DNA from: Candidatus Pelagibacter communis
GTDB taxonomy: Bacteria; Pseudomonadota; Alphaproteobacteria; Pelagibacterales; Pelagibacteraceae
NCBI RefSeq assembly: GCF_001180205.1
Contig: NZ_CVSU01000092.1
Coordinates: 1 to 63,205 of the forward strand
Direction of reading: 5' to 3'
Length of the DNA: 63,205 nt
Under the pieces are notes generated by a model. It had not been told where the DNA came from, made no database searches, and saw nothing but the letters and a program-made list of their open reading frames with translations. This document shows positions 1 to 63,205 of the stretch, piece after piece (positions within the stretch are counted from its first letter, which is position 1; each line of letters opens with the position of its first letter). The translations under genes were made by a program, and so were the position numbers.

Positions 1-121
1 TTTATCTGCATACATGATGGTAATTTATTTTGGTTTAGCTCTAGGTCAGCATTTACTTATATTAAGTAGAAGCATACCTAGAGCTAAACCAAAATAAATT
101 ACCATCATGTATGCAGATAAA
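1..121. repeat. 46-bp perfect inverted repeat at the window edge (fold-back artefact)
   Basis: Bases 1-46 are the exact reverse complement of 76-121, with a 29-base spacer (47-75). The right arm is ordinary coding sequence of the MFS gene; the left arm codes for the same residues on the opposite strand and then the window ends. A long perfect hairpin inside a coding gene at a contig edge is the usual product of template switching during amplification, so I read the left arm as artefact. Confidence 0.9.
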
Positions 122-513
122 AGTTGCCCTCTATTTTTATTAGTTGCTCTATCGTTTAACCAGCTCTCAGTAACCACATAACAACTAACTAAACTTATAC
201 CTGTTATAAATCTACTAATTGTCCACATAAGTGGATTTACATAAACAACTGCTACTAAAGCACTCAAAGATGCAAGCGAAGCGAATGCAGCAAATACTCT
301 TATATGACCAACTTTTGAAACAAAATTAGGAGTAGTTTTTGAGCCTATAAAGTAGCCAACATAATATCCTGACATAAAGATACCAGTTGTAAAAACACTA
401 AAATCTTCAAATACTGACCGAATACCCATTATTTGCATTTGCAATCCATGAGCAATCATCATTACTCCTATCCCAATAAATAGAGCCCAAGACTTTTTTA
501 CTTCTTTTTGCAT
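47..513 (-). CDS. MFS transporter, N-terminal half (truncated at window edge)
   Basis: This is the first half of a major facilitator superfamily permease, resembling the YcaD group of inner-membrane transporters. The start ATG is at 513; the protein shows successive hydrophobic helices and the stretch ESWLNDRATNKNRGQLL near residues 115-130, matching the YcaD-type loop followed by an AYMM helix. Sequence is trustworthy down to base 76. The apparent TGA stop at 46-48 straddles the fold-back junction, so it is created by the artefact and the real gene continues outside the window. It is the last visible gene of the minus-strand run, 31 bases after the EamA exporter. Substrate cannot be told. 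Confidence 0.8.
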
Positions 514-544
514 GTTTTTGTTTTTAAAATTTAATAATTCTTCG

Positions 545-1420
545 CTAGGTAGTTTTGGTTTGTGTTTTTTTTATGGCTAGTAAAGAATGAATTGCTATCG
601 TGATAATGATAACAATGCCTCCATAGATCGTTTCAGGAGAAGGCTGTTCTTTTATTACCATCCAAACCCACAAAGGTCCAAGAATTGTCTCTAAAAGAAA
701 AAAAAGATTAACTTCAGCAGCAGTTATAAATCTTGGTGCTATAGTTACCAAAACAAATGGTATAGCTACGCACATTACACACATTAAAGGTATATAAAAA
801 AGATCATTTCCCACTAAAGCAAAGTCTTTTACAAAGAAAAAGGCAAATATTGCAACACATGATTTTCCTATTACAGCAGCAGGCACTAAGTCGGTTGATT
901 TTGCATATCTTGCTATGTTTGCGTTACAGGCTAATCCAAAGGATGTTATTAAGCCAAATAAATCACCATAAAAATTACCAAGACTTAATGAGTCGTAAAA
1001 AATATAAACACAAGCAATAAAGGTAATTATTATAGCGATCCAAGTCTTATTATCAGGTTTTTCTTTTAGGAAAATAGCTCCCAATATTGCTGATAGCATA
1101 GGCGCAAGAGCTACCATTAATAAAGTATTTGCTACATTGGTGTTTTGTATTGAGATAATAAAAGTAATATTACATATGGAAAAACTAATTACATAAAAAA
1201 TACCTGGATAACCAATTTTAAATAAAGCTTTTAAGAAATTATTTTTATAAAATAAAAGAAGACCTACTAAAACTACAAAAAATGGTATTGCTCCTCTATA
1301 AAAAAGCATCCCCCAAGTATCAATATTTGATAATCTAATTAGTAATGAGTCAGGAGTTATAAACATAATAGCAACAAATGCCATTAAAGAGCCTTTTTGT
1401 TGATTAGTTAGATTTTTCAC
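545..1420 (-). CDS. EamA/DMT-family inner-membrane exporter
   Basis: Drug/metabolite transporter superfamily protein of about 291 residues with the ten hydrophobic helices and internal duplication typical of two EamA domains; LGAIFLKEKP near the end of the first repeat and WMVIKEQPSP near the end of the second are family signatures. An upstream TTG at 1438 is open, but the GTG at 1420 overlaps the gshB stop as GTGA and has a GGAGAG ribosome site upstream, so I prefer it. It probably shares the gshA-gshB transcript. Substrate unknown; export of a thiol or amino acid would fit the neighbours but is only a guess. Confidence 0.8.
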   Translation of the reverse strand: MKNLTNQQKGSLMAFVAIMFITPDSLLIRLSNIDTWGMLFYRGAIPFFVVLVGLLLFYKNNFLKALFKIGYPGIFYVISFSICNITFIISIQNTNVANTLLMVALAPMLSAILGAIFLKEKPDNKTWIAIIITFIACVYIFYDSLSLGNFYGDLFGLITSFGLACNANIARYAKSTDLVPAAVIGKSCVAIFAFFFVKDFALVGNDLFYIPLMCVMCVAIPFVLVTIAPRFITAAEVNLFFLLETILGPLWVWMVIKEQPSPETIYGGIVIIITIAIHSLLAIKKTQTKTT

Positions 1421-2343
1421 GCTTTTAGCTCTCTCCAAAAAGTTTTAGCTAAATTTTTTCCCGATAGATCATAAAGTGTTTTAAGTCCAGTTGGAGATGT
1501 AACATTTATATCTCCATTGAGTTTTTGATCTATAAAGTCGATTCCTGCAAAAAAAATATTTTCTTTTTTTAAATCTTTTGCAATTAGCTTTGAAATTTTA
1601 ATTTCTTTACTTGTTAATCTTATATTGGTTGGTTTTGCTCCTTTACTCATATTGCTTAAAATTGAATTTTTCTTTGGAACCCTTGAAATTGCACCACATA
1701 CTTTTCCATTAATAATAAAAACTCTTTTGTCTCCCTTACTTATTTTAGGAAGAAACTTTTGGCACATGATATGACCATGCTTTTTTATAAATTTATTTAC
1801 TAATTTTGAATTAAACTTAGTTAGTAAATGAATATCATTTCCACTGAAACTATGGATGGGTTTTAAAATGACTTTTTTGTTTTTTTTGAAAAATTTTTTA
1901 ATTTCATCCATATTTTGAGTAAAAATAGTAGCTGGCATGTATTTTTGATATTTAGATGAATACAATTTTTCAGAAATATTCCTTACAGACGTAGGGTTGT
2001 TAATTATTTTAACTTTAGTATTAATTGTATCCAAAATGTATGTTGTTGAAATATACTCAAGATTAAAAGGTGGATCTTGGCGAATTAGAATAAATTTACA
2101 TTTACTTAATTCTAGATTTTGTTTTTTCGTGATTTTATAGAATTTCTTTTGGCTGTAGTTAAATTTAATAAAAAAACCTTTAGCTGTAACTCCCGAATTA
2201 ACAACTGATAAGTCTTTTGGGTCGTAATAGAAAATTTTATATTTTTTGTTTTGAATTTCGTTTGCTAAAAAAACACTTGTATCCGTTAAAGGATTTAGTC
2301 TAGAAGGATGGTTTCCTTGAACAGCAACAATTTTATTTATCAT
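1417..2343 (-). CDS. gshB: glutathione synthetase
   Basis: ATP-grasp ligase joining glycine to gamma-glutamylcysteine in the cytoplasm, the second step of glutathione synthesis. The 308-residue protein has the GshB substrate motif IRQDPPFN near residue 90, the NNP segment near 135, the ATP-binding KPIHSFSGNDI near 165, and INVTSPTG near the end, all family landmarks. It overlaps the upstream gshA stop by 11 bases and the downstream exporter start by 4, so the three are almost certainly cotranscribed and translationally coupled. Length is close to the usual 310-315. Confidence 0.93.
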   Translation of the reverse strand: MINKIVAVQGNHPSRLNPLTDTSVFLANEIQNKKYKIFYYDPKDLSVVNSGVTAKGFFIKFNYSQKKFYKITKKQNLELSKCKFILIRQDPPFNLEYISTTYILDTINTKVKIINNPTSVRNISEKLYSSKYQKYMPATIFTQNMDEIKKFFKKNKKVILKPIHSFSGNDIHLLTKFNSKLVNKFIKKHGHIMCQKFLPKISKGDKRVFIINGKVCGAISRVPKKNSILSNMSKGAKPTNIRLTSKEIKISKLIAKDLKKENIFFAGIDFIDQKLNGDINVTSPTGLKTLYDLSGKNLAKTFWRELKA

Positions 2344-3628
2344 ACAATTCGTCTAAATTTTCGTTTTTTGAAAATTTATTAATCATATGATCTGCGTTTG
2401 TTGTCTTGTTATCAATTACTTTTTGTAGATGATTAAGGAATATAGTCTCGTTATTACCTTTTTTACTTAAAACATCTCTATTCTCTAAACCTTTTCTTGA
2501 AAGTTCTAAAAGTATAGATGACCAATAAAGAAGATCTTTACCCATTAATTGAGTATTAAACCCTTTTTTTGGTGCTTCTAAATAGGCATTGATTATTTTA
2601 TCTTTATCCCATTTAGAAATTAGTTCATGAACTTCATCTAAATTTCCATAAAGCATTCCAATATTGAAAGCTGGTCCCGCACACAAACAATCCCAACCAC
2701 AGGTATCCATAGATCTTAATTCAATATATTTTTTAACTCTATTCTCAGTAAATATTGTGCTTAAGTGAGTTGTTAAGTCTGCTTCAGTTGGAAGTCTATT
2801 CCCAATTTCTTGGATTTTTCCTTCCATAAAATCCTTTAAAATATATTTCCTACCCGAAATATACTGATCTTTATTTTGTATAAATAATATAGGAAAGTTA
2901 ATTACAAAATCAGCATATTTTTCAAAATTCATATTTTCAAAAAATAATTTAGGCAATCCACCTCTAGAAGTACTTTGCCATACTTTAGATCTATAAGATA
3001 AATAGTTACTATTTTTTTTTTCCACAATTGAGGAATTAGCAAACAAAGCAATTGCAATAGGTACAATTGAGTTTGCTACTCTAAACTTTTTAATAAAATC
3101 ATCTTCTGAACTATAATCTATATTTAACTGTGTACCGCATGTTCGATACATCATATCTAAACTAAGTTCACCACCTAGAGGCATATCCTTAGTCATTAAT
3201 TCATATCTTTGCTTAGGGTTGCCTGGGATTTCATTTAATTTAGAAATAGGATCAAATCCTGCGCTAACAATTTTTATATCTAATTTTTTTGTCACCTGTT
3301 TAAGTTCAAATAAATAATCTTGTGACTCTGCACAAGCTTCGTGCATATGATTTAATTTATCTCCTGATAATTCTATCTGATTACCTGGTTCAAGAGTTAT
3401 ATTTTTTCCACCTTTATTAAGAGCAATGATATTTTCTTTTTCAAAAACTGGATTCCAGCCAAATTCAAGCAGGGCTGTAAACATTTCTTTTATTTTTGAA
3501 TAATCAATCCTTTTATTGTCCGAATTGTTAAATAAAAACTTTTCATGCTCGATCCCGATTTTAAAATTTTTGGGTTCTTTAATACCTGATTTAAAATAAT
3601 TAATAATTTTTTCTTTTGTATCTATCAT
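2333..3628 (-). CDS. gshA: glutamate-cysteine ligase, plant/alphaproteobacterial type
   Basis: Catalyses ATP-dependent joining of glutamate and cysteine, the first step of glutathione synthesis. The 431-residue protein belongs to the class shared by plants and alphaproteobacteria rather than the E. coli class: GIEHEKFLF near residue 24, an ELSG segment near 87, RYELMTKDMP near 140 and YRTCGTQLNIDY near 160 are its markers. Directly followed by gshB with an 11-base overlap, giving a two-gene glutathione pathway. The start ATG at 3628 lies 29 bases after the HD-domain gene. Confidence 0.93.
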   Translation of the reverse strand: MIDTKEKIINYFKSGIKEPKNFKIGIEHEKFLFNNSDNKRIDYSKIKEMFTALLEFGWNPVFEKENIIALNKGGKNITLEPGNQIELSGDKLNHMHEACAESQDYLFELKQVTKKLDIKIVSAGFDPISKLNEIPGNPKQRYELMTKDMPLGGELSLDMMYRTCGTQLNIDYSSEDDFIKKFRVANSIVPIAIALFANSSIVEKKNSNYLSYRSKVWQSTSRGGLPKLFFENMNFEKYADFVINFPILFIQNKDQYISGRKYILKDFMEGKIQEIGNRLPTEADLTTHLSTIFTENRVKKYIELRSMDTCGWDCLCAGPAFNIGMLYGNLDEVHELISKWDKDKIINAYLEAPKKGFNTQLMGKDLLYWSSILLELSRKGLENRDVLSKKGNNETIFLNHLQKVIDNKTTNADHMINKFSKNENLDELYDK

Positions 3629-3657
3629 GCGCTGTAAATAGTGATTTATATCTAAAT

Positions 3658-4215
3658 TTAAAGATAATAATAAGGCTCTTTTGCAAATATTTTTTTAACT
3701 AATGGCTTAAAATCATCCAAAGTCATACTTTTGTAATCAGGGTCAAAAGAACACTGATCATATTTTTCACAAAAATCTATCGTGTCTTGATAATACTTGT
3801 GGTCTTTAAATTTATCTCTTGCATTTCTGTCACCACCCAAATGATGCGCACTGTAATAAGTTTGAAAAAGACCATGGTGAAGAATAATCCAATAAGTTCT
3901 TTCTGAAACATAAGGTCTCAGAATTGATGCAGCATATTGAGAATGATTCATTGGCGCTAGATCATCCCCAATATCATGTAGTAAAGTTGCAACAACCATT
4001 TCATCACTTTCTTTATTTTTAAAAGCTCTTGTTGCAGCTTGTAAGGAGTGTTCTAGTCTTGTGATTTTGTATCCTTCTAAAGTAGTAGTTTGTTTAGATA
4101 AATAATTTAAAACTCTCTCAGCTGTTTGTCTTTCAAAGTTTTTCTCAAATTTTTCAAGAAGCTCATAATCTTCCTTAGTTCCATTTTTCATTTCAGTAAA
4201 ATTAACTGTTTTCAT
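3658..4215 (-). CDS. HD-domain metal-dependent protein
   Basis: A 185-residue helical protein with the metal-ligand pattern of the HD superfamily: His56 in RLEHSLQ, His80-Asp81 in LLHDIGD, His91, His113-His114 and Asp153. This larger ligand set fits a dinuclear site, as in the PhnZ/TmpB-like and related phosphohydrolase groups. I cannot see the Glu that I recall marking the PhnZ-like oxygenases seven residues before the first His (a Tyr is there), so a phosphohydrolase is as likely as an oxygenase. It sits between purF and gshA with tiny gaps (3 and 29 bases). Substrate unknown. Confidence 0.75.
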   Translation of the reverse strand: MKTVNFTEMKNGTKEDYELLEKFEKNFERQTAERVLNYLSKQTTTLEGYKITRLEHSLQAATRAFKNKESDEMVVATLLHDIGDDLAPMNHSQYAASILRPYVSERTYWIILHHGLFQTYYSAHHLGGDRNARDKFKDHKYYQDTIDFCEKYDQCSFDPDYKSMTLDDFKPLVKKIFAKEPYYYL

Positions 4216-4218
4216 AAC

Positions 4219-5700
4219 TTAATTATTTGATCCAGTGCTTAGTAAAGATAACTGGGTTATTTTATTATCTCCTAATTCGTCTACTAATTTAACAGGATAT
4301 TCACCTGTGAAATAATGATCTGTTAATTGAGGATAAGTTTCATTTCTATTTTCAAAACCAATAGCTTTATACAATCCTTCAATTGATAAAAATCTTAAAG
4401 ATTTAGCTCCAATATATTCACAAATTTCTTCATTTGTTTTATTTGCTGCTAACAATTCTTTTTTTGTTGGTGTATCTACACCATAGAAATCTGGGTATCT
4501 TATTTCAGGGCACGCAATTTTTACATGAACTTCTTTTGCACCAGCTTCGTAAAGCATTTTAACAATTTTATAGGACGTTGTTCCTCGAACAAGAGAGTCA
4601 TCAATTAGAATTATTTTTTTATTTTTAATTGTTGTTTGATTTGCATTTAATTTTAATTTAACTCCTAAGCTTCTAATTTTCTGACTAGGTTCAATAAAAG
4701 TTCTTCCAACATAATGATTTCTAATTAACCCATGTTCAAAATTAATTTTTAGTTCTTGAGCAAAACCCATAGCAGCAGCATTTCCAGAATCTGGGACTGG
4801 AACCACTATATCGGCATCAGTATCATTTTCTTTTGCAAGTTCTATACCAATATTTTTTCGATGTTCATAAGCCGTTTTTCCTCCAATCAAACTGTCTGGT
4901 CTTGAAAAATAAATATATTCAAATACACAAGGTCTAACTTTTTTAGCAGGGAAGGGTTTAATACTTTTTAGTTCATTATTTTCAATTAAAACTATTTCAC
5001 CGTTTTCAACTTCTCTTACATATTTTGCACCAATTATATCAAATGCACAAGTTTCAGATGCCAAGACATAACTATTACCAAGCTTACCGATTACCAGAGG
5101 TCTAATGCCATAAGGATCTCTAACCCCAATTAATGAGTTTTGGGTTAACATCACTAATGCATAGCCACCTTGAATTTGAAAAATTGCATCAATTACTTTG
5201 TCAATTGTTTTTGCCCTTTTTGATTTAGCAATTAATTGAACAATCGTTTCAGTATCTGAAGTAGTGTAAAATATAGCTCCATCTTCAACTAGTTTATTTC
5301 TTAAAGCAATTGAATTCGTAAGATTTCCATTATGCGCAACTCCAATACCACCTGCATTGGTGTCAGCAAAAAAAGGCTGAATGTTTCTTAATATATTGTT
5401 TCCAGTTGTACTGTATCTGTTATGGCCAATCGCATAATTTCCCTTAAGATTGTTAAGCACTTTTTCTTTGTTGAAATTATCACCTACTAAACCAAATCTT
5501 TTTTCAGAATAATATTTTTCTCCATCAAAGGTAACTATTCCACAACCTTCTTGACCTCTGTGTTGTAGAGCATGTAGCCCAAGTGCTGTTAGAGCTGAAG
5601 CATCTTTTGCATTGCTAATACCAAAAACCCCACATTCTTCCTTTAGTCTTGGATTATAGATCTGTAATTTTTTCTTTAGAATCTTGATATGTTTTTTCAT
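4219..5700 (-). CDS. purF: amidophosphoribosyltransferase
   Basis: Commits PRPP and glutamine to purine synthesis by forming phosphoribosylamine. The 493-residue protein has the class II glutamine amidotransferase nucleophile in EECGVFGI (Cys23, so a 22-residue propeptide would be removed), GHNRYSTTG near 95, and the PRPP-binding segment IILIDDSLVRGTTS in the C-terminal half. The C-terminal Cys pair used for a 4Fe-4S cluster in some PurF proteins is not seen near FTGEYP. The only usable start, ATG 5700, overlaps the end of cvpA by 47 bases, a cvpA-purF pairing common in bacteria. Confidence 0.95.
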   Translation of the reverse strand: MKKHIKILKKKLQIYNPRLKEECGVFGISNAKDASALTALGLHALQHRGQEGCGIVTFDGEKYYSEKRFGLVGDNFNKEKVLNNLKGNYAIGHNRYSTTGNNILRNIQPFFADTNAGGIGVAHNGNLTNSIALRNKLVEDGAIFYTTSDTETIVQLIAKSKRAKTIDKVIDAIFQIQGGYALVMLTQNSLIGVRDPYGIRPLVIGKLGNSYVLASETCAFDIIGAKYVREVENGEIVLIENNELKSIKPFPAKKVRPCVFEYIYFSRPDSLIGGKTAYEHRKNIGIELAKENDTDADIVVPVPDSGNAAAMGFAQELKINFEHGLIRNHYVGRTFIEPSQKIRSLGVKLKLNANQTTIKNKKIILIDDSLVRGTTSYKIVKMLYEAGAKEVHVKIACPEIRYPDFYGVDTPTKKELLAANKTNEEICEYIGAKSLRFLSIEGLYKAIGFENRNETYPQLTDHYFTGEYPVKLVDELGDNKITQLSLLSTGSNN

Positions 5701-6199
5701 TAGGAAATTCTTTTATCAGATAACTACTACCTTTTTCTAAATATGGAAAGACGTATGATTTGCCAAAATTTATTGGCCATTTATCGTAATTATAAACAAT
5801 ATGAACACCTGAAAAGATACATACAGAAATAATGTAAGCTCTTATGAAACCAAAAAAGAATCCAAACGTCGTATCTAAGCCACCGATTCCCGTATATCTG
5901 ACTGCTTTACTGATTCCTTTATTAATCAATAAAACCAAAAAGATAACAATTACAAATATTACTATTCCTAAACCAACATCGAGCACATACTCATTATCAA
6001 TTATGTCTTTTACATAGGGTTTAATTTTTGGAAATAGAATTAATGTAATTATGTAAGCCAGCAACCATTTAGCCATTGAGAGAATACTTAAAATGAAACC
6101 CTTTTTGTAACAACTTATCAATGAAAGGATTGTTAAAATTAAATAAATTAAATCAATTATTGATATTGCAATATAAAAATCTTTTATGATTTTTAACAT
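5654..6199 (-). CDS. cvpA: CvpA family membrane protein
   Basis: A 181-residue inner-membrane protein with four predicted hydrophobic helices; the first helical region, with SCYKKGFILSILSMAKWLLAY, matches the CvpA pattern in which a GF-rich loop follows the first helix, and GGLDTTFGFFFGFIRAYII near residue 105 is the second signature. CvpA is needed for colicin V production and bile or envelope stress tolerance in enterics, with no settled biochemical role. It starts by TAATG overlap with the RND gene stop and ends 47 bases inside purF. Confidence 0.88.
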   Translation of the reverse strand: MLKIIKDFYIAISIIDLIYLILTILSLISCYKKGFILSILSMAKWLLAYIITLILFPKIKPYVKDIIDNEYVLDVGLGIVIFVIVIFLVLLINKGISKAVRYTGIGGLDTTFGFFFGFIRAYIISVCIFSGVHIVYNYDKWPINFGKSYVFPYLEKGSSYLIKEFPNEKTYQDSKEKITDL

Positions 6200-8595
6200 T
6201 AAGATGATTTGCCAAAAGGTTTAATAATTAAAATTAATGAAGGCAAGAGAGTCAATACTGATATCATAGCTAACAACATAGCTAATCCTGTAAACACACC
6301 AAAATAAATTGTTGGGATAAACTTTGATAACACCAAAATAGAAAATCCAAAAACAATAGTAATTGAAGTGTTTAGTATAGCAACCCCAACAGTTGAATGA
6401 CAAGTTTTTAAAGTCTTGTTATAATCTTTGATTTTATTAAACTCTTCTTTAAATCTGTAAATATAGTGAATACTGTTATCTACAGCAATTCCTATTGTAA
6501 TTGCTGCAATAGTTATAGTCATCATATCCAAAGGTATTCCTAACGATCCAATTATTCCTAGTATAAAAAATGCAGCAATAAAATTTGGAACAACCCCAAT
6601 CAATGAAAGCTTAATATTTCTAAATAAGATTATGAACATTGAAAATATCCCAATCATAACCAATCCTAATGTTAAAATTTGAGATTTAAATAAGCTTTGT
6701 AATAAATTATTAAATAATATTAATACACCTGCCAGTTTATAATCTTTTTCTTCTAAACCAAATTTATCTTCAAGATCAAAATTAATTTTATTTATTAAAT
6801 CATTTCTTCTTAAATCTTCCTGCGAGTCTATAATTCTTAAACTAATTCGAGCCTCATTATCTTTGATAGAAAGATAAGGGTCAATGATTTCAGTTTTAAT
6901 ACTCTGAGGAATTTTAGAGTAAAGAACTCCCATTTCTAAAGTGCCTAGAGGTTTATTATTATTTAATTGAGTAGCAACCTCAATAATAGATGAAAAAGAT
7001 AGAACTTTGCCAATTTCAGGTAAGCTATCTAAGTAATTATGAACAGATGTAATTAGATCAATTTTATCTTTGGTAAACCAGTATTTTTCATCATCATTAT
7101 CTTCCTCATCGCCCCAATCCTCAAATTCATCATCTTCTTCAGATTTTTTAACCTTTTCTTTCTCAGGAAATTTTATAATAACCTCTAAAGGAGTGGTTCC
7201 ACCCAGCTCCTCATCTATAAGCTTCATACCCTTGTAAATTTCAGTATTCTTATCAAAGTAATTTATAAAACTATTTTCAACTTCAAGCTTACTTATTCCA
7301 AAAATGCTAAAAATTACAACTACTCCAGTTATTAAAAAAATAGAGTTTTTATTATTTATAGAAATTAAACTAAGTAAATTTGTAATTTTAGATTTCTGTT
7401 CTTTTTTAACTGAAATATTTTTTGTAGGTGCAAAGTTTAAAAGGGTAGGTAGCAAAGTAAATGTAATGATAAATGATGTAATCAATCCAAAGGTCATCAT
7501 CCAGCCAAAATCAATAACAGGTTTTATTTCACTAAAAATTAAAGATAAGAAGGCGAAAATTGTCGTTAGGACAGTATAAAGAATTGGCCAAAACATTTTT
7601 GAAGTGGTTAAGGAAATAATTTCAAAATTATTTTTTGATGGAAAATCTTTTTTAAGTTGAAGAAACCTTGTGCTCATATGAATATTCATTGCCATTGTTA
7701 AAATTAACATCAGTGCAATAAAATTTGATGAGATAACTGTAACCTTCCATCCTAGTAATCCAAGTAATCCAATCATAATTGTTACAGAAAAAAGACAACT
7801 ACTTATAGGAACCACAATCCAAAGAAGGTTTCTAAAAACAAACCATAAAGTAGCAATTATAAATAATAGAACTCCTAAACCAAAAACAATTATATCGCTT
7901 TTGATAAAGGTCATCATATCATCAGCAATCATTGGTATTCCTCCTAGATAAATCTTTCCAACATCACCATAACTTTGAATAACTTGTCTAATTTCTAAAA
8001 TATTCAGGTGGTTTTGTTTTTTGATTTCATCTTTAATTAGTTCAATTTCCTCTTTTGATTTATTTTCTATATCTTCTAATTTTTGAGATTGTTTAATGTT
8101 AACAATAATTCCACTGGTTTTACCATCCTTGCTAATGACAAAATTTCGAAAAACGGGACTATTTAAAATTTCTTTAAAACCTCGATCTCTATCAACATCT
8201 TCATCTTTTAATGTTTTGAAACTTTCTAGTCTTTCTTGAAGGGGAGCTTCTGAATTATTTAAAAGTGGAATGTCTAATAATGTAATTACACTATGGACCC
8301 AATTGAGGCTCTGAATTTTATATTTTAAACTTAATAAGTTGTTAATCGATGAGTCAGTTATCATTCCCTCATTAGGTGTATAGGTAAGAATTAAAAATTC
8401 TTTAGATCCATATCTTTCAGAGATTTCTTTCAAGTAAGCTAAATCTGGATCACCTTCTATTAATAGGGTTTCTGATGAAGCATCTAGCCTAAAATTTTTT
8501 GAAGAGTATCCAAAACTTAAAATAGCAATAATTAACAATACAAATATTGCTCTTGGATTTTTGAGGATAACGTTTTGATAAAAATGAGCTATCAT
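6199..8595 (-). CDS. RND-superfamily (MMPL-type) predicted exporter
   Basis: A 798-residue membrane protein with the RND layout: one N-terminal helix, a periplasmic domain (about residues 40-225), a five-to-six helix bundle (about 230-390), a second helix and periplasmic domain, and a second bundle ending in GIAVDNSIHYIYRFKEEF near residue 710, the signature of the COG1033 exporter group. These proteins move lipids or hydrophobic molecules using proton flux. An unusual run of Asp and Glu lies near residues 478-502 in the second periplasmic domain. It sits between dnaB and cvpA, where other alphaproteobacteria often have alr and radA. Confidence 0.85.
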   Translation of the reverse strand: MIAHFYQNVILKNPRAIFVLLIIAILSFGYSSKNFRLDASSETLLIEGDPDLAYLKEISERYGSKEFLILTYTPNEGMITDSSINNLLSLKYKIQSLNWVHSVITLLDIPLLNNSEAPLQERLESFKTLKDEDVDRDRGFKEILNSPVFRNFVISKDGKTSGIIVNIKQSQKLEDIENKSKEEIELIKDEIKKQNHLNILEIRQVIQSYGDVGKIYLGGIPMIADDMMTFIKSDIIVFGLGVLLFIIATLWFVFRNLLWIVVPISSCLFSVTIMIGLLGLLGWKVTVISSNFIALMLILTMAMNIHMSTRFLQLKKDFPSKNNFEIISLTTSKMFWPILYTVLTTIFAFLSLIFSEIKPVIDFGWMMTFGLITSFIITFTLLPTLLNFAPTKNISVKKEQKSKITNLLSLISINNKNSIFLITGVVVIFSIFGISKLEVENSFINYFDKNTEIYKGMKLIDEELGGTTPLEVIIKFPEKEKVKKSEEDDEFEDWGDEEDNDDEKYWFTKDKIDLITSVHNYLDSLPEIGKVLSFSSIIEVATQLNNNKPLGTLEMGVLYSKIPQSIKTEIIDPYLSIKDNEARISLRIIDSQEDLRRNDLINKINFDLEDKFGLEEKDYKLAGVLILFNNLLQSLFKSQILTLGLVMIGIFSMFIILFRNIKLSLIGVVPNFIAAFFILGIIGSLGIPLDMMTITIAAITIGIAVDNSIHYIYRFKEEFNKIKDYNKTLKTCHSTVGVAILNTSITIVFGFSILVLSKFIPTIYFGVFTGLAMLLAMISVLTLLPSLILIIKPFGKSS

Positions 8596-8616
8596 TCAAG
8601 CTCTTTATATTGGAAT

Positions 8617-10035
8617 TTAACTTAATTGAGTATCCTTAAATTTTGTAAATCTTTCCTCAAATTCGAGAGTTACATTACCAATAGGACCATGTCTTTGTTT
8701 TCCAATTATAATTTGAGCTAAATGTGCAACTTCATTCATTTTTGCTTGCCATTCAGCGTGTTCAACTGTTGCTTCTCTTGGCTCTTTTCTTTGCAAATAA
8801 TATCCTTCTCTATAAACAAACATTACAACATCGGCATCTTGTTCAATAGATCCAGATTCTCTTAAGTCTGCTAATTGCGGTTTATGATCATCTCTTTGTT
8901 CTACTTGTCTAGAGAGCTGCGAAAGAGCAACCACAGGAACAGAGAGTTCCTTGGCTATTGCCTTAAGTCCTTGAGTGATTTGTGAAATTTCTTGAACTCT
9001 TCCATCTTTATTGAATGTAGTTCCTTTCATTAATTGGATATAATCGACTACAATCATATCAAGGCCAAAAAGCCTTTTAATTCGTCTTGCTCTATTACTC
9101 AGAGCAGCAATACTTATTGCTGGAGTTTCATCAATATAAAGAGGTAACTCAGAAATATTTTTTGATGTTTCTAAAAACTTATCAAACTGATCGTCAGATA
9201 TTCTTCCTCTTCTAATATCATTAGAGCTAATTCTAGCTTGTTCAGATATAATTCTTGTAGATAATTGTTCTGAAGACATTTCAAGTGAAAAGAAGGCTAT
9301 GGATGATTTCCTACCAGTCTCTTGTAGTTTTTGAGCAGCATTAAATGCAATATTTGTTGCAAGTGAGGTTTTACCCATTGATGGTCGACCAGCGATAATA
9401 ATTAAATCTGATTGATGTAAACCACCAAGCTTATCATCTAAATCTCTTAAACCAGTTGGAACACCAACGATTCCCTCTTCATTCTTATAGGCAGCTGAAG
9501 CCATTTCAATTGTTTGTTTCATTGCTTCATCAAATTTTACTAAAGAGGAATTGAAAGAACCTTTTTCAGCTAAATCAAATAACAATTTCTCAGAACTTTC
9601 GATTATAGATTGTCCGTTAGTATCTAGATCATTCAATTTCGCACTATCAATAGTTTGTTCAGAAATCTTTATTAATTCTCTTCTTACAAACATATCGTAA
9701 ATTATTTTTGAGTATTCTATTGCTTGTCTAACTGATGTAGAAAATTTTGTAATTTTAACTAAATATTCTGGAACATTTATATCATCTTTTTCATCTTCAA
9801 AATAATTTTTTAAAGTTATTGGGTTAGCTAACATTCCTTTGTAGATAAGACTTTCAATTGCCTCAAATATTTTTTGATGCATAGGATCATAAAAGTTAAT
9901 ACTTGAAATTATTGTATTTATTTCATCAAAAATATCATTACTTACAAGAATAGATCCTATAACTGCTTGCTCTGCCTCAATGTTATTTGGCAACTCTTTA
10001 AATTGATCTTTAACTATACTTAAATTGTTTTCCAT
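8617..10035 (-). CDS. dnaB: replicative DNA helicase DnaB
   Basis: Hexameric helicase that unwinds DNA at the replication fork. The 472-residue protein has the N-terminal primase-interaction domain (PNNIEAEQAVIGSIL near residue 16), then the RecA-like domain with Walker A AGRPSMGKTS at about 215-224, Walker B in DMIVVDYIQLM near 320, and ALSQLSRQVEQR near 370. No intein interrupts it. It follows rplI after 68 bases, so it may be read from the ribosomal protein promoter, from its own, or both. Confidence 0.96.
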   Translation of the reverse strand: MENNLSIVKDQFKELPNNIEAEQAVIGSILVSNDIFDEINTIISSINFYDPMHQKIFEAIESLIYKGMLANPITLKNYFEDEKDDINVPEYLVKITKFSTSVRQAIEYSKIIYDMFVRRELIKISEQTIDSAKLNDLDTNGQSIIESSEKLLFDLAEKGSFNSSLVKFDEAMKQTIEMASAAYKNEEGIVGVPTGLRDLDDKLGGLHQSDLIIIAGRPSMGKTSLATNIAFNAAQKLQETGRKSSIAFFSLEMSSEQLSTRIISEQARISSNDIRRGRISDDQFDKFLETSKNISELPLYIDETPAISIAALSNRARRIKRLFGLDMIVVDYIQLMKGTTFNKDGRVQEISQITQGLKAIAKELSVPVVALSQLSRQVEQRDDHKPQLADLRESGSIEQDADVVMFVYREGYYLQRKEPREATVEHAEWQAKMNEVAHLAQIIIGKQRHGPIGNVTLEFEERFTKFKDTQLS

Positions 10036-10103
10036 GAAAATAAATTTACATGAAAAATAATTAAATCAAATTGTATATTTCTACTGGGGAAAAGAATGTA
10101 TAA

Positions 10104-10562
10104 TTATTGAATAGTATCGGCTGAAGAAACATTGATTATAATTTCAGCATCAACTTCTGAGTGTAAAGAAATTTTAACTTTAAATTTTCCTAAAGCTTTT
10201 ATTTCTTCAACTGGTTGTATTGTTGAAGGCTTTATATCAATTTTGTTTTCTTCTTGAATAAGTTTTGAAATTTCAGTTGGTTTAACTGAACCATATAATT
10301 CATTATTTTCTGTACTTAGTTTTTTTACAGAATACTCTTTACCATTAATTTGTTCAGCAATTTGAGAGGCTTCTTTTTTCTTCTCGTTATCTTTTTTAGA
10401 TAATTCAGCTTTAATTTTTTCAACTTCTTTTATATTTTCTTTTGATGCATAAAGAGCTTTTTTATTAGCAATTAGAAAGTTTCTAGCAAATCCTCTTTTT
10501 ACATCTATTACCTCACCAATAGACCCTATTCTCTTTACGTTTTCTAATAGTATTACTTTCAT
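10104..10562 (-). CDS. rplI: 50S ribosomal protein L9
   Basis: Large-subunit protein of 152 residues that binds 23S rRNA near the L1 stalk. The N-terminal rRNA-binding domain MKVILLENVKRIGSIGEVIDVKRGFARNFL is typical (shown here by its key GxxGxxxxVxxGFxRNFL pattern), followed by the long connecting helix rich in Lys and Glu (residues 45-75) and the small C-terminal domain. The start abuts rpsR exactly, and the order rpsF-rpsR-rplI-dnaB is the common bacterial one. Confidence 0.96.
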   Translation of the reverse strand: MKVILLENVKRIGSIGEVIDVKRGFARNFLIANKKALYASKENIKEVEKIKAELSKKDNEKKKEASQIAEQINGKEYSVKKLSTENNELYGSVKPTEISKLIQEENKIDIKPSTIQPVEEIKALGKFKVKISLHSEVDAEIIINVSSADTIQ

Positions 10563-10835
10563 TTATATTAATGCTAAGTTTCTTGCTCTTTTGATTGAAA
10601 GAGAAAGTTCTCTTTGTTTCTTTTGAGAAACATTTGTTATTCGTGAAGGTAGAATTTTACCATTTTCTGATACATATTTTTTTAAAAGTTTAATATTTTT
10701 ATAATCTACCTCTGGAGCACCTTTGACTGATAATGGGCAAGTTTTTTTAAATTTATATTTGTTAGGTTGAAAAATACTCAATTTTGCAAAGTTACTTTGT
10801 TTACCTTTTTTATTTCCGCTTTGTCTTTTTGGCAT
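10563..10835 (-). CDS. rpsR: 30S ribosomal protein S18
   Basis: Small-subunit protein of 90 residues that binds 16S rRNA with S6. The core FKKTCPLS ... [28 protein letters not shown] pattern (here with VDYKN) and the basic tail are diagnostic. It starts within the last base of rpsF and ends immediately before rplI. Some alphaproteobacteria carry a DUF2232 membrane protein between rpsR and rplI; none is present here. Confidence 0.96.
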
Positions 10836-11188
10836 TAGTTTTTAGTACTTTCTTTTTTTTCGCTATCATCTTTTTTTCCAAAATAGCTTGTTTCTAAATC
10901 AAATTTTTTAACTCTGACTGTCAGATATCTCAGTAATTTTTTATCTATAGCTTCATTTTTTTCTAATTCATGGATAACATTACCTTTGCCTTTTATTTTA
11001 AAGTGTATGTAGCTACCCTTTTTATTCTTTTTAATTAGATAAGATAAATTTAGTAATCCCCAATTTTCAGTTTTAACAACTTCGCCGTCATTTTTTTCAA
11101 CAATTTTAGAATATTTTTCAGTAAGTTGCTTTAATTCACTCGGAGAAGTATCTTGTCTAGCTATAATAGTATGTTCGTATAAATTCAT
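10835..11188 (-). CDS. rpsF: 30S ribosomal protein S6
   Basis: Small-subunit protein of 117 residues, first gene of the rpsF-rpsR-rplI-dnaB set. It begins [18 protein letters not shown] and shows [21 protein letters not shown] near residues 44-64, the S6 signature, ending in a Lys/Glu-rich tail. The upstream region holds an exact TATAAT hexamer on this strand (11221-11226) and is shared with divergent fabD. Confidence 0.96.
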
Positions 11189-11220
11189 TTAAGTTCTTTA
11201 ATAAAAAGTGAGGATATACT

Positions 11221-11249
11221 ATTATAAAAGTTCAATTACAATAGTTAAA
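11221..11249 (-). promoter_or_regulatory. candidate sigma70-type promoter of rpsF
   Basis: On the minus strand a perfect TATAAT (11221-11226) is preceded by 17 bases and a weak TTTAAC -35 (11244-11249). It lies 33 bases before the rpsF start in the only intergenic space of this divergent pair. In AT-rich DNA a -10 match alone is weak evidence. Confidence 0.4.
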
Positions 11250-11275
11250 AAGGCAAAAATATTAGTTTTTTTTAT

Positions 11276-12202
11276 ATGTTTTCAGTAATTTTTCCAGGTC
11301 AGGGATCTCAAATAGTGGGAATGGGAAAAGAGATTTATGATAAATTTAATATAGTAAAAGACCTTTTTAAACAGGCAGATGACACGCTAAATTTTTCTAT
11401 TTCTAAGCTTATTCTAGAAGGACCAAAAGAAGAGCTAGATTTAACAGCCAATACACAGCCAGCAATATATCTAATAAGCTATTCAATATTTAAATTAGCA
11501 AAAAATGAATTTAACTTAGATTTAAATAAAGCGAAGTACTTTGCTGGACATTCTTTAGGTGAATATTCAGCTTTGTCATGCGCAGGATATTTAGATTTTT
11601 CAGATACTTTAAAAATACTAAGAATTAGAGGAGGTGCAATGCAAAACGCTGTGCCTAAAGGACAGGGAGGGATGGTTGCGGCATTAGGCTCAACAGTTGA
11701 CGTGATTGAAAAAATTTTGACAGAAAATAAAGAAAATTTAAAAGCACAAATTGCAAATGACAATTCTGATGGTCAAATTGTTTTGAGTGGAAAAACTGAA
11801 GATTTAGAAAAATTGATTCAAATTTTAAAGGATAATTCAATTAAAAATATTAAACTTCCTGTAAGTGCACCCTTTCACTGTGAACTAATGAATAATGCTA
11901 CAAAAATTATGACAGAAGAGTTAAATAAACTTAATTTTAAAAATGGTCAAAATAAATTGATTTCAAATGTAACTGCCAATGAAATCAAAGACCCAGATGA
12001 ACTAAAAAATCTATTAATTAAGCAAATAGAGAATAGAGTTAGATGGAGAGAAAGTGTAATAAATATGATAGAAAATGATGTAGATCATTTTATAGAAATT
12101 GGACCTGGGAAAGTTTTGTCAGGTTTGGTAAAAAGAATTAATAGAAATGTTAAAATTGACACACTTAATTCTCAAAGTGATATTGAAGGTCTTAAAATAT
12201 GA
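11276..12202 (+). CDS. fabD: malonyl-CoA:ACP transacylase
   Basis: Moves malonyl from CoA to acyl carrier protein to supply fatty acid elongation. The 308-residue protein has the GQGSQ motif at 8-12, the nucleophile Ser93 in GHSLGEYS, and the catalytic His in SAPFHCELM near residue 200. It overlaps fabG by 4 bases (ATGA). It is the first gene of fabD-fabG-acpP-gmk and is divergent from rpsF. Confidence 0.95.
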   Translation: MFSVIFPGQGSQIVGMGKEIYDKFNIVKDLFKQADDTLNFSISKLILEGPKEELDLTANTQPAIYLISYSIFKLAKNEFNLDLNKAKYFAGHSLGEYSALSCAGYLDFSDTLKILRIRGGAMQNAVPKGQGGMVAALGSTVDVIEKILTENKENLKAQIANDNSDGQIVLSGKTEDLEKLIQILKDNSIKNIKLPVSAPFHCELMNNATKIMTEELNKLNFKNGQNKLISNVTANEIKDPDELKNLLIKQIENRVRWRESVINMIENDVDHFIEIGPGKVLSGLVKRINRNVKIDTLNSQSDIEGLKI

Positions 12203-12936
12203 CAGATTTAAAAGATAAAAATATTATCGTTACAGGTGCTTCAGGTGGAATAGGGAATTCAATAATTGAAAAATTAAATCAAGCTGGAGCAAATATTTTA
12301 GCTTCAGGCACAAGAATAGAAAAACTTGAGGAACTAAAAAGTAAATATGAAAATATTAAAATATTAAAGTTTGATATTTCTCAAAGTGATAAAATTGAGG
12401 AGTTTGTTGAACACGCAACCAAAGAACTTGGCGGCAGTCTAGATTGTATAGTTAATAATGCAGGGATCACTCAAGATAATTTAGCAATAAGGATGAGCCT
12501 GGATGAATGGAAAAAAGTGATTGATGTAAATTTAACATCAACTTTTTTAATGAGCAAATCAGCAATTAAAAAAATGCTTAAAAATAAATCAGGAAAGATT
12601 GTTAATATTACCTCAGTTGTTGGACATACAGGTAATTTAGGACAGTCCAATTACACGGCTTCCAAAGCAGGTATAATTGCAATGTCTAAGAGTTTGGCAA
12701 TAGAATATGCTAAGAAAAATATAAATATAAATTGTATTTCACCTGGTTTTATCAAAACAGCAATGACGGATAAATTAGATGATAAATATAAAGAGGCTAT
12801 AATATCAAAAATACCATCCGCACGACTTGGAGAACCGGATGATATTGCAAATGCTGTACTTTTTTTATGTTCAAGTCAATCAAGCTATATAAATGGAGAG
12901 ACCTTGCATGTTAATGGGGGCATGTATATGGCTTGA
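12199..12936 (+). CDS. fabG: 3-oxoacyl-ACP reductase
   Basis: NADPH-dependent short-chain dehydrogenase that reduces beta-ketoacyl-ACP in fatty acid synthesis. The 245-residue protein has the nucleotide motif TGASGGIG at 12-19, NNAG near 86, and the catalytic Ser139, Tyr152 and Lys156 in the NxxSxxG and YTASK segments. Its place between fabD and acpP decides the name among many similar reductases. Confidence 0.95.
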   Translation: MTDLKDKNIIVTGASGGIGNSIIEKLNQAGANILASGTRIEKLEELKSKYENIKILKFDISQSDKIEEFVEHATKELGGSLDCIVNNAGITQDNLAIRMSLDEWKKVIDVNLTSTFLMSKSAIKKMLKNKSGKIVNITSVVGHTGNLGQSNYTASKAGIIAMSKSLAIEYAKKNININCISPGFIKTAMTDKLDDKYKEAIISKIPSARLGEPDDIANAVLFLCSSQSSYINGETLHVNGGMYMA

Positions 12937-12984
12937 CAAAATAGGTTTTTAAACTATTAAGAATCTATAACAAAAAGGATCAAT

Positions 12985-13224
12985 ATGTCAGAAGATGTTT
13001 CAAGTAAAGTTAAAAAAATTGTAGCAGACCACTTAGGTATTGATGAAGCCAAAGTAACTGAGGAGTCAAGTTTTATTGATGATTTGGGTGCTGACAGTTT
13101 GGATACTGTAGAATTAGTGATGGCTTTTGAGGAAGAATTTGGATCTGAAATTTCAGACAGTGAAGCTGAGAAGATTTTAACTGTGGGTGATGCAGTTAAG
13201 TTTATCGAAGGAAAAGCTAACTAG
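12985..13224 (+). CDS. acpP: acyl carrier protein
   Basis: A 79-residue acidic helical carrier; the phosphopantetheine attachment site is Ser38 in [11 protein letters not shown]. It carries growing acyl chains for fatty acid, lipid A and lipoate synthesis. A 48-base gap with an AAAAAGGA-type ribosome site separates it from fabG, in line with high expression. The next gene is gmk, only 8 bases later; fabF, which usually follows acpP in this group, is not here. Confidence 0.96.
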
Positions 13225-13232
13225 AAATTTTA

Positions 13233-13865
13233 ATGCCATCAGAAAAAGATGGAGTAATGATAATCTTATCTTCTCCTTCTGGAGCAGGTAAAACCACTTT
13301 AGTTAAAAAATTGTCTGAAGAAGATAATTTTGAAATTTCAATATCACATACTACCAGACAACCAAGACCTAATGAAAAGAAGAATGAGGATTACTTCTTT
13401 GTTGATGAGTTAGAATTTAAAAGACTTATTAAAAATGAAGAGTTTCTTGAATACGCAAAAGTTTTCAATAATTTTTACGGTACAACGAGAACACCAGTTA
13501 TTGATAAATTAAATAAACGTAAGAATGTTTTATTTGACATTGATTGGCAGGGAGCCGACCAAATTAAAAATAAAAAACTAGATTATAAACTAATTACCTT
13601 TTTTATACTTCCCCCAAGTAAAGAAGTTTTATTTGAAAGATTGTCTAAAAGACACGCAAATGACAAATTTATAGCTGAAGAAAGAATGAAACAGTTCGAA
13701 AGGGATGTCTTGCATTGGATAAATTATGATTATGTTGTTATTAATAATGATTTAAATGAATGCTATTTAAAAATAATTAATTTAATAGATGCAGTAATCA
13801 CCAATGGATCTAAAGATTATGATCCTGATTATATAAGAAGTCATGTTGAGAAACTAACCTCTTAA
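13233..13865 (+). CDS. gmk: guanylate kinase
   Basis: Phosphorylates GMP to GDP with ATP. The 210-residue protein has the P-loop [11 protein letters not shown] near residue 12, the GMP-binding [12 protein letters not shown] near 38 and DYFF near 52, and [13 protein letters not shown] near 95. The ATG at 13257, preceded by GATGGAG, is an alternative start that would begin MIILSS, closer to usual family starts. Its last 12 bases overlap the convergent ksgA. Linkage to acpP suggests an ancestral fab-mltG-gmk array that has lost members. Confidence 0.93.
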
Positions 13866-14639
13866 TTTCTCATATTCACAGGCTAATTTGTAATAAGTAT
13901 CTAAATTAAGGTTTTGTGGTCTTAAATTTAAATCAATTTTCAACTTATCTAAAACTTTTTGATCTCCATTAAAAAGTTGATTAAAGGGTTTTTTTAACAT
14001 TTTTCTTCTTTGATTAAAAAAAATTCTTGTAAGTTTTTCCAAATAAGTAGGATCATTTATTTTAATAAAATTTTTCTTAGGTAATAAGTATAATAAAGTA
14101 CTATCAATTTTTGGTTTTGGATAAAATGCTTCAGGCTTGATATCACATATTTTTTTTATATTTAATTTCCAATTAGAGATAATTGATAATCTTCCATAAT
14201 TTGGGGTATTAAACTCAGCAATAATTCTATCAGCAACTTCTTTTTGAAACATTAAAATCAAACTTTCAAACCAAAAATTCTCCTTTAAATTTATTATCCA
14301 TTTACTTAGAATTTCAGTTGAAATATTATAAGGCAAATTCCCAAAGACTATTACCTTCTCTTTGAAAAGATCGGTTTCGTTTATTTTTAAAACATCATCA
14401 TTAATAATTGTTATCTGATTATTAAATTTATTTTCAAGATCTTTTGCAAGCTTATTATCTTTTTCGATAACAAATAATTTTTTTGGATTTTTTTTAAGAA
14501 TATAGGAAGTCAGATTTCCAGTACCAGGACCGATTTCAAGAATAATTTTATTTTCAATATCAGTAGTATCTGTAATTTTTTTTAAAATTTTTTTATCAAT
14601 TAAAAAATTTTGACCTAAACTTTTTTTAGCTTTTATCAA
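13854..14639 (-). CDS. rsmA: 16S rRNA dimethyladenosine transferase
   Basis: Also called KsgA; it dimethylates the two adjacent adenines in the terminal hairpin of 16S rRNA using S-adenosylmethionine. The 261-residue protein starts [11 protein letters not shown], has the SAM motif [10 protein letters not shown] near residue 35 and the catalytic NLPYN near residue 100, then the FYPKPKIDS segment near 175. It overlaps pdxA by 4 bases upstream, the usual surA-pdxA-ksgA order. Confidence 0.95.
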
Positions 14640-15601
14640 CTTTTATCCAAAAATTTAATTGCTTGAATTAGGCTTGTGGGATTAGATAAATTTTTTCCTA
14701 GCATTTTTTCATTAGGTCCATGGTCAGGTGAGATACGTATAAAAGGTAGACCCAAAGTAATATTAATAGCATCATATTCATATAATGTTTTTATTGGTGT
14801 TAATACTTGATCATGATACATTCCTAAAACTACATCAAATTTTTTTCTATTTTTTTTAATAAAAAAAGTATCAGCTGAAAAAGGTCCCGAAACATTAAAC
14901 CCTTTTTTATTTAGTTGTTTGATAGCTGGTTTAATGATTTTTTCGTCCTCATTAAATTTACTAATACTCTCACAATGTGGGTTAAGACCTAGAATGGCAA
15001 TTTTTGGTTTTTTATTAAGTCTCTTTTTATAAAAATTATTTATTAGCTCTGTTTTATCAAGAATATTTTTTTTAGTAACTTTACGTGCTACAGATTTCAA
15101 GGGAAGATGAGTTGTCAAAGGACAAACTGATAGATTTTTATTGTAAATCAACATTGCATTATTCACAATATCAAACTTTTTTGAAATATATTCTGTAATG
15201 CCAAGATATTTTTTTTGTAAAAAAGTTTTTTTTACAATTGGACCATTTATAAATTTAACAATTTTATATTTTTTTACAATTTTAATTGCTAATTTAAATG
15301 ATTCACTAATAAAATTATTTGACTTTGTTGTAATTTTTTCAAATGGTCGCTTTTGATTATAATTAACGTTGATTAAATTAATTGATTTATTATCAAGTTT
15401 ATATTTATTTAATTTTCTAAAATCTAATACTCTTATTTTCTTTTTAAAATTTAAGTACCTCATTTGAAGTTCTATTATTTTCTTAGATGAAATAAGTATA
15501 ATTGGATTTTTAAATTTTTTTTTCTTTAAAGCTTTAAAAAGTATTTCTGAGAAAATACTATTTGGTTCTCCACTTACAATTAAAATATATTTAGAATTCA
15601 T
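14636..15601 (-). CDS. pdxA: 4-hydroxythreonine-4-phosphate dehydrogenase
   Basis: Oxidises 4-phosphohydroxy-L-threonine in pyridoxal phosphate synthesis. The 321-residue protein keeps GLNPHCES near residue 207, the metal-site GMYHDQVLTPIK near 258 and the SPDHG segment near 293. The N-terminal motif usually written GDPAGIGPEI appears here as the divergent GEPNSIFSEI, so the assignment relies on the C-terminal half and on position between surA and ksgA, which is the conserved order. Confidence 0.87.
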   Translation of the reverse strand: MNSKYILIVSGEPNSIFSEILFKALKKKKFKNPIILISSKKIIELQMRYLNFKKKIRVLDFRKLNKYKLDNKSINLINVNYNQKRPFEKITTKSNNFISESFKLAIKIVKKYKIVKFINGPIVKKTFLQKKYLGITEYISKKFDIVNNAMLIYNKNLSVCPLTTHLPLKSVARKVTKKNILDKTELINNFYKKRLNKKPKIAILGLNPHCESISKFNEDEKIIKPAIKQLNKKGFNVSGPFSADTFFIKKNRKKFDVVLGMYHDQVLTPIKTLYEYDAINITLGLPFIRISPDHGPNEKMLGKNLSNPTSLIQAIKFLDKS

Positions 15602-16508
15602 TTATTAAAATATTTTTCTTAACTTTTTTGAAATAAATATTTGAATATCTATTTAGTTGTTCATTTGTTTGCTGGTTTATAATTTTTTTTATTTCATTAT
15701 CTTTATTTATAGGTACTTTGCTTATCTTAGTATCTTCAATATATAATAACAAAAAACCACCTGGAACTAATATCGGATTTGTGAACATTCCAGTTTCAAT
15801 ATTATTTAACTCTTTCTTTATTTTTTTATTTAGAACCGTTTCTTTAATCCAACCTAACTTACCCCCCTCTTTAGATGAGTCAGATATACTATGAATTAAC
15901 GCAGCTTGAGAAAAATTTTTTTCGTTTATTGTTTTTTTTATCTTATTTAATTTATCTTCAAGTTTTTCATTTTTATCAACAGCAAACACAATTTCTGAAA
16001 GCAAAAATTCTTTTTGATTTTCTTTTTTACTTAAATTAACTTTAATTCGATTTTCATCTATTTTAACTTTCTCAAAAAACTTTCTATAGATTAATTGATT
16101 CCAAAGTATCTCAATAGCAATTTTTTCTTTAATCAATACTGTGTCAATATTTTTTTGATTAAAGTAAACCTCAAATTGATCTAAAGAATTAATGTTTAAA
16201 CGAGAAAAGTAATTTACAATTATTTCTTCTATAATTTTTTCCTCTATTGATATTACTTCATGATATTTTAATAATTCTATACGCTTAACTTTTTCTCTTA
16301 TTAAAGAATTCTTAGCTATTTCTATGGCTTGATTTTTTTCAGTTTTATTAAAATCTTTATTAATAATTGATAAATATTTTACTTCTTGAAGGATATCGAC
16401 TGAAGTAATGATTTCGTTATTTATTTTAAAAAGTATCCTATTTTCTTTACCATAGGACATATTAAATAAATTTAAAAATATAAATATAATTAACAGTTTA
16501 ACTTTCAT
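15591..16508 (-). CDS. surA: SurA-like periplasmic peptidyl-prolyl isomerase/chaperone
   Basis: Likely helps outer-membrane proteins such as LptD fold. The 305-residue protein has an N-terminal signal segment (residues 1-20), an N-terminal SurA-type chaperone region starting NRILFKINNEIITSVDI, and a single parvulin domain recognisable by SKEGGKLGWIKE near residue 212 and a GGFLLLYIED strand near 250. E. coli SurA has two parvulin domains; a single one is common in alphaproteobacteria. Immediately downstream of lptD (8-base gap). Confidence 0.87.
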   Translation of the reverse strand: MKVKLLIIFIFLNLFNMSYGKENRILFKINNEIITSVDILQEVKYLSIINKDFNKTEKNQAIEIAKNSLIREKVKRIELLKYHEVISIEEKIIEEIIVNYFSRLNINSLDQFEVYFNQKNIDTVLIKEKIAIEILWNQLIYRKFFEKVKIDENRIKVNLSKKENQKEFLLSEIVFAVDKNEKLEDKLNKIKKTINEKNFSQAALIHSISDSSKEGGKLGWIKETVLNKKIKKELNNIETGMFTNPILVPGGFLLLYIEDTKISKVPINKDNEIKKIINQQTNEQLNRYSNIYFKKVKKNILINEF

Positions 16509-16516
16509 GTAAAAAC

Positions 16517-19150
16517 TTAATTTTCTAGAAGCTCATCGGCAACATATTCATATGTTGTTAAAGGAAATAAAGTTAAAGTAAACAATAAATTTTCTGTTGG
16601 TTTTAAATCCCTATCTTGATAATAAGATTTTTTATATTTTATTCCAGCAGTTAAACAATCATTTTTATATTCGTAAACTAAATCATAATATTCAGTTAAG
16701 TTTAATTTTCGATTTCTTCTCGTCTTAAATGATAAATAATTATTTTCATCAAATGTATAGCTAATTGAATTTTCAAAAGCATTCGTATCACCTATTTCAC
16801 CATTTTCTTCTATGAAATTAAACGTAGTAACAAGATTATTAATTGACAATGTTGCATTAAAGTCATTGTATTCAAATTTATTCAGGTCGTTATCTATCGC
16901 AAAGTTATAATTTAATTTCAATTGATCTGAAAAATTATTTGAAATTGAGCCAAATAAATTTGAATTTTTTTTATTTAAAGTACTTGTTTTAGGGATATGA
17001 TCCTCTATTTTATCTCTCAAGACCGTTGCAAGCTTAACTTCAAAATAATTATTTATTTTGTCTAAATCATTATTTTCTCTTTTATAGTCGACTCCTAAAG
17101 TAAGAGATTTTCCTGATTCTAATGTATCCTCAAAACCGAGTCTGTTGTTCGAAAATATATTTCCAACATTGATTTTTTTGTCAGATGTAGAATAATTTTT
17201 CATATCGCTAGGATTTATTTTAAACGATGCTTTTGGAGTTAAAAAGTTTGTATAATTTTTCTCTTCTTTTATTAAAGGTATACTTGTATTGGCTGTAAAT
17301 ATGCTTACGAATTCTACTTGAGGAGAGGATTTATATTCTGAATTTTTTTTTCCTAATGAATTTAAATTTTTTACATCAACACTATAGCTATTCAAAAAAC
17401 CTAAATTAGAAATATAACTTTGCCAATTTAAACTAATGTCATTAATTATATTAGTCTTTAAATCATTTGTATTATTTAAATTATTGCTTCCTGAAGATTT
17501 AAAACCAATAGTGCTGTTGAAAAATTGATTATCTAATATTGTACTATAATTATAGTATGGTAAAACATATTGATATCTGTCATTATTTTCCAGTTGTAAG
17601 TCCTCATATGACTCTATACCAGCCTCAAAATTATATCTTTCATGATCCAAAGATAATTTAAGTTTATTATTTAGAATATCAAAATTATCAGGTCTCAAAA
17701 TTGATTTTGTTATATGTGCATCAAATATTTTTAAATAAGTATCATTAGAGACTTGTTCAATTGACATTGTAAGTTTACTTGAATCAAACTCCTTTAGATC
17801 AAGATTTAAATCAAAATTTGCAAACAAATGAGATAAATTATTTTTTTTTTTACTTAATGAAGATTTGTATCCATTAACAAAACCAAAATCCGCAATAAAC
17901 TTAGATTTTTCATTTGATTGTCTATACTCATTTTGTGCCATTAATATTTTATTATCAAACCATGTTGGGGCAAAAGTAAAATCTTTATTCTTAGAAATTA
18001 CTTTAAAATAAGGTATTGTTAATGAACTTCCAAGAAGATTTGAATTATTTAAGGCTGGTTTTAATAATCCAGATTGTCTTTCAACAGATGGATCTGGATG
18101 AAAAAATTTTGGAAAATATAATATTGGGATATCATAAACATTCAGAAAGGCATTTTTATAATTTATTTGTCTTTTGTTTTTATCATGCTCTATCTGATCA
18201 GCTTTAATTGACCAAGGAGGACAGCCGTCATCTTTTTTGCAGCTTGTAAATATAGCTTTATTAATTGTAGTTTTATTATTATTACCAGTCGAAGAAACTC
18301 CATATATTCTTGGATTATTTTCTTCATTACCAAATACACCATTATGAATTTCAATTTTTGGATTTTTTACAGCAAAACTATTTTTTTTTAAATTAATTAT
18401 ACCTTCAGAAAAAAAAGCTTTATCACTCTTAGGCAGCCCATAGTTGGATATTGTGAGGATATTTTTGCCTTTTAAAATTTCTTCATCTATTAAATAAAGA
18501 AATTCATCTAGTAAGTAAATTTGCGAGTTAGAATCTTTAATTTTTATTTTACTCTCTGAACTTAGTTGTTTTGACTTTAAAAGAAATAGAATATTTTCAC
18601 CCTCAAAATTATATTTAGATTCTATTATTGCTTCAGTTTTTCCAGTAGAAAATAATTCTTCTTTTTTTTTGTTATATGTAATTTCTTCGGAAGTTAATTC
18701 ATAATTATTTATGCCATCCTGAACAAACACATTTTTTTTAGCATTTAGAATGTCTAATTTTTTATCATAAGTAAAATTATCTGCTTTAATAATTTTTTGA
18801 TTATTATCTATTGCTTTTGAGTTGCCAGTAGAAAATATAACTTCTTCATTCTTTTTATAAGTAATTTTGTCAGAAAATATATTATATTTATTTATTGTAT
18901 CGTTTACATTCACTTCTCCACTTGCATTAAGTATATTTTGTAATTTGTCATAAACAAATTTATTAGCTTCAATAATTAACCCATTATCTGTCTCTATTAT
19001 TCCTCTATTTAGACCTTTAAATAGATTTCCATTATTTAAAATTTCAATCTCACTTACTTTGAAATTAAATTGTTCTGCATTACTTTTAAAAGGTAAAAGT
19101 GCAAACAAGATAAAAATCCAAAAAATTTTTGAAAAAAAATTATTTTTCAT
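16517..19150 (-). CDS. lptD: LPS-assembly outer-membrane protein
   Basis: Inserts lipopolysaccharide into the outer leaflet of the outer membrane. The 877-residue protein has a signal peptide (about 1-25), an N-terminal OstA/LptA-like region with repeated strands (about 35-230), and a long C-terminal beta-barrel region containing the DPSVERQSGLLKPAL pattern near residue 358, a family hallmark. Cysteines are few (a CKKDDGC pair near 305 and one near the C terminus), so disulfide arrangement differs from E. coli. It overlaps lptG by 11 bases. Confidence 0.92.
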   Translation of the reverse strand: MKNNFFSKIFWIFILFALLPFKSNAEQFNFKVSEIEILNNGNLFKGLNRGIIETDNGLIIEANKFVYDKLQNILNASGEVNVNDTINKYNIFSDKITYKKNEEVIFSTGNSKAIDNNQKIIKADNFTYDKKLDILNAKKNVFVQDGINNYELTSEEITYNKKKEELFSTGKTEAIIESKYNFEGENILFLLKSKQLSSESKIKIKDSNSQIYLLDEFLYLIDEEILKGKNILTISNYGLPKSDKAFFSEGIINLKKNSFAVKNPKIEIHNGVFGNEENNPRIYGVSSTGNNNKTTINKAIFTSCKKDDGCPPWSIKADQIEHDKNKRQINYKNAFLNVYDIPILYFPKFFHPDPSVERQSGLLKPALNNSNLLGSSLTIPYFKVISKNKDFTFAPTWFDNKILMAQNEYRQSNEKSKFIADFGFVNGYKSSLSKKKNNLSHLFANFDLNLDLKEFDSSKLTMSIEQVSNDTYLKIFDAHITKSILRPDNFDILNNKLKLSLDHERYNFEAGIESYEDLQLENNDRYQYVLPYYNYSTILDNQFFNSTIGFKSSGSNNLNNTNDLKTNIINDISLNWQSYISNLGFLNSYSVDVKNLNSLGKKNSEYKSSPQVEFVSIFTANTSIPLIKEEKNYTNFLTPKASFKINPSDMKNYSTSDKKINVGNIFSNNRLGFEDTLESGKSLTLGVDYKRENNDLDKINNYFEVKLATVLRDKIEDHIPKTSTLNKKNSNLFGSISNNFSDQLKLNYNFAIDNDLNKFEYNDFNATLSINNLVTTFNFIEENGEIGDTNAFENSISYTFDENNYLSFKTRRNRKLNLTEYYDLVYEYKNDCLTAGIKYKKSYYQDRDLKPTENLLFTLTLFPLTTYEYVADELLEN

Positions 19151-20213
19151 TGATTCTATTTAGCATAAAAATATTTATAAAAGTAAGCATTATTAGAGGA
19201 GTAAAAATTGAAAATATTATTGATAGTTTTTCTGTGCTACCCAAAACAAAGAAAAAATTGTTTATATAATAAATAACTACAGAAAAAAACAATCCAAAAG
19301 AAATTTTCATTGCTGTACTGCTTACCTTCTTAATTTTAATCATTAATACTCCTGAAAACAAGCTCATCAAAACTAAATAAAATGGATTAGTAACTAATTT
19401 TAATAATTGTAGATCTAAATCTGTTATAGAGTAATTTAATTTCTTATAATTTTCTCTAAGCTCATAAAGCTCAAAAACGCTTAAAGAAGTGAGATTAGAG
19501 AATAAAGATTGAATTCTTTTATAATTAAAATTTGTATTTAAAATTATAAATTCTTTATTTTCATAATTATTTTTTTTATAAATTTTCGGGTCATAAACCA
19601 ACCATTCATAATTTGTAATATCTATCTTGTTACTGTTTATATTTTTTAAAACATTATATTTGTCATCAAAAATAGTTATAAAATTATCTATTAAATAATT
19701 ATTATCTATTTTTGATGAATTTATAACAATGGTATTTTCTCCAACTTTATCTCTAATCCACAAACCATTTTTTGTAACCACCGCAAGATATTTTCCATCA
19801 TTTGTAAATGGAGACTTTAGTTCTAGGTAAATATTTTTGAGATTTGATGAAAAATTATAAAATACCAACACAATTAATATACCTGAAAAAAATGATACAG
19901 TAGTTAATATGCCCAAAATTTTTGAATTTGTTAAACCTGAATATTTTAATGTGTCTAGCTCGTTGTTATTCAACAACTTTATAAAGAATAACTGTGATGT
20001 TATTAAAAAAATAAACGGAAACATCTCAAATATCATTGAAGGAGAATTTATGAATGCTAAAAATAATGTAAAATAAATATCAGCATTAGTATTTCTAAAA
20101 AATTCTAACTCACCCAATAGGTTTAAAATAAAAACTAAACAAATCATAACTGAAAGAACATATAAAAGTGACTTAAAAAAAAGAGTAATAAAAAACTTTA
20201 TATATGTACTCAT
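19140..20213 (-). CDS. lptG: LPS export ABC transporter permease LptG
   Basis: One of the paired permeases of the LptB2FG complex that extracts lipopolysaccharide from the inner membrane. The 357-residue YjgP/YjgQ-family protein has three N-terminal helices, a periplasmic beta-jellyroll region (about 120-265) and three C-terminal helices, with LLNNNELDTLKYSGLTNSKIL near residue 77 as coupling-helix signature. Second of the lptF-lptG pair, overlapping lptF by 4 bases. Confidence 0.9.
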   Translation of the reverse strand: MSTYIKFFITLFFKSLLYVLSVMICLVFILNLLGELEFFRNTNADIYFTLFLAFINSPSMIFEMFPFIFLITSQLFFIKLLNNNELDTLKYSGLTNSKILGILTTVSFFSGILIVLVFYNFSSNLKNIYLELKSPFTNDGKYLAVVTKNGLWIRDKVGENTIVINSSKIDNNYLIDNFITIFDDKYNVLKNINSNKIDITNYEWLVYDPKIYKKNNYENKEFIILNTNFNYKRIQSLFSNLTSLSVFELYELRENYKKLNYSITDLDLQLLKLVTNPFYLVLMSLFSGVLMIKIKKVSSTAMKISFGLFFSVVIYYINNFFFVLGSTEKLSIIFSIFTPLIMLTFINIFMLNRINEK

Positions 20214-21352
20214 ATCTTTTTAAATTTAAATGTAAGCTTGAAAAAAAATAACAAATATAAAAAAACAAATATTAAAAATGGAGAAACCAATAATAATGAA
20301 TTCTTTATTAATTCAAAGGATATAAATCTTATAGTTGTTTCTGAAAAAATAATTGTCATCACCCCAGTTAAAAAAGTAAGAAGTTTTAATTTAGAATAAT
20401 TACTATTCTCTTTTGAGGACAATATTAAAAAATAAGGAATTAACATTAAAATTGGTATATAAATTGGTATAATTAATCTTTTGTAAAATTCTTTTAAAAT
20501 ATTAATTAAATTTTTTTCTCTACAATTATTAATTTGTAGATTTTTATTTTTTAATAAATCAAAATCTATTTTATATAAGTGCACTATACATTGCAGAATA
20601 TCTAACGTGGATAATTCTTGTGTTTTTTTAACTGTGATTGTATTTGATTTTAAATTACCTAATAAAAAATCTGACTTTGAAAAACTAAAATTTGTTATTT
20701 TTCTATTCTTGTTTGATATTGTTTCGCCATCAAAGAGAATCAATAATGGATTAGAGTTTGCTTGTGTAAAAATACCTTTTTTTGCATAAGTAATTTCAAA
20801 GTTTTCTCTACTAATGTCTTTTTTGATAAAGAGATTATAAAGGTAACCATTTTCATCCTTTTTTTCACTATATATTGTTACACCCTTTATAGTATCGTTA
20901 AATTTTTTTGGTTTAATAAAATTTCCTAAAAAATTAACATTTGAATCTCTCAAAAAAGATCTAGCAACATTTTGAGATTTAGGTACTACAAAACTTGTAA
21001 ATATAATTTGAATAAAAAATAAAAAGAGCGATACTTTAAGAATGAAATTTACAAACTGAAATTTATCAACCCCAAAATTCCAAAAAATAATTAATTCATT
21101 ATTAAGTTCATATTTAGATAATACATAAAATAAACTAAAAAATAGTACAAAAGGATATAATTTACTTAATATTTTTGGAAAATTTAACAGTGAGTAATTT
21201 ATATAAACCATATAGTCTCTACCGTCTTCAATCATTATATCTAGAAAATTCACCGCCTGAAAAACCCATATAATTGTACTTGAGCTTATTAGGGCTATTA
21301 AAAAAAAGCTCATATAGTCTAATAGCAATTTTCTATACAATATCTTTTTCAT
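20210..21352 (-). CDS. lptF: LPS export ABC transporter permease LptF
   Basis: Partner of LptG in the lipopolysaccharide export complex. The 380-residue protein has the same 3-plus-3 helix layout with a periplasmic domain between; the coupling segment reads LSKYELNNELIIFWNFGVDKFQF near residue 80. It is the first gene of lptF-lptG-lptD-surA-pdxA-ksgA and is divergent from pepA across a 61-base space. Naming F versus G follows gene order, first gene F. Confidence 0.9.
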   Translation of the reverse strand: MKKILYRKLLLDYMSFFLIALISSSTIIWVFQAVNFLDIMIEDGRDYMVYINYSLLNFPKILSKLYPFVLFFSLFYVLSKYELNNELIIFWNFGVDKFQFVNFILKVSLFLFFIQIIFTSFVVPKSQNVARSFLRDSNVNFLGNFIKPKKFNDTIKGVTIYSEKKDENGYLYNLFIKKDISRENFEITYAKKGIFTQANSNPLLILFDGETISNKNRKITNFSFSKSDFLLGNLKSNTITVKKTQELSTLDILQCIVHLYKIDFDLLKNKNLQINNCREKNLINILKEFYKRLIIPIYIPILMLIPYFLILSSKENSNYSKLKLLTFLTGVMTIIFSETTIRFISFELIKNSLLLVSPFLIFVFLYLLFFFKLTFKFKKI

Positions 21353-21367
21353 TGAAAAATCTTAATT

Positions 21368-21401
21368 TTGACAATATATACCACTCTACTCTTATAGAGT
21401 G
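21368..21401 (+). promoter_or_regulatory. candidate pepA promoter with overlapping inverted repeat
   Basis: A perfect TTGACA (21368-21373) is followed 19 bases later by TATAGA (21393-21398). The 7-base inverted repeat CACTCTA/TAGAGTG (21382-21388 and 21395-21401, 6-base spacer) covers the -10 region and could be an operator. It lies between divergent lptF and pepA. Confidence 0.35.
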
Positions 21402-21413
21402 TATTTAAAATTT

Positions 21414-22868
21414 ATGCCAATCGTAATTAACTATAAAAACAGTTCATTAAAAAGAAACTCCTCTAATTTATTATTATTTATTGATGAAAAATTTAATATT
21501 TTAACTTCAAAAAAGTATCTTTCAAAACCAGAATTTTCTTATATTAAGGATCTTATAAAAACTAAAGATCTTAAGAAAAAAATATTAATTTTTGATATTA
21601 ACTCAAAAAGAAAAATAATTTTAATTTCATTAAAAAAACATATTACAAGTTCGGATTTAGAAAATTTAGGTGCAAAATTTTATGACTTGTTCAAAGAAAA
21701 TAGTCAAAATGAATTTGTTTTAAATTCAGACACAATACCTAACAGATTAAAAAATTCTGTTGGATACTTTTTGCATGGAATGAGATTGAAATCTTATAAA
21801 TTTGAAAAATATAAATCTAAAAAAAATAAGAAAAATTTTTTAGTAAATGTTATTGGTAAAAATAAAACTTCTACTAGGGATCAAGTTAAATTCAATTCTA
21901 TAGAGGAAGGTACTTTTTTCACTAGAGACTTGGTGTCTGAGCCTGGAAATGTTTTACATCCCGATGAATATGCGCGAAGATTAAAATCTCTAAAAAAATA
22001 TGGACTAAAGATAGTCATTTATGATGAAAAAAAATTAAAAAAACTAGGAATGAATACATTGTTAGGTGTAGGTCAAGGAAGTATTAGAGGATCCTATTTA
22101 GTAACTATGGAATGGAATGGTTTAAAAGACAGATCTAAACCTCTGGCTTTTGTTGGAAAAGGAGTTTGTTTTGATACAGGAGGTATTTCTTTAAAACCTG
22201 CTAAGTTCATGGAGGACATGACATATGATATGGCTGGATCTGCTGTTGTTGTTGGTTTAATGAAAAGTTTAGCCTTAAGAAAAGCAAAAGTAAATGCAGT
22301 AGGTGTTGTTGGTTTAGTTGAAAATATGCCAGGAGGAAACGCACAAAGACCAGGAGATATTGTGAAGTCTTATAGTGGAAAAACTGTTGAGATATTAAAT
22401 ACGGATGCAGAAGGAAGATTGGTGTTAGCAGACGCATTAACTTACACAGAAGAAAAATTTAAACCAAAATTTATAGTAGATCTTGCAACTTTAACTGGTG
22501 CAATCATTGTTTCTCTTGGTTCTGAATATGCAGGTTTATTTTCAAATGATGACAAATTAAGTAAACAATTAATTGATGCAGGAGAGCGTGTAGAAGAAAA
22601 AGTTTGGAGAATGCCATTAAATAAAAATTTTGATAAATTAATTGACTCTAAAAATGCAGATATGCAAAATATCAATTATGTTGGAGGAGCAGGATCAACA
22701 ACCGCTGCTCAATTTTTACAAAGATTTATTTTAAACAAAACTCCTTGGGCACATTTGGATATAGCTGGAATGGCTTTTTCAAAATATGGTGGAGCATTAA
22801 ATTCTGGTGGTGCAACAGGTTATGGAGTGAGATTATTAAACAAACTAATAGAGGACCATTATGAGTAA
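21414..22868 (+). CDS. pepA: leucyl aminopeptidase (M17)
   Basis: Zinc/manganese-dependent cytosolic aminopeptidase that trims N-terminal residues from peptides. The protein (484 residues from the ATG at 21414; a GTG at 21399 is an alternative) has KGVCFDTGGISLKPA near residue 245, DMAGSA near 270 and the diagnostic NTDAEGRLVLADAL near 325, supplying the metal and catalytic Lys, Asp, Glu and Arg residues. Downstream ndk overlaps by 8 bases. Confidence 0.94.
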   Translation: MPIVINYKNSSLKRNSSNLLLFIDEKFNILTSKKYLSKPEFSYIKDLIKTKDLKKKILIFDINSKRKIILISLKKHITSSDLENLGAKFYDLFKENSQNEFVLNSDTIPNRLKNSVGYFLHGMRLKSYKFEKYKSKKNKKNFLVNVIGKNKTSTRDQVKFNSIEEGTFFTRDLVSEPGNVLHPDEYARRLKSLKKYGLKIVIYDEKKLKKLGMNTLLGVGQGSIRGSYLVTMEWNGLKDRSKPLAFVGKGVCFDTGGISLKPAKFMEDMTYDMAGSAVVVGLMKSLALRKAKVNAVGVVGLVENMPGGNAQRPGDIVKSYSGKTVEILNTDAEGRLVLADALTYTEEKFKPKFIVDLATLTGAIIVSLGSEYAGLFSNDDKLSKQLIDAGERVEEKVWRMPLNKNFDKLIDSKNADMQNINYVGGAGSTTAAQFLQRFILNKTPWAHLDIAGMAFSKYGGALNSGGATGYGVRLLNKLIEDHYE

Positions 22869-23271
22869 TTTAGAAAAAACCTTATCAATTATAAAACCAG
22901 ATGCAGTTGAGAGAAATCTAGAAAATGAAATCAAAGAGATGTTTAAAACTAATGGTTTTAAAATTTTAAAAGAAAAAAAAATCCAAATTGAAAAATCAGA
23001 AGCTGAAAAATTTTATAGAGTACATGAAACCAAGCCATTTTATAATGATTTATGTAATTATCTATCATCGGGCCCAATTGTTGTGATGGTTCTTGAAAAA
23101 GATAATGCAGTTTTAGGAAATAGAGAATTAATGGGTGCCACTAATCCAAAAAATGCAGAAGAAGGCACTATTAGAAAAAAATATGGAATTTCAATAGATA
23201 AAAATTCTGTGCATGGATCAGATAGTATTGAAAATGCTAAAATTGAAATAGATTTTTTCTTTAATAATTAA
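22861..23271 (+). CDS. ndk: nucleoside diphosphate kinase
   Basis: Balances nucleoside triphosphates by phosphate transfer through a histidine. The 136-residue protein starts KTLSIIKPDAVERN, has the LMGATNP segment near 90 and the active-site His in NSVHGSDS near residue 118. It overlaps the pepA end by 8 bases and its own 3' end overlaps the convergent purN by 11. Confidence 0.96.
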   Translation: MSNLEKTLSIIKPDAVERNLENEIKEMFKTNGFKILKEKKIQIEKSEAEKFYRVHETKPFYNDLCNYLSSGPIVVMVLEKDNAVLGNRELMGATNPKNAEEGTIRKKYGISIDKNSVHGSDSIENAKIEIDFFFNN

Positions 23272-23842
23272 AAATTTTCAATATAGCCTTTGGGTACAAT
23301 TTATGTTCTTGAACTAAAATTTTTTTAGCAAGAGAAACTACAGTTTCTTTTTTTGAGATTTTGACTTTTTTTTGTAGAATAATTTTTCCAGAATCTAATT
23401 TAGAATTTACAAAATGAACAGTGCATCCTGAGTATTTTTCCTTATTATTTAATACTCTTTGGTGAGTATTTAATCCTTTATATTTAGGCAGTAAAGATGG
23501 GTGTATATTTAGAATTTTTCCTTTAAATTTTTTAATAAAATTTTTTGACAAAATTTTCATAAATCCAGCCAGACAAATCATTTCAATATTATTTTTTTTT
23601 AAGATAGCAAGTAGCTTATTTTCACTTAATTTTTTATTTTTAAAATTTAAAACCTTTTTTTTAATTTTAATTTTTTTAGCATAATTTAAACCCTTTGCCT
23701 TAGAGTTATTTGAAAAAATAAAGTTAATTGATATAGGAGATAATTTAGTTTTAGAAAATTTAACTAAAGATTTTAAATTAGTACCTGTTCCTGAAATAAA
23801 TACAGCTGTTCTAACTCTATTAATACCAGTTGATACAACCAT
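23261..23842 (-). CDS. purN: phosphoribosylglycinamide formyltransferase
   Basis: Transfers formyl from 10-formyl-tetrahydrofolate to GAR, the third step of purine synthesis. The 193-residue protein has the nucleotide segment ISGTGTNLKSL near residue 17, LAGFMKILS near 95, and the catalytic Asn-His-Asp set in NIHPSLLPKYKGLNTH near 112 and SGCTVHFVN near 138. The only in-frame start, ATG 23842, overlaps purM by 23 bases, so coupled translation is likely. Confidence 0.94.
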   Translation of the reverse strand: MVVSTGINRVRTAVFISGTGTNLKSLVKFSKTKLSPISINFIFSNNSKAKGLNYAKKIKIKKKVLNFKNKKLSENKLLAILKKNNIEMICLAGFMKILSKNFIKKFKGKILNIHPSLLPKYKGLNTHQRVLNNKEKYSGCTVHFVNSKLDSGKIILQKKVKISKKETVVSLAKKILVQEHKLYPKAILKIFNY

Positions 23843-24848
23843 TTAACCTAACTTTGTTTTTACCATTTAAAATTTTTCCAATAACATATGGTTTGTATTC
23901 TTTTGAAAAAAATTTACTTATTTTTTTTAAATTTTTACTTTCAACAATAAGACAAAAACCAACTCCACAATTAAATGTTTTAAGCATTTCTTTATCGGAA
24001 ATTCCATTATTTTTAAGCCAATTAAATATTTTAGCAGTTTTAATTTTATCTAAATTTATATATGCAGAGAGTTTATCTGGTATAATTCTTTTAATATTAT
24101 CAGATAAACCTCCCCCAGTTATATTTGCACAGCCATTGATTAAGTTGTTATTTATTAAATTCATTATTTCTTTAACATATATTTTAGTTGGTCTGAGAAG
24201 CTCAGATTTTAAAAATTTATTTTTTTTAATATTTATTTTTTTTTGTTTTAGTAAATATCTTACAAGAGAATACCCATTAGAATGTAAACCGCTAGAAGGA
24301 ATTGCAACTATAAGATTATTTTTTTTTATTTTATTTTTATTTAAAATTCTATCCTTTCCTACAACTCCTACAGCAAAACCTGCGATATCAAATTTACCTT
24401 TTTCATAAGTACCTGGCATTTCAGCAGTTTCTCCACCAACAAGTTCACACTCTGATTGATTGCAGCCTTTATTAATCCCTTTTATAATTGCTTTAAGTTT
24501 TTTAAGATCAATTTTATTTATTGAGATATAATCTAAAAAAAGTAAAGGTTTAGCTCCTTGAACAATTAAATCATTTACACTCATAGCAACTAGATCAATA
24601 CCAATAGTATCAAATTTATTTAATGTATTAGCAATTTCAACTTTAGTTCCAACACCATCAGTACAAGCAACGATTCTAGGTTGTTTAATATTACCTGGTA
24701 TATTTGTTATTGAACCAAACCCTCCTATATTAGAGAACTTTTTTTTGCCTCTTTTTTTTGCTGAAAATGTAGAAATGAAATCAATAAACTTATCTGCCGC
24801 TTTAATATTAACTCCACTTTTTTTATAGGTAAATTTTTTTTTATTCAT
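23820..24848 (-). CDS. purM: phosphoribosylformylglycinamidine cyclo-ligase
   Basis: Closes the imidazole ring to form AIR in purine synthesis, using ATP. The 342-residue protein has TYKKSGVNI at the start, the ACTDGVGTK motif near residue 62, DLVAMSVNDL near 88, LVGGETAEMPG near 135 and NITGGGLSDNI near 243, all PurM signatures. Together with purN it forms the usual purM-purN pair; its promoter must lie in or near the 11-base space shared with a divergent gene. Confidence 0.95.
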   Translation of the reverse strand: MNKKKFTYKKSGVNIKAADKFIDFISTFSAKKRGKKKFSNIGGFGSITNIPGNIKQPRIVACTDGVGTKVEIANTLNKFDTIGIDLVAMSVNDLIVQGAKPLLFLDYISINKIDLKKLKAIIKGINKGCNQSECELVGGETAEMPGTYEKGKFDIAGFAVGVVGKDRILNKNKIKKNNLIVAIPSSGLHSNGYSLVRYLLKQKKINIKKNKFLKSELLRPTKIYVKEIMNLINNNLINGCANITGGGLSDNIKRIIPDKLSAYINLDKIKTAKIFNWLKNNGISDKEMLKTFNCGVGFCLIVESKNLKKISKFFSKEYKPYVIGKILNGKNKVRLNGCINWY

Positions 24849-24859
24849 TAATATGTTTT

Positions 24860-25948
24860 ATGAAATTTATTTCTCTACTTAGTAATTTAAAGCTTTTATA
24901 TAATTTTTTTTTATTTCTTGCTTTAATAAATATTTTCTTTTCCACAGAAAAAGGTTATGCAAAGACGTTTTCTATAAATGATATTGAAATATCAACACCT
25001 TTTGAAATAAATTTTAATAAAAATGAAATTATCGATGAAGGGTTTGTAAAGGCATTTAATGAACTTATTTTGTCAATTGTCCAAAGTAAAGATCATGAAA
25101 AATTAAAAAATACATCAATTAATCAAATAAAAGGAATGATAGAAACTTTCTCAATTAAGGAAGAAAAGTTTATTGATGAAATTTATTATCTTGCCCTAAA
25201 TGTTTCATTTAATAAAAAAAATATATTTGATTTATTAGAAACAAAAAATATTTTTCCATCTTTACCTGTGAAAAAAGATTTTTTATTCATCCCCGTACTT
25301 GTTGATCAAAATAAAAACCAAGTTTTAATGTTCTCTGAGAATAAGTTATTTTCTGCTTGGAATTTAAATAATAAAAAATACAGTCTTTTAAATTATATTT
25401 TACCTACTGAAGATTTAGATGATTTTAGATTGATAAAACAAAATGTTAATAATTTAGAAAATTATGACTTCAAAGAAATTATAAATAAATACAATATAAA
25501 TGATCAGATTATAATGATTGTGTTTAAGAATAATAATAAAATAAGAGTATTTAACAAAATTTTTTTTAATCAAAATAATAACTTAAAAAATTTAAATTAT
25601 AATGAGGTTAATTTTGATGATGAAAAAGAGTTATTTAAATTTATTGATAATTTAAAATTAGTCTACGAAGATTTTTGGAAATCACAAAATCAAATCAATA
25701 CTTCAGTAAAGTTATCTTTAAATATTTCTATTGATAATTCTAATAATATAAAAATTAATAAATTTGAAAAAATTTTATCTAAGATGGATTTGATATATAA
25801 TTTTTCAATTTATAAGTTCGATAATCGAAATAATTTTTATAAAGTTATTTTCAACGGAACACCTGATAAGTTTTTGGAAGTTATGCGTGATCAAAATTAT
25901 GATTTTGAAATTAAAAATAAAATTTGGGTTTTAAATGACAAATCTTAA
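24860..25948 (+). CDS. DUF2066-like exported protein
   Basis: A 362-residue protein with an N-terminal hydrophobic signal segment (residues 10-33). The region around residues 58-75, with GFVKAFNELILSIVQSKD, resembles the start of DUF2066 proteins, a periplasmic family of unknown function that often sits upstream of an hda-type gene, as here. The remainder is Asn/Lys-rich and weakly conserved. It ends 14 bases inside the DnaA-like gene. The family call is from pattern memory and needs a profile search. Confidence 0.6.
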   Translation: MKFISLLSNLKLLYNFFLFLALINIFFSTEKGYAKTFSINDIEISTPFEINFNKNEIIDEGFVKAFNELILSIVQSKDHEKLKNTSINQIKGMIETFSIKEEKFIDEIYYLALNVSFNKKNIFDLLETKNIFPSLPVKKDFLFIPVLVDQNKNQVLMFSENKLFSAWNLNNKKYSLLNYILPTEDLDDFRLIKQNVNNLENYDFKEIINKYNINDQIIMIVFKNNNKIRVFNKIFFNQNNNLKNLNYNEVNFDDEKELFKFIDNLKLVYEDFWKSQNQINTSVKLSLNISIDNSNNIKINKFEKILSKMDLIYNFSIYKFDNRNNFYKVIFNGTPDKFLEVMRDQNYDFEIKNKIWVLNDKS

Positions 25949-26597
25949 TCAGCAAATACTTAAATTTGATTATGATCAAAATTTTAAAGATCAGGATTTT
26001 TATGTTTCAAACAGCAACGAACACTCTTTTAATCTTTTAAATAGTTGGCCAAAATGGGATAAAAATTTTATAAACTTAATAGGTGAAAAGTTTTCAGGAA
26101 AAAGTCATTTAATAAATATATTTTTAGAAAAGCATAGAGGAATTAAAATTAATGCAGAAGATATTAATAATGACTTTCTTCAACAAATTAAAATATATGA
26201 AAATATTATTGTTGAGGATTTAACTAAAAAAATAAATGAAAACTTATTATTTACACTTATAAATATAATAGATCAGGATAATAAGTATTTAATAGTAACT
26301 TCAAAAATACCAATAGTTGACTTTAAATTTAAATTAAATGATCTTAATTCAAGATCTGCCAATTTTATTTTATCTCAAATTGAAAAACCTGGTGACGATT
26401 TGATTTATGCATTAATATTAAAAAATCTTTCTGATCGTCAAATATCTATAGACCAAAAACTTATTGAATTTATAATTAAGAGAATTGATAGAACTTATGG
26501 CAAAATTTCTGATTTCATATATAAAATCGACGAAATTAGTTTAAAAAGAAAGAAACCAATCGATTTTAAAATTATAAAAGAAGCGTTAGAGGTTTAA
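25935..26597 (+). CDS. hdaA: HdaA-like DnaA-related ATPase
   Basis: Small 220-residue protein related to the AAA+ part of DnaA. It begins NLNQQILKFDYDQNF, has a Walker-A-like GEKFSGKSHLI near residue 50, an IIVEDL Walker-B-like strand near 93, and a helical lid with LKNLSDRQISIDQKLIEFIIKRIDR near 160. In alphaproteobacteria HdaA works with the sliding clamp to inactivate DnaA after initiation. The DnaA DNA-binding domain IV is absent. The gene abuts aspS. Confidence 0.78.
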   Translation: MTNLNQQILKFDYDQNFKDQDFYVSNSNEHSFNLLNSWPKWDKNFINLIGEKFSGKSHLINIFLEKHRGIKINAEDINNDFLQQIKIYENIIVEDLTKKINENLLFTLINIIDQDNKYLIVTSKIPIVDFKFKLNDLNSRSANFILSQIEKPGDDLIYALILKNLSDRQISIDQKLIEFIIKRIDRTYGKISDFIYKIDEISLKRKKPIDFKIIKEALEV

Positions 26598-28382
26598 TTG
26601 AATAAATACAGAACACACAAGTGTAATGAATTAAGAAAAGAGGATGTAGATAAAAAAATTTCTCTTTCAGGCTGGATAAATAAAAAAAGAGACCATGGGA
26701 ATATATTATTTATTGATTTGAGAGACAATTATGGAGTTACCCAATGTATAATTGATAAAGATAATAAATATTTTTCTGATTTAGAAAAAATGCAATTAGA
26801 GACTGTAATTAAAGTTGAGGGAAAAGTAGTTAATAGATCTAAAGAAACAATTAATTCAGAAATAGACACAGGTGAAATAGAGATTGTTATTGAGAAGTAT
26901 GAAGTTTTAGGGACTTGTAAAGAACTACCTATGCCAATCTTTAGTGATCAAGAATATGCTGAAGAAATAAGATTAAAATATAGATTTTTAGATTTAAGAA
27001 GAAAAAAAATTCATGAAAATATTATTTTAAGATCTAAAGTTATTTCATACATCAGAAATGAAATGACTAAATTGGGTTTTTTAGAATTTCAAACACCAAT
27101 TTTAACCTCATCTAGCCCAGAGGGTGCTAGAGATTTTTTAGTGCCAAGTCGTTTAAATCCTGGAAAATTTTATGCATTACCTCAAGCTCCTCAACAATTT
27201 AAACAACTAATAATGGTCTCAGGTTTTGACAGATATTTTCAAATTGCACCTTGTTTTAGAGATGAAGATGCTAGAGCGGACAGAAGTCCTGGAGAATTTT
27301 ATCAATTAGATTTAGAAATGTCATTTGTTGAGCAGGAAGATGTATTTAATGTAGTTGAGAAATTAATGGTTAATACGTTTAAAAATTTTTCAACTAAAAA
27401 ACTGATGTTTGATAAATTTCCAAAGATTTCATACAAGGAAGCAATGCTTAAATATGGTACTGATAAACCAGATTTAAGAAACCCACTCATTGTAAATGAT
27501 ATAACTGAAATTTTTACAAGAAAAGATGTTTCATTTGAAATATTTAAAAAATTAGTAAAATCTGGATCTAAAGTAAGATGTATTATTACAAAAAATACGA
27601 AAGATAAGCCAAGAAGTTTTTTTGATAATATTGATAAATGGGCAAAAGAAGAAGGAGCTTCTGGTTTAGCTTATTTTACTTTTGAAAAAGATGAAGATAT
27701 TTCAGCAAAAGGACCTATAGGAAAATTCTTTTCTCAAGATGCATTGGTTGAAATCATGAAAAAAACAAACTGTGAAATAGGGGATAGTATTTTCATGGCT
27801 TGTGGAAAACAAGATGAATTAGAAAAAATTACTGCACTAGCAAGAGATAAAATCGGAAGGGATTTAAATTTAATAGATGAAAATGTTTTCGCATTTTGCT
27901 GGATTGTAGATTATCCAATGTTTGAAAAAGATGAATCAACAAACAAGATTGAATTTAGTCACAATCCATTTTCAATGCCTCAAGGTGATTTAAGGGAAAT
28001 AGATTTTGAAAACCCATTAGATATACTTGCTTATCAATACGATATAGTTTGTAATGGTATAGAATTATCTTCAGGAGCAATTAGAAATCATAAACCAGAA
28101 CTCATGTATAAACTTTTCTCGATTGCGGGATATGATAAAAAGCAAGTAGATGAAAAATTTAGTGGTATGATTAATGCACTTAGTTATGGCGCACCACCAC
28201 ATGGAGGAATAGCACCTGGTATTGACAGAATCGTAATGTTAATAGCTAATGAGAAAAATATTAGGGAAGTAACTATGTTTCCAATGAACCAAAATGCACA
28301 AGATTTGATGATGAATTCACCATCTGAGGTAAATCCAGATCAATTGAAAGAATTAAACTTAGCTTTAAAAACAAAAAAATAA
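26598..28382 (+). CDS. aspS: aspartate--tRNA ligase
   Basis: Charges tRNA-Asp. The 594-residue protein has an N-terminal OB anticodon-binding domain (RDHGNILFIDLRDNYG near residue 32), class II motif 2 in FRDEDARADRSPGEFYQLD near 220, a bacterial insert domain, and motif 3 in GGIAPGIDRIVM near 535. Start is TTG directly after the hdaA stop, with AGAGG at 26588-26592 five bases upstream. Whether it also charges tRNA-Asn cannot be judged from this gene; no gatCAB is in the window. Confidence 0.95.
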   Translation: MNKYRTHKCNELRKEDVDKKISLSGWINKKRDHGNILFIDLRDNYGVTQCIIDKDNKYFSDLEKMQLETVIKVEGKVVNRSKETINSEIDTGEIEIVIEKYEVLGTCKELPMPIFSDQEYAEEIRLKYRFLDLRRKKIHENIILRSKVISYIRNEMTKLGFLEFQTPILTSSSPEGARDFLVPSRLNPGKFYALPQAPQQFKQLIMVSGFDRYFQIAPCFRDEDARADRSPGEFYQLDLEMSFVEQEDVFNVVEKLMVNTFKNFSTKKLMFDKFPKISYKEAMLKYGTDKPDLRNPLIVNDITEIFTRKDVSFEIFKKLVKSGSKVRCIITKNTKDKPRSFFDNIDKWAKEEGASGLAYFTFEKDEDISAKGPIGKFFSQDALVEIMKKTNCEIGDSIFMACGKQDELEKITALARDKIGRDLNLIDENVFAFCWIVDYPMFEKDESTNKIEFSHNPFSMPQGDLREIDFENPLDILAYQYDIVCNGIELSSGAIRNHKPELMYKLFSIAGYDKKQVDEKFSGMINALSYGAPPHGGIAPGIDRIVMLIANEKNIREVTMFPMNQNAQDLMMNSPSEVNPDQLKELNLALKTKK

Positions 28383-28383
28383 C

Positions 28384-29208
28384 TTATTTTTTACCTTTTA
28401 AACTTATTTTTACATCTGAAAGATCAACTAGATTTTTTTTATAATTATTTCTAACGAAACCTTTACTGGTAATGTCTTTTACAATTTTCAATAATTGATT
28501 TTGATCTTCAGAGCTTTGATCTTCTGCATTGATGGCATCATTTCCTCCAATAGCTGGAGTATGGGCCAGATCTTCTCTATTCTGATATGAAATAGCTAAT
28601 TCTCTAAAAATATAATCCAAAATTGATGTAGCGCTTAAAATTCTATCATTTCCATGGACTTTTCCAGATGGTTCAAATTTTGTACCTACAAATGCACTTA
28701 TAAACTCATCTAACGGAACACCATATTGAAGTCCAAGAGAAACAGCAATTGCAAAATTATTCATTAAAGCTTTTACAAGCTCACCTTCTTTACTAGTATC
28801 AATAAATATTTCTCCAATTTTTCCGTCTTCATATTCTCCCGTATGAAGGTAAACTTTGTGATCACCAATAGTAGCTTTTTGAATATATCCTTTTCTTCTG
28901 TCAGGCATGCTAAACCTTTTGCCGGACTTCTCGTTAGCAGTGTTAATACTTGTTATTATATTTTCTTTATTTATTGGGCTTTTTTTGTCTATTTCAGAAA
29001 CTGCATCTACTTTATTATTTTTAAGGACATTATTGTTTTTAGGGTCTAAACTTTTTGTTTTTCTGTTATCAAGTTTTACGTCTAAAACTTCAAATTTGCC
29101 ATCATCTCTTTTTTCTAAATTTTTTAACTCTACCTCATTAATATCATCTAAATAATGATTTACTTTAAATGTACAGGTATAATAAGTTTCAACTAAATAC
29201 TTTGCCAT
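28384..29208 (-). CDS. stand-alone protein resembling the C terminus of B12-dependent ribonucleotide reductase
   Basis: A 274-residue protein. Residues about 97-215 resemble the C-terminal part of NrdJ (class II ribonucleotide reductase) in alphaproteobacteria: [27 protein letters not shown], then [20 protein letters not shown] and [17 protein letters not shown]. The catalytic barrel is absent, and the only cysteine I see is Cys12, so neither active-site nor C-terminal redox cysteines exist. The N-terminal 55 residues ([19 protein letters not shown]) are a separate conserved-looking module, followed by a Lys/Asn-rich linker. It cannot be a reductase on its own; a regulatory or structural role is open. 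Convergent with aspS, 1 base apart. Confidence 0.7.
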
Positions 29209-29322
29209 TTGACCTCAATTATAATTTTAATTTGAATAATGAATCAATTAATTTATATACATATTCATATTTTAGTCTAATTTAAATTTTACAATTTTTA
29301 ATTGAATAAATAAAAAAATATT

Positions 29323-29682
29323 ATGTTGACACTCTTAAAAAAAATTTTCACATGGTGGAATCAAGATACCTTTGGAACAAGACTAAAAACTATTTTTTTT
29401 GGAAAACTAGTAGGTACTGATGAGTTAGGTAATAAATACTATGAGAGTAAAAACGGTAAAAGATGGGTTATCTATTCAAACACAATTGATGCATCAAAAA
29501 TTCCAGTAGAATGGTATTCTTGGATACATTTTACGCCTAATAAAATTGAGAAAAAACACACATTAGAAAAATATAACTGGCAAAAACCGCATCAAGAAAA
29601 TTTAACTGGAACTGACGCAGCATATTATCCAAATAAAAATAAAGATGGTGTTAAAAAGAAATACTCAAGTTGGAAAGAATAA
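29323..29682 (+). CDS. NDUFA12-family complex I accessory protein
   Basis: A 119-residue homologue of the 17.2-kDa accessory subunit of NADH:ubiquinone oxidoreductase, found in mitochondria and alphaproteobacteria. Markers are WWNQDTFGTRL near residue 12, GTDELGNKYYE near 31, KRWVIYSN near 46 and PVEWYSWIHFT near 61. It probably assists assembly of complex I. The DUF2155 gene starts inside its end, a linkage commonly seen in alphaproteobacteria. Confidence 0.9.
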   Translation: MLTLLKKIFTWWNQDTFGTRLKTIFFGKLVGTDELGNKYYESKNGKRWVIYSNTIDASKIPVEWYSWIHFTPNKIEKKHTLEKYNWQKPHQENLTGTDAAYYPNKNKDGVKKKYSSWKE

Positions 29683-30052
29683 TTTTAAATTAATTTATTT
29701 AGTTTTTTTATTTTATTTTTGTTTAGTTTTTAGTTCAAATTCAAAAATTAATTTAGAGGGAAATTTTACTGATATAAAAATTTTAGACAAAATAAGTTCT
29801 AAAAATACCTTGCTTAAACTAAAAAATGGAGAATTAAAAAAATTTAAAGATTTATCTATTAAAAGCCTCAAGTGTAAAAATTCAGAATTTGATGATAATC
29901 CAGAAATAACTGCATATATTCAGGTTAGGGATTTAACAAATAAAAGTAATGATGAGGTTTTTGTTTTTAATGGTTGGATGTTTTCATCCAGCCCTTCAAT
30001 AACACCTTTCGATCATCCTGTTTATGATGTTTGGCTTGTTAGTTGTTATTAA
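29645..30052 (+). CDS. DUF2155 exported protein
   Basis: A 135-residue protein with an N-terminal signal segment (about residues 14-33) and a DUF2155 domain. Two cysteines (one in LKCKNSE near residue 80 and the penultimate Cys) and the motif VFNGWMFSSSPSITPFDHPVYDVW are typical; family function is unknown, predicted periplasmic. The ATG at 29645 lies 38 bases inside the NDUFA12 gene; no later start fits the signal peptide. Its stop shares TTAA with the convergent accC stop. Confidence 0.85.
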   Translation: MVLKRNTQVGKNNFKLIYLVFLFYFCLVFSSNSKINLEGNFTDIKILDKISSKNTLLKLKNGELKKFKDLSIKSLKCKNSEFDDNPEITAYIQVRDLTNKSNDEVFVFNGWMFSSSPSITPFDHPVYDVWLVSCY

Positions 30053-31386
30053 ACTATCGGGTCTTTATCTAACCAACTTACATTAAAATTTGAATTAATA
30101 AATTTTTTATGATTTAGCAATTTTTTATGAAGTGGAATAGTCGTGGTAATGCCTTCTATTACAAACTCATCTAAAGATCTATTCATTCTTTGAATTGCTT
30201 CTGTTCTGTTTCTACCATGACAAATTAACTTACAAACCATACTATCGTAATAAGGTGTTACCTTATATCCTTGGAATATTGAACCATCAACTCTAGTTCT
30301 AAAACCAGATGGTTGATGACACATACTAATAACTCCAGGGGAAGGCTGAAAGTTTTTACTAGCATCTTCAGCATTTATTCTACATTCAATTGCATGTCCT
30401 CTAGGATTTACATCACTTTGTTTTAAAGCTGTTTCTCCTGAAAAAGCAATCCAAATTTGCTCTTTAATTATATCAATACCAGTGACCATCTCGGTTACAG
30501 GATGTTCAACTTGAACTCTTGTATTCATTTCAAGGAAATAAAATTTCCCATCTTCATATATAAATTCAACAGTCCCAGCTCCCATATAACCTATTTTTGC
30601 TACCATTTTGACTGTTCTTTCAAATAAATCTTTTCTTATTTCATCATTTAAAACTGGACTTGGTGTTTCTTCTATTAATTTTTGATGTCTTCTTTGAACC
30701 GAACAGTCTCTCTCATGTAGGTGAACTGCTCTATTTTTTCCAGCTAATATTTGAACCTCAATATGCCTTGGATTTTGAAAAAATTTTTCAATATAAACTT
30801 CATCATTACCAAAGTATTTTTGTGCTTCTGATTTTGCAGTTGAAAACAACGTTTCAAATTCTTCTTCTTTATAAACTATTTTCATACCTTTACCTCCACC
30901 TCCACCTGAGGCTTTGATTAACAAAGGAAAACCAATTTTTTTACATAGTTCTTTTGCTTCAGAAACATTTTTTACTCCTCCCTCAGAGCCCTCAATAACA
31001 GGCAATCCATTTTCTTTAGCTATTCTTTTTGCTTGAATTTTATCACCCATCATTTCAATATGTTTTGATGAAGCTCCTATAAAATTAATTTTATTCTCTT
31101 CTAAAATTCTTGCAAAATTCGCATTTTCCGAAAGAAAACCATAGCCAGGATGAACAGCATCAGCATTTGTAAGTTCTATTGCTGACATTAATGCTGGAAT
31201 ATTTAAATAACTATTTGCAGGTTGATGAGAACCAATACACACACTTTCATCAGCCATTCTGACATGCATACTTTCTTTATCTACATCTGAATGAACAGCT
31301 ACTGTAGATATTCCCCATTCTTTACAGGCTCTAATAATTCTAACCGCAATTTCCCCACGGTTTGCAATTAAAATTTTTTTAAACAT
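30049..31386 (-). CDS. accC: acetyl-CoA carboxylase, biotin carboxylase subunit
   Basis: Carboxylates biotin on AccB with ATP and bicarbonate, the first step of malonyl-CoA formation. The 445-residue protein has FKKILIANRGEIAVRIIRAC at the start, the Gly-rich ATP loop GGGGGKGM near 162, RDCSVQRRHQKLIEE near 228 and EMNTRVQVEHPVTE near 285 with the catalytic Glu and Arg. It follows accB by 3 bases. Confidence 0.96.
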   Translation of the reverse strand: MFKKILIANRGEIAVRIIRACKEWGISTVAVHSDVDKESMHVRMADESVCIGSHQPANSYLNIPALMSAIELTNADAVHPGYGFLSENANFARILEENKINFIGASSKHIEMMGDKIQAKRIAKENGLPVIEGSEGGVKNVSEAKELCKKIGFPLLIKASGGGGGKGMKIVYKEEEFETLFSTAKSEAQKYFGNDEVYIEKFFQNPRHIEVQILAGKNRAVHLHERDCSVQRRHQKLIEETPSPVLNDEIRKDLFERTVKMVAKIGYMGAGTVEFIYEDGKFYFLEMNTRVQVEHPVTEMVTGIDIIKEQIWIAFSGETALKQSDVNPRGHAIECRINAEDASKNFQPSPGVISMCHQPSGFRTRVDGSIFQGYKVTPYYDSMVCKLICHGRNRTEAIQRMNRSLDEFVIEGITTTIPLHKKLLNHKKFINSNFNVSWLDKDPIV

Positions 31387-31389
31387 TAT

Positions 31390-31824
31390 TTATTCAAGGA
31401 TAATAATAGTTTGACCAAATTCTACGGGTTGACCATCTTCAACACAAATTTCTTTTACTACGCCATCTGCTGTTGAAGGGACATGGTTCATTGTTTTCAT
31501 TGCCTCAACAATCATTATTGTATCACCTTTTTTAATCTTTTTTCCAATCTCAACAAACTTTTTAGCACCAGGTTCTGGTGCATGATAGGCTGTTCCAATT
31601 ATAGGTGAGGTAATTTCAATTCCTGATTTAATATTTTGAGTTTGATTAGGTGGCGAACCTGTTGTGGATGTTGAGGGCGAAATAACTTGTGGCTGGTTAC
31701 TAATTGAAACATTATTTTTTGATACTTTAATTTTTGTATCTTTTTCAGTTATCTCTATTTCAGTAAGATTAAATTCTTTTAAATAATCACTTAATTCTTT
31801 AATTATTTTTTTATCTATTTTCAT
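31390..31824 (-). CDS. accB: biotin carboxyl carrier protein of acetyl-CoA carboxylase
   Basis: Carries biotin between carboxylase and carboxyltransferase. The 144-residue protein has an N-terminal helical domain, a flexible Ser/Pro/Thr-rich linker (residues 45-65) and the C-terminal biotinyl domain with biotin on Lys110 in VEAMKTMNHV. It starts 14 bases inside aroQ; aroQ-accB-accC is a common proteobacterial order. Confidence 0.95.
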   Translation of the reverse strand: MKIDKKIIKELSDYLKEFNLTEIEITEKDTKIKVSKNNVSISNQPQVISPSTSTTGSPPNQTQNIKSGIEITSPIIGTAYHAPEPGAKKFVEIGKKIKKGDTIMIVEAMKTMNHVPSTADGVVKEICVEDGQPVEFGQTIIILE

Positions 31825-32260
31825 TTTGCAAAGTCTTTTGTAATGAAATTATGGCCAAAATATATCCTTCAGCACCCAATCCAAAAATTCCCCCAGTAAC
31901 GACACCACTTATAAGTGATTTATGTCTAAATTCCTCTCTTTTATAAATATTAGATAAATGTAACTCGATTATTGGTTTTTTGAATAAATCTAAAGCATCT
32001 CTTATAGCCACAGAGGTATGAGTAAATGCAGCGGCATTTATTATCATGCCATCAAATTTTTTCCTAGCATCTTGAATTATATTAACAAGCTCTCCTTCAA
32101 CATTAGATTGAGCAAATTCAACATCAATACCGATTTCTCCTGCTTTTTTTGAACATTTTTTTTTAAGTTGATCAAAAGTAATTGATCCATATTGTGATTG
32201 TTCTCTTTCTCCTAATAGATTAAGATTTGGACCATTAATAATAATTATTTTATTATTCAT
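31811..32260 (-). CDS. aroQ: 3-dehydroquinate dehydratase, type II
   Basis: Dehydrates 3-dehydroquinate in the shikimate pathway. The 149-residue protein has the N-terminal IIINGPNLNLLGEREQSQYG segment with catalytic Arg and Tyr, GMIINAAAFTHTSVAIRDAL near residue 70, and VEVHLSNI-like IELHLSNIYKREEFR near 97 with the catalytic His. Divergent from thiS across a 16-base space. Confidence 0.95.
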   Translation of the reverse strand: MNNKIIIINGPNLNLLGEREQSQYGSITFDQLKKKCSKKAGEIGIDVEFAQSNVEGELVNIIQDARKKFDGMIINAAAFTHTSVAIRDALDLFKKPIIELHLSNIYKREEFRHKSLISGVVTGGIFGLGAEGYILAIISLQKTLQNENR

Positions 32261-32276
32261 TCAGCACTTATATACG

Positions 32277-32495
32277 ATGAAAAAAATAAAAAAAATAAAA
32301 ATTAAAATAAATGGCAAAATCAAATCTATAAAGCAAGATTCCAACCTTTCTGAAGTGTTAAAAAATCTAAAAATTCCTTTAAATAAAGTAGCTATTGAGC
32401 TTAATGAAGAAATAATAGATAAAAAAAAAATTAACAAAATTAATTTGAATAAAAATGATAAAATTGAAATAGTTCATTTTATTGGAGGTGGTTAA
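32277..32495 (+). CDS. thiS: sulfur carrier protein ThiS
   Basis: Ubiquitin-like carrier of 72 residues; its C-terminal Gly-Gly is adenylated and converted to a thiocarboxylate that gives sulfur to the thiazole ring of thiamine. The terminal sequence IVHFIGGG and the LEDL-like LSEVLKNLKIP core support the call. It is Lys/Ile-rich at the N terminus. The codons for its terminal glycines double as the ribosome site of thiG. Confidence 0.9.
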   Translation: MKKIKKIKIKINGKIKSIKQDSNLSEVLKNLKIPLNKVAIELNEEIIDKKKINKINLNKNDKIEIVHFIGGG

Positions 32496-32496
32496 T

Positions 32497-33270
32497 TTGA
32501 AAAAAGATAGTCTGATTATTGCGAATAAAAAATTTAATTCCAGATTAATTGTTGGAACAGGAAAATATAAAAGCATGACTGAGTGCGCAAAAGCAATTAA
32601 ACTTTCTGGAGCAGAAATCGTAACAGTTGCTGTAAGAAGGGTAAATATTTCAGATAAAAAAAAGCCTTTATTGATGGATTATATTGATCCAAAAAAAATT
32701 ACATATTTACCAAATACAGCAGGCTGCTTTAATTCAAAAGAAGCTTTGAGAACTTTGAGATTAGCTAGGGAAATAGGTGGTTGGAAGTTAGTTAAATTAG
32801 AAGTTTTAGGAGATAAAAAAAATTTATTTCCTGACATGATAGAAACTTTAAAATCAACAGAAGTTTTAGCTAAGGAGGGTTTTAAGGTTATGGTTTATTG
32901 CAATGATGATCCTTTAATGGCTAAGCGTTTAGAGAATTCAGGTGCTGATGCTATTATGCCTTTAGCTGCGCCAATTGGATCAGGACTAGGCATTCAAAAC
33001 AAAATTAATATTCAAATAATTAGAAAACAAACAAAACTTCCATTAATCATTGATGCTGGTTTAGGTCAAGCTTCAGATGCTACAATTGCAATGGAATTAG
33101 GATGTGACGGAGTTCTGGTTAATACTGCAATTGCTAAAGCTAAAAAGCCTTTCGAGATGGCACTTGCATTTAAAAATGCAGTCATTGCTGGAAGACAATC
33201 TTTTAAATCTGGAAGAATAGATAAAATTTTAATGGGCAATCCATCTTCTCCATCCAAAGGAATTATTTAG
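32497..33270 (+). CDS. thiG: thiazole synthase
   Basis: Builds the thiazole phosphate of thiamine from deoxyxylulose phosphate, dehydroglycine or glycine imine, and ThiS thiocarboxylate. Key parts are RLIVGTGKYKS, the Schiff-base Lys in VKLEVLGD, MPLAAPIGSGLGI and IDAGLGQASDA. A TTG at 32482 is open, but TTG 32497 is 7 bases after GGAGGT (32484-32489) and gives the usual length of about 257. Its last 8 bases overlap the convergent RNase E gene. No thiC, thiO or thiE is in the window. Confidence 0.93.
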   Translation: MKKDSLIIANKKFNSRLIVGTGKYKSMTECAKAIKLSGAEIVTVAVRRVNISDKKKPLLMDYIDPKKITYLPNTAGCFNSKEALRTLRLAREIGGWKLVKLEVLGDKKNLFPDMIETLKSTEVLAKEGFKVMVYCNDDPLMAKRLENSGADAIMPLAAPIGSGLGIQNKINIQIIRKQTKLPLIIDAGLGQASDATIAMELGCDGVLVNTAIAKAKKPFEMALAFKNAVIAGRQSFKSGRIDKILMGNPSSPSKGII

Positions 33271-35080
33271 TTTTTTTAAAATATCTTTTTTTCTTAAAAG
33301 TTTTTTTATTAATTTTTTTCTTTACTTTATTTACTGCTAACTTACTTTCTTTATTTTGTATTTCCAAATTTTTTAATTTTTCATAATATTCTATTAATTC
33401 AATTGTTTTTTTTGATTTATTTTTAATATCTATGATGTACTCGGGTATAATCAAAGAATTGTCACTAATAATATCTATTTTCATTTTATTTTTTTTCTCA
33501 AAATAAGTTAAATCTTCAACAAAATTTTCTTTAAGGAAATCTGAAACTTTTTCACATACTTTTAATTCAACAAATTTAGCTTTATTAATAACTGCTTTTA
33601 ATTCAACAATTTTTAGTAGTTTTTGAGCAAAAGATTCATCAGTTAATGTAACTTTCCATTTAATTGCACTTTCTCTTAGCCTTTGTCTTGACATTTCCAA
33701 AAGACCAAAATTACTTATTCTTCCAATTTGAATTCTTGCTCTATCTGATCTGCATTTTTCTTTTAGTTTTCTTTCTACTAATCTCCTATTTCCGTAACCA
33801 AGCATATCAATAAAATCTATAATGATTAAACCAGACAAATCTCTTATTTTAATTTGTCTTGCAATTTCTTCAGCAGCCTCGATATTCGTATCTAAAGCAG
33901 TGCTTTCAACATTTTTTCCTTTTATTGAACTTCCAGAATTTATATCAATAGAAACTAAAGCCTCTGTTGGGTTAATAACCAAATATCCTCCTGATTTAAG
34001 TTTAATTTCAGATTCAAATATTTGATTTAATTTTTGTTCAATATTTTCTTGAATAAATAGTGGAATTTTTCCTCTATATTTTTTTACTTTCTTCACATTT
34101 GATGGCATCATAGTTTTCATGAACGATTGAGCTTTTTTATAACCGTCGTTACCCTCTACAATTATATTTTGGGTATTTTCATCAAACATATCTCTTAAAG
34201 TTCTTTTAATTATTTCACTTTCTTGATGAATTAAAGAGGGAGCGATAGAGTTGATTGCATTTTCCTTTATTTGACTCCAAGAATTGATCAAAGTTGTTAA
34301 ATCACTATTTATTTCATTTTTTGTTTTATTGCTTCCAGCAGTTCTTACAATTAATCCCATCTCCTTAGGTATTTCAATTTCATTTAAAATTGTTCTTATT
34401 TTTTTTCTATCAGCAGGATTAAATATTTTTCTTGATATACCTCCTCCTTTAGGAGTGTTTGGCATTAATACTATATATTTACCAGCAATTGAAATAAATG
34501 TACTTAATGCAGCACCTTTTTGACCTCTTTCATCTTTTAAAACTTGTACAAGAATTACCTGGTTAGGTTTTATTACTTCTTGAATTTTATATCTTTTAAA
34601 TTTAAATCTGTGCTCTTTCTTTTTTTCTTTTCCATCATCTAAATTTTCTTTTTCAGTAATATTTTCTTTATTACTTGAATCTTCTTCTATTTGTTCCTCT
34701 GATATCTTCTCTATAGGATCATCAATTTCTAGTTTTCCTTCAGCAATGTTTTCCTCTTCTTTAGCCTCAACTTCTCTTGAAAGTTCTTCTCTTGCTTTTT
34801 CCTCCTCCTCTTTAATTCTTTCTAAATCTGCTTTTGGTATCTGATAATAATCTGATTGAATATCATTAAAAGACAAAAACCCATGCCTCTCTCTTCCAAA
34901 ATCAACAAAGGCTGCTTGCAAAGAGGGTTCAATTCTACTTACTTTACCTAAATAAATATTATTTTTAATTAAGTTATTTTTTAAACCTTCGTACTCGTAA
35001 TCTTCAATATTTTCGCCTGATTTAAGAACAACTCTAGTTTCGTTAGGATGCGAAGCATCGATATATAAATTTTTTTCCAT
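33263..35080 (-). CDS. rne: ribonuclease E/G
   Basis: Endoribonuclease for mRNA decay and RNA maturation. The 605-residue protein has an S1 domain at the start (NIYLGKVSRIEPSLQAAFVDFG near residue 37) interrupted by an acidic insert (about 85-160), an RNase H-like and 5'-sensor region, and the catalytic DNase-I-like part with SGLIIIDFIDM near 415 and RISNFGLLEMSRQRLRES near 455. The zinc-link CPxCxGTG that normally follows is absent, and there is no long scaffold tail, only a basic end. Divergent from PBP1A. Confidence 0.92.
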   Translation of the reverse strand: MEKNLYIDASHPNETRVVLKSGENIEDYEYEGLKNNLIKNNIYLGKVSRIEPSLQAAFVDFGRERHGFLSFNDIQSDYYQIPKADLERIKEEEEKAREELSREVEAKEEENIAEGKLEIDDPIEKISEEQIEEDSSNKENITEKENLDDGKEKKKEHRFKFKRYKIQEVIKPNQVILVQVLKDERGQKGAALSTFISIAGKYIVLMPNTPKGGGISRKIFNPADRKKIRTILNEIEIPKEMGLIVRTAGSNKTKNEINSDLTTLINSWSQIKENAINSIAPSLIHQESEIIKRTLRDMFDENTQNIIVEGNDGYKKAQSFMKTMMPSNVKKVKKYRGKIPLFIQENIEQKLNQIFESEIKLKSGGYLVINPTEALVSIDINSGSSIKGKNVESTALDTNIEAAEEIARQIKIRDLSGLIIIDFIDMLGYGNRRLVERKLKEKCRSDRARIQIGRISNFGLLEMSRQRLRESAIKWKVTLTDESFAQKLLKIVELKAVINKAKFVELKVCEKVSDFLKENFVEDLTYFEKKNKMKIDIISDNSLIIPEYIIDIKNKSKKTIELIEYYEKLKNLEIQNKESKLAVNKVKKKINKKTFKKKRYFKKTK

Positions 35081-35179
35081 AATTTTGTGAATGTTGATTT
35101 CATTAGTAATTTAATATTAAAATTTTGTTTAATTTTCTTGCCATATCTTTAACAAATTCCAAGATATAATGAAATTAAA

Positions 35180-37516
35180 ATGAATAAATTTTTAAGAAAT
35201 ATCTTTGTTTTAATTACTTCTTTTATTCTATTATCAGCAATTTCGATAATAAGTGTTTTATGGACTTATTCTAATGATTTACCAGATTATAAATTTCTTA
35301 AAAGTTACAAACCTCCTGTTTCCAGCAAAGTTTACTCTGGTAATGGTGATTTGGTGGCAGATTTTTCAAAGGAAAAAAGAGTATTTGTTCCATTTAATTC
35401 AATTCCAAAAAATGTAATTAACGCATTTTTATCTGCTGAAGATAAAAATTTTTTCAAACATCCAGGTGTTGATGCTAAAGGTGTTATTAGAGCTGTAATA
35501 AATAATATTTCAAATATTTTATCATCTAAAAGGTTAGAGGGAGCATCCACAATTACTCAACAGGTAGCAAAAAACTTTTTACTAACAAATGAAGTAAGTT
35601 TAAATAGGAAAATTAAGGAAGCAATTCTAGCTTTTAGAATAGAGAGAGCTTTATCTAAAGAAAGAATTCTAGAACTTTATCTAAATCAAATTTATCTTGG
35701 AAGTGGAGCATATGGAGTAGCTGCTGCAAGCCTAGAGTATTTTGATAAATCTATTAAAGATTTAAATTATTCAGAAGCTGCTTTATTAGCAGCTTTGCCA
35801 AAAGCACCCAGCAGATATAATCCCTATAGAGATCCAGATATAGCAAAATTTAGAAGAAATTTAGTTTTAAAAAATTTGTTAGATAATAATTATTTAACTT
35901 CAGAATGGTATGAGAAACTTACAAAAGAGGAAATAATTTTAAAAAAAAATAAAAAAATTTATTTAGAAGATGCTCAATATTTTATTGAAGATGTGAGAAA
36001 AAGTGTAATTGAAACTTTGAGCTATGATAAAGTTTACAAACAAGGTTTTAATATCAATACTCCAATAGATTTAAGTTTACAAACAATCGCAACAAAATCA
36101 CTTAGAAATGGATTAATAGCATATGACAAAAGAAAGGGATGGAGAGGACCACTTACTAACAAGATTTATAATTCAGAATGGAAAAAAGGTTTAGGAAAGT
36201 ATAAATTAGAAAATTCAATTAATTGGAAATTAGCAATAGTCAAAAAGATAAATAAATTTTCAGCAGAAATAGAAACAGAAGATAATATCGAAGGTGTTAT
36301 TGAATATCAGAGTATTTCTTGGACAAAAAAAGAATTTAATAAATTATTAAAACCTGGTGATATTATTTATGTTAAAAAACTTAAAGAAAATATTTTTAAC
36401 TTACAACAATTACCAAAGGTAAATGGTGGAATTGTTGTGATGGATCCATTTACTGGAAGAGTTTTAGCACTAAGTGGTGGTTTTAGTTTTAAACAAAGTG
36501 AATTTAACAGAGCAACTCAAGCTGAAAGACAGCCTGGATCAGCTTTTAAACCATTTGTTTATGCATTAGCTTTAGAGAATAAATTTACACCAACATCATT
36601 AGTTCTAGACGCACCACTGGTTTTAGATCAGGGGGATGATTTAAAAATGTGGAAACCAGAAAATTATGGAAAAAAATTTTACGGACCTTCGACTTTAAGA
36701 GTTGGCTTGGAGAAATCTAGAAATTTAATGACAGTAAGAATAGCCCAAAATCTTGGTGTAGAAAAAATAGTTGATTTTTCAAAAGCATTAAAAATTTATG
36801 ATAATCCAGAAGAACTTTTATCCATATCTTTGGGATCTGCTGAAACAACTTTATTAAAACTTACATCTGCTTATTCAGTTTTTGTTAATGGAGGAAAACT
36901 TGTTGAACCAATACTGATTGATAGAATTCAGGACAGTGAAGGAAATACTATTTTTAATAATGATAAAAGAAAATGTATTAATTGTGATCAAATTTCTTAT
37001 TTAACAAACGATTATCCAGAGATTAAAAATAACTATACTCAAATTTTTTCTCCAGAAACAGCTTTTCAAATAACATCAATTTTAGAAGGAGTTGTTCAAA
37101 GAGGTACAGCTAAAAAACTAAAAGATTTAAATTTAAATATTGCAGGTAAAACTGGAACAACAAATAAAAATACAGATACTTGGTTTATAGGTTTTACCTC
37201 AAATTTACTAGTTGGTGTTTATGTTGGTTCAGATAACCCAACTCCATTAGGAAAATATGAAACAGGATCTAAAACGGCTTTGCCAATATTCAAAAGTTTT
37301 ATAAGTGATTCTATTAAAAAAAATGATGCAAGACCATTTAAGGCTGCTAAAGGTACTTTGATGATGGTTGTTGACCCTTTAACAGGTCAAAAAGCAAAAT
37401 TTAACTCAAAGAATACTATTATTGAGGTTTTTAAAAAAGAAAATGTGATTGATGGAAAAGTACTTTATACAAATTCAGATAGATTAGATTCAAATAATAT
37501 ATTAAAGTTTTACTAA
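35180..37516 (+). CDS. mrcA: penicillin-binding protein 1A (bifunctional)
   Basis: Inner-membrane peptidoglycan synthase with glycosyltransferase and transpeptidase activity. The 778-residue protein has an N-terminal membrane anchor (about 7-28), the glycosyltransferase motifs EDKNFFKHPGVD near 90 and ASTITQQVAKNF near 121, and the transpeptidase triad: Ser453 in GSAFKPF, SRN near 513, and KTGTTN near 660. A TATAAT at 35165-35170 lies only 9 bases before the ATG, hinting at a very short or absent leader. The last base of its stop is the first base of the prfB ATG. Confidence 0.94.
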   Translation: MNKFLRNIFVLITSFILLSAISIISVLWTYSNDLPDYKFLKSYKPPVSSKVYSGNGDLVADFSKEKRVFVPFNSIPKNVINAFLSAEDKNFFKHPGVDAKGVIRAVINNISNILSSKRLEGASTITQQVAKNFLLTNEVSLNRKIKEAILAFRIERALSKERILELYLNQIYLGSGAYGVAAASLEYFDKSIKDLNYSEAALLAALPKAPSRYNPYRDPDIAKFRRNLVLKNLLDNNYLTSEWYEKLTKEEIILKKNKKIYLEDAQYFIEDVRKSVIETLSYDKVYKQGFNINTPIDLSLQTIATKSLRNGLIAYDKRKGWRGPLTNKIYNSEWKKGLGKYKLENSINWKLAIVKKINKFSAEIETEDNIEGVIEYQSISWTKKEFNKLLKPGDIIYVKKLKENIFNLQQLPKVNGGIVVMDPFTGRVLALSGGFSFKQSEFNRATQAERQPGSAFKPFVYALALENKFTPTSLVLDAPLVLDQGDDLKMWKPENYGKKFYGPSTLRVGLEKSRNLMTVRIAQNLGVEKIVDFSKALKIYDNPEELLSISLGSAETTLLKLTSAYSVFVNGGKLVEPILIDRIQDSEGNTIFNNDKRKCINCDQISYLTNDYPEIKNNYTQIFSPETAFQITSILEGVVQRGTAKKLKDLNLNIAGKTGTTNKNTDTWFIGFTSNLLVGVYVGSDNPTPLGKYETGSKTALPIFKSFISDSIKKNDARPFKAAKGTLMMVVDPLTGQKAKFNSKNTIIEVFKKENVIDGKVLYTNSDRLDSNNILKFY

Positions 37517-38617
37517 TGGATAATAATTATCAAAATATTAAAGAAGAAGTTGAAAAGATAAATCAAAAAATACAGGAGTATCTTTGAAAAAAACAATATC
37601 CATTCAAAACTGCAATCTTTAAATTCACAAATGCTGAGTGCCGATTTTTGGCAAGATAAAAATAACTCTCAAAAAGTAATTAAAGAAAAGAAATTTTATG
37701 AAGATTTAACTAACTCTTTAAATAATAATGTTGAAAAACTTAAAGATCTAGATGATTTAAATCAACTGGCGTTTGAAGAAGAAAATTTACAGGTTCAAAA
37801 AGAAGTTCTTCAAAATATTAAAGATTTAAGAAATGAAGTTAAAAAAAATGAAATTAAATGTTTTTTATCTAATGAAGCAGACCCTTTAAATTGTTACATA
37901 GAAATACATGCTGGTGCCGGAGGTACAGAAAGTCAAGATTGGGCAGATATGTTAAGAAGAATGTATTTAAAATGGTCTGATAAAAAAAATTTTAAGTCAA
38001 ATTTGATTAGTGAACATAGAGGTGACGAGGCTGGTATAAAGTCTGCAACAATTAAAATAGATGGTGACTATGTTTTTGGATGGTTGAAAAAAGAGTCGGG
38101 AATACACAGGTTAGTTAGAATCTCTCCATTTGATTCCGGGGCAAGAAGACATACAAGTTTTGCAAGTGTTTGGATTTATCCAGTTGTAGATGAAAATATA
38201 AATATAGAGATTTTAGAAAAAGATTTAAGAATAGATACTTATCGTTCCAGTGGAGCAGGCGGTCAGCACGTTAACACTACTGATAGCGCAGTTAGAATAA
38301 CACACATTCCATCAAAAATTGTTGTCCAATGTCAAAATGAGAGATCTCAACATAAAAACAAAGAAACATGCATGAATATGTTGAAAGCAAGATTATATGA
38401 TTATGAAATTAAAAAAAGAGAGGAAGAAAATCAAAATGTTGAAAGTTCTAAATCTGAAATAGGGTGGGGGCATCAAATTAGATCTTATGTTCTTCAACCT
38501 TACAGACTTGTAAAAGACAATAGAACTAATTTTGAAAGTACTAGTCCTGATAAAGTATTAGATGGTGATATCGACGAATTTTTAGAACAATCGCTTTATA
38601 AACTAAATGAAAAATAA
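37516..38617 (+). CDS. prfB: peptide chain release factor 2 (programmed +1 frameshift)
   Basis: Terminates translation at UGA and UAA. Frame one runs from ATG 37516 for 23 codons to an in-frame TGA at 37585-37587; skipping T37585 continues in the second frame from GAA 37586 to 38617, giving 366 residues, the normal RF2 length. The slippery CTT TGA is preceded by AGGAG (37574-37578) with three bases between, as in E. coli. SPF (203-205) is the stop-recognition tripeptide and GGQ (248-250) the catalytic motif. Taking the internal ATG at 37631 would lose the N terminus. The base after TGA is A, not the usual C. Confidence 0.95.
37574..37587 (+). promoter_or_regulatory. prfB recoding signal (internal SD, CTT TGA)
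   Basis: AGGAG (37574-37578), TAT, then CTT TGA (37582-37587) is the classic RF2 autoregulatory frameshift site: the internal Shine-Dalgarno pushes ribosomes +1 when RF2 is scarce and UGA decoding is slow. Confidence 0.93.
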
Positions 38618-41033
38618 TATTTTAAAATATTTTATACTACCTCTGTCAGTGTTAGTTATTTTGACAGTTTACCTTAGTATTGTTGGTATAGAGACAGATA
38701 AATTTAACAATCAAATTAAAAAAAGAATTTCACTAATAAATAAAAATATCGATATAGATTTAAAAAAAATTAAATTAATTCTAGATCCTTTAAAACTAAA
38801 AATTTATGCAAAAACGGTTGGCACTACAGTATATTTTTCAAAAACACCTTTAGCGTTAGAAAGTATAAAAACTCAAGTTTCTTTAAGTTCTTTAATTAAA
38901 AATAAGATTTCATCGTCAAATATAGAGGTAACAACTAAGTCTATATTATTAAATGATTTAATTAAATTTATACGGACCACAAATAATAAACCTGAATTAT
39001 TTATATTAGAAAAAATTGTAAAAAGAGGTCATGTAATTATAAATCTGAGTTTGAACATTGATGAAAATGGCAAACTTAAAAATGATTATATAATTGAAGG
39101 CTTGATAAAGGATGCAAGTATTAATTTTTTAAACAGGGGTAACTTTAAAAATATAAATTTTAATTTCAATTTTCAAAAAGATAATTATCAGTTTGATGAA
39201 ATAAATTTTAAAGCAGAAGAAGTAAATTTTATTTCAAAAAAACTTAATGTTAAAAAGAAAAAAAATAGCTTTTTAATTGATGCTATTATTGAAAACGATC
39301 AATCAAGTTTAAATTCAAATATATTAAAATTATTTAATTTAAGTTTTGAAAATATAATAGTTGATGATGCTAAATTTAAAACAAATAATGAATTTTCTTT
39401 TGAAATAGATGAAAAATTCAAAGTTAAAAATATTATTTTAAATTCTGATATAAATATTACTCAGTTAAAATATAAAAATTTAAAAATAATTAATAAATAT
39501 TTACCAGAAGTTAATGATCTAATTTTACTAGATAATCATAAATTAAATTTAAATTATAAGGACAAAAATTTATCAATTAACGGTGAGGGACAAATTCAGT
39601 TAGATACCGGAGAAGTAGATGAAATTAAATATTTTATAAATAAAAAAGATAAGAATTTAAGTATAGATACAGAATTATTTTTAAAAAATATAGTTTTAGA
39701 GCAGCAAGATTTTTTAAAAATTTTCTTCCCTCAAACTAATGAAAATATAAATTTAAATAATCAAAAATTAAAAATTAATTTTAAAAATAATAATCTAACT
39801 TTTTCAGGTTCTGGAAAATTTAAAATAGATAAAGTTTTTGAAGAAATTGATTATTTTGTTGAGAAAAATGAAAATAAAATAAGCTTTAATACTAATTTAA
39901 ATTTAAAAAATACCAAATTTAAAATTGATAATATTAATTATAAAAAAAGAGATAAAAGTAAAATGAATCTTCAAATTAATGGAGAAATAAAAAATAAAAA
40001 AAATCTTAATATAAATAGCTTTATTATTAATGAAGAAAATAATAACATTAAAATTAAGAATTTATTTCTTAACGATTCTAATCAAATAATAAAAATTGAT
40101 CAGGCAAATTTTAATTATCTAGATACAGAAAACAAAAAAAATAATTACAACATAAAAAAAGTAGAAGGCCAAAATTATTTAATTAATGGTACCTCATTTA
40201 ATGCAAATTCTTTAATTTCGAATTTACTAGATGCCAGTGATAAAAAAGAAAACAATCTTTTTGAAAATAACGTACGTATGGAATTAAATTTTGAAGAAGT
40301 TTACTTAGATAAAATACACTTTGTTAAGGATTTAAATGGTAAGATAAATATTATTAATAATAAAATAGAAGAGGCAGATATTTTGGCCTTTTATAACAAT
40401 TCACAAAATATAAAATTTACGATTAAAACAAATGAGCAAGGTGAGAAAATTACTACTCTTTTCTCATCTAAGGCAAAACCACTAGTAGATAGATATAAAT
40501 TTATTAAAGGATTTAAAGATGATAGGGAAGGATATCTGGATTTTTACTCTTTAAAAAAAAATGGAGTATCAACTTCTAAATTAGTAATTGATAATTTTAA
40601 AGTTAAAGAAATTCCAGCACTAGCCAAGTTATTGGCTCTTGCATCTCTTCAAGGAATAGCAGACTTACTTACAGGAGAGGGAATTAGATTTACAGATTTC
40701 GAAATGAATTTTACCAATCAAGATAAACTTATGAAAATTCAAGAGTTATATGCAATTGGTCCAGCAATATCTATTTTATTGGAGGGATACATTGAGAAGG
40801 ATAAATTAATCAGTTTAAGAGGAACCTTGGTTCCAGCGACAACAATTAATAGATCTATTGCTTCAATACCTTTACTTGGAGATCTATTGATTGGAAAGAA
40901 AGTGGGAGATGGTGTTTTTGGAGTAAGTTTTAAAATTAAAGGCCCACCTAAAGATTTAGAAACTACTGTAAATCCTATAAAAACTCTAACACCCAGGTTT
41001 ATTACTAGAACTTTAGAGAAAATAAAAAATTAA
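38607..41033 (+). CDS. AsmA/YhdP-like envelope protein
   Basis: An 808-residue protein with an N-terminal membrane anchor (residues 8-27) and a very long beta-rich, Asn/Lys-rich body, ending in an AsmA-like C-terminal domain: LALASLQGIADLLTGEGIRFTDFEMNF near residue 675 and PLLGDLLIGKKVGDGVFGVSFKIKGPP near 755. Such proteins (YhdP, TamB, AsmA group) are thought to bridge the periplasm and move phospholipid to the outer membrane. The start is 11 bases inside prfB; its stop shares TTAA with the tyrS stop. Confidence 0.82.
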   Translation: MKNNILKYFILPLSVLVILTVYLSIVGIETDKFNNQIKKRISLINKNIDIDLKKIKLILDPLKLKIYAKTVGTTVYFSKTPLALESIKTQVSLSSLIKNKISSSNIEVTTKSILLNDLIKFIRTTNNKPELFILEKIVKRGHVIINLSLNIDENGKLKNDYIIEGLIKDASINFLNRGNFKNINFNFNFQKDNYQFDEINFKAEEVNFISKKLNVKKKKNSFLIDAIIENDQSSLNSNILKLFNLSFENIIVDDAKFKTNNEFSFEIDEKFKVKNIILNSDINITQLKYKNLKIINKYLPEVNDLILLDNHKLNLNYKDKNLSINGEGQIQLDTGEVDEIKYFINKKDKNLSIDTELFLKNIVLEQQDFLKIFFPQTNENINLNNQKLKINFKNNNLTFSGSGKFKIDKVFEEIDYFVEKNENKISFNTNLNLKNTKFKIDNINYKKRDKSKMNLQINGEIKNKKNLNINSFIINEENNNIKIKNLFLNDSNQIIKIDQANFNYLDTENKKNNYNIKKVEGQNYLINGTSFNANSLISNLLDASDKKENNLFENNVRMELNFEEVYLDKIHFVKDLNGKINIINNKIEEADILAFYNNSQNIKFTIKTNEQGEKITTLFSSKAKPLVDRYKFIKGFKDDREGYLDFYSLKKNGVSTSKLVIDNFKVKEIPALAKLLALASLQGIADLLTGEGIRFTDFEMNFTNQDKLMKIQELYAIGPAISILLEGYIEKDKLISLRGTLVPATTINRSIASIPLLGDLLIGKKVGDGVFGVSFKIKGPPKDLETTVNPIKTLTPRFITRTLEKIKN

Positions 41034-42259
41034 TTTAATTCTATTTTAATATGTCTTTTTTTTCCAAGGGAAAGTTTAAGATAATTATCTTTAAATAAAT
41101 TTTTATTGATTTCAAATTTTTCATCTGAAATAACTTCGTCATTAATTTTTACCGCATTCCCTTTTACAAGTCTTCTGATTTCGCTTTTCGAGTTTTCTAG
41201 TTGAGACAAAAAAACAAGGTCTACTATATTTATTTTTTCTTCTATTTTATTTGATTGAATATAAACTTTAGGTAAGTTCGAACCTAGAGTGTTTCCGGAG
41301 AAAGCTTCTTTTGCTGCTTGCTCAGAATTTTTAGCTGCTTCCTTTCCATGCAACATTTCTGTGGTTTTATTCGCAAGTAGTATTTTTAATTCATTTATGT
41401 CTTTATCTTTAATTGTTTCTATTTCCTTAATTTCAATTTCAGTAAACATTTTTAAAAATTTGATTACATCTCTATCATCTACGTTTCTCCAAAATTGCCA
41501 ATAATCATAAGCTGATAAGTATTTTTCATCTAACCAAATAGCTCCACTTTCAGTTTTTCCCATCTTAGCACCAGTTGCTAGCGTAATTAATGGAGTTGTT
41601 AAACCAAAGGTTTGATTATTAGAATATCTTTTAATAAGCTCAACACCATTAACAATGTTTCCCCATTGATCTGAGCCTCCAATTTGTAAGACACAATTTT
41701 CTTTCTTATTTAATTCAAGAAAATCATACGCTTGTAAAATCATATAATTAAACTCCATATAGCTTAGAGATTGTTCTCTATCTAATCTGAGTTTCACACT
41801 ATCAAATGTTAGCATTCTATTTATCGTGAAATGTTTTCCGATATCTCTTAAAAACGAAATATAATTTAAATCTTTAAGCCAAGTATAATTATTTACAAAA
41901 ATTGGCTTAGTATTCGGATCATCATTATCTAAAAATTTTTTTAAAATATTTTTGATATTTTTAATATTTTTTTCAATCTCATCCTCGCTTAATATTTTTC
42001 TAGTTTTGTCTTTACCAGACGGATCCCCAATTCTTGTAGTTCCTCCACCAAGTAAAACTATTGGTCGATGTCCATTTTTTTGAAGTAGTCGTAAACACAT
42101 TATTTGCAGTAAGCTACCCACATGTAAGCTTTCAGCTGTACAATCAAAACCTATGTAACCTTTTATCTTTTCTTCATCTAATTGTTTAGATAGTTCATCT
42201 TCACTTGTGCATTGATAGAAAAAACCTCTATCTTTAAATTCTTTTAAAAATTTATTCAT
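41030..42259 (-). CDS. tyrS: tyrosine--tRNA ligase
   Basis: Class I synthetase of 409 residues. The HIGH-like motif reads HVGSL near residue 47, the KMSKS-like loop reads AKMGKTESG near 230, and QIGGSDQWGN near 192 is the tyrosine-pocket signature; a C-terminal S4-like RNA-binding domain (SKSEIRRLVKGNAVKIND) follows. It is the TyrRS-alpha type. Convergent with the AsmA-like gene and divergent from anmK. Confidence 0.95.
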   Translation of the reverse strand: MNKFLKEFKDRGFFYQCTSEDELSKQLDEEKIKGYIGFDCTAESLHVGSLLQIMCLRLLQKNGHRPIVLLGGGTTRIGDPSGKDKTRKILSEDEIEKNIKNIKNILKKFLDNDDPNTKPIFVNNYTWLKDLNYISFLRDIGKHFTINRMLTFDSVKLRLDREQSLSYMEFNYMILQAYDFLELNKKENCVLQIGGSDQWGNIVNGVELIKRYSNNQTFGLTTPLITLATGAKMGKTESGAIWLDEKYLSAYDYWQFWRNVDDRDVIKFLKMFTEIEIKEIETIKDKDINELKILLANKTTEMLHGKEAAKNSEQAAKEAFSGNTLGSNLPKVYIQSNKIEEKINIVDLVFLSQLENSKSEIRRLVKGNAVKINDEVISDEKFEINKNLFKDNYLKLSLGKKRHIKIELN

Positions 42260-42304
42260 AAGTTTATAGTTACAATATACAAATTTTTTTTAAAAAACAT
42301 ATCA

Positions 42305-43447
42305 ATGAAAAAAAAATTATATACTGCAATTGGACTAATGAGCGGAACATCTATGGATGGTATTGATTTATCTATAATTAGTTCAGATGGATACAATGAA
42401 TTTTCAAACGTTTTAGATGATTATTATGAGTATGATAAAAATCTTCAGGATCAGTTAGTTCGATTAAGAGATTTAGTTTTAACAAAGAAAGATCTTTTAC
42501 AAAATTCAGAAAAATTAAGAGAATTAGAGCGTAATTTAACTCTTTTTCATGCAGATGCAGTCAATCAATCATTAAAAAAGTATAGAGATCCCATTGATTT
42601 GATAGGTTTTCATGGACAAACAATTTTTCATAACCCAAATGAGAAAATTACCAATCAATTAGGTGATGGGCAATTGTTATCGCAAATAGTCAAAAAAAAA
42701 GTCATATATGATTTTAGACAAGCAGATATTCAAAATAATGGTCAAGGTGCGCCTTTAACACCAATTTTTCATCATATTTTATCGAAAAAAATTAATAAAA
42801 ATTTTAATATTAAATTTCCAATAGGTTTCTTGAATATTGGTGGTATCGCAAATGTCACAAAAATTAGTAATGGTTCAGATAATTTTCAAAATAACCTCTC
42901 TGCTTTTGATATAGGTCCAGGTAATTGTTTAATTGACGAATGGGTAAGAAACAATTCCAATAAAAAATTTGATGAAAATGGTGAACTATCTAAAGTAGGG
43001 AAAGTTGATCAATTAATTCTAAATCAGGCAATAGATAATTTTAAAACAGACTCTTACTCCCAGTCATTGGATGTTAAAAATTTTGATGTATCCTTTGTTA
43101 GAGGTTTATCTTTAGAAGATGGTTGTGCTACTATAACAAATTTTACAGCATATTTGATTGCGGAAGGATTAAAACATATCAGTAAAAAAAATAGTATTAC
43201 ATTTTTACTATGTGGCGGTGGTAGAAAAAATATTTATTTAATTGATTGTATTAAAAAATATCTGTTTAATGAACATAATATTACTTTAGAAATTATAGAT
43301 AATTACAATTTAAAAGGTGATTATATTGAGTCTCAAGCATTTGCATTTTTAGCTATAAGATCATATTTAAATTTACCAATCTCTTTTAGCAAAACAACTG
43401 GATGCAAAGATTTTACGGTTGGTGGAAAATTAGTAGAAAATTTTTAA
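42305..43447 (+). CDS. anmK: anhydro-N-acetylmuramic acid kinase
   Basis: Phosphorylates and opens 1,6-anhydro-MurNAc released by lytic transglycosylases, recycling cell-wall sugar. The 380-residue protein has the ATP-site GLMSGTSMDGIDLS near residue 11, GFHGQTIFHNP near 100, FLNIGGIANVTKI near 177, AFDIGPGNCLIDEWV near 203 and LCGGGRKN near 303. tyrS-anmK divergence is a known alphaproteobacterial arrangement. It abuts the convergent hydrolase gene. Confidence 0.93.
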   Translation: MKKKLYTAIGLMSGTSMDGIDLSIISSDGYNEFSNVLDDYYEYDKNLQDQLVRLRDLVLTKKDLLQNSEKLRELERNLTLFHADAVNQSLKKYRDPIDLIGFHGQTIFHNPNEKITNQLGDGQLLSQIVKKKVIYDFRQADIQNNGQGAPLTPIFHHILSKKINKNFNIKFPIGFLNIGGIANVTKISNGSDNFQNNLSAFDIGPGNCLIDEWVRNNSNKKFDENGELSKVGKVDQLILNQAIDNFKTDSYSQSLDVKNFDVSFVRGLSLEDGCATITNFTAYLIAEGLKHISKKNSITFLLCGGGRKNIYLIDCIKKYLFNEHNITLEIIDNYNLKGDYIESQAFAFLAIRSYLNLPISFSKTTGCKDFTVGGKLVENF

Positions 43448-44104
43448 TTAATAAAGTGCTGTTTCTTTTTTAATATATTTATCAAGATTCTTAACTAAAG
43501 CATCACTTGTTTTTGAAAAGAAATGATTAGCTTCTGATATTGCATTAAATTCTACTTTAATTCCTTTTTGAGCACTTAATCTTTTATCTAACTCTGCAAG
43601 GTATTCTACTGGTACCAATTCATCTTTTTTACCATAAACAACTAAGCCTGAAGTTGGACATGGAGATAAAAAGGAAAAATCATAAACATTTGGTTGAGGT
43701 GAAATAGCTACAAATCTGTTTATTTCTGGTCTTCTCATTAATAATTGCATTGCAATTAAAGATCCAAATGAAAAACCTGAAACCCAACATTGTGAATTGT
43801 CGAAATTTTCTCTTTCTAACCAATCTAAAGCCGCTGCAGCATCAGCAAGTTCACCTTGACCATTATCAAATTCTCCGTCACTTTTTCCAACACCTCTAAA
43901 ATTTACTCTGCAAACAGAAAAATCGTTATCCATAAATGTATGAAAAGTATCTACTACCACTTTATTATTCATAGTTCCTCCATATTGAGGATGAGGCTGC
44001 AATACTAAAGCAATTGGGGATGTATTTTTTTTACTTTTATAATATTTAGCCTCAAGTCTTCCTGCAGGACCAGGTATAAATATTTCTAAAATTTTGTTAT
44101 CCAT
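43448..44104 (-). CDS. alpha/beta hydrolase (COG2945-like)
   Basis: A 218-residue serine hydrolase fold: IFIPGPAGRLEAKYY at the start, HPQYGGTMNNKVV near 38 (oxyanion region), nucleophile elbow GFSFGSL near residue 115, acidic residue in YGKKDELVP near 160, and His in SEANHFF near 192. The family is widespread and its substrate is unknown. It lies next to iscR-suf but is transcribed away from it, so no functional link is implied. Confidence 0.82.
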   Translation of the reverse strand: MDNKILEIFIPGPAGRLEAKYYKSKKNTSPIALVLQPHPQYGGTMNNKVVVDTFHTFMDNDFSVCRVNFRGVGKSDGEFDNGQGELADAAAALDWLERENFDNSQCWVSGFSFGSLIAMQLLMRRPEINRFVAISPQPNVYDFSFLSPCPTSGLVVYGKKDELVPVEYLAELDKRLSAQKGIKVEFNAISEANHFFSKTSDALVKNLDKYIKKETALY

Positions 44105-44186
44105 AAGCGATATTGATTATTATTCTCAAAAAAAATGTACGTTTATCATAAGTCAGCGACAATATGTTAGTTTTTTTTTATACTCT

Positions 44187-44211
44187 AAACTTGACCATTT
44201 TGGTCAAGTAT
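44187..44211 (+). promoter_or_regulatory. predicted IscR operator on the iscR-suf promoter
   Basis: A 25-base site with 8-base arms ACTTGACC/GGTCAAGT around ATTTT. It matches the E. coli type 1 IscR consensus at 22 of 25 positions by my alignment. The left arm contains the -35 TTGACC (44191-44196); TATAAA (44213-44218) follows after 16 bases, so a bound dimer would block RNA polymerase. It lies 31 bases before the iscR start. Confidence 0.8.
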
Positions 44212-44241
44212 ATATAAAAACCCACAATTTAAGGGTAAAAA

Positions 44242-44667
44242 ATGAAACTTACATCAAAAGGAAGATATGCTGTAATGGCTTTAGTTGATTTAGCCAGGTT
44301 TGATAACATCAATCCAGTATCACTAAGAGACATATCTTTAAGGCAAGGCATATCTTTAGATTATTTAGAACAAATTTTTTCTAAATTAAAAAAAAATGAA
44401 ATTGTTAAAAGCATTAGAGGAACTCAAGGAGGATATGTTCTTAATAAAAACCCGAACGATATTAAATTAACAAATATCTTTCATGCAGTTGATGAAAAAG
44501 TAAAAACTGTTCAATGTAAAAAAGAGTCTAAAAAAGGATGTAACGGTAAAGCCACAAAGTGCATTACTCATAATTTATGGGACGAATTAGAGATACACAT
44601 AAACACATTCTTTGAAAATAAAAGCCTGAAAGATTTATTAAACAACAACAAAGAAACAAGAGTTTAG
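44242..44667 (+). CDS. iscR: Rrf2-family Fe-S regulator IscR
   Basis: Cluster-sensing repressor of 141 residues. It begins [17 protein letters not shown], has the helix-turn-helix recognition region ([28 protein letters not shown] in outline, near residues 33-60), and the cluster ligands Cys-Cys-Cys-His near residues 92-110, spaced C-x7-C-x6-C-x2-H instead of the E. coli C-x5-C-x5-C-x2-H. First gene of the suf operon, with its own predicted operator just upstream, so negative autoregulation is likely. Confidence 0.9.
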
Positions 44668-44668
44668 A

Positions 44669-46111
44669 ATGGATAACAGACAAAAAGAAATAAATAATTT
44701 AAAAGACTACAAATATGGTTTTTCTACGAATATAGAAAATATTCAAGCTCCAAAAGGTTTGAATGAAGATGTTATTAAATTTATTTCAAATATAAAAAAA
44801 GAACCTGAATGGATGCTTGAGTTTAGACTAAAAGCTTTTGAAAGATTTAAGGTATTAAAAGAACCAGATTGGCAGAAACCTAAATTTCCAAAAATAGATT
44901 ATCAAGATTTATATTACTACTCTGCTCCTAAAAGTATGAAAGATAAACCAAAAAGCCTAGATGAACTGGATCCTAAACTTTTAGAAACTTATAAAAAACT
45001 TGGAATTCCTTTGCAAGAGCAAGCAAGATTAAATGGAATAGCAGTTGATGCTGTATTCGATTCAGTTTCTGTAGCTACTACTTTCAAAGATGAATTAACT
45101 AAACAAGGAATTATATTTTGCCCTATATCAGAGGCAATTCAAAATCACCCTGAGTTGGTTAAAAAATATTTAGGTTCTGTAATCCCAACAAGTGATCATT
45201 TTTTTGCTACATTAAATTCAGCAGTTTTTACAGATGGATCTTTTGTATACATTCCAGAGGGTGTTAGATGTCCAATGGAACTATCAACTTATTTTAGAAT
45301 TAATGCATCAAACACAGGTCAATTTGAAAGAACTTTAATTATTGCAGATAAAAGAAGTTATGTAAGTTACCTAGAAGGATGTACGGCTCCAATGAGAGAT
45401 GAAAATCAATTACATGCTGCTAATGTGGAATTAATTGCACTTGATGACGCGGAAATAAAATATTCAACAGTTCAAAATTGGTATCCAGGTGATAAAGATG
45501 GTAAAGGCGGAATTTATAATTTTGTAACAAAAAGAGGTTTGTGCAAAGGAAAAAATTCAAAAATTTCGTGGACACAGGTTGAAACAGGTTCCGCAATTAC
45601 CTGGAAATATCCTAGTTGTATTCTTAAAGGAGATAATTCTATTGGCGAGTTCTATTCAATAGCAATTACTAACAACCATCAGAAAGCTGATACAGGTACT
45701 AAAATGATACATCTAGGTAAAAATACTAAAAGTAAAATAATTTCGAAAGGAATATCGGCTGGAAGTTCAGATATGACTTATAGAGGTTTAGTTGATATTT
45801 CTTCAAAAGCCAAAAATTCAACTAATTATACTCAGTGTGACTCTTTATTAATGGGTAACAAATGTGGCGCCCACACTGTTCCTTATATTAAAAATAAAAA
45901 TTCTGAGTCTAATATTGCTCATGAGGCAACCACATCCAAGATTAGTGAAGAGCAATTACATTATTGTCAGCAAAGAGGATTAAATCCAGAGGAAGCTGTT
46001 GGCTTGATTGTTAACGGTTTTTGTAAGGAAGTATTGCAACAATTGCCTATGGAATTTGCTGTAGAAGCACAAAAACTTGTAGGTATCAGTCTAGAAGGAA
46101 GTGTAGGCTAA
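44669..46111 (+). CDS. sufB: Fe-S cluster scaffold subunit SufB
   Basis: Core of the SufBC2D scaffold on which clusters are built. The 480-residue protein has the [20 protein letters not shown] segment in the middle, YLEGCTAP near 232, and the conserved Cys region [17 protein letters not shown] near residue 390, followed by [21 protein letters not shown]. One base after iscR; ends in TAATG overlap with sufC. Confidence 0.96.
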
Positions 46112-46845
46112 TGCTTAAAATAAATAATTTAAATGCAACGATTGATAAAAAGTCTATTTTAAATGGGCTATCGCTAGATATAAATCCTGGTGAGGTTCAT
46201 GCAATTATGGGTCCTAATGGATCTGGAAAAAGTACATTATCAAATATTCTATCTGGAAAAAAAGGTTATGAAATTTCTGGTGAAGTTCTTTTTGAAGAAA
46301 AAGATTTATTTGAACTTGAAACAGAGGAAAGAGCACACAAGGGTATATTTTTAGCTTTCCAATATCCTTTAGAAATTCCTGGCGTAAATACAAATATATT
46401 TTTAAAAACTTCTTTGAATGCTGTAAGAAAAGCGAGAGGAGAGAAAGAGTTGGATGCTATTGAATTTCTAAAATTAGTTAAAGAAAAATCTAAAGAATTA
46501 AAATTTGATGAAGAAAAACTAAATAGACAACTAAATGTTGGTTTTTCTGGAGGAGAAAAAAAGAAAAACGAAATTTTACAAATGTCGTTGTTAGCTCCAA
46601 AACTATCGATCTTAGATGAGACTGATTCTGGTTTAGATATTGATGCTTTGAAGATTGTTGCAGATGGAGTTAACACGTTGAGAGATAAAAACAATTCATT
46701 TTTAATTATCACACACTACCAAAGATTACTTGATTACATAAAACCTGACTTTGTTCACGTTTTAATGAATGGAAAAATTGTGAAATCTGGTGGTCCAGAT
46801 TTAGCATTGGAATTAGAAAAAAAAGGATATGAAAATTTTAATTAA
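46111..46845 (+). CDS. sufC: SufC ATPase
   Basis: ABC-type ATPase that drives conformational change of the SufBCD complex; not a transporter. The 244-residue protein has Walker A GPNGSGKSTLS near residue 34, signature GFSGGEKKKNEILQM near 147 and Walker B LSILDETDSGLDIDAL near 168; the ETDSGLD form is specific to SufC. Overlaps sufB by one base and abuts sufD. Confidence 0.96.
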   Translation: MLKINNLNATIDKKSILNGLSLDINPGEVHAIMGPNGSGKSTLSNILSGKKGYEISGEVLFEEKDLFELETEERAHKGIFLAFQYPLEIPGVNTNIFLKTSLNAVRKARGEKELDAIEFLKLVKEKSKELKFDEEKLNRQLNVGFSGGEKKKNEILQMSLLAPKLSILDETDSGLDIDALKIVADGVNTLRDKNNSFLIITHYQRLLDYIKPDFVHVLMNGKIVKSGGPDLALELEKKGYENFN

Positions 46846-48093
46846 ATGAAAGAACAATTACAAAAAGATTTTGATAATAGTATAAAAAATTTAAGTTTAT
46901 CCCAAAAAGATATTGAAATAAAAAAATTTTGTTTAGAAAATTTCATAGACAAAGGTTTTCCAAATAGAAAAGAGGAAGATTGGAAATTTTCAGATTTGAA
47001 TCAAATAATAAAAAATAATATTGGAGAACTTAGTTTCTATAATGACCAAACATCTACTAATAAAGTTGATACATCTGTATTTGTAGATGGATTAGAGCAC
47101 AACAAAATAGTTTTTATAAATGGTAGAATTGAAAAAATTGATTTTGAATATGAAAAAAAAGATCAAATAGAAATAATTGATCAATCAGAAACTATTAATG
47201 AATTTAAAAATAGTAATTCATTATCTGACTTGAACAATGCTTTTACTAATAAATGTTTTAAAATATTGGTTAAAAAAGGTTATCAGTTAGTAAAACCTCT
47301 AATTATCTATCATACAACAAATACAAAAATTTGGTCTAAAAACATTAATTTACGACTTAATTTTGAACTAGATAAAGATAGCTCATTAAGATTAGTTGAT
47401 TTGTTTAATGATACTTCTGAAAAGAATTTTTTAAATATATTTTATAACTTTGAATTAAAGGAAAATGCAATTTTAAAAAATTATAAAGTAGATAAATTTG
47501 AAAATAAAAATATCAAGTACTCTTTTAACAATATTGATCAAGATAAGAACAGTGTTTCTGAAACATTTATTTTATCCTCTGGATCAAATTTTTCTAAAAA
47601 TGAGATAAATTGTAATTTAAATGGAGTTTACGCATCGGCTTTTGTAAATGGTATTTTTTCATTGAATAATCACAAGCATCACGAAATCAGATCAATAATA
47701 AATCATTTAACTGAAAATACAAAAAGTTATCAACTAATTAAAAGTGTTTTAGATGAAAGTTCTAAAGCAGTGTATCAAGGAAAAATATTTGTAAATTCGG
47801 ATGCCCAGAAAACAGATGGATATCAATTGAGTAAAGCAATATTGTTAAATAAAGAAGCGGAGTTTAACGCCAAGCCAGAACTAGAAATTTATGCTGATGA
47901 CGTTAAATGTTCGCATGGTTCAGCTTCAGGCAGTTTAAATGAAGATTCTATATTTTATTTAATGTCTAGAGGCTTGAGTTATCAGCAATCAAGAGAGCTA
48001 TTAATCAATGGTTTTCTTCTTGATGTTGTTGAAAAAATTACTGACTCAGAAATAAAAAACTTAATAAAAAATATGATTGGAATTAAAGAATGA
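46846..48093 (+). CDS. sufD: Fe-S scaffold subunit SufD
   Basis: Partner of SufB in the scaffold complex. The 415-residue protein has the PNRKEEDWKFSDL segment near residue 36, a central beta-helix with low conservation, and the C-terminal KPELEIYADDVKCSHGSASGSLNEDSIFYLMSRGL pattern (in pieces: YADDVKCSHG near 350 and YLMSRGL near 370) with conserved Cys and His. Overlaps sufS by ATGA. Confidence 0.94.
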   Translation: MKEQLQKDFDNSIKNLSLSQKDIEIKKFCLENFIDKGFPNRKEEDWKFSDLNQIIKNNIGELSFYNDQTSTNKVDTSVFVDGLEHNKIVFINGRIEKIDFEYEKKDQIEIIDQSETINEFKNSNSLSDLNNAFTNKCFKILVKKGYQLVKPLIIYHTTNTKIWSKNINLRLNFELDKDSSLRLVDLFNDTSEKNFLNIFYNFELKENAILKNYKVDKFENKNIKYSFNNIDQDKNSVSETFILSSGSNFSKNEINCNLNGVYASAFVNGIFSLNNHKHHEIRSIINHLTENTKSYQLIKSVLDESSKAVYQGKIFVNSDAQKTDGYQLSKAILLNKEAEFNAKPELEIYADDVKCSHGSASGSLNEDSIFYLMSRGLSYQQSRELLINGFLLDVVEKITDSEIKNLIKNMIGIKE

Positions 48094-49307
48094 ATATTGA
48101 TCAGATAAAAAAAGAATTTCCAATTTTTGATGAAAAAATTCAAAATAATGATCTAGTTTATTTAGATAGTGCGAATTCATCTCAAAAACCTAAGATAGTT
48201 GTGGATAGAATTAATGAATTTTATACCAAACAATTTTCAAATGTTGGTAGAAGTGTTCATTATCTTGCAGTTGCTGCTACTAATTTGTATGAAAATACAA
48301 GAACATCTGTTCAAAAATATATTAACGCTAAAGATAAAAATGAAATTGTCTTTACAAAAGGTGCTACTGAAGCATTAAATTTAGTTGCTAATACATTGGG
48401 TCAAAGCTACTTACAGGAAGGTGATGAAGTATTAATTACAGAACTAGAACATCATTCAAATTACGTACCATGGCATTTCTTAAGAAAGTCAAAAAATATA
48501 AAAATTAATTTTGCTGAAATAAATGAAGAAGGTGAAATTACTCTTGAAGAAATAGAAAAGAAAATAACTGCAAAAACAAAGTTAATTTCAATCACCCATT
48601 TATCAAATGTGACAGGTGCAATTTTACCTGTAAAAGAGATTACACAACTTGCACATTCAAAAGGAATAATTGTTGTAGTCGATGGATGCCAAGGAGCACC
48701 ACATTTAAAACTAGATATGCAAGATTTAGATTGTGATTTCTATGCAATTTCATGTCACAAAATGTATGGACCTACAGGCTTGGGAGTTCTATATGGCAAA
48801 AAAAAATGGTTAGAAGAATTACCTCCATACCAAGGTGGTGGAGGAATGATAAATGAAGTTAAAAAAGATAGGATTTCCTATGGTGAACTACCTAATAAAT
48901 ACGAGGCTGGTACTATGGCTACAGCACAAGTAATTGCTTTTGACCAATCAATAAAATTTTTAGAAAGCATTGGCATCGAAAATGTCATGAAACATGAAGC
49001 TGATTTAGTTGAATATGGGCAAGAACTATTACAAAAAAATAATTCAGTTAAACTTATCGGAAATCCAAAAAATAAAGGAGGGGTTTTATCATTCACTATA
49101 GAAGGAGTTCACCCTCATGATATAGCAACTATCTTGGATGAAGACGGGGTTGCAATAAGAGCCGGACATCATTGCTGTCAAATTCTACATGACAAATTAA
49201 ATATTCCAGCAAGTGCAAGAGCATCAGTTGGTATATATAATACAAAAGAGGATTTAGATCAGTTGAATGAGTCAATTAACAACTGTAAAAAAATATTTAA
49301 TTTATAA
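48090..49307 (+). CDS. sufS: cysteine desulfurase SufS
   Basis: Pyridoxal-phosphate enzyme that removes sulfur from cysteine for cluster assembly. The 405-residue class V aminotransferase fold shows YLDSANSSQKP near residue 25, TELEHHSNYVPW near 122, the PLP Lys in SCHKMYGPTG near 225, and the persulfide Cys362 in RAGHHCCQ. The neighbour sufU is the probable sulfur acceptor, since no sufE is present in the operon. Confidence 0.95.
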   Translation: MNIDQIKKEFPIFDEKIQNNDLVYLDSANSSQKPKIVVDRINEFYTKQFSNVGRSVHYLAVAATNLYENTRTSVQKYINAKDKNEIVFTKGATEALNLVANTLGQSYLQEGDEVLITELEHHSNYVPWHFLRKSKNIKINFAEINEEGEITLEEIEKKITAKTKLISITHLSNVTGAILPVKEITQLAHSKGIIVVVDGCQGAPHLKLDMQDLDCDFYAISCHKMYGPTGLGVLYGKKKWLEELPPYQGGGGMINEVKKDRISYGELPNKYEAGTMATAQVIAFDQSIKFLESIGIENVMKHEADLVEYGQELLQKNNSVKLIGNPKNKGGVLSFTIEGVHPHDIATILDEDGVAIRAGHHCCQILHDKLNIPASARASVGIYNTKEDLDQLNESINNCKKIFNL

Positions 49308-49771
49308 TGAATTTAAAAGAACTTTATCAAGAAATTATATTAGAACACGGTAAGAATCCTAGAAATCTTAGAAAGACAGAAGGTTTTAATAAAGACGCTA
49401 AAGGTAATAATCCACTTTGTGGTGATAATGTTCATATTTATTTAAAACTAAATGGACAAAAAATTGTAGAAGATGCATCCTTCGAAGGGAGTGGTTGTGC
49501 GATTTCAATGGCTTCAGCTTCTATAATGACAGATTTAATTAAAGGAAAAAATGAGCATGAGGCTAAAGAGATAGTTGAGGATTTTTTAGGAATGATTAAG
49601 GAAAATCCTGAATTAAAATCTAAGTATTTGAGTGAAGATGAAAAAACTAAACTAATGTGTTTATCTGGTGTCAAGCAATATCCAATGAGAGTTAAGTGTG
49701 CAACTTTATCTTGGCATACAATGGTTTCAGCTTTTGATGAAAAAACAGAGGAAGTAAAAACGGAAAATTAA
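49307..49771 (+). CDS. sufU: SufU-type sulfur acceptor / IscU-like protein
   Basis: A 154-residue member of the NifU N-terminal family. Conserved cysteines occur in NPLCGDN near residue 43, GSGCAIS near 64 and RVKCATLSW near 130, and the roughly 20-residue insert before the last Cys (with ELKSKYLSEDEKTKLMCLSGV) distinguishes SufU from IscU. SufU takes persulfide from SufS by zinc-ligand exchange in Gram-positives. Start overlaps the sufS stop (TAATG). Confidence 0.9.
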   Translation: MNLKELYQEIILEHGKNPRNLRKTEGFNKDAKGNNPLCGDNVHIYLKLNGQKIVEDASFEGSGCAISMASASIMTDLIKGKNEHEAKEIVEDFLGMIKENPELKSKYLSEDEKTKLMCLSGVKQYPMRVKCATLSWHTMVSAFDEKTEEVKTEN

Positions 49772-49774
49772 ATT

Positions 49775-50074
49775 ATGTCAAAAAAAGAACAGATCATTGA
49801 AGAAATAAGAAAAATTTATGACCCTGAGTTACCTGTGAATATCTATGAATTGGGTTTGATTTATGATATTAAGGTTGAGGACGATAAGTTTGCTAAAATT
49901 AAAATGACTTTGACTACACCAAATTGCCCTGTAGCTGAAAGTTTACCTAAAGAAGTAAAAGATGGTGCAATGCAAGTCGAAGGTATAGAGGACGTTGATC
50001 TTGAGTTAGTTTGGGATCCACCGTGGAATAAAGATATGATGTCAGAAGCAGCAAAATTGGAATTGAATTTATAA
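49775..50074 (+). CDS. sufT: SufT-like DUF59/MIP18 protein
   Basis: A 99-residue protein of the MIP18 (DUF59) family that assists maturation of some Fe-S proteins. It has IYDPELPVNIYELGLIYDI near residue 14, the TLTTPNCPVAESLP segment near 47 with the conserved Cys, and DLELVWDPPWN near 76. It lies three bases after sufU and overlaps sufA by one base. Confidence 0.92.
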   Translation: MSKKEQIIEEIRKIYDPELPVNIYELGLIYDIKVEDDKFAKIKMTLTTPNCPVAESLPKEVKDGAMQVEGIEDVDLELVWDPPWNKDMMSEAAKLELNL

Positions 50075-50409
50075 TGAACCCTATAATTAAATTAAGTGAT
50101 AAGGCAGCATTACGAATAAAAGAGATAATGTCTAATGCTGAAAAAGATTCTATCGGAGTTAGAGTATCAGTGAAATCTGGTGGTTGCGCAGGTATGTCGT
50201 ACGTGATGGAGTACACAAAAGAGTTAAATCCTAATGATGAAATTATAGAAGATAAGGGCGTGAAAGTATTCGTAGACTCAGCCGCTATAATGTACCTGCT
50301 TGGAACTGAAATGGATTATAAAAAGGAGGAATTGTCCTCTTCATTTGTATTCAATAATCCTAATGAAACCGAGCGTTGTGGCTGCGGAGAGTCTTTCAAA
50401 ATATCATAG
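50074..50409 (+). CDS. sufA: A-type Fe-S carrier SufA/IscA
   Basis: A 111-residue HesB/IscA-family carrier that passes clusters to target proteins. The three conserved cysteines are in VKSGGCAGMSY near residue 34 and the terminal ERCGCGESF pair. It is the last clear suf gene; a 51-base space with short repeats separates it from a small unknown gene. Confidence 0.94.
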   Translation: MNPIIKLSDKAALRIKEIMSNAEKDSIGVRVSVKSGGCAGMSYVMEYTKELNPNDEIIEDKGVKVFVDSAAIMYLLGTEMDYKKEELSSSFVFNNPNETERCGCGESFKIS

Positions 50410-50429
50410 GTTGCATTTTCCCATTATTC

Positions 50430-50459
50430 GCATATCTGTATTGCATTATATGCATATCT
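50430..50459. repeat. pair of 8-base direct repeats, 22 bases apart
   Basis: GCATATCT occurs at 50430-50437 and 50452-50459, two DNA turns apart, and TTGCAT occurs at 50411-50416 and 50441-50446. They fill the space between sufA and the next small gene and could be a regulator site, though AT-rich short repeats can arise by chance. Confidence 0.35.
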
Positions 50460-50460
50460 A

Positions 50461-50646
50461 ATGTATAGATACTTTATGAACAAATTTGAGTTTAAAAATC
50501 TTGTTAAAAACTTAAAAGACTCTTTAAAGGAAAAAACATTCTTTAAAGAACTACGTAAAGAAGTTGAAACCGGTGCGAACGGCACACAGGATTACGTAGT
50601 TAAAAAAGGTGTTAACAAAGATACAATTGCAACTACTAGACAGTAA
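50461..50646 (+). CDS. small conserved-looking protein of unknown function
   Basis: A 61-residue (or 56-residue, from the ATG at 50476) basic protein with no signal peptide or membrane helix, starting NKFEFKNLVKNLKDSLKEK and ending in a Gly/Thr-rich tail. I do not recognise a family. GC content is higher in its second half (GAAACCGGTGCGAACGGCAC), which resembles coding selection rather than spacer. It sits between the suf operon and convergent glnA; it may be cotranscribed with suf or have its own signal in the repeat-containing spacer. Confidence 0.55.
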   Translation: MYRYFMNKFEFKNLVKNLKDSLKEKTFFKELRKEVETGANGTQDYVVKKGVNKDTIATTRQ

Positions 50647-50665
50647 TAAAGTTTATTAGCTACTG
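50641..50665. terminator. possible bidirectional stem between convergent genes
   Basis: CAGTA (50641-50645) pairs with TACTG (50661-50665) and an inner ATAAA/TTTAT pairing continues after a small bulge; the stem spans both stop codons. No T-run of the usual length follows on either side, so this is only a weak terminator candidate. Confidence 0.22.
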
Positions 50666-52062
50666 TAATACATCTCAAACTCTACAGGATGAGGTGCATG
50701 TTCAAATTTGTGTATCTCTTCAAACTTAAGAGCAATGTAAGCATCAATCTGATCGTCAGTAAAGACACCGCCTTGAGTTAAAAACTCTCTATCTTTATCT
50801 AAACTTTCCATTGCTTCTCTTAAAGAACCACAAACTGTTGGGATAGCTTTAACTTCTTCAGGTGGTAATTCATATAAATCTTTATCAAAAGACTCACCAG
50901 GATGAATTTTATTTTTAATTCCATCAATTCCAGCCATCAACATGGCTGCGAAAGTTAAATATGGGTTTCCTGCAGCATCTGGGAATCTAATCTCACATCT
51001 TGCACCTTTTTTGCTTAATGTGATCGGTATTCTACAAGAAGCAGATCTATTTCTTGCTGAATATGCAAGGAGAACTGGAGCTTCGAAACCTGGAATTAAT
51101 CTTTTGTAACTGTTTGTTGTAGAGTTAGCAAAAGCGTTAATTGCTTTAGCGTGTTTTAGAATTCCACCAATATAATGTAATGCGGTTTCACTTAATCCAG
51201 AATACGCATCGCCTGAAAACACCGGAGTATCACCCTTCCAAATAGATTGGTGAATGTGCATACCTGAACCATTGTCACCAGCAACTGGCTTTGGCATAAA
51301 AGTTGCAGTTTTTCCAAATGAATGTGTAACCATTTGAACAACATATTTATATAATTGCACGTTATCAGCTTGGTTTACTAAAGTATTAAAATACATGCCA
51401 AGTTCGTGCTGACTAGGAGCAACTTCATGGTGATGTTTTTCAACTTTAATACCAACTTCTTTTAAATTTTTAAGATATTCACCACGCATGTCTTGTTCAC
51501 TATCAACTGGTGGCACTGGGAAATATCCTCCTTTAATTTGAGGTCTATGACCCATATTTCCATTTTCATACTCTTTACCTGAATTGTAAGGACCTTCTTT
51601 ACTGTCTAATTTAAATCCACACTCATTCATATCATTTTTGATTTTTACATCATCAAATACAAAAAATTCTGGCTCAGGTCCAAAAAAGGCTTTATCACCA
51701 ATACCTGAGGCTTTTAAATATTCCTCAGCTTTTTTAGCAACACCTCTCGGGTCTCTTTCATAGGGATCTTTTTTAATTGCATCTAGAATATCACAAAACA
51801 ATACTACAGTATTATGAGACGTAAAAGGATCCATGAACATTCTTGCAGTATCAGGTTTTAAAATCATATCAGACTCGTTAATTGCTTTCCAACCAGCTAT
51901 AGACGAACCGTCAAAAAAGACTCCTTCATTTAACATACCTTCATCAACTACTGAGGCATCCATTGTTAAATGTTGCAATTTTCCTCTCGGATCAGTAAAT
52001 CTTAGATCTACAAACTCTGCATCTTTTTCTTTGATAAATTTTAAAACGTTTGCTGCACTCAT
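50656..52062 (-). CDS. glnA: glutamine synthetase type I
   Basis: Forms glutamine from glutamate, ammonia and ATP. The 468-residue protein has [13 protein letters not shown] near residue 49, the ATP-binding [16 protein letters not shown] near 260 and the adenylylation site Tyr in DLYELPPEE near residue 396, so activity control by GlnE-type adenylylation is possible. glnB, which normally precedes it in alphaproteobacteria, is not present; the upstream space leads to a divergent YbaK gene. Confidence 0.96.
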
Positions 52063-52199
52063 TTTATCTCCTATGTAATTTTGTTTGGCCTAATTAGCAA
52101 AAAAATACTTAAAAATATTGCTTATTTAATAAATAACACCTATGCAATTTTCACATAAGTAGTGTAATTAGTCACTAAAATTATAAATTTATTAAACTT
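52063..52199. other. glnA / YbaK divergent intergenic region
   Basis: At 137 bases, one of the two longest spacers here. It must hold the promoters of both genes. I looked for a sigma54 site, an NtrC palindrome and a glutamine riboswitch core and saw none; a short TAGTG-N8-CACTA repeat (within 52159-52180) is the only symmetric feature. Confidence 0.4.
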
Positions 52200-52682
52200 G
52201 TGAATTCAATATTAAACAAAGAGCCAGTTTTAAGAGCAGAAAAATCGCTAAAACAATTCAACCCAGATCTTAAAGTGGTTGTTTTGGAGCAAACTGCTAG
52301 AACAGCTAACGATGCAGCTACAGCTTTAGGTTGCAAAGTAGGGGCCATTGTCAAAAGTTTACTTTTTAAAGCAGGAGATAGTTTTGTTTTATGTCTAGTT
52401 TCTGGAGACAAAAGGTGTTCATTAAATAAATTAAAAAAAATTTTAGATGAAAAAGATGTTTCAATGGCGAACCCAGTAGAAGTTAAAAAAATTACTGGAT
52501 ATACAATAGGTGGAGTATCTCCAACTGGACATTTAACGAAAATAAAAATTTTTATTGATGAAACTTTAAATAGGTTTTCTTCTATTTTTGCGGCCGCAGG
52601 TCATCCTAATGCAGTTTTCGAAATAAATTTTGAAGATTTAATTGCATTAACTTCTGGTGAGATAAAAGAGATAACAGAATGA
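52200..52682 (+). CDS. YbaK/ProX-type aminoacyl-tRNA deacylase
   Basis: A 160-residue protein of the YbaK/EbsC/ProRS-INS fold, likely hydrolysing mischarged aminoacyl-tRNA. It has ARTANDAATALGCKVGAIVKSLLF near residues 32-55 with the conserved Lys, LVSGDKRCSLNKL near 66 and TGYTIGGVSPTGH near 98. Start is GTG 52200; no better codon exists. Bases 52508-52569 of this gene recur inverted at the right end of the window, which I attribute to a chimera, and this copy is the intact one. The EamA gene overlaps its stop by 4 bases. Confidence 0.87.
   Translation: MNSILNKEPVLRAEKSLKQFNPDLKVVVLEQTARTANDAATALGCKVGAIVKSLLFKAGDSFVLCLVSGDKRCSLNKLKKILDEKDVSMANPVEVKKITGYTIGGVSPTGHLTKIKIFIDETLNRFSSIFAAAGHPNAVFEINFEDLIALTSGEIKEITE
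52508..52569 (+). repeat. 62-bp segment repeated inverted at the window end
   Basis: This part of the YbaK gene is identical, in reverse complement, to bases 63144-63205. Here it is in frame within an intact gene, so this is the genuine copy. Confidence 0.95.
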
Positions 52683-53566
52683 GACAACCAAAATTAATTG
52701 ATTACTTTTTATTAACAATATTGTCTCTTATATGGGCTTCTGCGTTTTTTAATATTAAAATAGCAACTTATTCTTTTGGCCCAGTTACAATTGCTTTTCT
52801 GAGAGTATTTTTTGGAGCAATTCCAGTTTTACTTTTATGTTATTTTAAAAATATTAAAGTTGAAGCTTTTTCTAAAGATTGGCATTGGTTTGCAATGATC
52901 GGGTTTATTAATTTAGTAGCACCATTTTTCTTAATCGCTTATGGAGTTAAATCAGTTCAAAGTAATTTGGCAGCTATATTAATGTCAACTACTCCTTTAA
53001 GCTCCACAGTACTCGCTCATTTTTATACAACAAATGAAAAATTCAATTTTGTTAAAACTATTGGAATTTTGATTGGGTTTTCTGGAATAGTTTATTTATT
53101 TTCTGATAATCTTTTAATAGATGAAAATAATTTTATCTCAGCTTTATTGATATTACTTGGATCAACCTGTTATGTTGTAGGCGGAGTGCTAACATTAAAA
53201 ATAAGTAAGAAAAAAAATGAAAATGTAACTGGATCTATTTTAATTTGGGCAATAATTATTTTGTTACCATTAACATTTTTAATTGAACAACCATTTCAAA
53301 CTATGCCAAGAACAGACTCTTTAATATCAGCTATTTATTTAGGAATTGTTCCAACAGGTATTGCTTGGTTGTTACGTTTCAAAATTTTGACAACAAATGG
53401 ATTAATTTTTCAATCTCAAGTTTCTTATTTGATACCAATTTTTGGAATTATTTTAGGTTACATATTTTTAAAAGAATTAATTACTACAAAAGTTTTAATT
53501 GCTTTAATTGCTGTTTGCATCGGTATTTACTTTGTTAAAAAAGGTGGAAACCATAAAATTATATAA
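52679..53566 (+). CDS. EamA/DMT-family exporter
   Basis: A 295-residue ten-helix protein with two EamA repeats: LSLIWASAFFNIKIA near residue 15, AILMSTTPLSSTVLAHFYTTNEK near 100, and the second-repeat SQVSYLIPIFGIILGYIFLKE near 248. It is coupled to the YbaK gene by ATGA overlap and runs 8 bases into convergent TauE. Substrate unknown; metabolite export is the usual family role. Confidence 0.85.
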   Translation: MRQPKLIDYFLLTILSLIWASAFFNIKIATYSFGPVTIAFLRVFFGAIPVLLLCYFKNIKVEAFSKDWHWFAMIGFINLVAPFFLIAYGVKSVQSNLAAILMSTTPLSSTVLAHFYTTNEKFNFVKTIGILIGFSGIVYLFSDNLLIDENNFISALLILLGSTCYVVGGVLTLKISKKKNENVTGSILIWAIIILLPLTFLIEQPFQTMPRTDSLISAIYLGIVPTGIAWLLRFKILTTNGLIFQSQVSYLIPIFGIILGYIFLKELITTKVLIALIAVCIGIYFVKKGGNHKII

Positions 53567-54305
53567 ATATTCTAATTCCTATTCTCATAGCTACAAAAAT
53601 TACTAATAAAGATGTTAGTAAAGCTAGGGTTTTATTTGATAAAAATTTTATATTTAAAAAACTTCCAATTTGCCCACCAATTAATACTGTAATAAAAAGA
53701 GGCCAATATTTTAAAAATTCATACAAAACAATATCTTTAGTTAATTGTCCTGCTACACCAAAAATAGAGTTAATTAATATAAATAGAGATGCGGTACTGG
53801 TTATATGTTTTGGATAACCAGCTTTAAGAAGAAATAAAATTGGACTTAAAAATATTCCTCCACCTATTCCTACTAATCCAGATATAAACCCGATAATAGA
53901 ACCAATAAAAATAGAAACAAATCTTGAAACTTGTTTAATTCCAATCTCATCTTCATTGAAGGATTTACTCTCTAATAATAAAAAAATTCCCGCGATTAAT
54001 AAAATAAAGAACAGCAAAATCTCAAATAAATCTTTATCAATTGAAATAGAAGCTCCAAGAAAAGCAAATGGAACAGATCCAATTAAATAAGGTGTGAGTA
54101 AATTTATATTAATGTTTTTTGTTCTTAAAAAATTTATTGAATTACCAGTTACAACAATAATATTACAAATTAATGCTATAATTGGAAAAATATAGAAGGG
54201 AACATCCCAAATTAACATCAAAGCGAGGTAAGTAGATCCGCCCCCAAAACCAATACTGGAATATAATATTGCAGTTATAAAAAAAAATATTGTAAGTATA
54301 ATCAT
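53559..54305 (-). CDS. TauE/SafE family permease
   Basis: A 248-residue inner-membrane protein of the TauE/SafE (DUF81) family with duplicated four-helix halves: SSIGFGGGSTYLALMLIWDVP near residue 16 and GFISGLVGIGGGIFLSPILFL near 143 are the paired Gly-rich signatures. Family members move sulfite, sulfoacetate or related anions. Divergent from moaB by 14 bases. The neighbourhood includes a methionine sulfoxide reductase, but no direct link is shown. Confidence 0.87.
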   Translation of the reverse strand: MIILTIFFFITAILYSSIGFGGGSTYLALMLIWDVPFYIFPIIALICNIIVVTGNSINFLRTKNININLLTPYLIGSVPFAFLGASISIDKDLFEILLFFILLIAGIFLLLESKSFNEDEIGIKQVSRFVSIFIGSIIGFISGLVGIGGGIFLSPILFLLKAGYPKHITSTASLFILINSIFGVAGQLTKDIVLYEFLKYWPLFITVLIGGQIGSFLNIKFLSNKTLALLTSLLVIFVAMRIGIRIFI

Positions 54306-54319
54306 CTTAAATTTTAATT

Positions 54320-54820
54320 ATGATTGTAAATATAGCTTTATTAACTGTAACAGATACTAGGACAATTGATAACGATAAATCAGGTGCTATCCTTATAAAT
54401 AAAATTGCTGAGGCTAATCATAAATTAATTGAGAGAAAAATTTGCAAAGACAATAAAGAGGATATCGTCTCAATTTTAAAAGAGTGGACTAATCATAAAG
54501 ATATAGATGTGATTATTACAACTGGAGGCACAGGTTTAACTGGTAGAGATATAACTCCTGAGGCAATTGAAGAAATTGCAGATAAAAAAATACCTGGATT
54601 TGGTGAAGTTTTTAGAACAATTAGTTTAAAAACAGTTGGAACATCATCTATACAATCAAGAGCATGTGCAGTTTTATCAAATGGCAAATATATCTTTGCA
54701 TTACCAGGATCTTCTGGAGGAGTAACTGATGCATGGGATGGAATCTTAAAACATCAATTAGATATAAATCACAAACCTTGTAACTTTGTTGAATTATTTC
54801 CAAGACTTAAAGAAAAATAA
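54320..54820 (+). CDS. moaB: MoaB/MogA-type molybdopterin adenylyltransferase
   Basis: Activates molybdopterin by adenylation before molybdenum insertion. The 166-residue protein has TVTDTRTIDNDKSG near residue 9, the MoCF signature TTGGTGLTGRDITPEA near 74, and FALPGSSGGVTDAWD near 132. It abuts, tail to tail, the end of the moaACDE-msrPQ-DUF1244 operon, so all molybdenum genes here are clustered. moeA and mobA are not in the window. Confidence 0.92.
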   Translation: MIVNIALLTVTDTRTIDNDKSGAILINKIAEANHKLIERKICKDNKEDIVSILKEWTNHKDIDVIITTGGTGLTGRDITPEAIEEIADKKIPGFGEVFRTISLKTVGTSSIQSRACAVLSNGKYIFALPGSSGGVTDAWDGILKHQLDINHKPCNFVELFPRLKEK

Positions 54821-55066
54821 TTATTTCTGATATTTTTCTTTCCATTCAGAATAAGGCATTCCATATATATGCTCTCTGGCATCAGGATCAGATATCTCTA
54901 CTCCTTTTTTTTCCGCCTCTTCTCTATACCATCTAGATAAACAATTTCTGCAGAAACCAGCCAAATTCATTAGATCAATATTTTGAACATCTTTTCTTTC
55001 ATCTAAATGACTCATTAATCTTTCAAGAGTAGCTGATTGAATTTCTTTTTTTAAATTTTCATCCAT
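54821..55066 (-). CDS. DUF1244 family protein
   Basis: An 81-residue protein of the DUF1244 family, function unknown. The conserved core is NLAGFCRNCLSRWYREEAEKKG (residues 34-55 in outline), with a Cys-x-x-Cys pair, and DPDAREHIYGMPYSEWK-like residues after it. It is the last gene of the msrPQ operon, overlapping msrQ by 8 bases. Confidence 0.87.
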   Translation of the reverse strand: MDENLKKEIQSATLERLMSHLDERKDVQNIDLMNLAGFCRNCLSRWYREEAEKKGVEISDPDAREHIYGMPYSEWKEKYQK

Positions 55067-55643
55067 AATTTATAATCCTTTTTTTAATCTTAATTCTTAA
55101 AGCTAACAAAACAAGTATAATTATTAAATAAACCAAAGGTCTAAAAAAAATAGTTTTTGATAACCATATATAATGAAGGGATCCAAAAATCGCGATTACA
55201 TAAATTAATCTATGTAATTTTTTCCAATTATTTTTTAGTAATAAAACCATTTTCTGAGAAGATGTAATAGCCAAAGGAAGCAAAAGTAACCATGCTGCAA
55301 AACCAATGAAGATATATTTCTTTTTTACAACGTCATCTAATATAGGAGACCAACTAAATCTATAATCTAAACCCACATAAGTTAATAAATGAAGTGTTGC
55401 ATAAAAAAAAACAAAAAGACCCAATGTTCTTCTGAAACTTATCCATACAGACAATTTTGTAAATCTTTTGAGTGGACTCATTAATAATGTTAGGCAAATA
55501 AATATTAAAGTCCACTCACCCGTAAAATGGGTTATTTCTTTTACTGGTTCAGGGCCAAGATTATTTAAAAAAATTTTATATAAAATTATTAAAAATGGAA
55601 TTGAACATAAAATAAATACACCTGGTTTTAAATATTTTTTCAT
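55059..55643 (-). CDS. msrQ: heme-binding membrane subunit of the MsrPQ methionine sulfoxide reductase
   Basis: Passes electrons from the respiratory chain or flavin to periplasmic MsrP. The 194-residue protein has about six hydrophobic helices; His in ITHFTGEW near residue 40, FRRTLGLFVFFYATLHLLTY near 90 and NNWKKLHRLIYVIAIFGSLHYIW near 140 give the heme-ligand His pattern of the YedZ family. Starts on the last base of msrP, as expected for this pair. Confidence 0.92.
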   Translation of the reverse strand: MKKYLKPGVFILCSIPFLIILYKIFLNNLGPEPVKEITHFTGEWTLIFICLTLLMSPLKRFTKLSVWISFRRTLGLFVFFYATLHLLTYVGLDYRFSWSPILDDVVKKKYIFIGFAAWLLLLPLAITSSQKMVLLLKNNWKKLHRLIYVIAIFGSLHYIWLSKTIFFRPLVYLIIILVLLALRIKIKKRIINYG

Positions 55644-56548
55644 TAAAAATATTTTTTAAGATCCATACCAGTGTATAGGCTTGCAACTTCATCTCCATAG
55701 CCATTGAACATTAGTGTTTTTACTCTTGGCGCCCAAACTCCCTCGCCAATTATTCTTTCAGTTGCTTGTGACCATCTAGGATGATCTACATTTGGATTGA
55801 CATTCGAATAAAATCCATATTCTCTAGGTGATGCCCACATCCATGACGAAGTAGGCATATTTTCTACAAATTTAATTTTTACAATCGCTTTTGCACTTTT
55901 AAAACCATACTTCCAAGGAATAAAAATTCTAAATGGCGCTCCGTTTTGATTTGGAAGTTTTTTGCCATATAAACCTGTAACTACAGTAGTTAAAGGATGC
56001 ATTGCCTCATCAATTCTTAAACCTTCATTGTATGGCCAGTTTAAAACAGGGTATCTTTGACCCTTCATTTGTGCAGGATCATATACACTTTCAAATTCAA
56101 CGAATTTTGCTTTATTAGTTGGATTAACTTTTGATAGCAATTCACTCAAAGAAAAACCCATCCATGGAATTACCATTGACCATCCCTCTACACATCTTAA
56201 TCTGTAAATTCTTTCCTCAGATACAAACATTTCAGAAATTTCTTCCATAGATAGTTTAATTGGTTTTTCAACCTCACCTTCGATACTAATTTCCCATGGT
56301 GTAGTTTTAAATATTTTTGAGTTTCTATATGGATCACTTTTTGATGTGCCAAACTCATAGTAATTATTATATGTGGTTATATCTTTATAACTTGTTAATT
56401 TATATCTATCATTTGCAAAAGATTTATTTGCAAATGGTATAGTTGAGATTGCAAGAGAACTTGCTCCTAATCCAATAGATTTAATAAACGATCTTCTATT
56501 TTTATAAATTTTTTCTGGTGTTATTTCTGAGTATTTAAATCTTTTCAT
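55643..56548 (-). CDS. msrP: protein-methionine-sulfoxide reductase catalytic subunit
   Basis: Periplasmic molybdenum enzyme of the sulfite oxidase family (YedY) that reduces methionine sulfoxide in envelope proteins. The 301-residue protein has a Tat signal (Arg18-Arg19 in NRRSFIKS, then a hydrophobic stretch to Ala45) and the molybdenum ligand Cys119 in RLRCVEGWSMVIPW; FRIFIPWKYGFKSAK near 207 is also typical. It follows moaE with a 14-base overlap and precedes msrQ, so enzyme and cofactor genes share one transcript. The YedY cofactor is mononucleotide-free Mo-MPT, which does not need mobA. Confidence 0.95.
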   Translation of the reverse strand: MKRFKYSEITPEKIYKNRRSFIKSIGLGASSLAISTIPFANKSFANDRYKLTSYKDITTYNNYYEFGTSKSDPYRNSKIFKTTPWEISIEGEVEKPIKLSMEEISEMFVSEERIYRLRCVEGWSMVIPWMGFSLSELLSKVNPTNKAKFVEFESVYDPAQMKGQRYPVLNWPYNEGLRIDEAMHPLTTVVTGLYGKKLPNQNGAPFRIFIPWKYGFKSAKAIVKIKFVENMPTSSWMWASPREYGFYSNVNPNVDHPRWSQATERIIGEGVWAPRVKTLMFNGYGDEVASLYTGMDLKKYF

Positions 56549-56987
56549 GAACTAGAGGGTTACCTTTTAACCAATCGCTCTGATTGTCTGTGTAATGTTC
56601 TTTTTTCCATATAGGAGATCTTTTTTTAATTTCTTCTATAATATATCTAGACAAAACATATGCTTGATCTCTGTGTTTGCATGCAACAGCAATTATAATA
56701 CTTATTTCTCCAAGATTTAAATAGCCTTTAGCATGTTCTATAAAAACAGATTTATCCTCAATATTAAGTTTTTTATCTGCCTCTTCATATATTTCCTCAA
56801 AACTTTTTATCACGAGCTCATCATGACTGTCGTAGGTAATACCAATTACACTTTTGTTATTATTATGATTTCTTACTGTACCAGTAAAAAATATTGATGC
56901 CCCAAATTCAACAGAAGATATAAATCTTTCTGCATCCTTTATTGAGAGTTTTTTATCTTTATTATCTACAATCTTTGTATAAAGCAT
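56535..56987 (-). CDS. moaE: molybdopterin synthase catalytic subunit
   Basis: Large subunit of molybdopterin synthase, adding dithiolene sulfur from MoaD. The 150-residue protein has GASIFFTGTVRNHNNNKSV near residue 30, HAKGYLNLGEISIIIAVACKHRDQAY near 85-110, and the catalytic-Lys segment RSPIWKKEHYTDNQSDW near 123. It starts on the last base of moaD. Confidence 0.93.
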   Translation of the reverse strand: MLYTKIVDNKDKKLSIKDAERFISSVEFGASIFFTGTVRNHNNNKSVIGITYDSHDELVIKSFEEIYEEADKKLNIEDKSVFIEHAKGYLNLGEISIIIAVACKHRDQAYVLSRYIIEEIKKRSPIWKKEHYTDNQSDWLKGNPLVHEKI

Positions 56988-57256
56988 TAACCTCCTCCTA
57001 TAGGAGGTATGATACCGATTTTTTCGTTATTTGTTATTTTATAATTGTCGCTAACAATATTATTTTTCTCTGTACAAAATGCTGAAGAATTGACAATTTT
57101 TTTATAGTTTTCATTTCCATTAAATTTTTCATCTAAATATTGAATTATTTTTTTTCGAATGTCCTTTACTGTTGATTTTTGATCTAAATCAAATTCTAAC
57201 AAATTTTGTTCACTGAAATCTCTTGCAGCACCAAATAACTCAATTTTCACTTTCAT
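56987..57256 (-). CDS. moaD: molybdopterin synthase sulfur carrier subunit
   Basis: Ubiquitin-like small subunit of 89 residues; the terminal Gly-Gly (IIPPIGGG) becomes a thiocarboxylate that donates sulfur to the pterin. KVKIELFGAARDFSEQNL at the start and KIGIIPPIGGG at the end support the call. Seven bases after moaC. Confidence 0.9.
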   Translation of the reverse strand: MKVKIELFGAARDFSEQNLLEFDLDQKSTVKDIRKKIIQYLDEKFNGNENYKKIVNSSAFCTEKNNIVSDNYKITNNEKIGIIPPIGGG

Positions 57257-57263
57257 TATATTT

Positions 57264-57809
57264 TTAAAATAAATCTTTTAAAAAAATTGGTAGACCATCA
57301 GGATTTTTCCACAACCCATTTTTTCCACCTTCTTTGATTAATAATTTTACATTATCTATCTTGAGGTGTGGATTAATTATTTTACTTAAATCATAGATTG
57401 TAATTAGAGCAGCATTAACACCCATGATAGCTTCCATTTCAACCCCGGTTTTTGCATAGGTTGAAACTACACAATAAACTTCTAGAGATTTGTCTTCTTC
57501 ATTCATGATAATTTTTGTTGCGGTGTGATCAATTGTTAAAGGATGGCAAAGTGGTATTAATTCACTTGTTTTTTTTACTCCTAAAACCGCAGACACTTCC
57601 GCCAAGGTTATTGGATCACCTTTTGGCATTTCTTTATTTTTTATTAGCTCAAAAACTTCATCACCAACATAAATTTTTCCAGAAGCTAAAGCTCTTCTAA
57701 ATGTTTCTTTTTTTTCTGAAACATCAATCATTTTAAAAGAATTTTTTTTGAAAATTTCCTTTGCCCAATCTTTTAAATCATTATCACTAACAATTTTTAA
57801 ATTCTTCAT
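57264..57809 (-). CDS. moaC: cyclic pyranopterin monophosphate synthase
   Basis: Turns the MoaA product into cyclic pyranopterin monophosphate. The 181-residue protein carries about 22 residues before the usual start of homology (FKMIDVSEKKETFRRALASGKI), then KGDPITLAEVSAVLGVKKTSELIPLCHPL near 85-112 and STYAKTGVEMEAIMG near 140 with the catalytic Lys. It lies one base after moaA. The ATG at 57729 (Met at residue 27) is an alternative start. Confidence 0.93.
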   Translation of the reverse strand: MKNLKIVSDNDLKDWAKEIFKKNSFKMIDVSEKKETFRRALASGKIYVGDEVFELIKNKEMPKGDPITLAEVSAVLGVKKTSELIPLCHPLTIDHTATKIIMNEEDKSLEVYCVVSTYAKTGVEMEAIMGVNAALITIYDLSKIINPHLKIDNVKLLIKEGGKNGLWKNPDGLPIFLKDLF

Positions 57810-57810
57810 A

Positions 57811-58821
57811 TTATCCGCCAGTAGTTGATAAATTTTTAGTTAAACCAGTTTCACCAAGTTCTAAGTAGTGAGATTCTTTTTTAAATTTCATTTGTCCCAT
57901 TATAAGATCTTGCAATTCTTCTATTTGATCATCTTTTTGTAATAGATGTCTTATACTTATTCCAGTATTGCCAAATAGACACAATCTTAAATCTCCTCTT
58001 GAAGTAATTCTTAATCGATTACAGCTTCTACAAAAATCTTTAGAGTAGGGTGCTATAATTCCAAATTTTCCTTTGTATTCCGGATTGATATAATTTAGTG
58101 ACGGTCCCGCATCCCTACCTAGAGTTTGGTAAATCCAATTATTTTTATTTAGGTAATCTTTGAAGATTTTTGAAGATACATGGTATTTTTTAAAATAATT
58201 CAAGTTATCACTTGTTTGCATTAATTCTATATATCTAAAACTAACTTTGTTCTCTTTTATAAACTTTGCCCAAGACTCAAAATCTTTGTTTGAAGCATTT
58301 ATTCCATTTAAAAGAACTGCATTAATTTTAATATTTCCAAAATTTAAATCTTGTAGGATATTAATCCCTTTTAAAATCTCTGGTAATCGATCATGACCTG
58401 TAACATTTTTAAATGTATTTCGATCCAAACTATCAATACTAATATTAATGCCATTTAAGCCACTATCCACTAACATCTTTGCTTTTTTATCTAAATGATA
58501 ACCGTTTGTGGTAATTACAACTTTTTTTATTTCAGCTTCATTCTTTAAGATCTTGATTATTTCAAAAAAATCCTTTCTTACTGTTGGTTCTCCTCCAGTA
58601 AGTCTTATTTTATTTACACCTAATTTTGAAAAAACTTTTGCAAGACGTTTTATTTCATCAAGATGAAGAAATTTTCTATTGTCACTCTTATCAATTTGAT
58701 AGCCATTAGGTAAACAATATCCACATTTAAAGTTACATACATCAGTAATTGAAAGCCTTATATATGGAAAAGTTCTACCAAAACTATCTCTTAAAATTTT
58801 CATTTTAGTTAAAGATATCAT
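57811..58821 (-). CDS. moaA: GTP 3',8-cyclase
   Basis: Radical-SAM enzyme starting molybdenum cofactor synthesis from GTP. The 336-residue protein has the SAM-cluster motif CNFKCGYC (Cys29, Cys33, Cys36), IRLTGGEPTVRKDF near 76, the second cluster cysteines in FCRSCNRLR near 265 with a third in LCLFGNTG, and the C-terminal GG needed for activity. First gene of moaA-moaC-moaD-moaE-msrP-msrQ-DUF1244. Confidence 0.95.
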   Translation of the reverse strand: MISLTKMKILRDSFGRTFPYIRLSITDVCNFKCGYCLPNGYQIDKSDNRKFLHLDEIKRLAKVFSKLGVNKIRLTGGEPTVRKDFFEIIKILKNEAEIKKVVITTNGYHLDKKAKMLVDSGLNGINISIDSLDRNTFKNVTGHDRLPEILKGINILQDLNFGNIKINAVLLNGINASNKDFESWAKFIKENKVSFRYIELMQTSDNLNYFKKYHVSSKIFKDYLNKNNWIYQTLGRDAGPSLNYINPEYKGKFGIIAPYSKDFCRSCNRLRITSRGDLRLCLFGNTGISIRHLLQKDDQIEELQDLIMGQMKFKKESHYLELGETGLTKNLSTTGG

Positions 58822-58895
58822 AATTAATAAAATTAATCATGATTGAATTAACTTAAAAATTATGAATAAATACTTAAAAACAATATTAACTCAAG

Positions 58896-59972
58896 ATGGC
58901 AGAGATAAATATTTCGAATATAAATAAATCTTTTGGGTCTACACATGTAATCAAAGATGTATCTCTAGAAATAAAAAGCGAATCTTTCACTGTATTTGTT
59001 GGGCCAAGTGGTTGTGGTAAGTCAACGATGCTAAGAATGATTGCTGGTTTAGAAGAGGTTAACTCAGGAACAATTTCAATTGATGGACAAGTTATTAATG
59101 ATCTTCCACCATCAGAAAGAAATATAGCAATGGTCTTTCAATCATATGCTTTGTATCCACACATGACAGTGTTCGATAACATGGCTTTTGGTTTAGAAAT
59201 TGAAAAAAAATCTAAAGAGGAAATTACAGAGAGAGTTATGGAGGCTGCTAAAATTCTTCAAATTGAGGAATACTTGGAGAGAAAACCAAAACAATTATCA
59301 GGAGGACAAAGACAAAGAGTTGCAATTGGTAGAGCAATTACAAGAAAGCCAAAAGTATTTTTATTTGATGAACCTTTATCTAATTTAGATGCAGCTTTAA
59401 GAGTTCAGATGAGAGTAGAGCTTGCTAAATTACATGATCAATTAAATGCAACGATGATTTATGTTACTCACGATCAAACTGAAGCAATGACACTTGCAGA
59501 TGACATAGTTGTATTAGATCATGGAATAGTATCTCAAAAAGGATCACCTTTAAAATTATACAATGAACCAGAAAATTTATTTGTTGGTGGTTTTATTGGT
59601 TCACCAAAGATGAACTTTATCAATTCTAAAGTTATAAGCTCTAATAGCTCTGGAACCGAAGTTGAAATTTCAGGACAAGGAAAAATTATTGTTCCAAAAA
59701 CTTCAGATAAAGTTTCACCTGGCGATAGTGTAAAGATTGGTATCAGACCTGAACACATATTAATTAATACTGGTGAAAAATGCTGGAATAGCAAGGTGTT
59801 CGTAATTGAAAAATTGGGTTCATCTACATTTCTATATTTAGAGAAAGATGGAGAACCATTAGTTGTTCAAACAGATGGTGAGAATTCAGCTAATATTGGA
59901 GACAATTTAAGCTTAAGTTTTGATTTAAATAAATGTCATTTATTTGACGAAAATAATTTAGCTTTTAAATAA
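58896..59972 (+). CDS. sugar ABC transporter ATPase (MsmK/UgpC/MalK type)
   Basis: Energises carbohydrate import. The 358-residue protein has Walker A GPSGCGKSTMLR near residue 37, LSGGQRQRVAIGRA near 134, Walker B VFLFDEPLSNLDA near 154, THDQTEA near 190 and a C-terminal TOBE/MOP regulatory domain (about 235-355). It sits divergent from moaA and tail to tail with the GH1 gene, 39 bases away; with the MalG-type permease in the opposite operon it probably forms one importer. Substrate unknown; beta- or alpha-glycosides fit the neighbours. Confidence 0.9.
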   Translation: MAEINISNINKSFGSTHVIKDVSLEIKSESFTVFVGPSGCGKSTMLRMIAGLEEVNSGTISIDGQVINDLPPSERNIAMVFQSYALYPHMTVFDNMAFGLEIEKKSKEEITERVMEAAKILQIEEYLERKPKQLSGGQRQRVAIGRAITRKPKVFLFDEPLSNLDAALRVQMRVELAKLHDQLNATMIYVTHDQTEAMTLADDIVVLDHGIVSQKGSPLKLYNEPENLFVGGFIGSPKMNFINSKVISSNSSGTEVEISGQGKIIVPKTSDKVSPGDSVKIGIRPEHILINTGEKCWNSKVFVIEKLGSSTFLYLEKDGEPLVVQTDGENSANIGDNLSLSFDLNKCHLFDENNLAFK

Positions 59973-60011
59973 TTTATCTTTTTAAGTAAGTTTTTATTTA
60001 GATTTAATAAA

Positions 60012-61373
60012 TTAAAAATCAAAAGGAATTGAATTTTGTTCTACAAGCTTTTTGAAAAAATAGTACGATTTTTTAGGTGTTCTTTTTAAAGTTTTAAAAT
60101 CAACATGCACTATTCCAAATCTCTTTTCAAATCCTAACGCCCATTCAAAATTATCCATGAATGTCCATGCAAAGTAGCTTTTAACTTTAGCTCCATCATC
60201 AATAGATTTTTTTACAGCACTTAAATATTTTTTAAAATAATCAATACGATCGGTGTCGTTTATTTCTCCATTTTTTTCTATTAAATCTGGATATGCCGCA
60301 CCATTTTCAGTTAGATAAATATTTGGATTACCATAATTATTTTTTAAATCCATAATTTGATCATAATAAGCATCTGGAACAATTTCCCATCCCATAAGAG
60401 TTAACTTTGCATCTTTGCCATCAAGACCAAAAGGCAATTCATCATTGAATGCTCCTCTTGCTTTAAGTAAACTTTTATTATCAGCTTTAATTCTAATATG
60501 TTGATAATGATTTAATCCAATAAAATCGTTTTTTTGAAAAATATTTTTCATATCATCTTGTTGAATATGTTTTGAGACATCATCAATTAGTAATTCAGGA
60601 TATCTTCCAAGATACATAGGGTCGGCAAATGATCTATTCCAATAAGTATCGAATAATTTAGTGGCATGAAGATCTTCACTTGATTTTGTGGCAGGAATAC
60701 ATGGCGCCATATTTAAAGTGCAGCCAATTTTTATATTATTATTTAAAGATTTCATTGCTTGAAAAGCTTTGCCATGTGCAACATTAACATTATGTATTGA
60801 TGCAAAGTATTTTTCTAAATCTTTGTATCCTGGAGCCATGTAACCATCTACATATCCATGAATAGTAAAAACTTGTGGTTCATTAAATGTGATAAAATGA
60901 TTACATCTATCTCCAAAATTTTTAACAATAGCCTCTGAATAATCTGAAAATATATTTGTTATGTCTCTATTTGCCCAACCCCCTTTATCTTGCAGTGATT
61001 GAGGAAGGTCCCAATGATATAAAGTTATGAAAGGCTCAATATTTTTTTCTAAACACTTGTCTATCAACCTTGAATAAAAATCTACTCCTTTAGGGTTTAT
61101 TTTACCTATCCCTTCAGGGATAATCCTGGTCCACGCTAAAGAAAATCTATATGAATTTAAATTTATATTAGCCATCAGCTCAATATCTTCTTCGTACCTA
61201 TGATAATGGTCTACAGCAGTATCTCCGTTTTCATTATTTTTAACTTTTCCAGGTGTATGTGTAAAAGTATCCCAAATACTTTTACTTTTTCCATCTTTAT
61301 CTGTAGCACCCTCTATTTGGTAACTTGCTGTAGCCGTTCCCCAAAAAAAATCATTAGGAAATTTATTTTTCAT
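60012..61373 (-). CDS. family GH1 beta-glucosidase
   Basis: Glycoside hydrolase of 453 residues. It begins PNDFFWGTATASYQIEG, has the acid/base Glu in TFNEPQVF near residue 167 and the nucleophile Glu in YLTENGAAY near 352, and ends with FAWTFMDNFEWALGF near 408, all GH1 signatures. No signal peptide, so it acts in the cytoplasm on imported glycosides. It follows the GH4 gene by one base and is the last gene of that operon. Confidence 0.93.
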   Translation of the reverse strand: MKNKFPNDFFWGTATASYQIEGATDKDGKSKSIWDTFTHTPGKVKNNENGDTAVDHYHRYEEDIELMANINLNSYRFSLAWTRIIPEGIGKINPKGVDFYSRLIDKCLEKNIEPFITLYHWDLPQSLQDKGGWANRDITNIFSDYSEAIVKNFGDRCNHFITFNEPQVFTIHGYVDGYMAPGYKDLEKYFASIHNVNVAHGKAFQAMKSLNNNIKIGCTLNMAPCIPATKSSEDLHATKLFDTYWNRSFADPMYLGRYPELLIDDVSKHIQQDDMKNIFQKNDFIGLNHYQHIRIKADNKSLLKARGAFNDELPFGLDGKDAKLTLMGWEIVPDAYYDQIMDLKNNYGNPNIYLTENGAAYPDLIEKNGEINDTDRIDYFKKYLSAVKKSIDDGAKVKSYFAWTFMDNFEWALGFEKRFGIVHVDFKTLKRTPKKSYYFFKKLVEQNSIPFDF

Positions 61374-61374
61374 G

Positions 61375-62703
61375 TTAGTTAAATTCTGGTATCCAATTTT
61401 TATGAGCTTTTAATAACTCATCTACCATAGAACTAATTTGATCTAAACTTAATAAAGAAGAAGTAAGTGGATCTAACATAGCCGCATGATAAATGGTCTC
61501 TTTTTTTTTTGTTCTTAAAGCTTCAACAGTTAATTGTTGAACATTTATATTAGTTTTCATTAGGTTTGCTAAATGCATAGGTAAATCCCCAACTTTTTGA
61601 GGGTTAATTCCCTCATTATTTATTTTACATGGTACTTCAACACAACAATCATCTGGTAAATTAGAAATTAACTTGTTATTCAAAACATTTCCATTAACTG
61701 TGTCTTCTTTTCCGTCAACAATTGATACAATTATCCGTGAAGCATACTCTAAAGATTTCTCACAAACAAATTTTTCTCTATCTAATAAATTTTGCTCTTG
61801 TTGATCCCACTCTTTAATTTGTTTTTTGCACCTTCGAATATATTCATTAATTGGAATATTGAATTCACTTAATAAGTCCTCTCTGTTATTTTTAATAAAC
61901 CAAGGAGTATATTCTGCAAAGTGTTCGGATGACTCAGTAACAAAATATCCAAATTTTTCTAAAACTTTATATCTAACTTCGTTCGTGCATCCATCCCAAT
62001 TGGTACCAAATGTTTTTTCTTTTCCAGCTTTAAAAATTTTAGGATAAAGATTTTCTTTTTTTCCATCAGGATTAATTTTTTCAAACTTAGTATAAAAAGA
62101 CATATGATTGATACCTGAACATTCATAACTAATGTTTTTTATATCCTCGCCAATATCTTTTGCTAAATCTTCAGCAGTTCCTTGTACAGAATGACAAAGT
62201 CCAACATATTTAAGCTCAGGTGCAAATTTAGACAATGCTAAACAATTAATTGCCATAGGATTAACATACTGCAACATAGTTGCGCTTGGACAAACTTCAT
62301 TCATATTTTTTGCAACTGACAATAAAGCGGGGACAGTTCTCAATCCTCTCATGATTCCACCTATTCCTAAAGTGTCACCAATAGTTTGTTTTAGTCCATA
62401 CTTTGCTGGAATTTCAAAATCAATAACTGTAGAGGGCTCATAACCTCCTATTTGAAACATTAATATTACAAAGTCAGCTCCACTAAGTGCTTTTTTTTGA
62501 TTTTTTTCGATTATAATCTTTGGATTTGCACCTATTGATTTTGAAACTTTTTCTGCAACCAAATTTGAGGTTTTTAATCTTCTATCATCAATATCTTGCA
62601 AAACTATTTCACAGTTACTGAAATTTTTTTCAAGCAGAATATCTGTAAGTATATTTTTCATAAATACAGTGCTTCCTGCTCCAATAAAAGTAACTTTAAT
62701 CAT
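61375..62703 (-). CDS. family GH4 alpha-glucosidase/alpha-galactosidase
   Basis: NAD- and metal-dependent glycosidase of about 443 residues. The NAD fold KVTFIGAGSTVFMKN opens the protein; GLCHSVQGTAEDL near 175 supplies the metal-binding Cys and His, and QYVNPMAINCLAL near 145 is also typical of the MelA group. A longer reading frame starts at 62724, but ATG 62703 places the nucleotide fold at residue 3 and lies one base after the permease stop. Exact substrate (glucoside, galactoside or galacturonide) cannot be told. Confidence 0.92.
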   Translation of the reverse strand: MIKVTFIGAGSTVFMKNILTDILLEKNFSNCEIVLQDIDDRRLKTSNLVAEKVSKSIGANPKIIIEKNQKKALSGADFVILMFQIGGYEPSTVIDFEIPAKYGLKQTIGDTLGIGGIMRGLRTVPALLSVAKNMNEVCPSATMLQYVNPMAINCLALSKFAPELKYVGLCHSVQGTAEDLAKDIGEDIKNISYECSGINHMSFYTKFEKINPDGKKENLYPKIFKAGKEKTFGTNWDGCTNEVRYKVLEKFGYFVTESSEHFAEYTPWFIKNNREDLLSEFNIPINEYIRRCKKQIKEWDQQEQNLLDREKFVCEKSLEYASRIIVSIVDGKEDTVNGNVLNNKLISNLPDDCCVEVPCKINNEGINPQKVGDLPMHLANLMKTNINVQQLTVEALRTKKKETIYHAAMLDPLTSSLLSLDQISSMVDELLKAHKNWIPEFN

Positions 62704-62704
62704 A

Positions 62705-63143
62705 CTAACCTTTAGTTGCTCCAAGAGTTAATCCAGCAATAAAATGTTTTTGCATTAAAAAAAACATAATAACAGGAGGTATCGCAGCAACAATAGATCC
62801 AGTTGATAGCAAGTGATAAGCTGTAATCCATTGACCATTTAATGATTTTAGTCCAGCAGTAATTGGCATTGCATGATCACCTTGTATTAAGACGGTAGCC
62901 CAAAAATAATCGTTCCATATAAATGTAAAAATTAAAACACACAGTGCTGCTATAGCTGGTCTAGTCAAAGGTAATATTATCTTCCAAAATATTCTAAATT
63001 CAGATGCTCCATCCATTCTCGCAGCCTCGATAAGTTCTTGAGGTAACGCTTTAATAAAATTTCTCATAAAAAGTGTGCAAAAACCTGTTTGAAAAGCTAC
63101 ATGAAATAAAACCAATCCTGTAATAGTGTTGTAGAGACCAATC
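62705..63143 (-). CDS. carbohydrate ABC transporter permease (MalG type), C-terminal part
   Basis: Inner-membrane subunit of a sugar importer; about 146 residues remain, roughly the C-terminal half. The ATPase-contact loop ELIEAARMDGASEFRIFWKIILP is intact, and FIWNDYFWATVLI and a final transmembrane stretch with GLTLGATKG follow. Coding frame is readable up to about 63143 (KIGLYNTITGL), where the inverted YbaK copy begins, so the 5' part is missing through the chimera, not by mutation. First visible gene of permease-GH4-GH1. Confidence 0.88.
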
Positions 63144-63205
63144 TTAAAGTTTCATCAATAAAAATTTTTATTTTCGTTAAATGTCCAGTTGGAGATACTC
63201 CACCT
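63144..63205 (-). repeat. inverted 62-bp copy of 52508-52569 (chimeric window end)
   Basis: These last 62 bases are the exact reverse complement of 52508-52569, an internal part of the YbaK gene 10.6 kb away. They interrupt the permease gene. The fragment is too short and too perfect to be a functional duplicate; it looks like an amplification or assembly join. Confidence 0.92.

Follow-up and report, generated by a model that had tools for sequence, protein, structure and literature searches.

Does the right end of this contig record a naturally truncated sugar permease gene bordered by an inverted repeat, or a join that arose in the laboratory? The window, that is, the whole stretch of DNA that was analysed, is the entire contig C92 of the draft genome G000 and is 63,205 bp long, so that the tail discussed here lies at a true contig end and not at a cut made by the window. 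The draft itself comprises 975,921 bases in 127 contigs, with 72.41% completeness and an estimated contamination of 3.75%. The following features raise the question:

63144..63205, plus strand: 62-nt terminal tail, an exact inverted copy of part of ybaK, not at the permease in 21/21 relatives examined
52508..52569, minus strand: native location of the tail source, within an intact open reading frame
52200..52682, plus strand: intact YbaK-type aminoacyl-tRNA editing gene, 160 aa (Pfam tRNA_edit PF04073, E 8.6e-32)
62705..63148, minus strand: C-terminal half of a MalG/UgpE-type sugar ABC permease (Pfam BPD_transp_1), cut by the join

The perfect inverted copy described in the original prediction was recovered at the same coordinates: positions 63144-63205 are the reverse complement of 52508-52569 over 62 nt, with 0 mismatches, and the arms lie 10,574 nt apart. 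The match is limited on one side by a mismatch at base 63143 and on the other by the contig end at 63205. From base composition, about 9e-24 inverted matches of 62 nt are expected, and the only exact inverted matches of at least 22 nt in the window are this tail and one at the left edge (1-46 versus 76-121). When aligned to the related genome G368, the tail falls on the ybaK locus, on the opposite strand. As TTAAA (63144-63148) is common to both sources, the foreign portion of the tail spans approximately 63149-63205.

On the ybaK side, the gene scores 81.9 bits against the NCBIfam model YbaK_EbsC, under its cut-off of 153.25. On the other side, the permease frame, read on the minus strand from 62705 upward, is open for only 148 codons, and the tail occupies the expected site of the N-terminal half of a binding-protein-dependent permease. 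The best NCBIfam matches of the fragment are GlcU and UgpE, both under the curated cut-offs. A full permease of 283 codons is present in a close relative (L156, AG-913-L03), which bears out the proposed mid-frame cut. The gene order there is a probable substrate-binding protein, a MalF-type permease, the 283-aa MalG-type permease, GH4, GH1, and an ATPase on the other strand, the first two names coming from a reading of the open reading frames rather than a profile scan. When L030:1-1100 was used as a query for the missing half in G000, a single weak match was obtained, to C92 itself, and the contigs reading N may be unsearchable; the missing half may reside in contigs under about 3 kb, or may not have been recovered. 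No relatives of the permease fragment were found in viral_contigs.

The permease fragment belongs to a sugar cassette (58750-63148; MalK-type ATPase, GH1, GH4, permease) that matches G368 at 97-100% identity in each 250-bp bin, against 68-92% in the adjoining 53.6-58.7 kb. A similar identity step is seen near 58,860 in G423 (99% versus 80%), as at the cassette edge in G368. GH4 is also confined to few genomes of the genus (see below), and the whole looks like a recently exchanged accessory cassette.

Comparison with relatives shows what lies naturally beyond 63148. Relatives were found via the adjoining GH4 gene (61375-62724; match at E <= 1e-60), which has a match in 10 of the 399 genus genomes, one of them G000. 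The nine others align with the window to 63148 and then share one common continuation, unlike that of the window. A second set was taken from the best 80 of 567 loci in the named collection, of which the 19 at >=93% identity (L138-L156) were examined and the other 61, at 51-69% identity, were left out of the junction comparison; all 19 continue into natural permease sequence. Their titles name uncultured Pelagibacteraceae or, for L143, Candidatus Pelagibacter ubique SCGC AAA795-J21, and the AG- genomes among the relatives are single-cell genomes. As seven of the nine GH4-set contigs are also among these 19, the two sets amount to 21 distinct genomes. The join is missing in 21/21, each following the window to about 63148 and then proceeding through the remainder of an ordinary permease gene. 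The same junction in independent genomes, which would have spoken against an artefact, was thus seen in 0/21 of those examined. Beyond the junction itself, C92 and G368:C1 are collinear between about base 52 and base 63148, with no other interior rearrangement; coverage is poorer at 15.7-21.0 kb, where the alignment is patchy and 71-75% alike where aligned.

Two further observations arose from these alignments. G368 holds about 1.5 kb of extra sequence at about 53514-53573, between the first and second genes that follow ybaK. In G197:C17 (L037, about 1506-1513), a segment resembling 36419-37930 runs straight into one resembling 62184-63148, with 8 nt covered by both alignments; this junction could be a chimera in direct orientation or else a genuine deletion or transfer.

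An exact 62-nt inverted pair within one contig has the look expected of a real inverted repeat, such as might flank an invertible DNA segment, serve as a recombination site, or terminate a mobile element. Such elements should carry the repeat at both places, whereas 21/21 relatives have no copy at the permease, and an invertible segment or mobile-element repeat was rejected on this ground. The copy moreover stops exactly at the contig end, eight further pairs of similar build lie at contig ends (see below), and the parental order is kept in G368. A real repeat is, therefore, extremely unlikely. Equally little credence can be given to a genuine inverted duplication or template-switch rearrangement, joining permease and ybaK, in the chromosome of this one cell.

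The crossover point itself is informative:

63144..63148, no strand assigned: TTAAA, common to the natural permease sequence and inverted ybaK

The joined sources share exactly these 5 nt at the crossover, and the chance of a shared run of at least 5 nt in this composition is about 0.011. The C at 63143 (T in the nine GH4-set loci) was considered as a junction error and rejected, since L139 also has C, making it a natural allele. Among the other chimeric ends of G000, C121 shares 6 nt and C90 6-7 nt at the junction, while that of C110 sits in a locally repeated region.

Such a short shared run also bears on a mis-join made by the assembler alone, with no chimeric molecule behind it. Contigs of this draft do share ordinary end-to-end overlaps of 60-62 nt, as if the assembler cuts at shared words, but the natural sequence and ybaK have only 5 nt in common, far short of the overlap of about 60 nt seen in this assembly. 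The assembler-only explanation was accordingly rejected, with hardly any probability left to it. With only TTAAA common at the junction, the join was probably carried by a physical DNA molecule.

The length of the tail is a separate matter. Among 18 rows with a match reaching a contig end, 10 measure 59-63 nt. They include ordinary end-to-end overlaps (C4/C90, 62 nt; C127/C24, 61 nt; C9/C117, 60 nt) as well as matches that lie inverted within a different contig (C112/C21, 62 nt; C94/C107, 63 nt). The remaining eight fit no single value, ranging from 30 to 68 nt, plus a 121-nt self-match at the left edge. Because terminal overlaps, ordinary ones included, cluster at 59-63 nt, the length of 62 is set by the assembly and not by the chimera.

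Some contigs of the draft have peculiarities of their own. Positions 1-401 of C94 (L103) have matches at the end of C25, in both orientations, and also inverted ones inside C107; this contig start is apparently a multiple chimera. In C21 (L080), the stretch 1-12000 has a G+C content of 35%, against 27% for C92, and the contig could be either foreign or contaminating, or reflect natural variation. C76 (L061) carries a direct repeat (2251-2352 and 2757-2858) of 102 nt, 90% identical.

The left edge of C92 is the same kind of artefact as the right edge:

1..46, plus strand: left-edge tail, an exact inverted copy of 76-121, forming a hairpin with a 29-nt loop
76..121, minus strand: native location of the left-edge tail source, from the inverted match and the comparison with G368

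Here, the natural sequence of G368 departs from C92 before about base 52, and comparison with that natural sequence gave no clear shared run at the junction.

The recurrence of such tails was assessed across the draft. Stretches of 86 of the 127 contigs were taken, of which 31 were readable, whereas N was read for the remaining 55, each shorter than 3 kb; 10 of the 31 were represented by their first and last 12 kb only, with each end compared with its own piece, so that remoter joins are missed there. An exact inverted 24-mer copy within the same contig was found at 10 of 62 real ends (both ends of C92 and of C103, and one end each of C4, C52, C110, C19, C121, and C90), which form nine pairs, as the two ends of C103 match each other. 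No direct copy within the contig was found at any of the 62 real ends, and none of 26 ends created by artificial cuts had an inverted copy, while 20,000 random internal positions gave 8 inverted and 8 direct copies. Five of the nine pairs span less than 3 kb and four span 10.4-11.4 kb. The first 2,000 bases of C52 are natural in 4/4 relatives (for one relative, starting at base 25), and the chimeric side of that pair is, therefore, the other end of the contig.

C121 deserves particular attention, being the next G000 piece past the permease in the G368 order, where it starts about 5.6 kb further on. Its end facing C92 carries an inverted tail as well, of 59 nt from about 11.4 kb inward. The sequence between C92 and C121 was not found in the searchable part of G000, and the contigs reading N may be unsearchable. 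Chimeric ends flanking a poorly amplified gap would be expected from drop-out during multiple displacement amplification (MDA).

Tails of this kind were found at 0 of 20 5' contig ends in four relatives and at 0 of 9 readable ends in G423 (13 of 20 stretches reading N), which makes a weak control given possible end trimming. The other genomes compared presumably went through an SCGC pipeline. One published pipeline of that centre trims 100 bp off each contig end (PMC5519541), and such trimming may account for part of the absence of tails in these genomes.

Overall, the right edge of C92 is very probably an in-vitro chimera of phi29 MDA, retained by the assembler as a contig end; the source DNA would thus have been amplified by MDA. 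The displaced 3' end of a permease copy, with TTAAA as its last bases, would have annealed to a matching site on a displaced strand in ybaK, about 10.6 kb off, and, presumably after a switch of strand, its extension there would have produced the inverted join. With genuine coverage past the permease missing, the assembler would have followed the chimeric reads and come to a halt after roughly one more overlap length (near 60 nt), at ybaK sequence presumably already assembled.

Library preparation, by ligation or PCR template switching, is an unlikely source of the chimera, though a somewhat likelier explanation than a real repeat or an assembler error. It would likewise yield physical chimeric molecules, and a 2026 report describes inverted-repeat chimeras arising from ligation preparation for nanopore sequencing (PMC13141652). 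Random ligation would, however, link unrelated sites in both orientations, and the exclusively inverted joins within contigs (nine pairs and 0 direct) with their short shared junctions suit MDA better.

Published data on MDA frame this comparison. In one study, 406 of 475 chimeras (85%) were inverted, 337 of the 475 being inverted joins under 10 kb and 69 inverted joins over 10 kb; junction complementarity extended up to 21 nt, and complementary bases were present in 93.5% of the inverted joins under 10 kb and in 34.8% of those over 10 kb (PMC1855051). Another gives overlaps that fall chiefly between 5 and 8 nt and peak at 6 nt, and distances of 0 to 5,000 nt (PMC4595205). Against these figures, the C92 join is inverted, shares 5 nt at its junction, and occurs in none of the 21 relatives. 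MDA junctions typically carry a complementary stretch of 2-21 nt, and MDA spacing is usually under 10 kb, while that of C92 is 10,574 nt; this counts against MDA, being at the far end, as do the four pairs clustered at 10.4-11.4 kb, the left-edge junction without clear microhomology, and the lack of such tails at contig ends of other genomes, for which trimming may be partly responsible. The reading of the join as an MDA product, as the original prediction had it, thus holds for the inverted orientation, the 5-nt junction, the nine inverted pairs to 0 direct ones, and the 21/21 relatives; the spacing falls slightly above the under-10-kb class that predominates in PMC1855051.

For annotation, the tail at the right edge is an ordinary amplification chimera and not biology. 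The warning that the permease could be misread as naturally truncated, or the repeat as a recombination site, was justified; flagging the tail averts two false calls, one of a sugar permease taken as truncated and one of a 62-nt inverted repeat taken as a recombination site. Both edges of C92 should be trimmed (63149-63205 and about 1-51). More generally, the G000 draft retains untrimmed chimeric contig ends (the 10 of 62 readable ends in inverted pairs), and any truncated gene or terminal repeat lying at one of these ends should, therefore, be distrusted.

Two known systems can be set beside this contig end. In the terminal word overlaps of graph-assembled contigs, exactly 60-62 nt are common to the ends of two contigs, as in several cases here, whereas the C92 stretch sits inverted inside the same contig and is reached via a 5-nt junction. 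The inverted chimeras of phi29 MDA, as presented by Lasken and Stockwell 2007 (PMC1855051) and Tu et al. 2015 (PMC4595205), resemble it in the inverted join within one region, the short shared junction, and the genome-wide recurrence. The C92 join differs from those published in its spacing of 10.6 kb, longer than most, and in being known here as contig tails only and not as reads.
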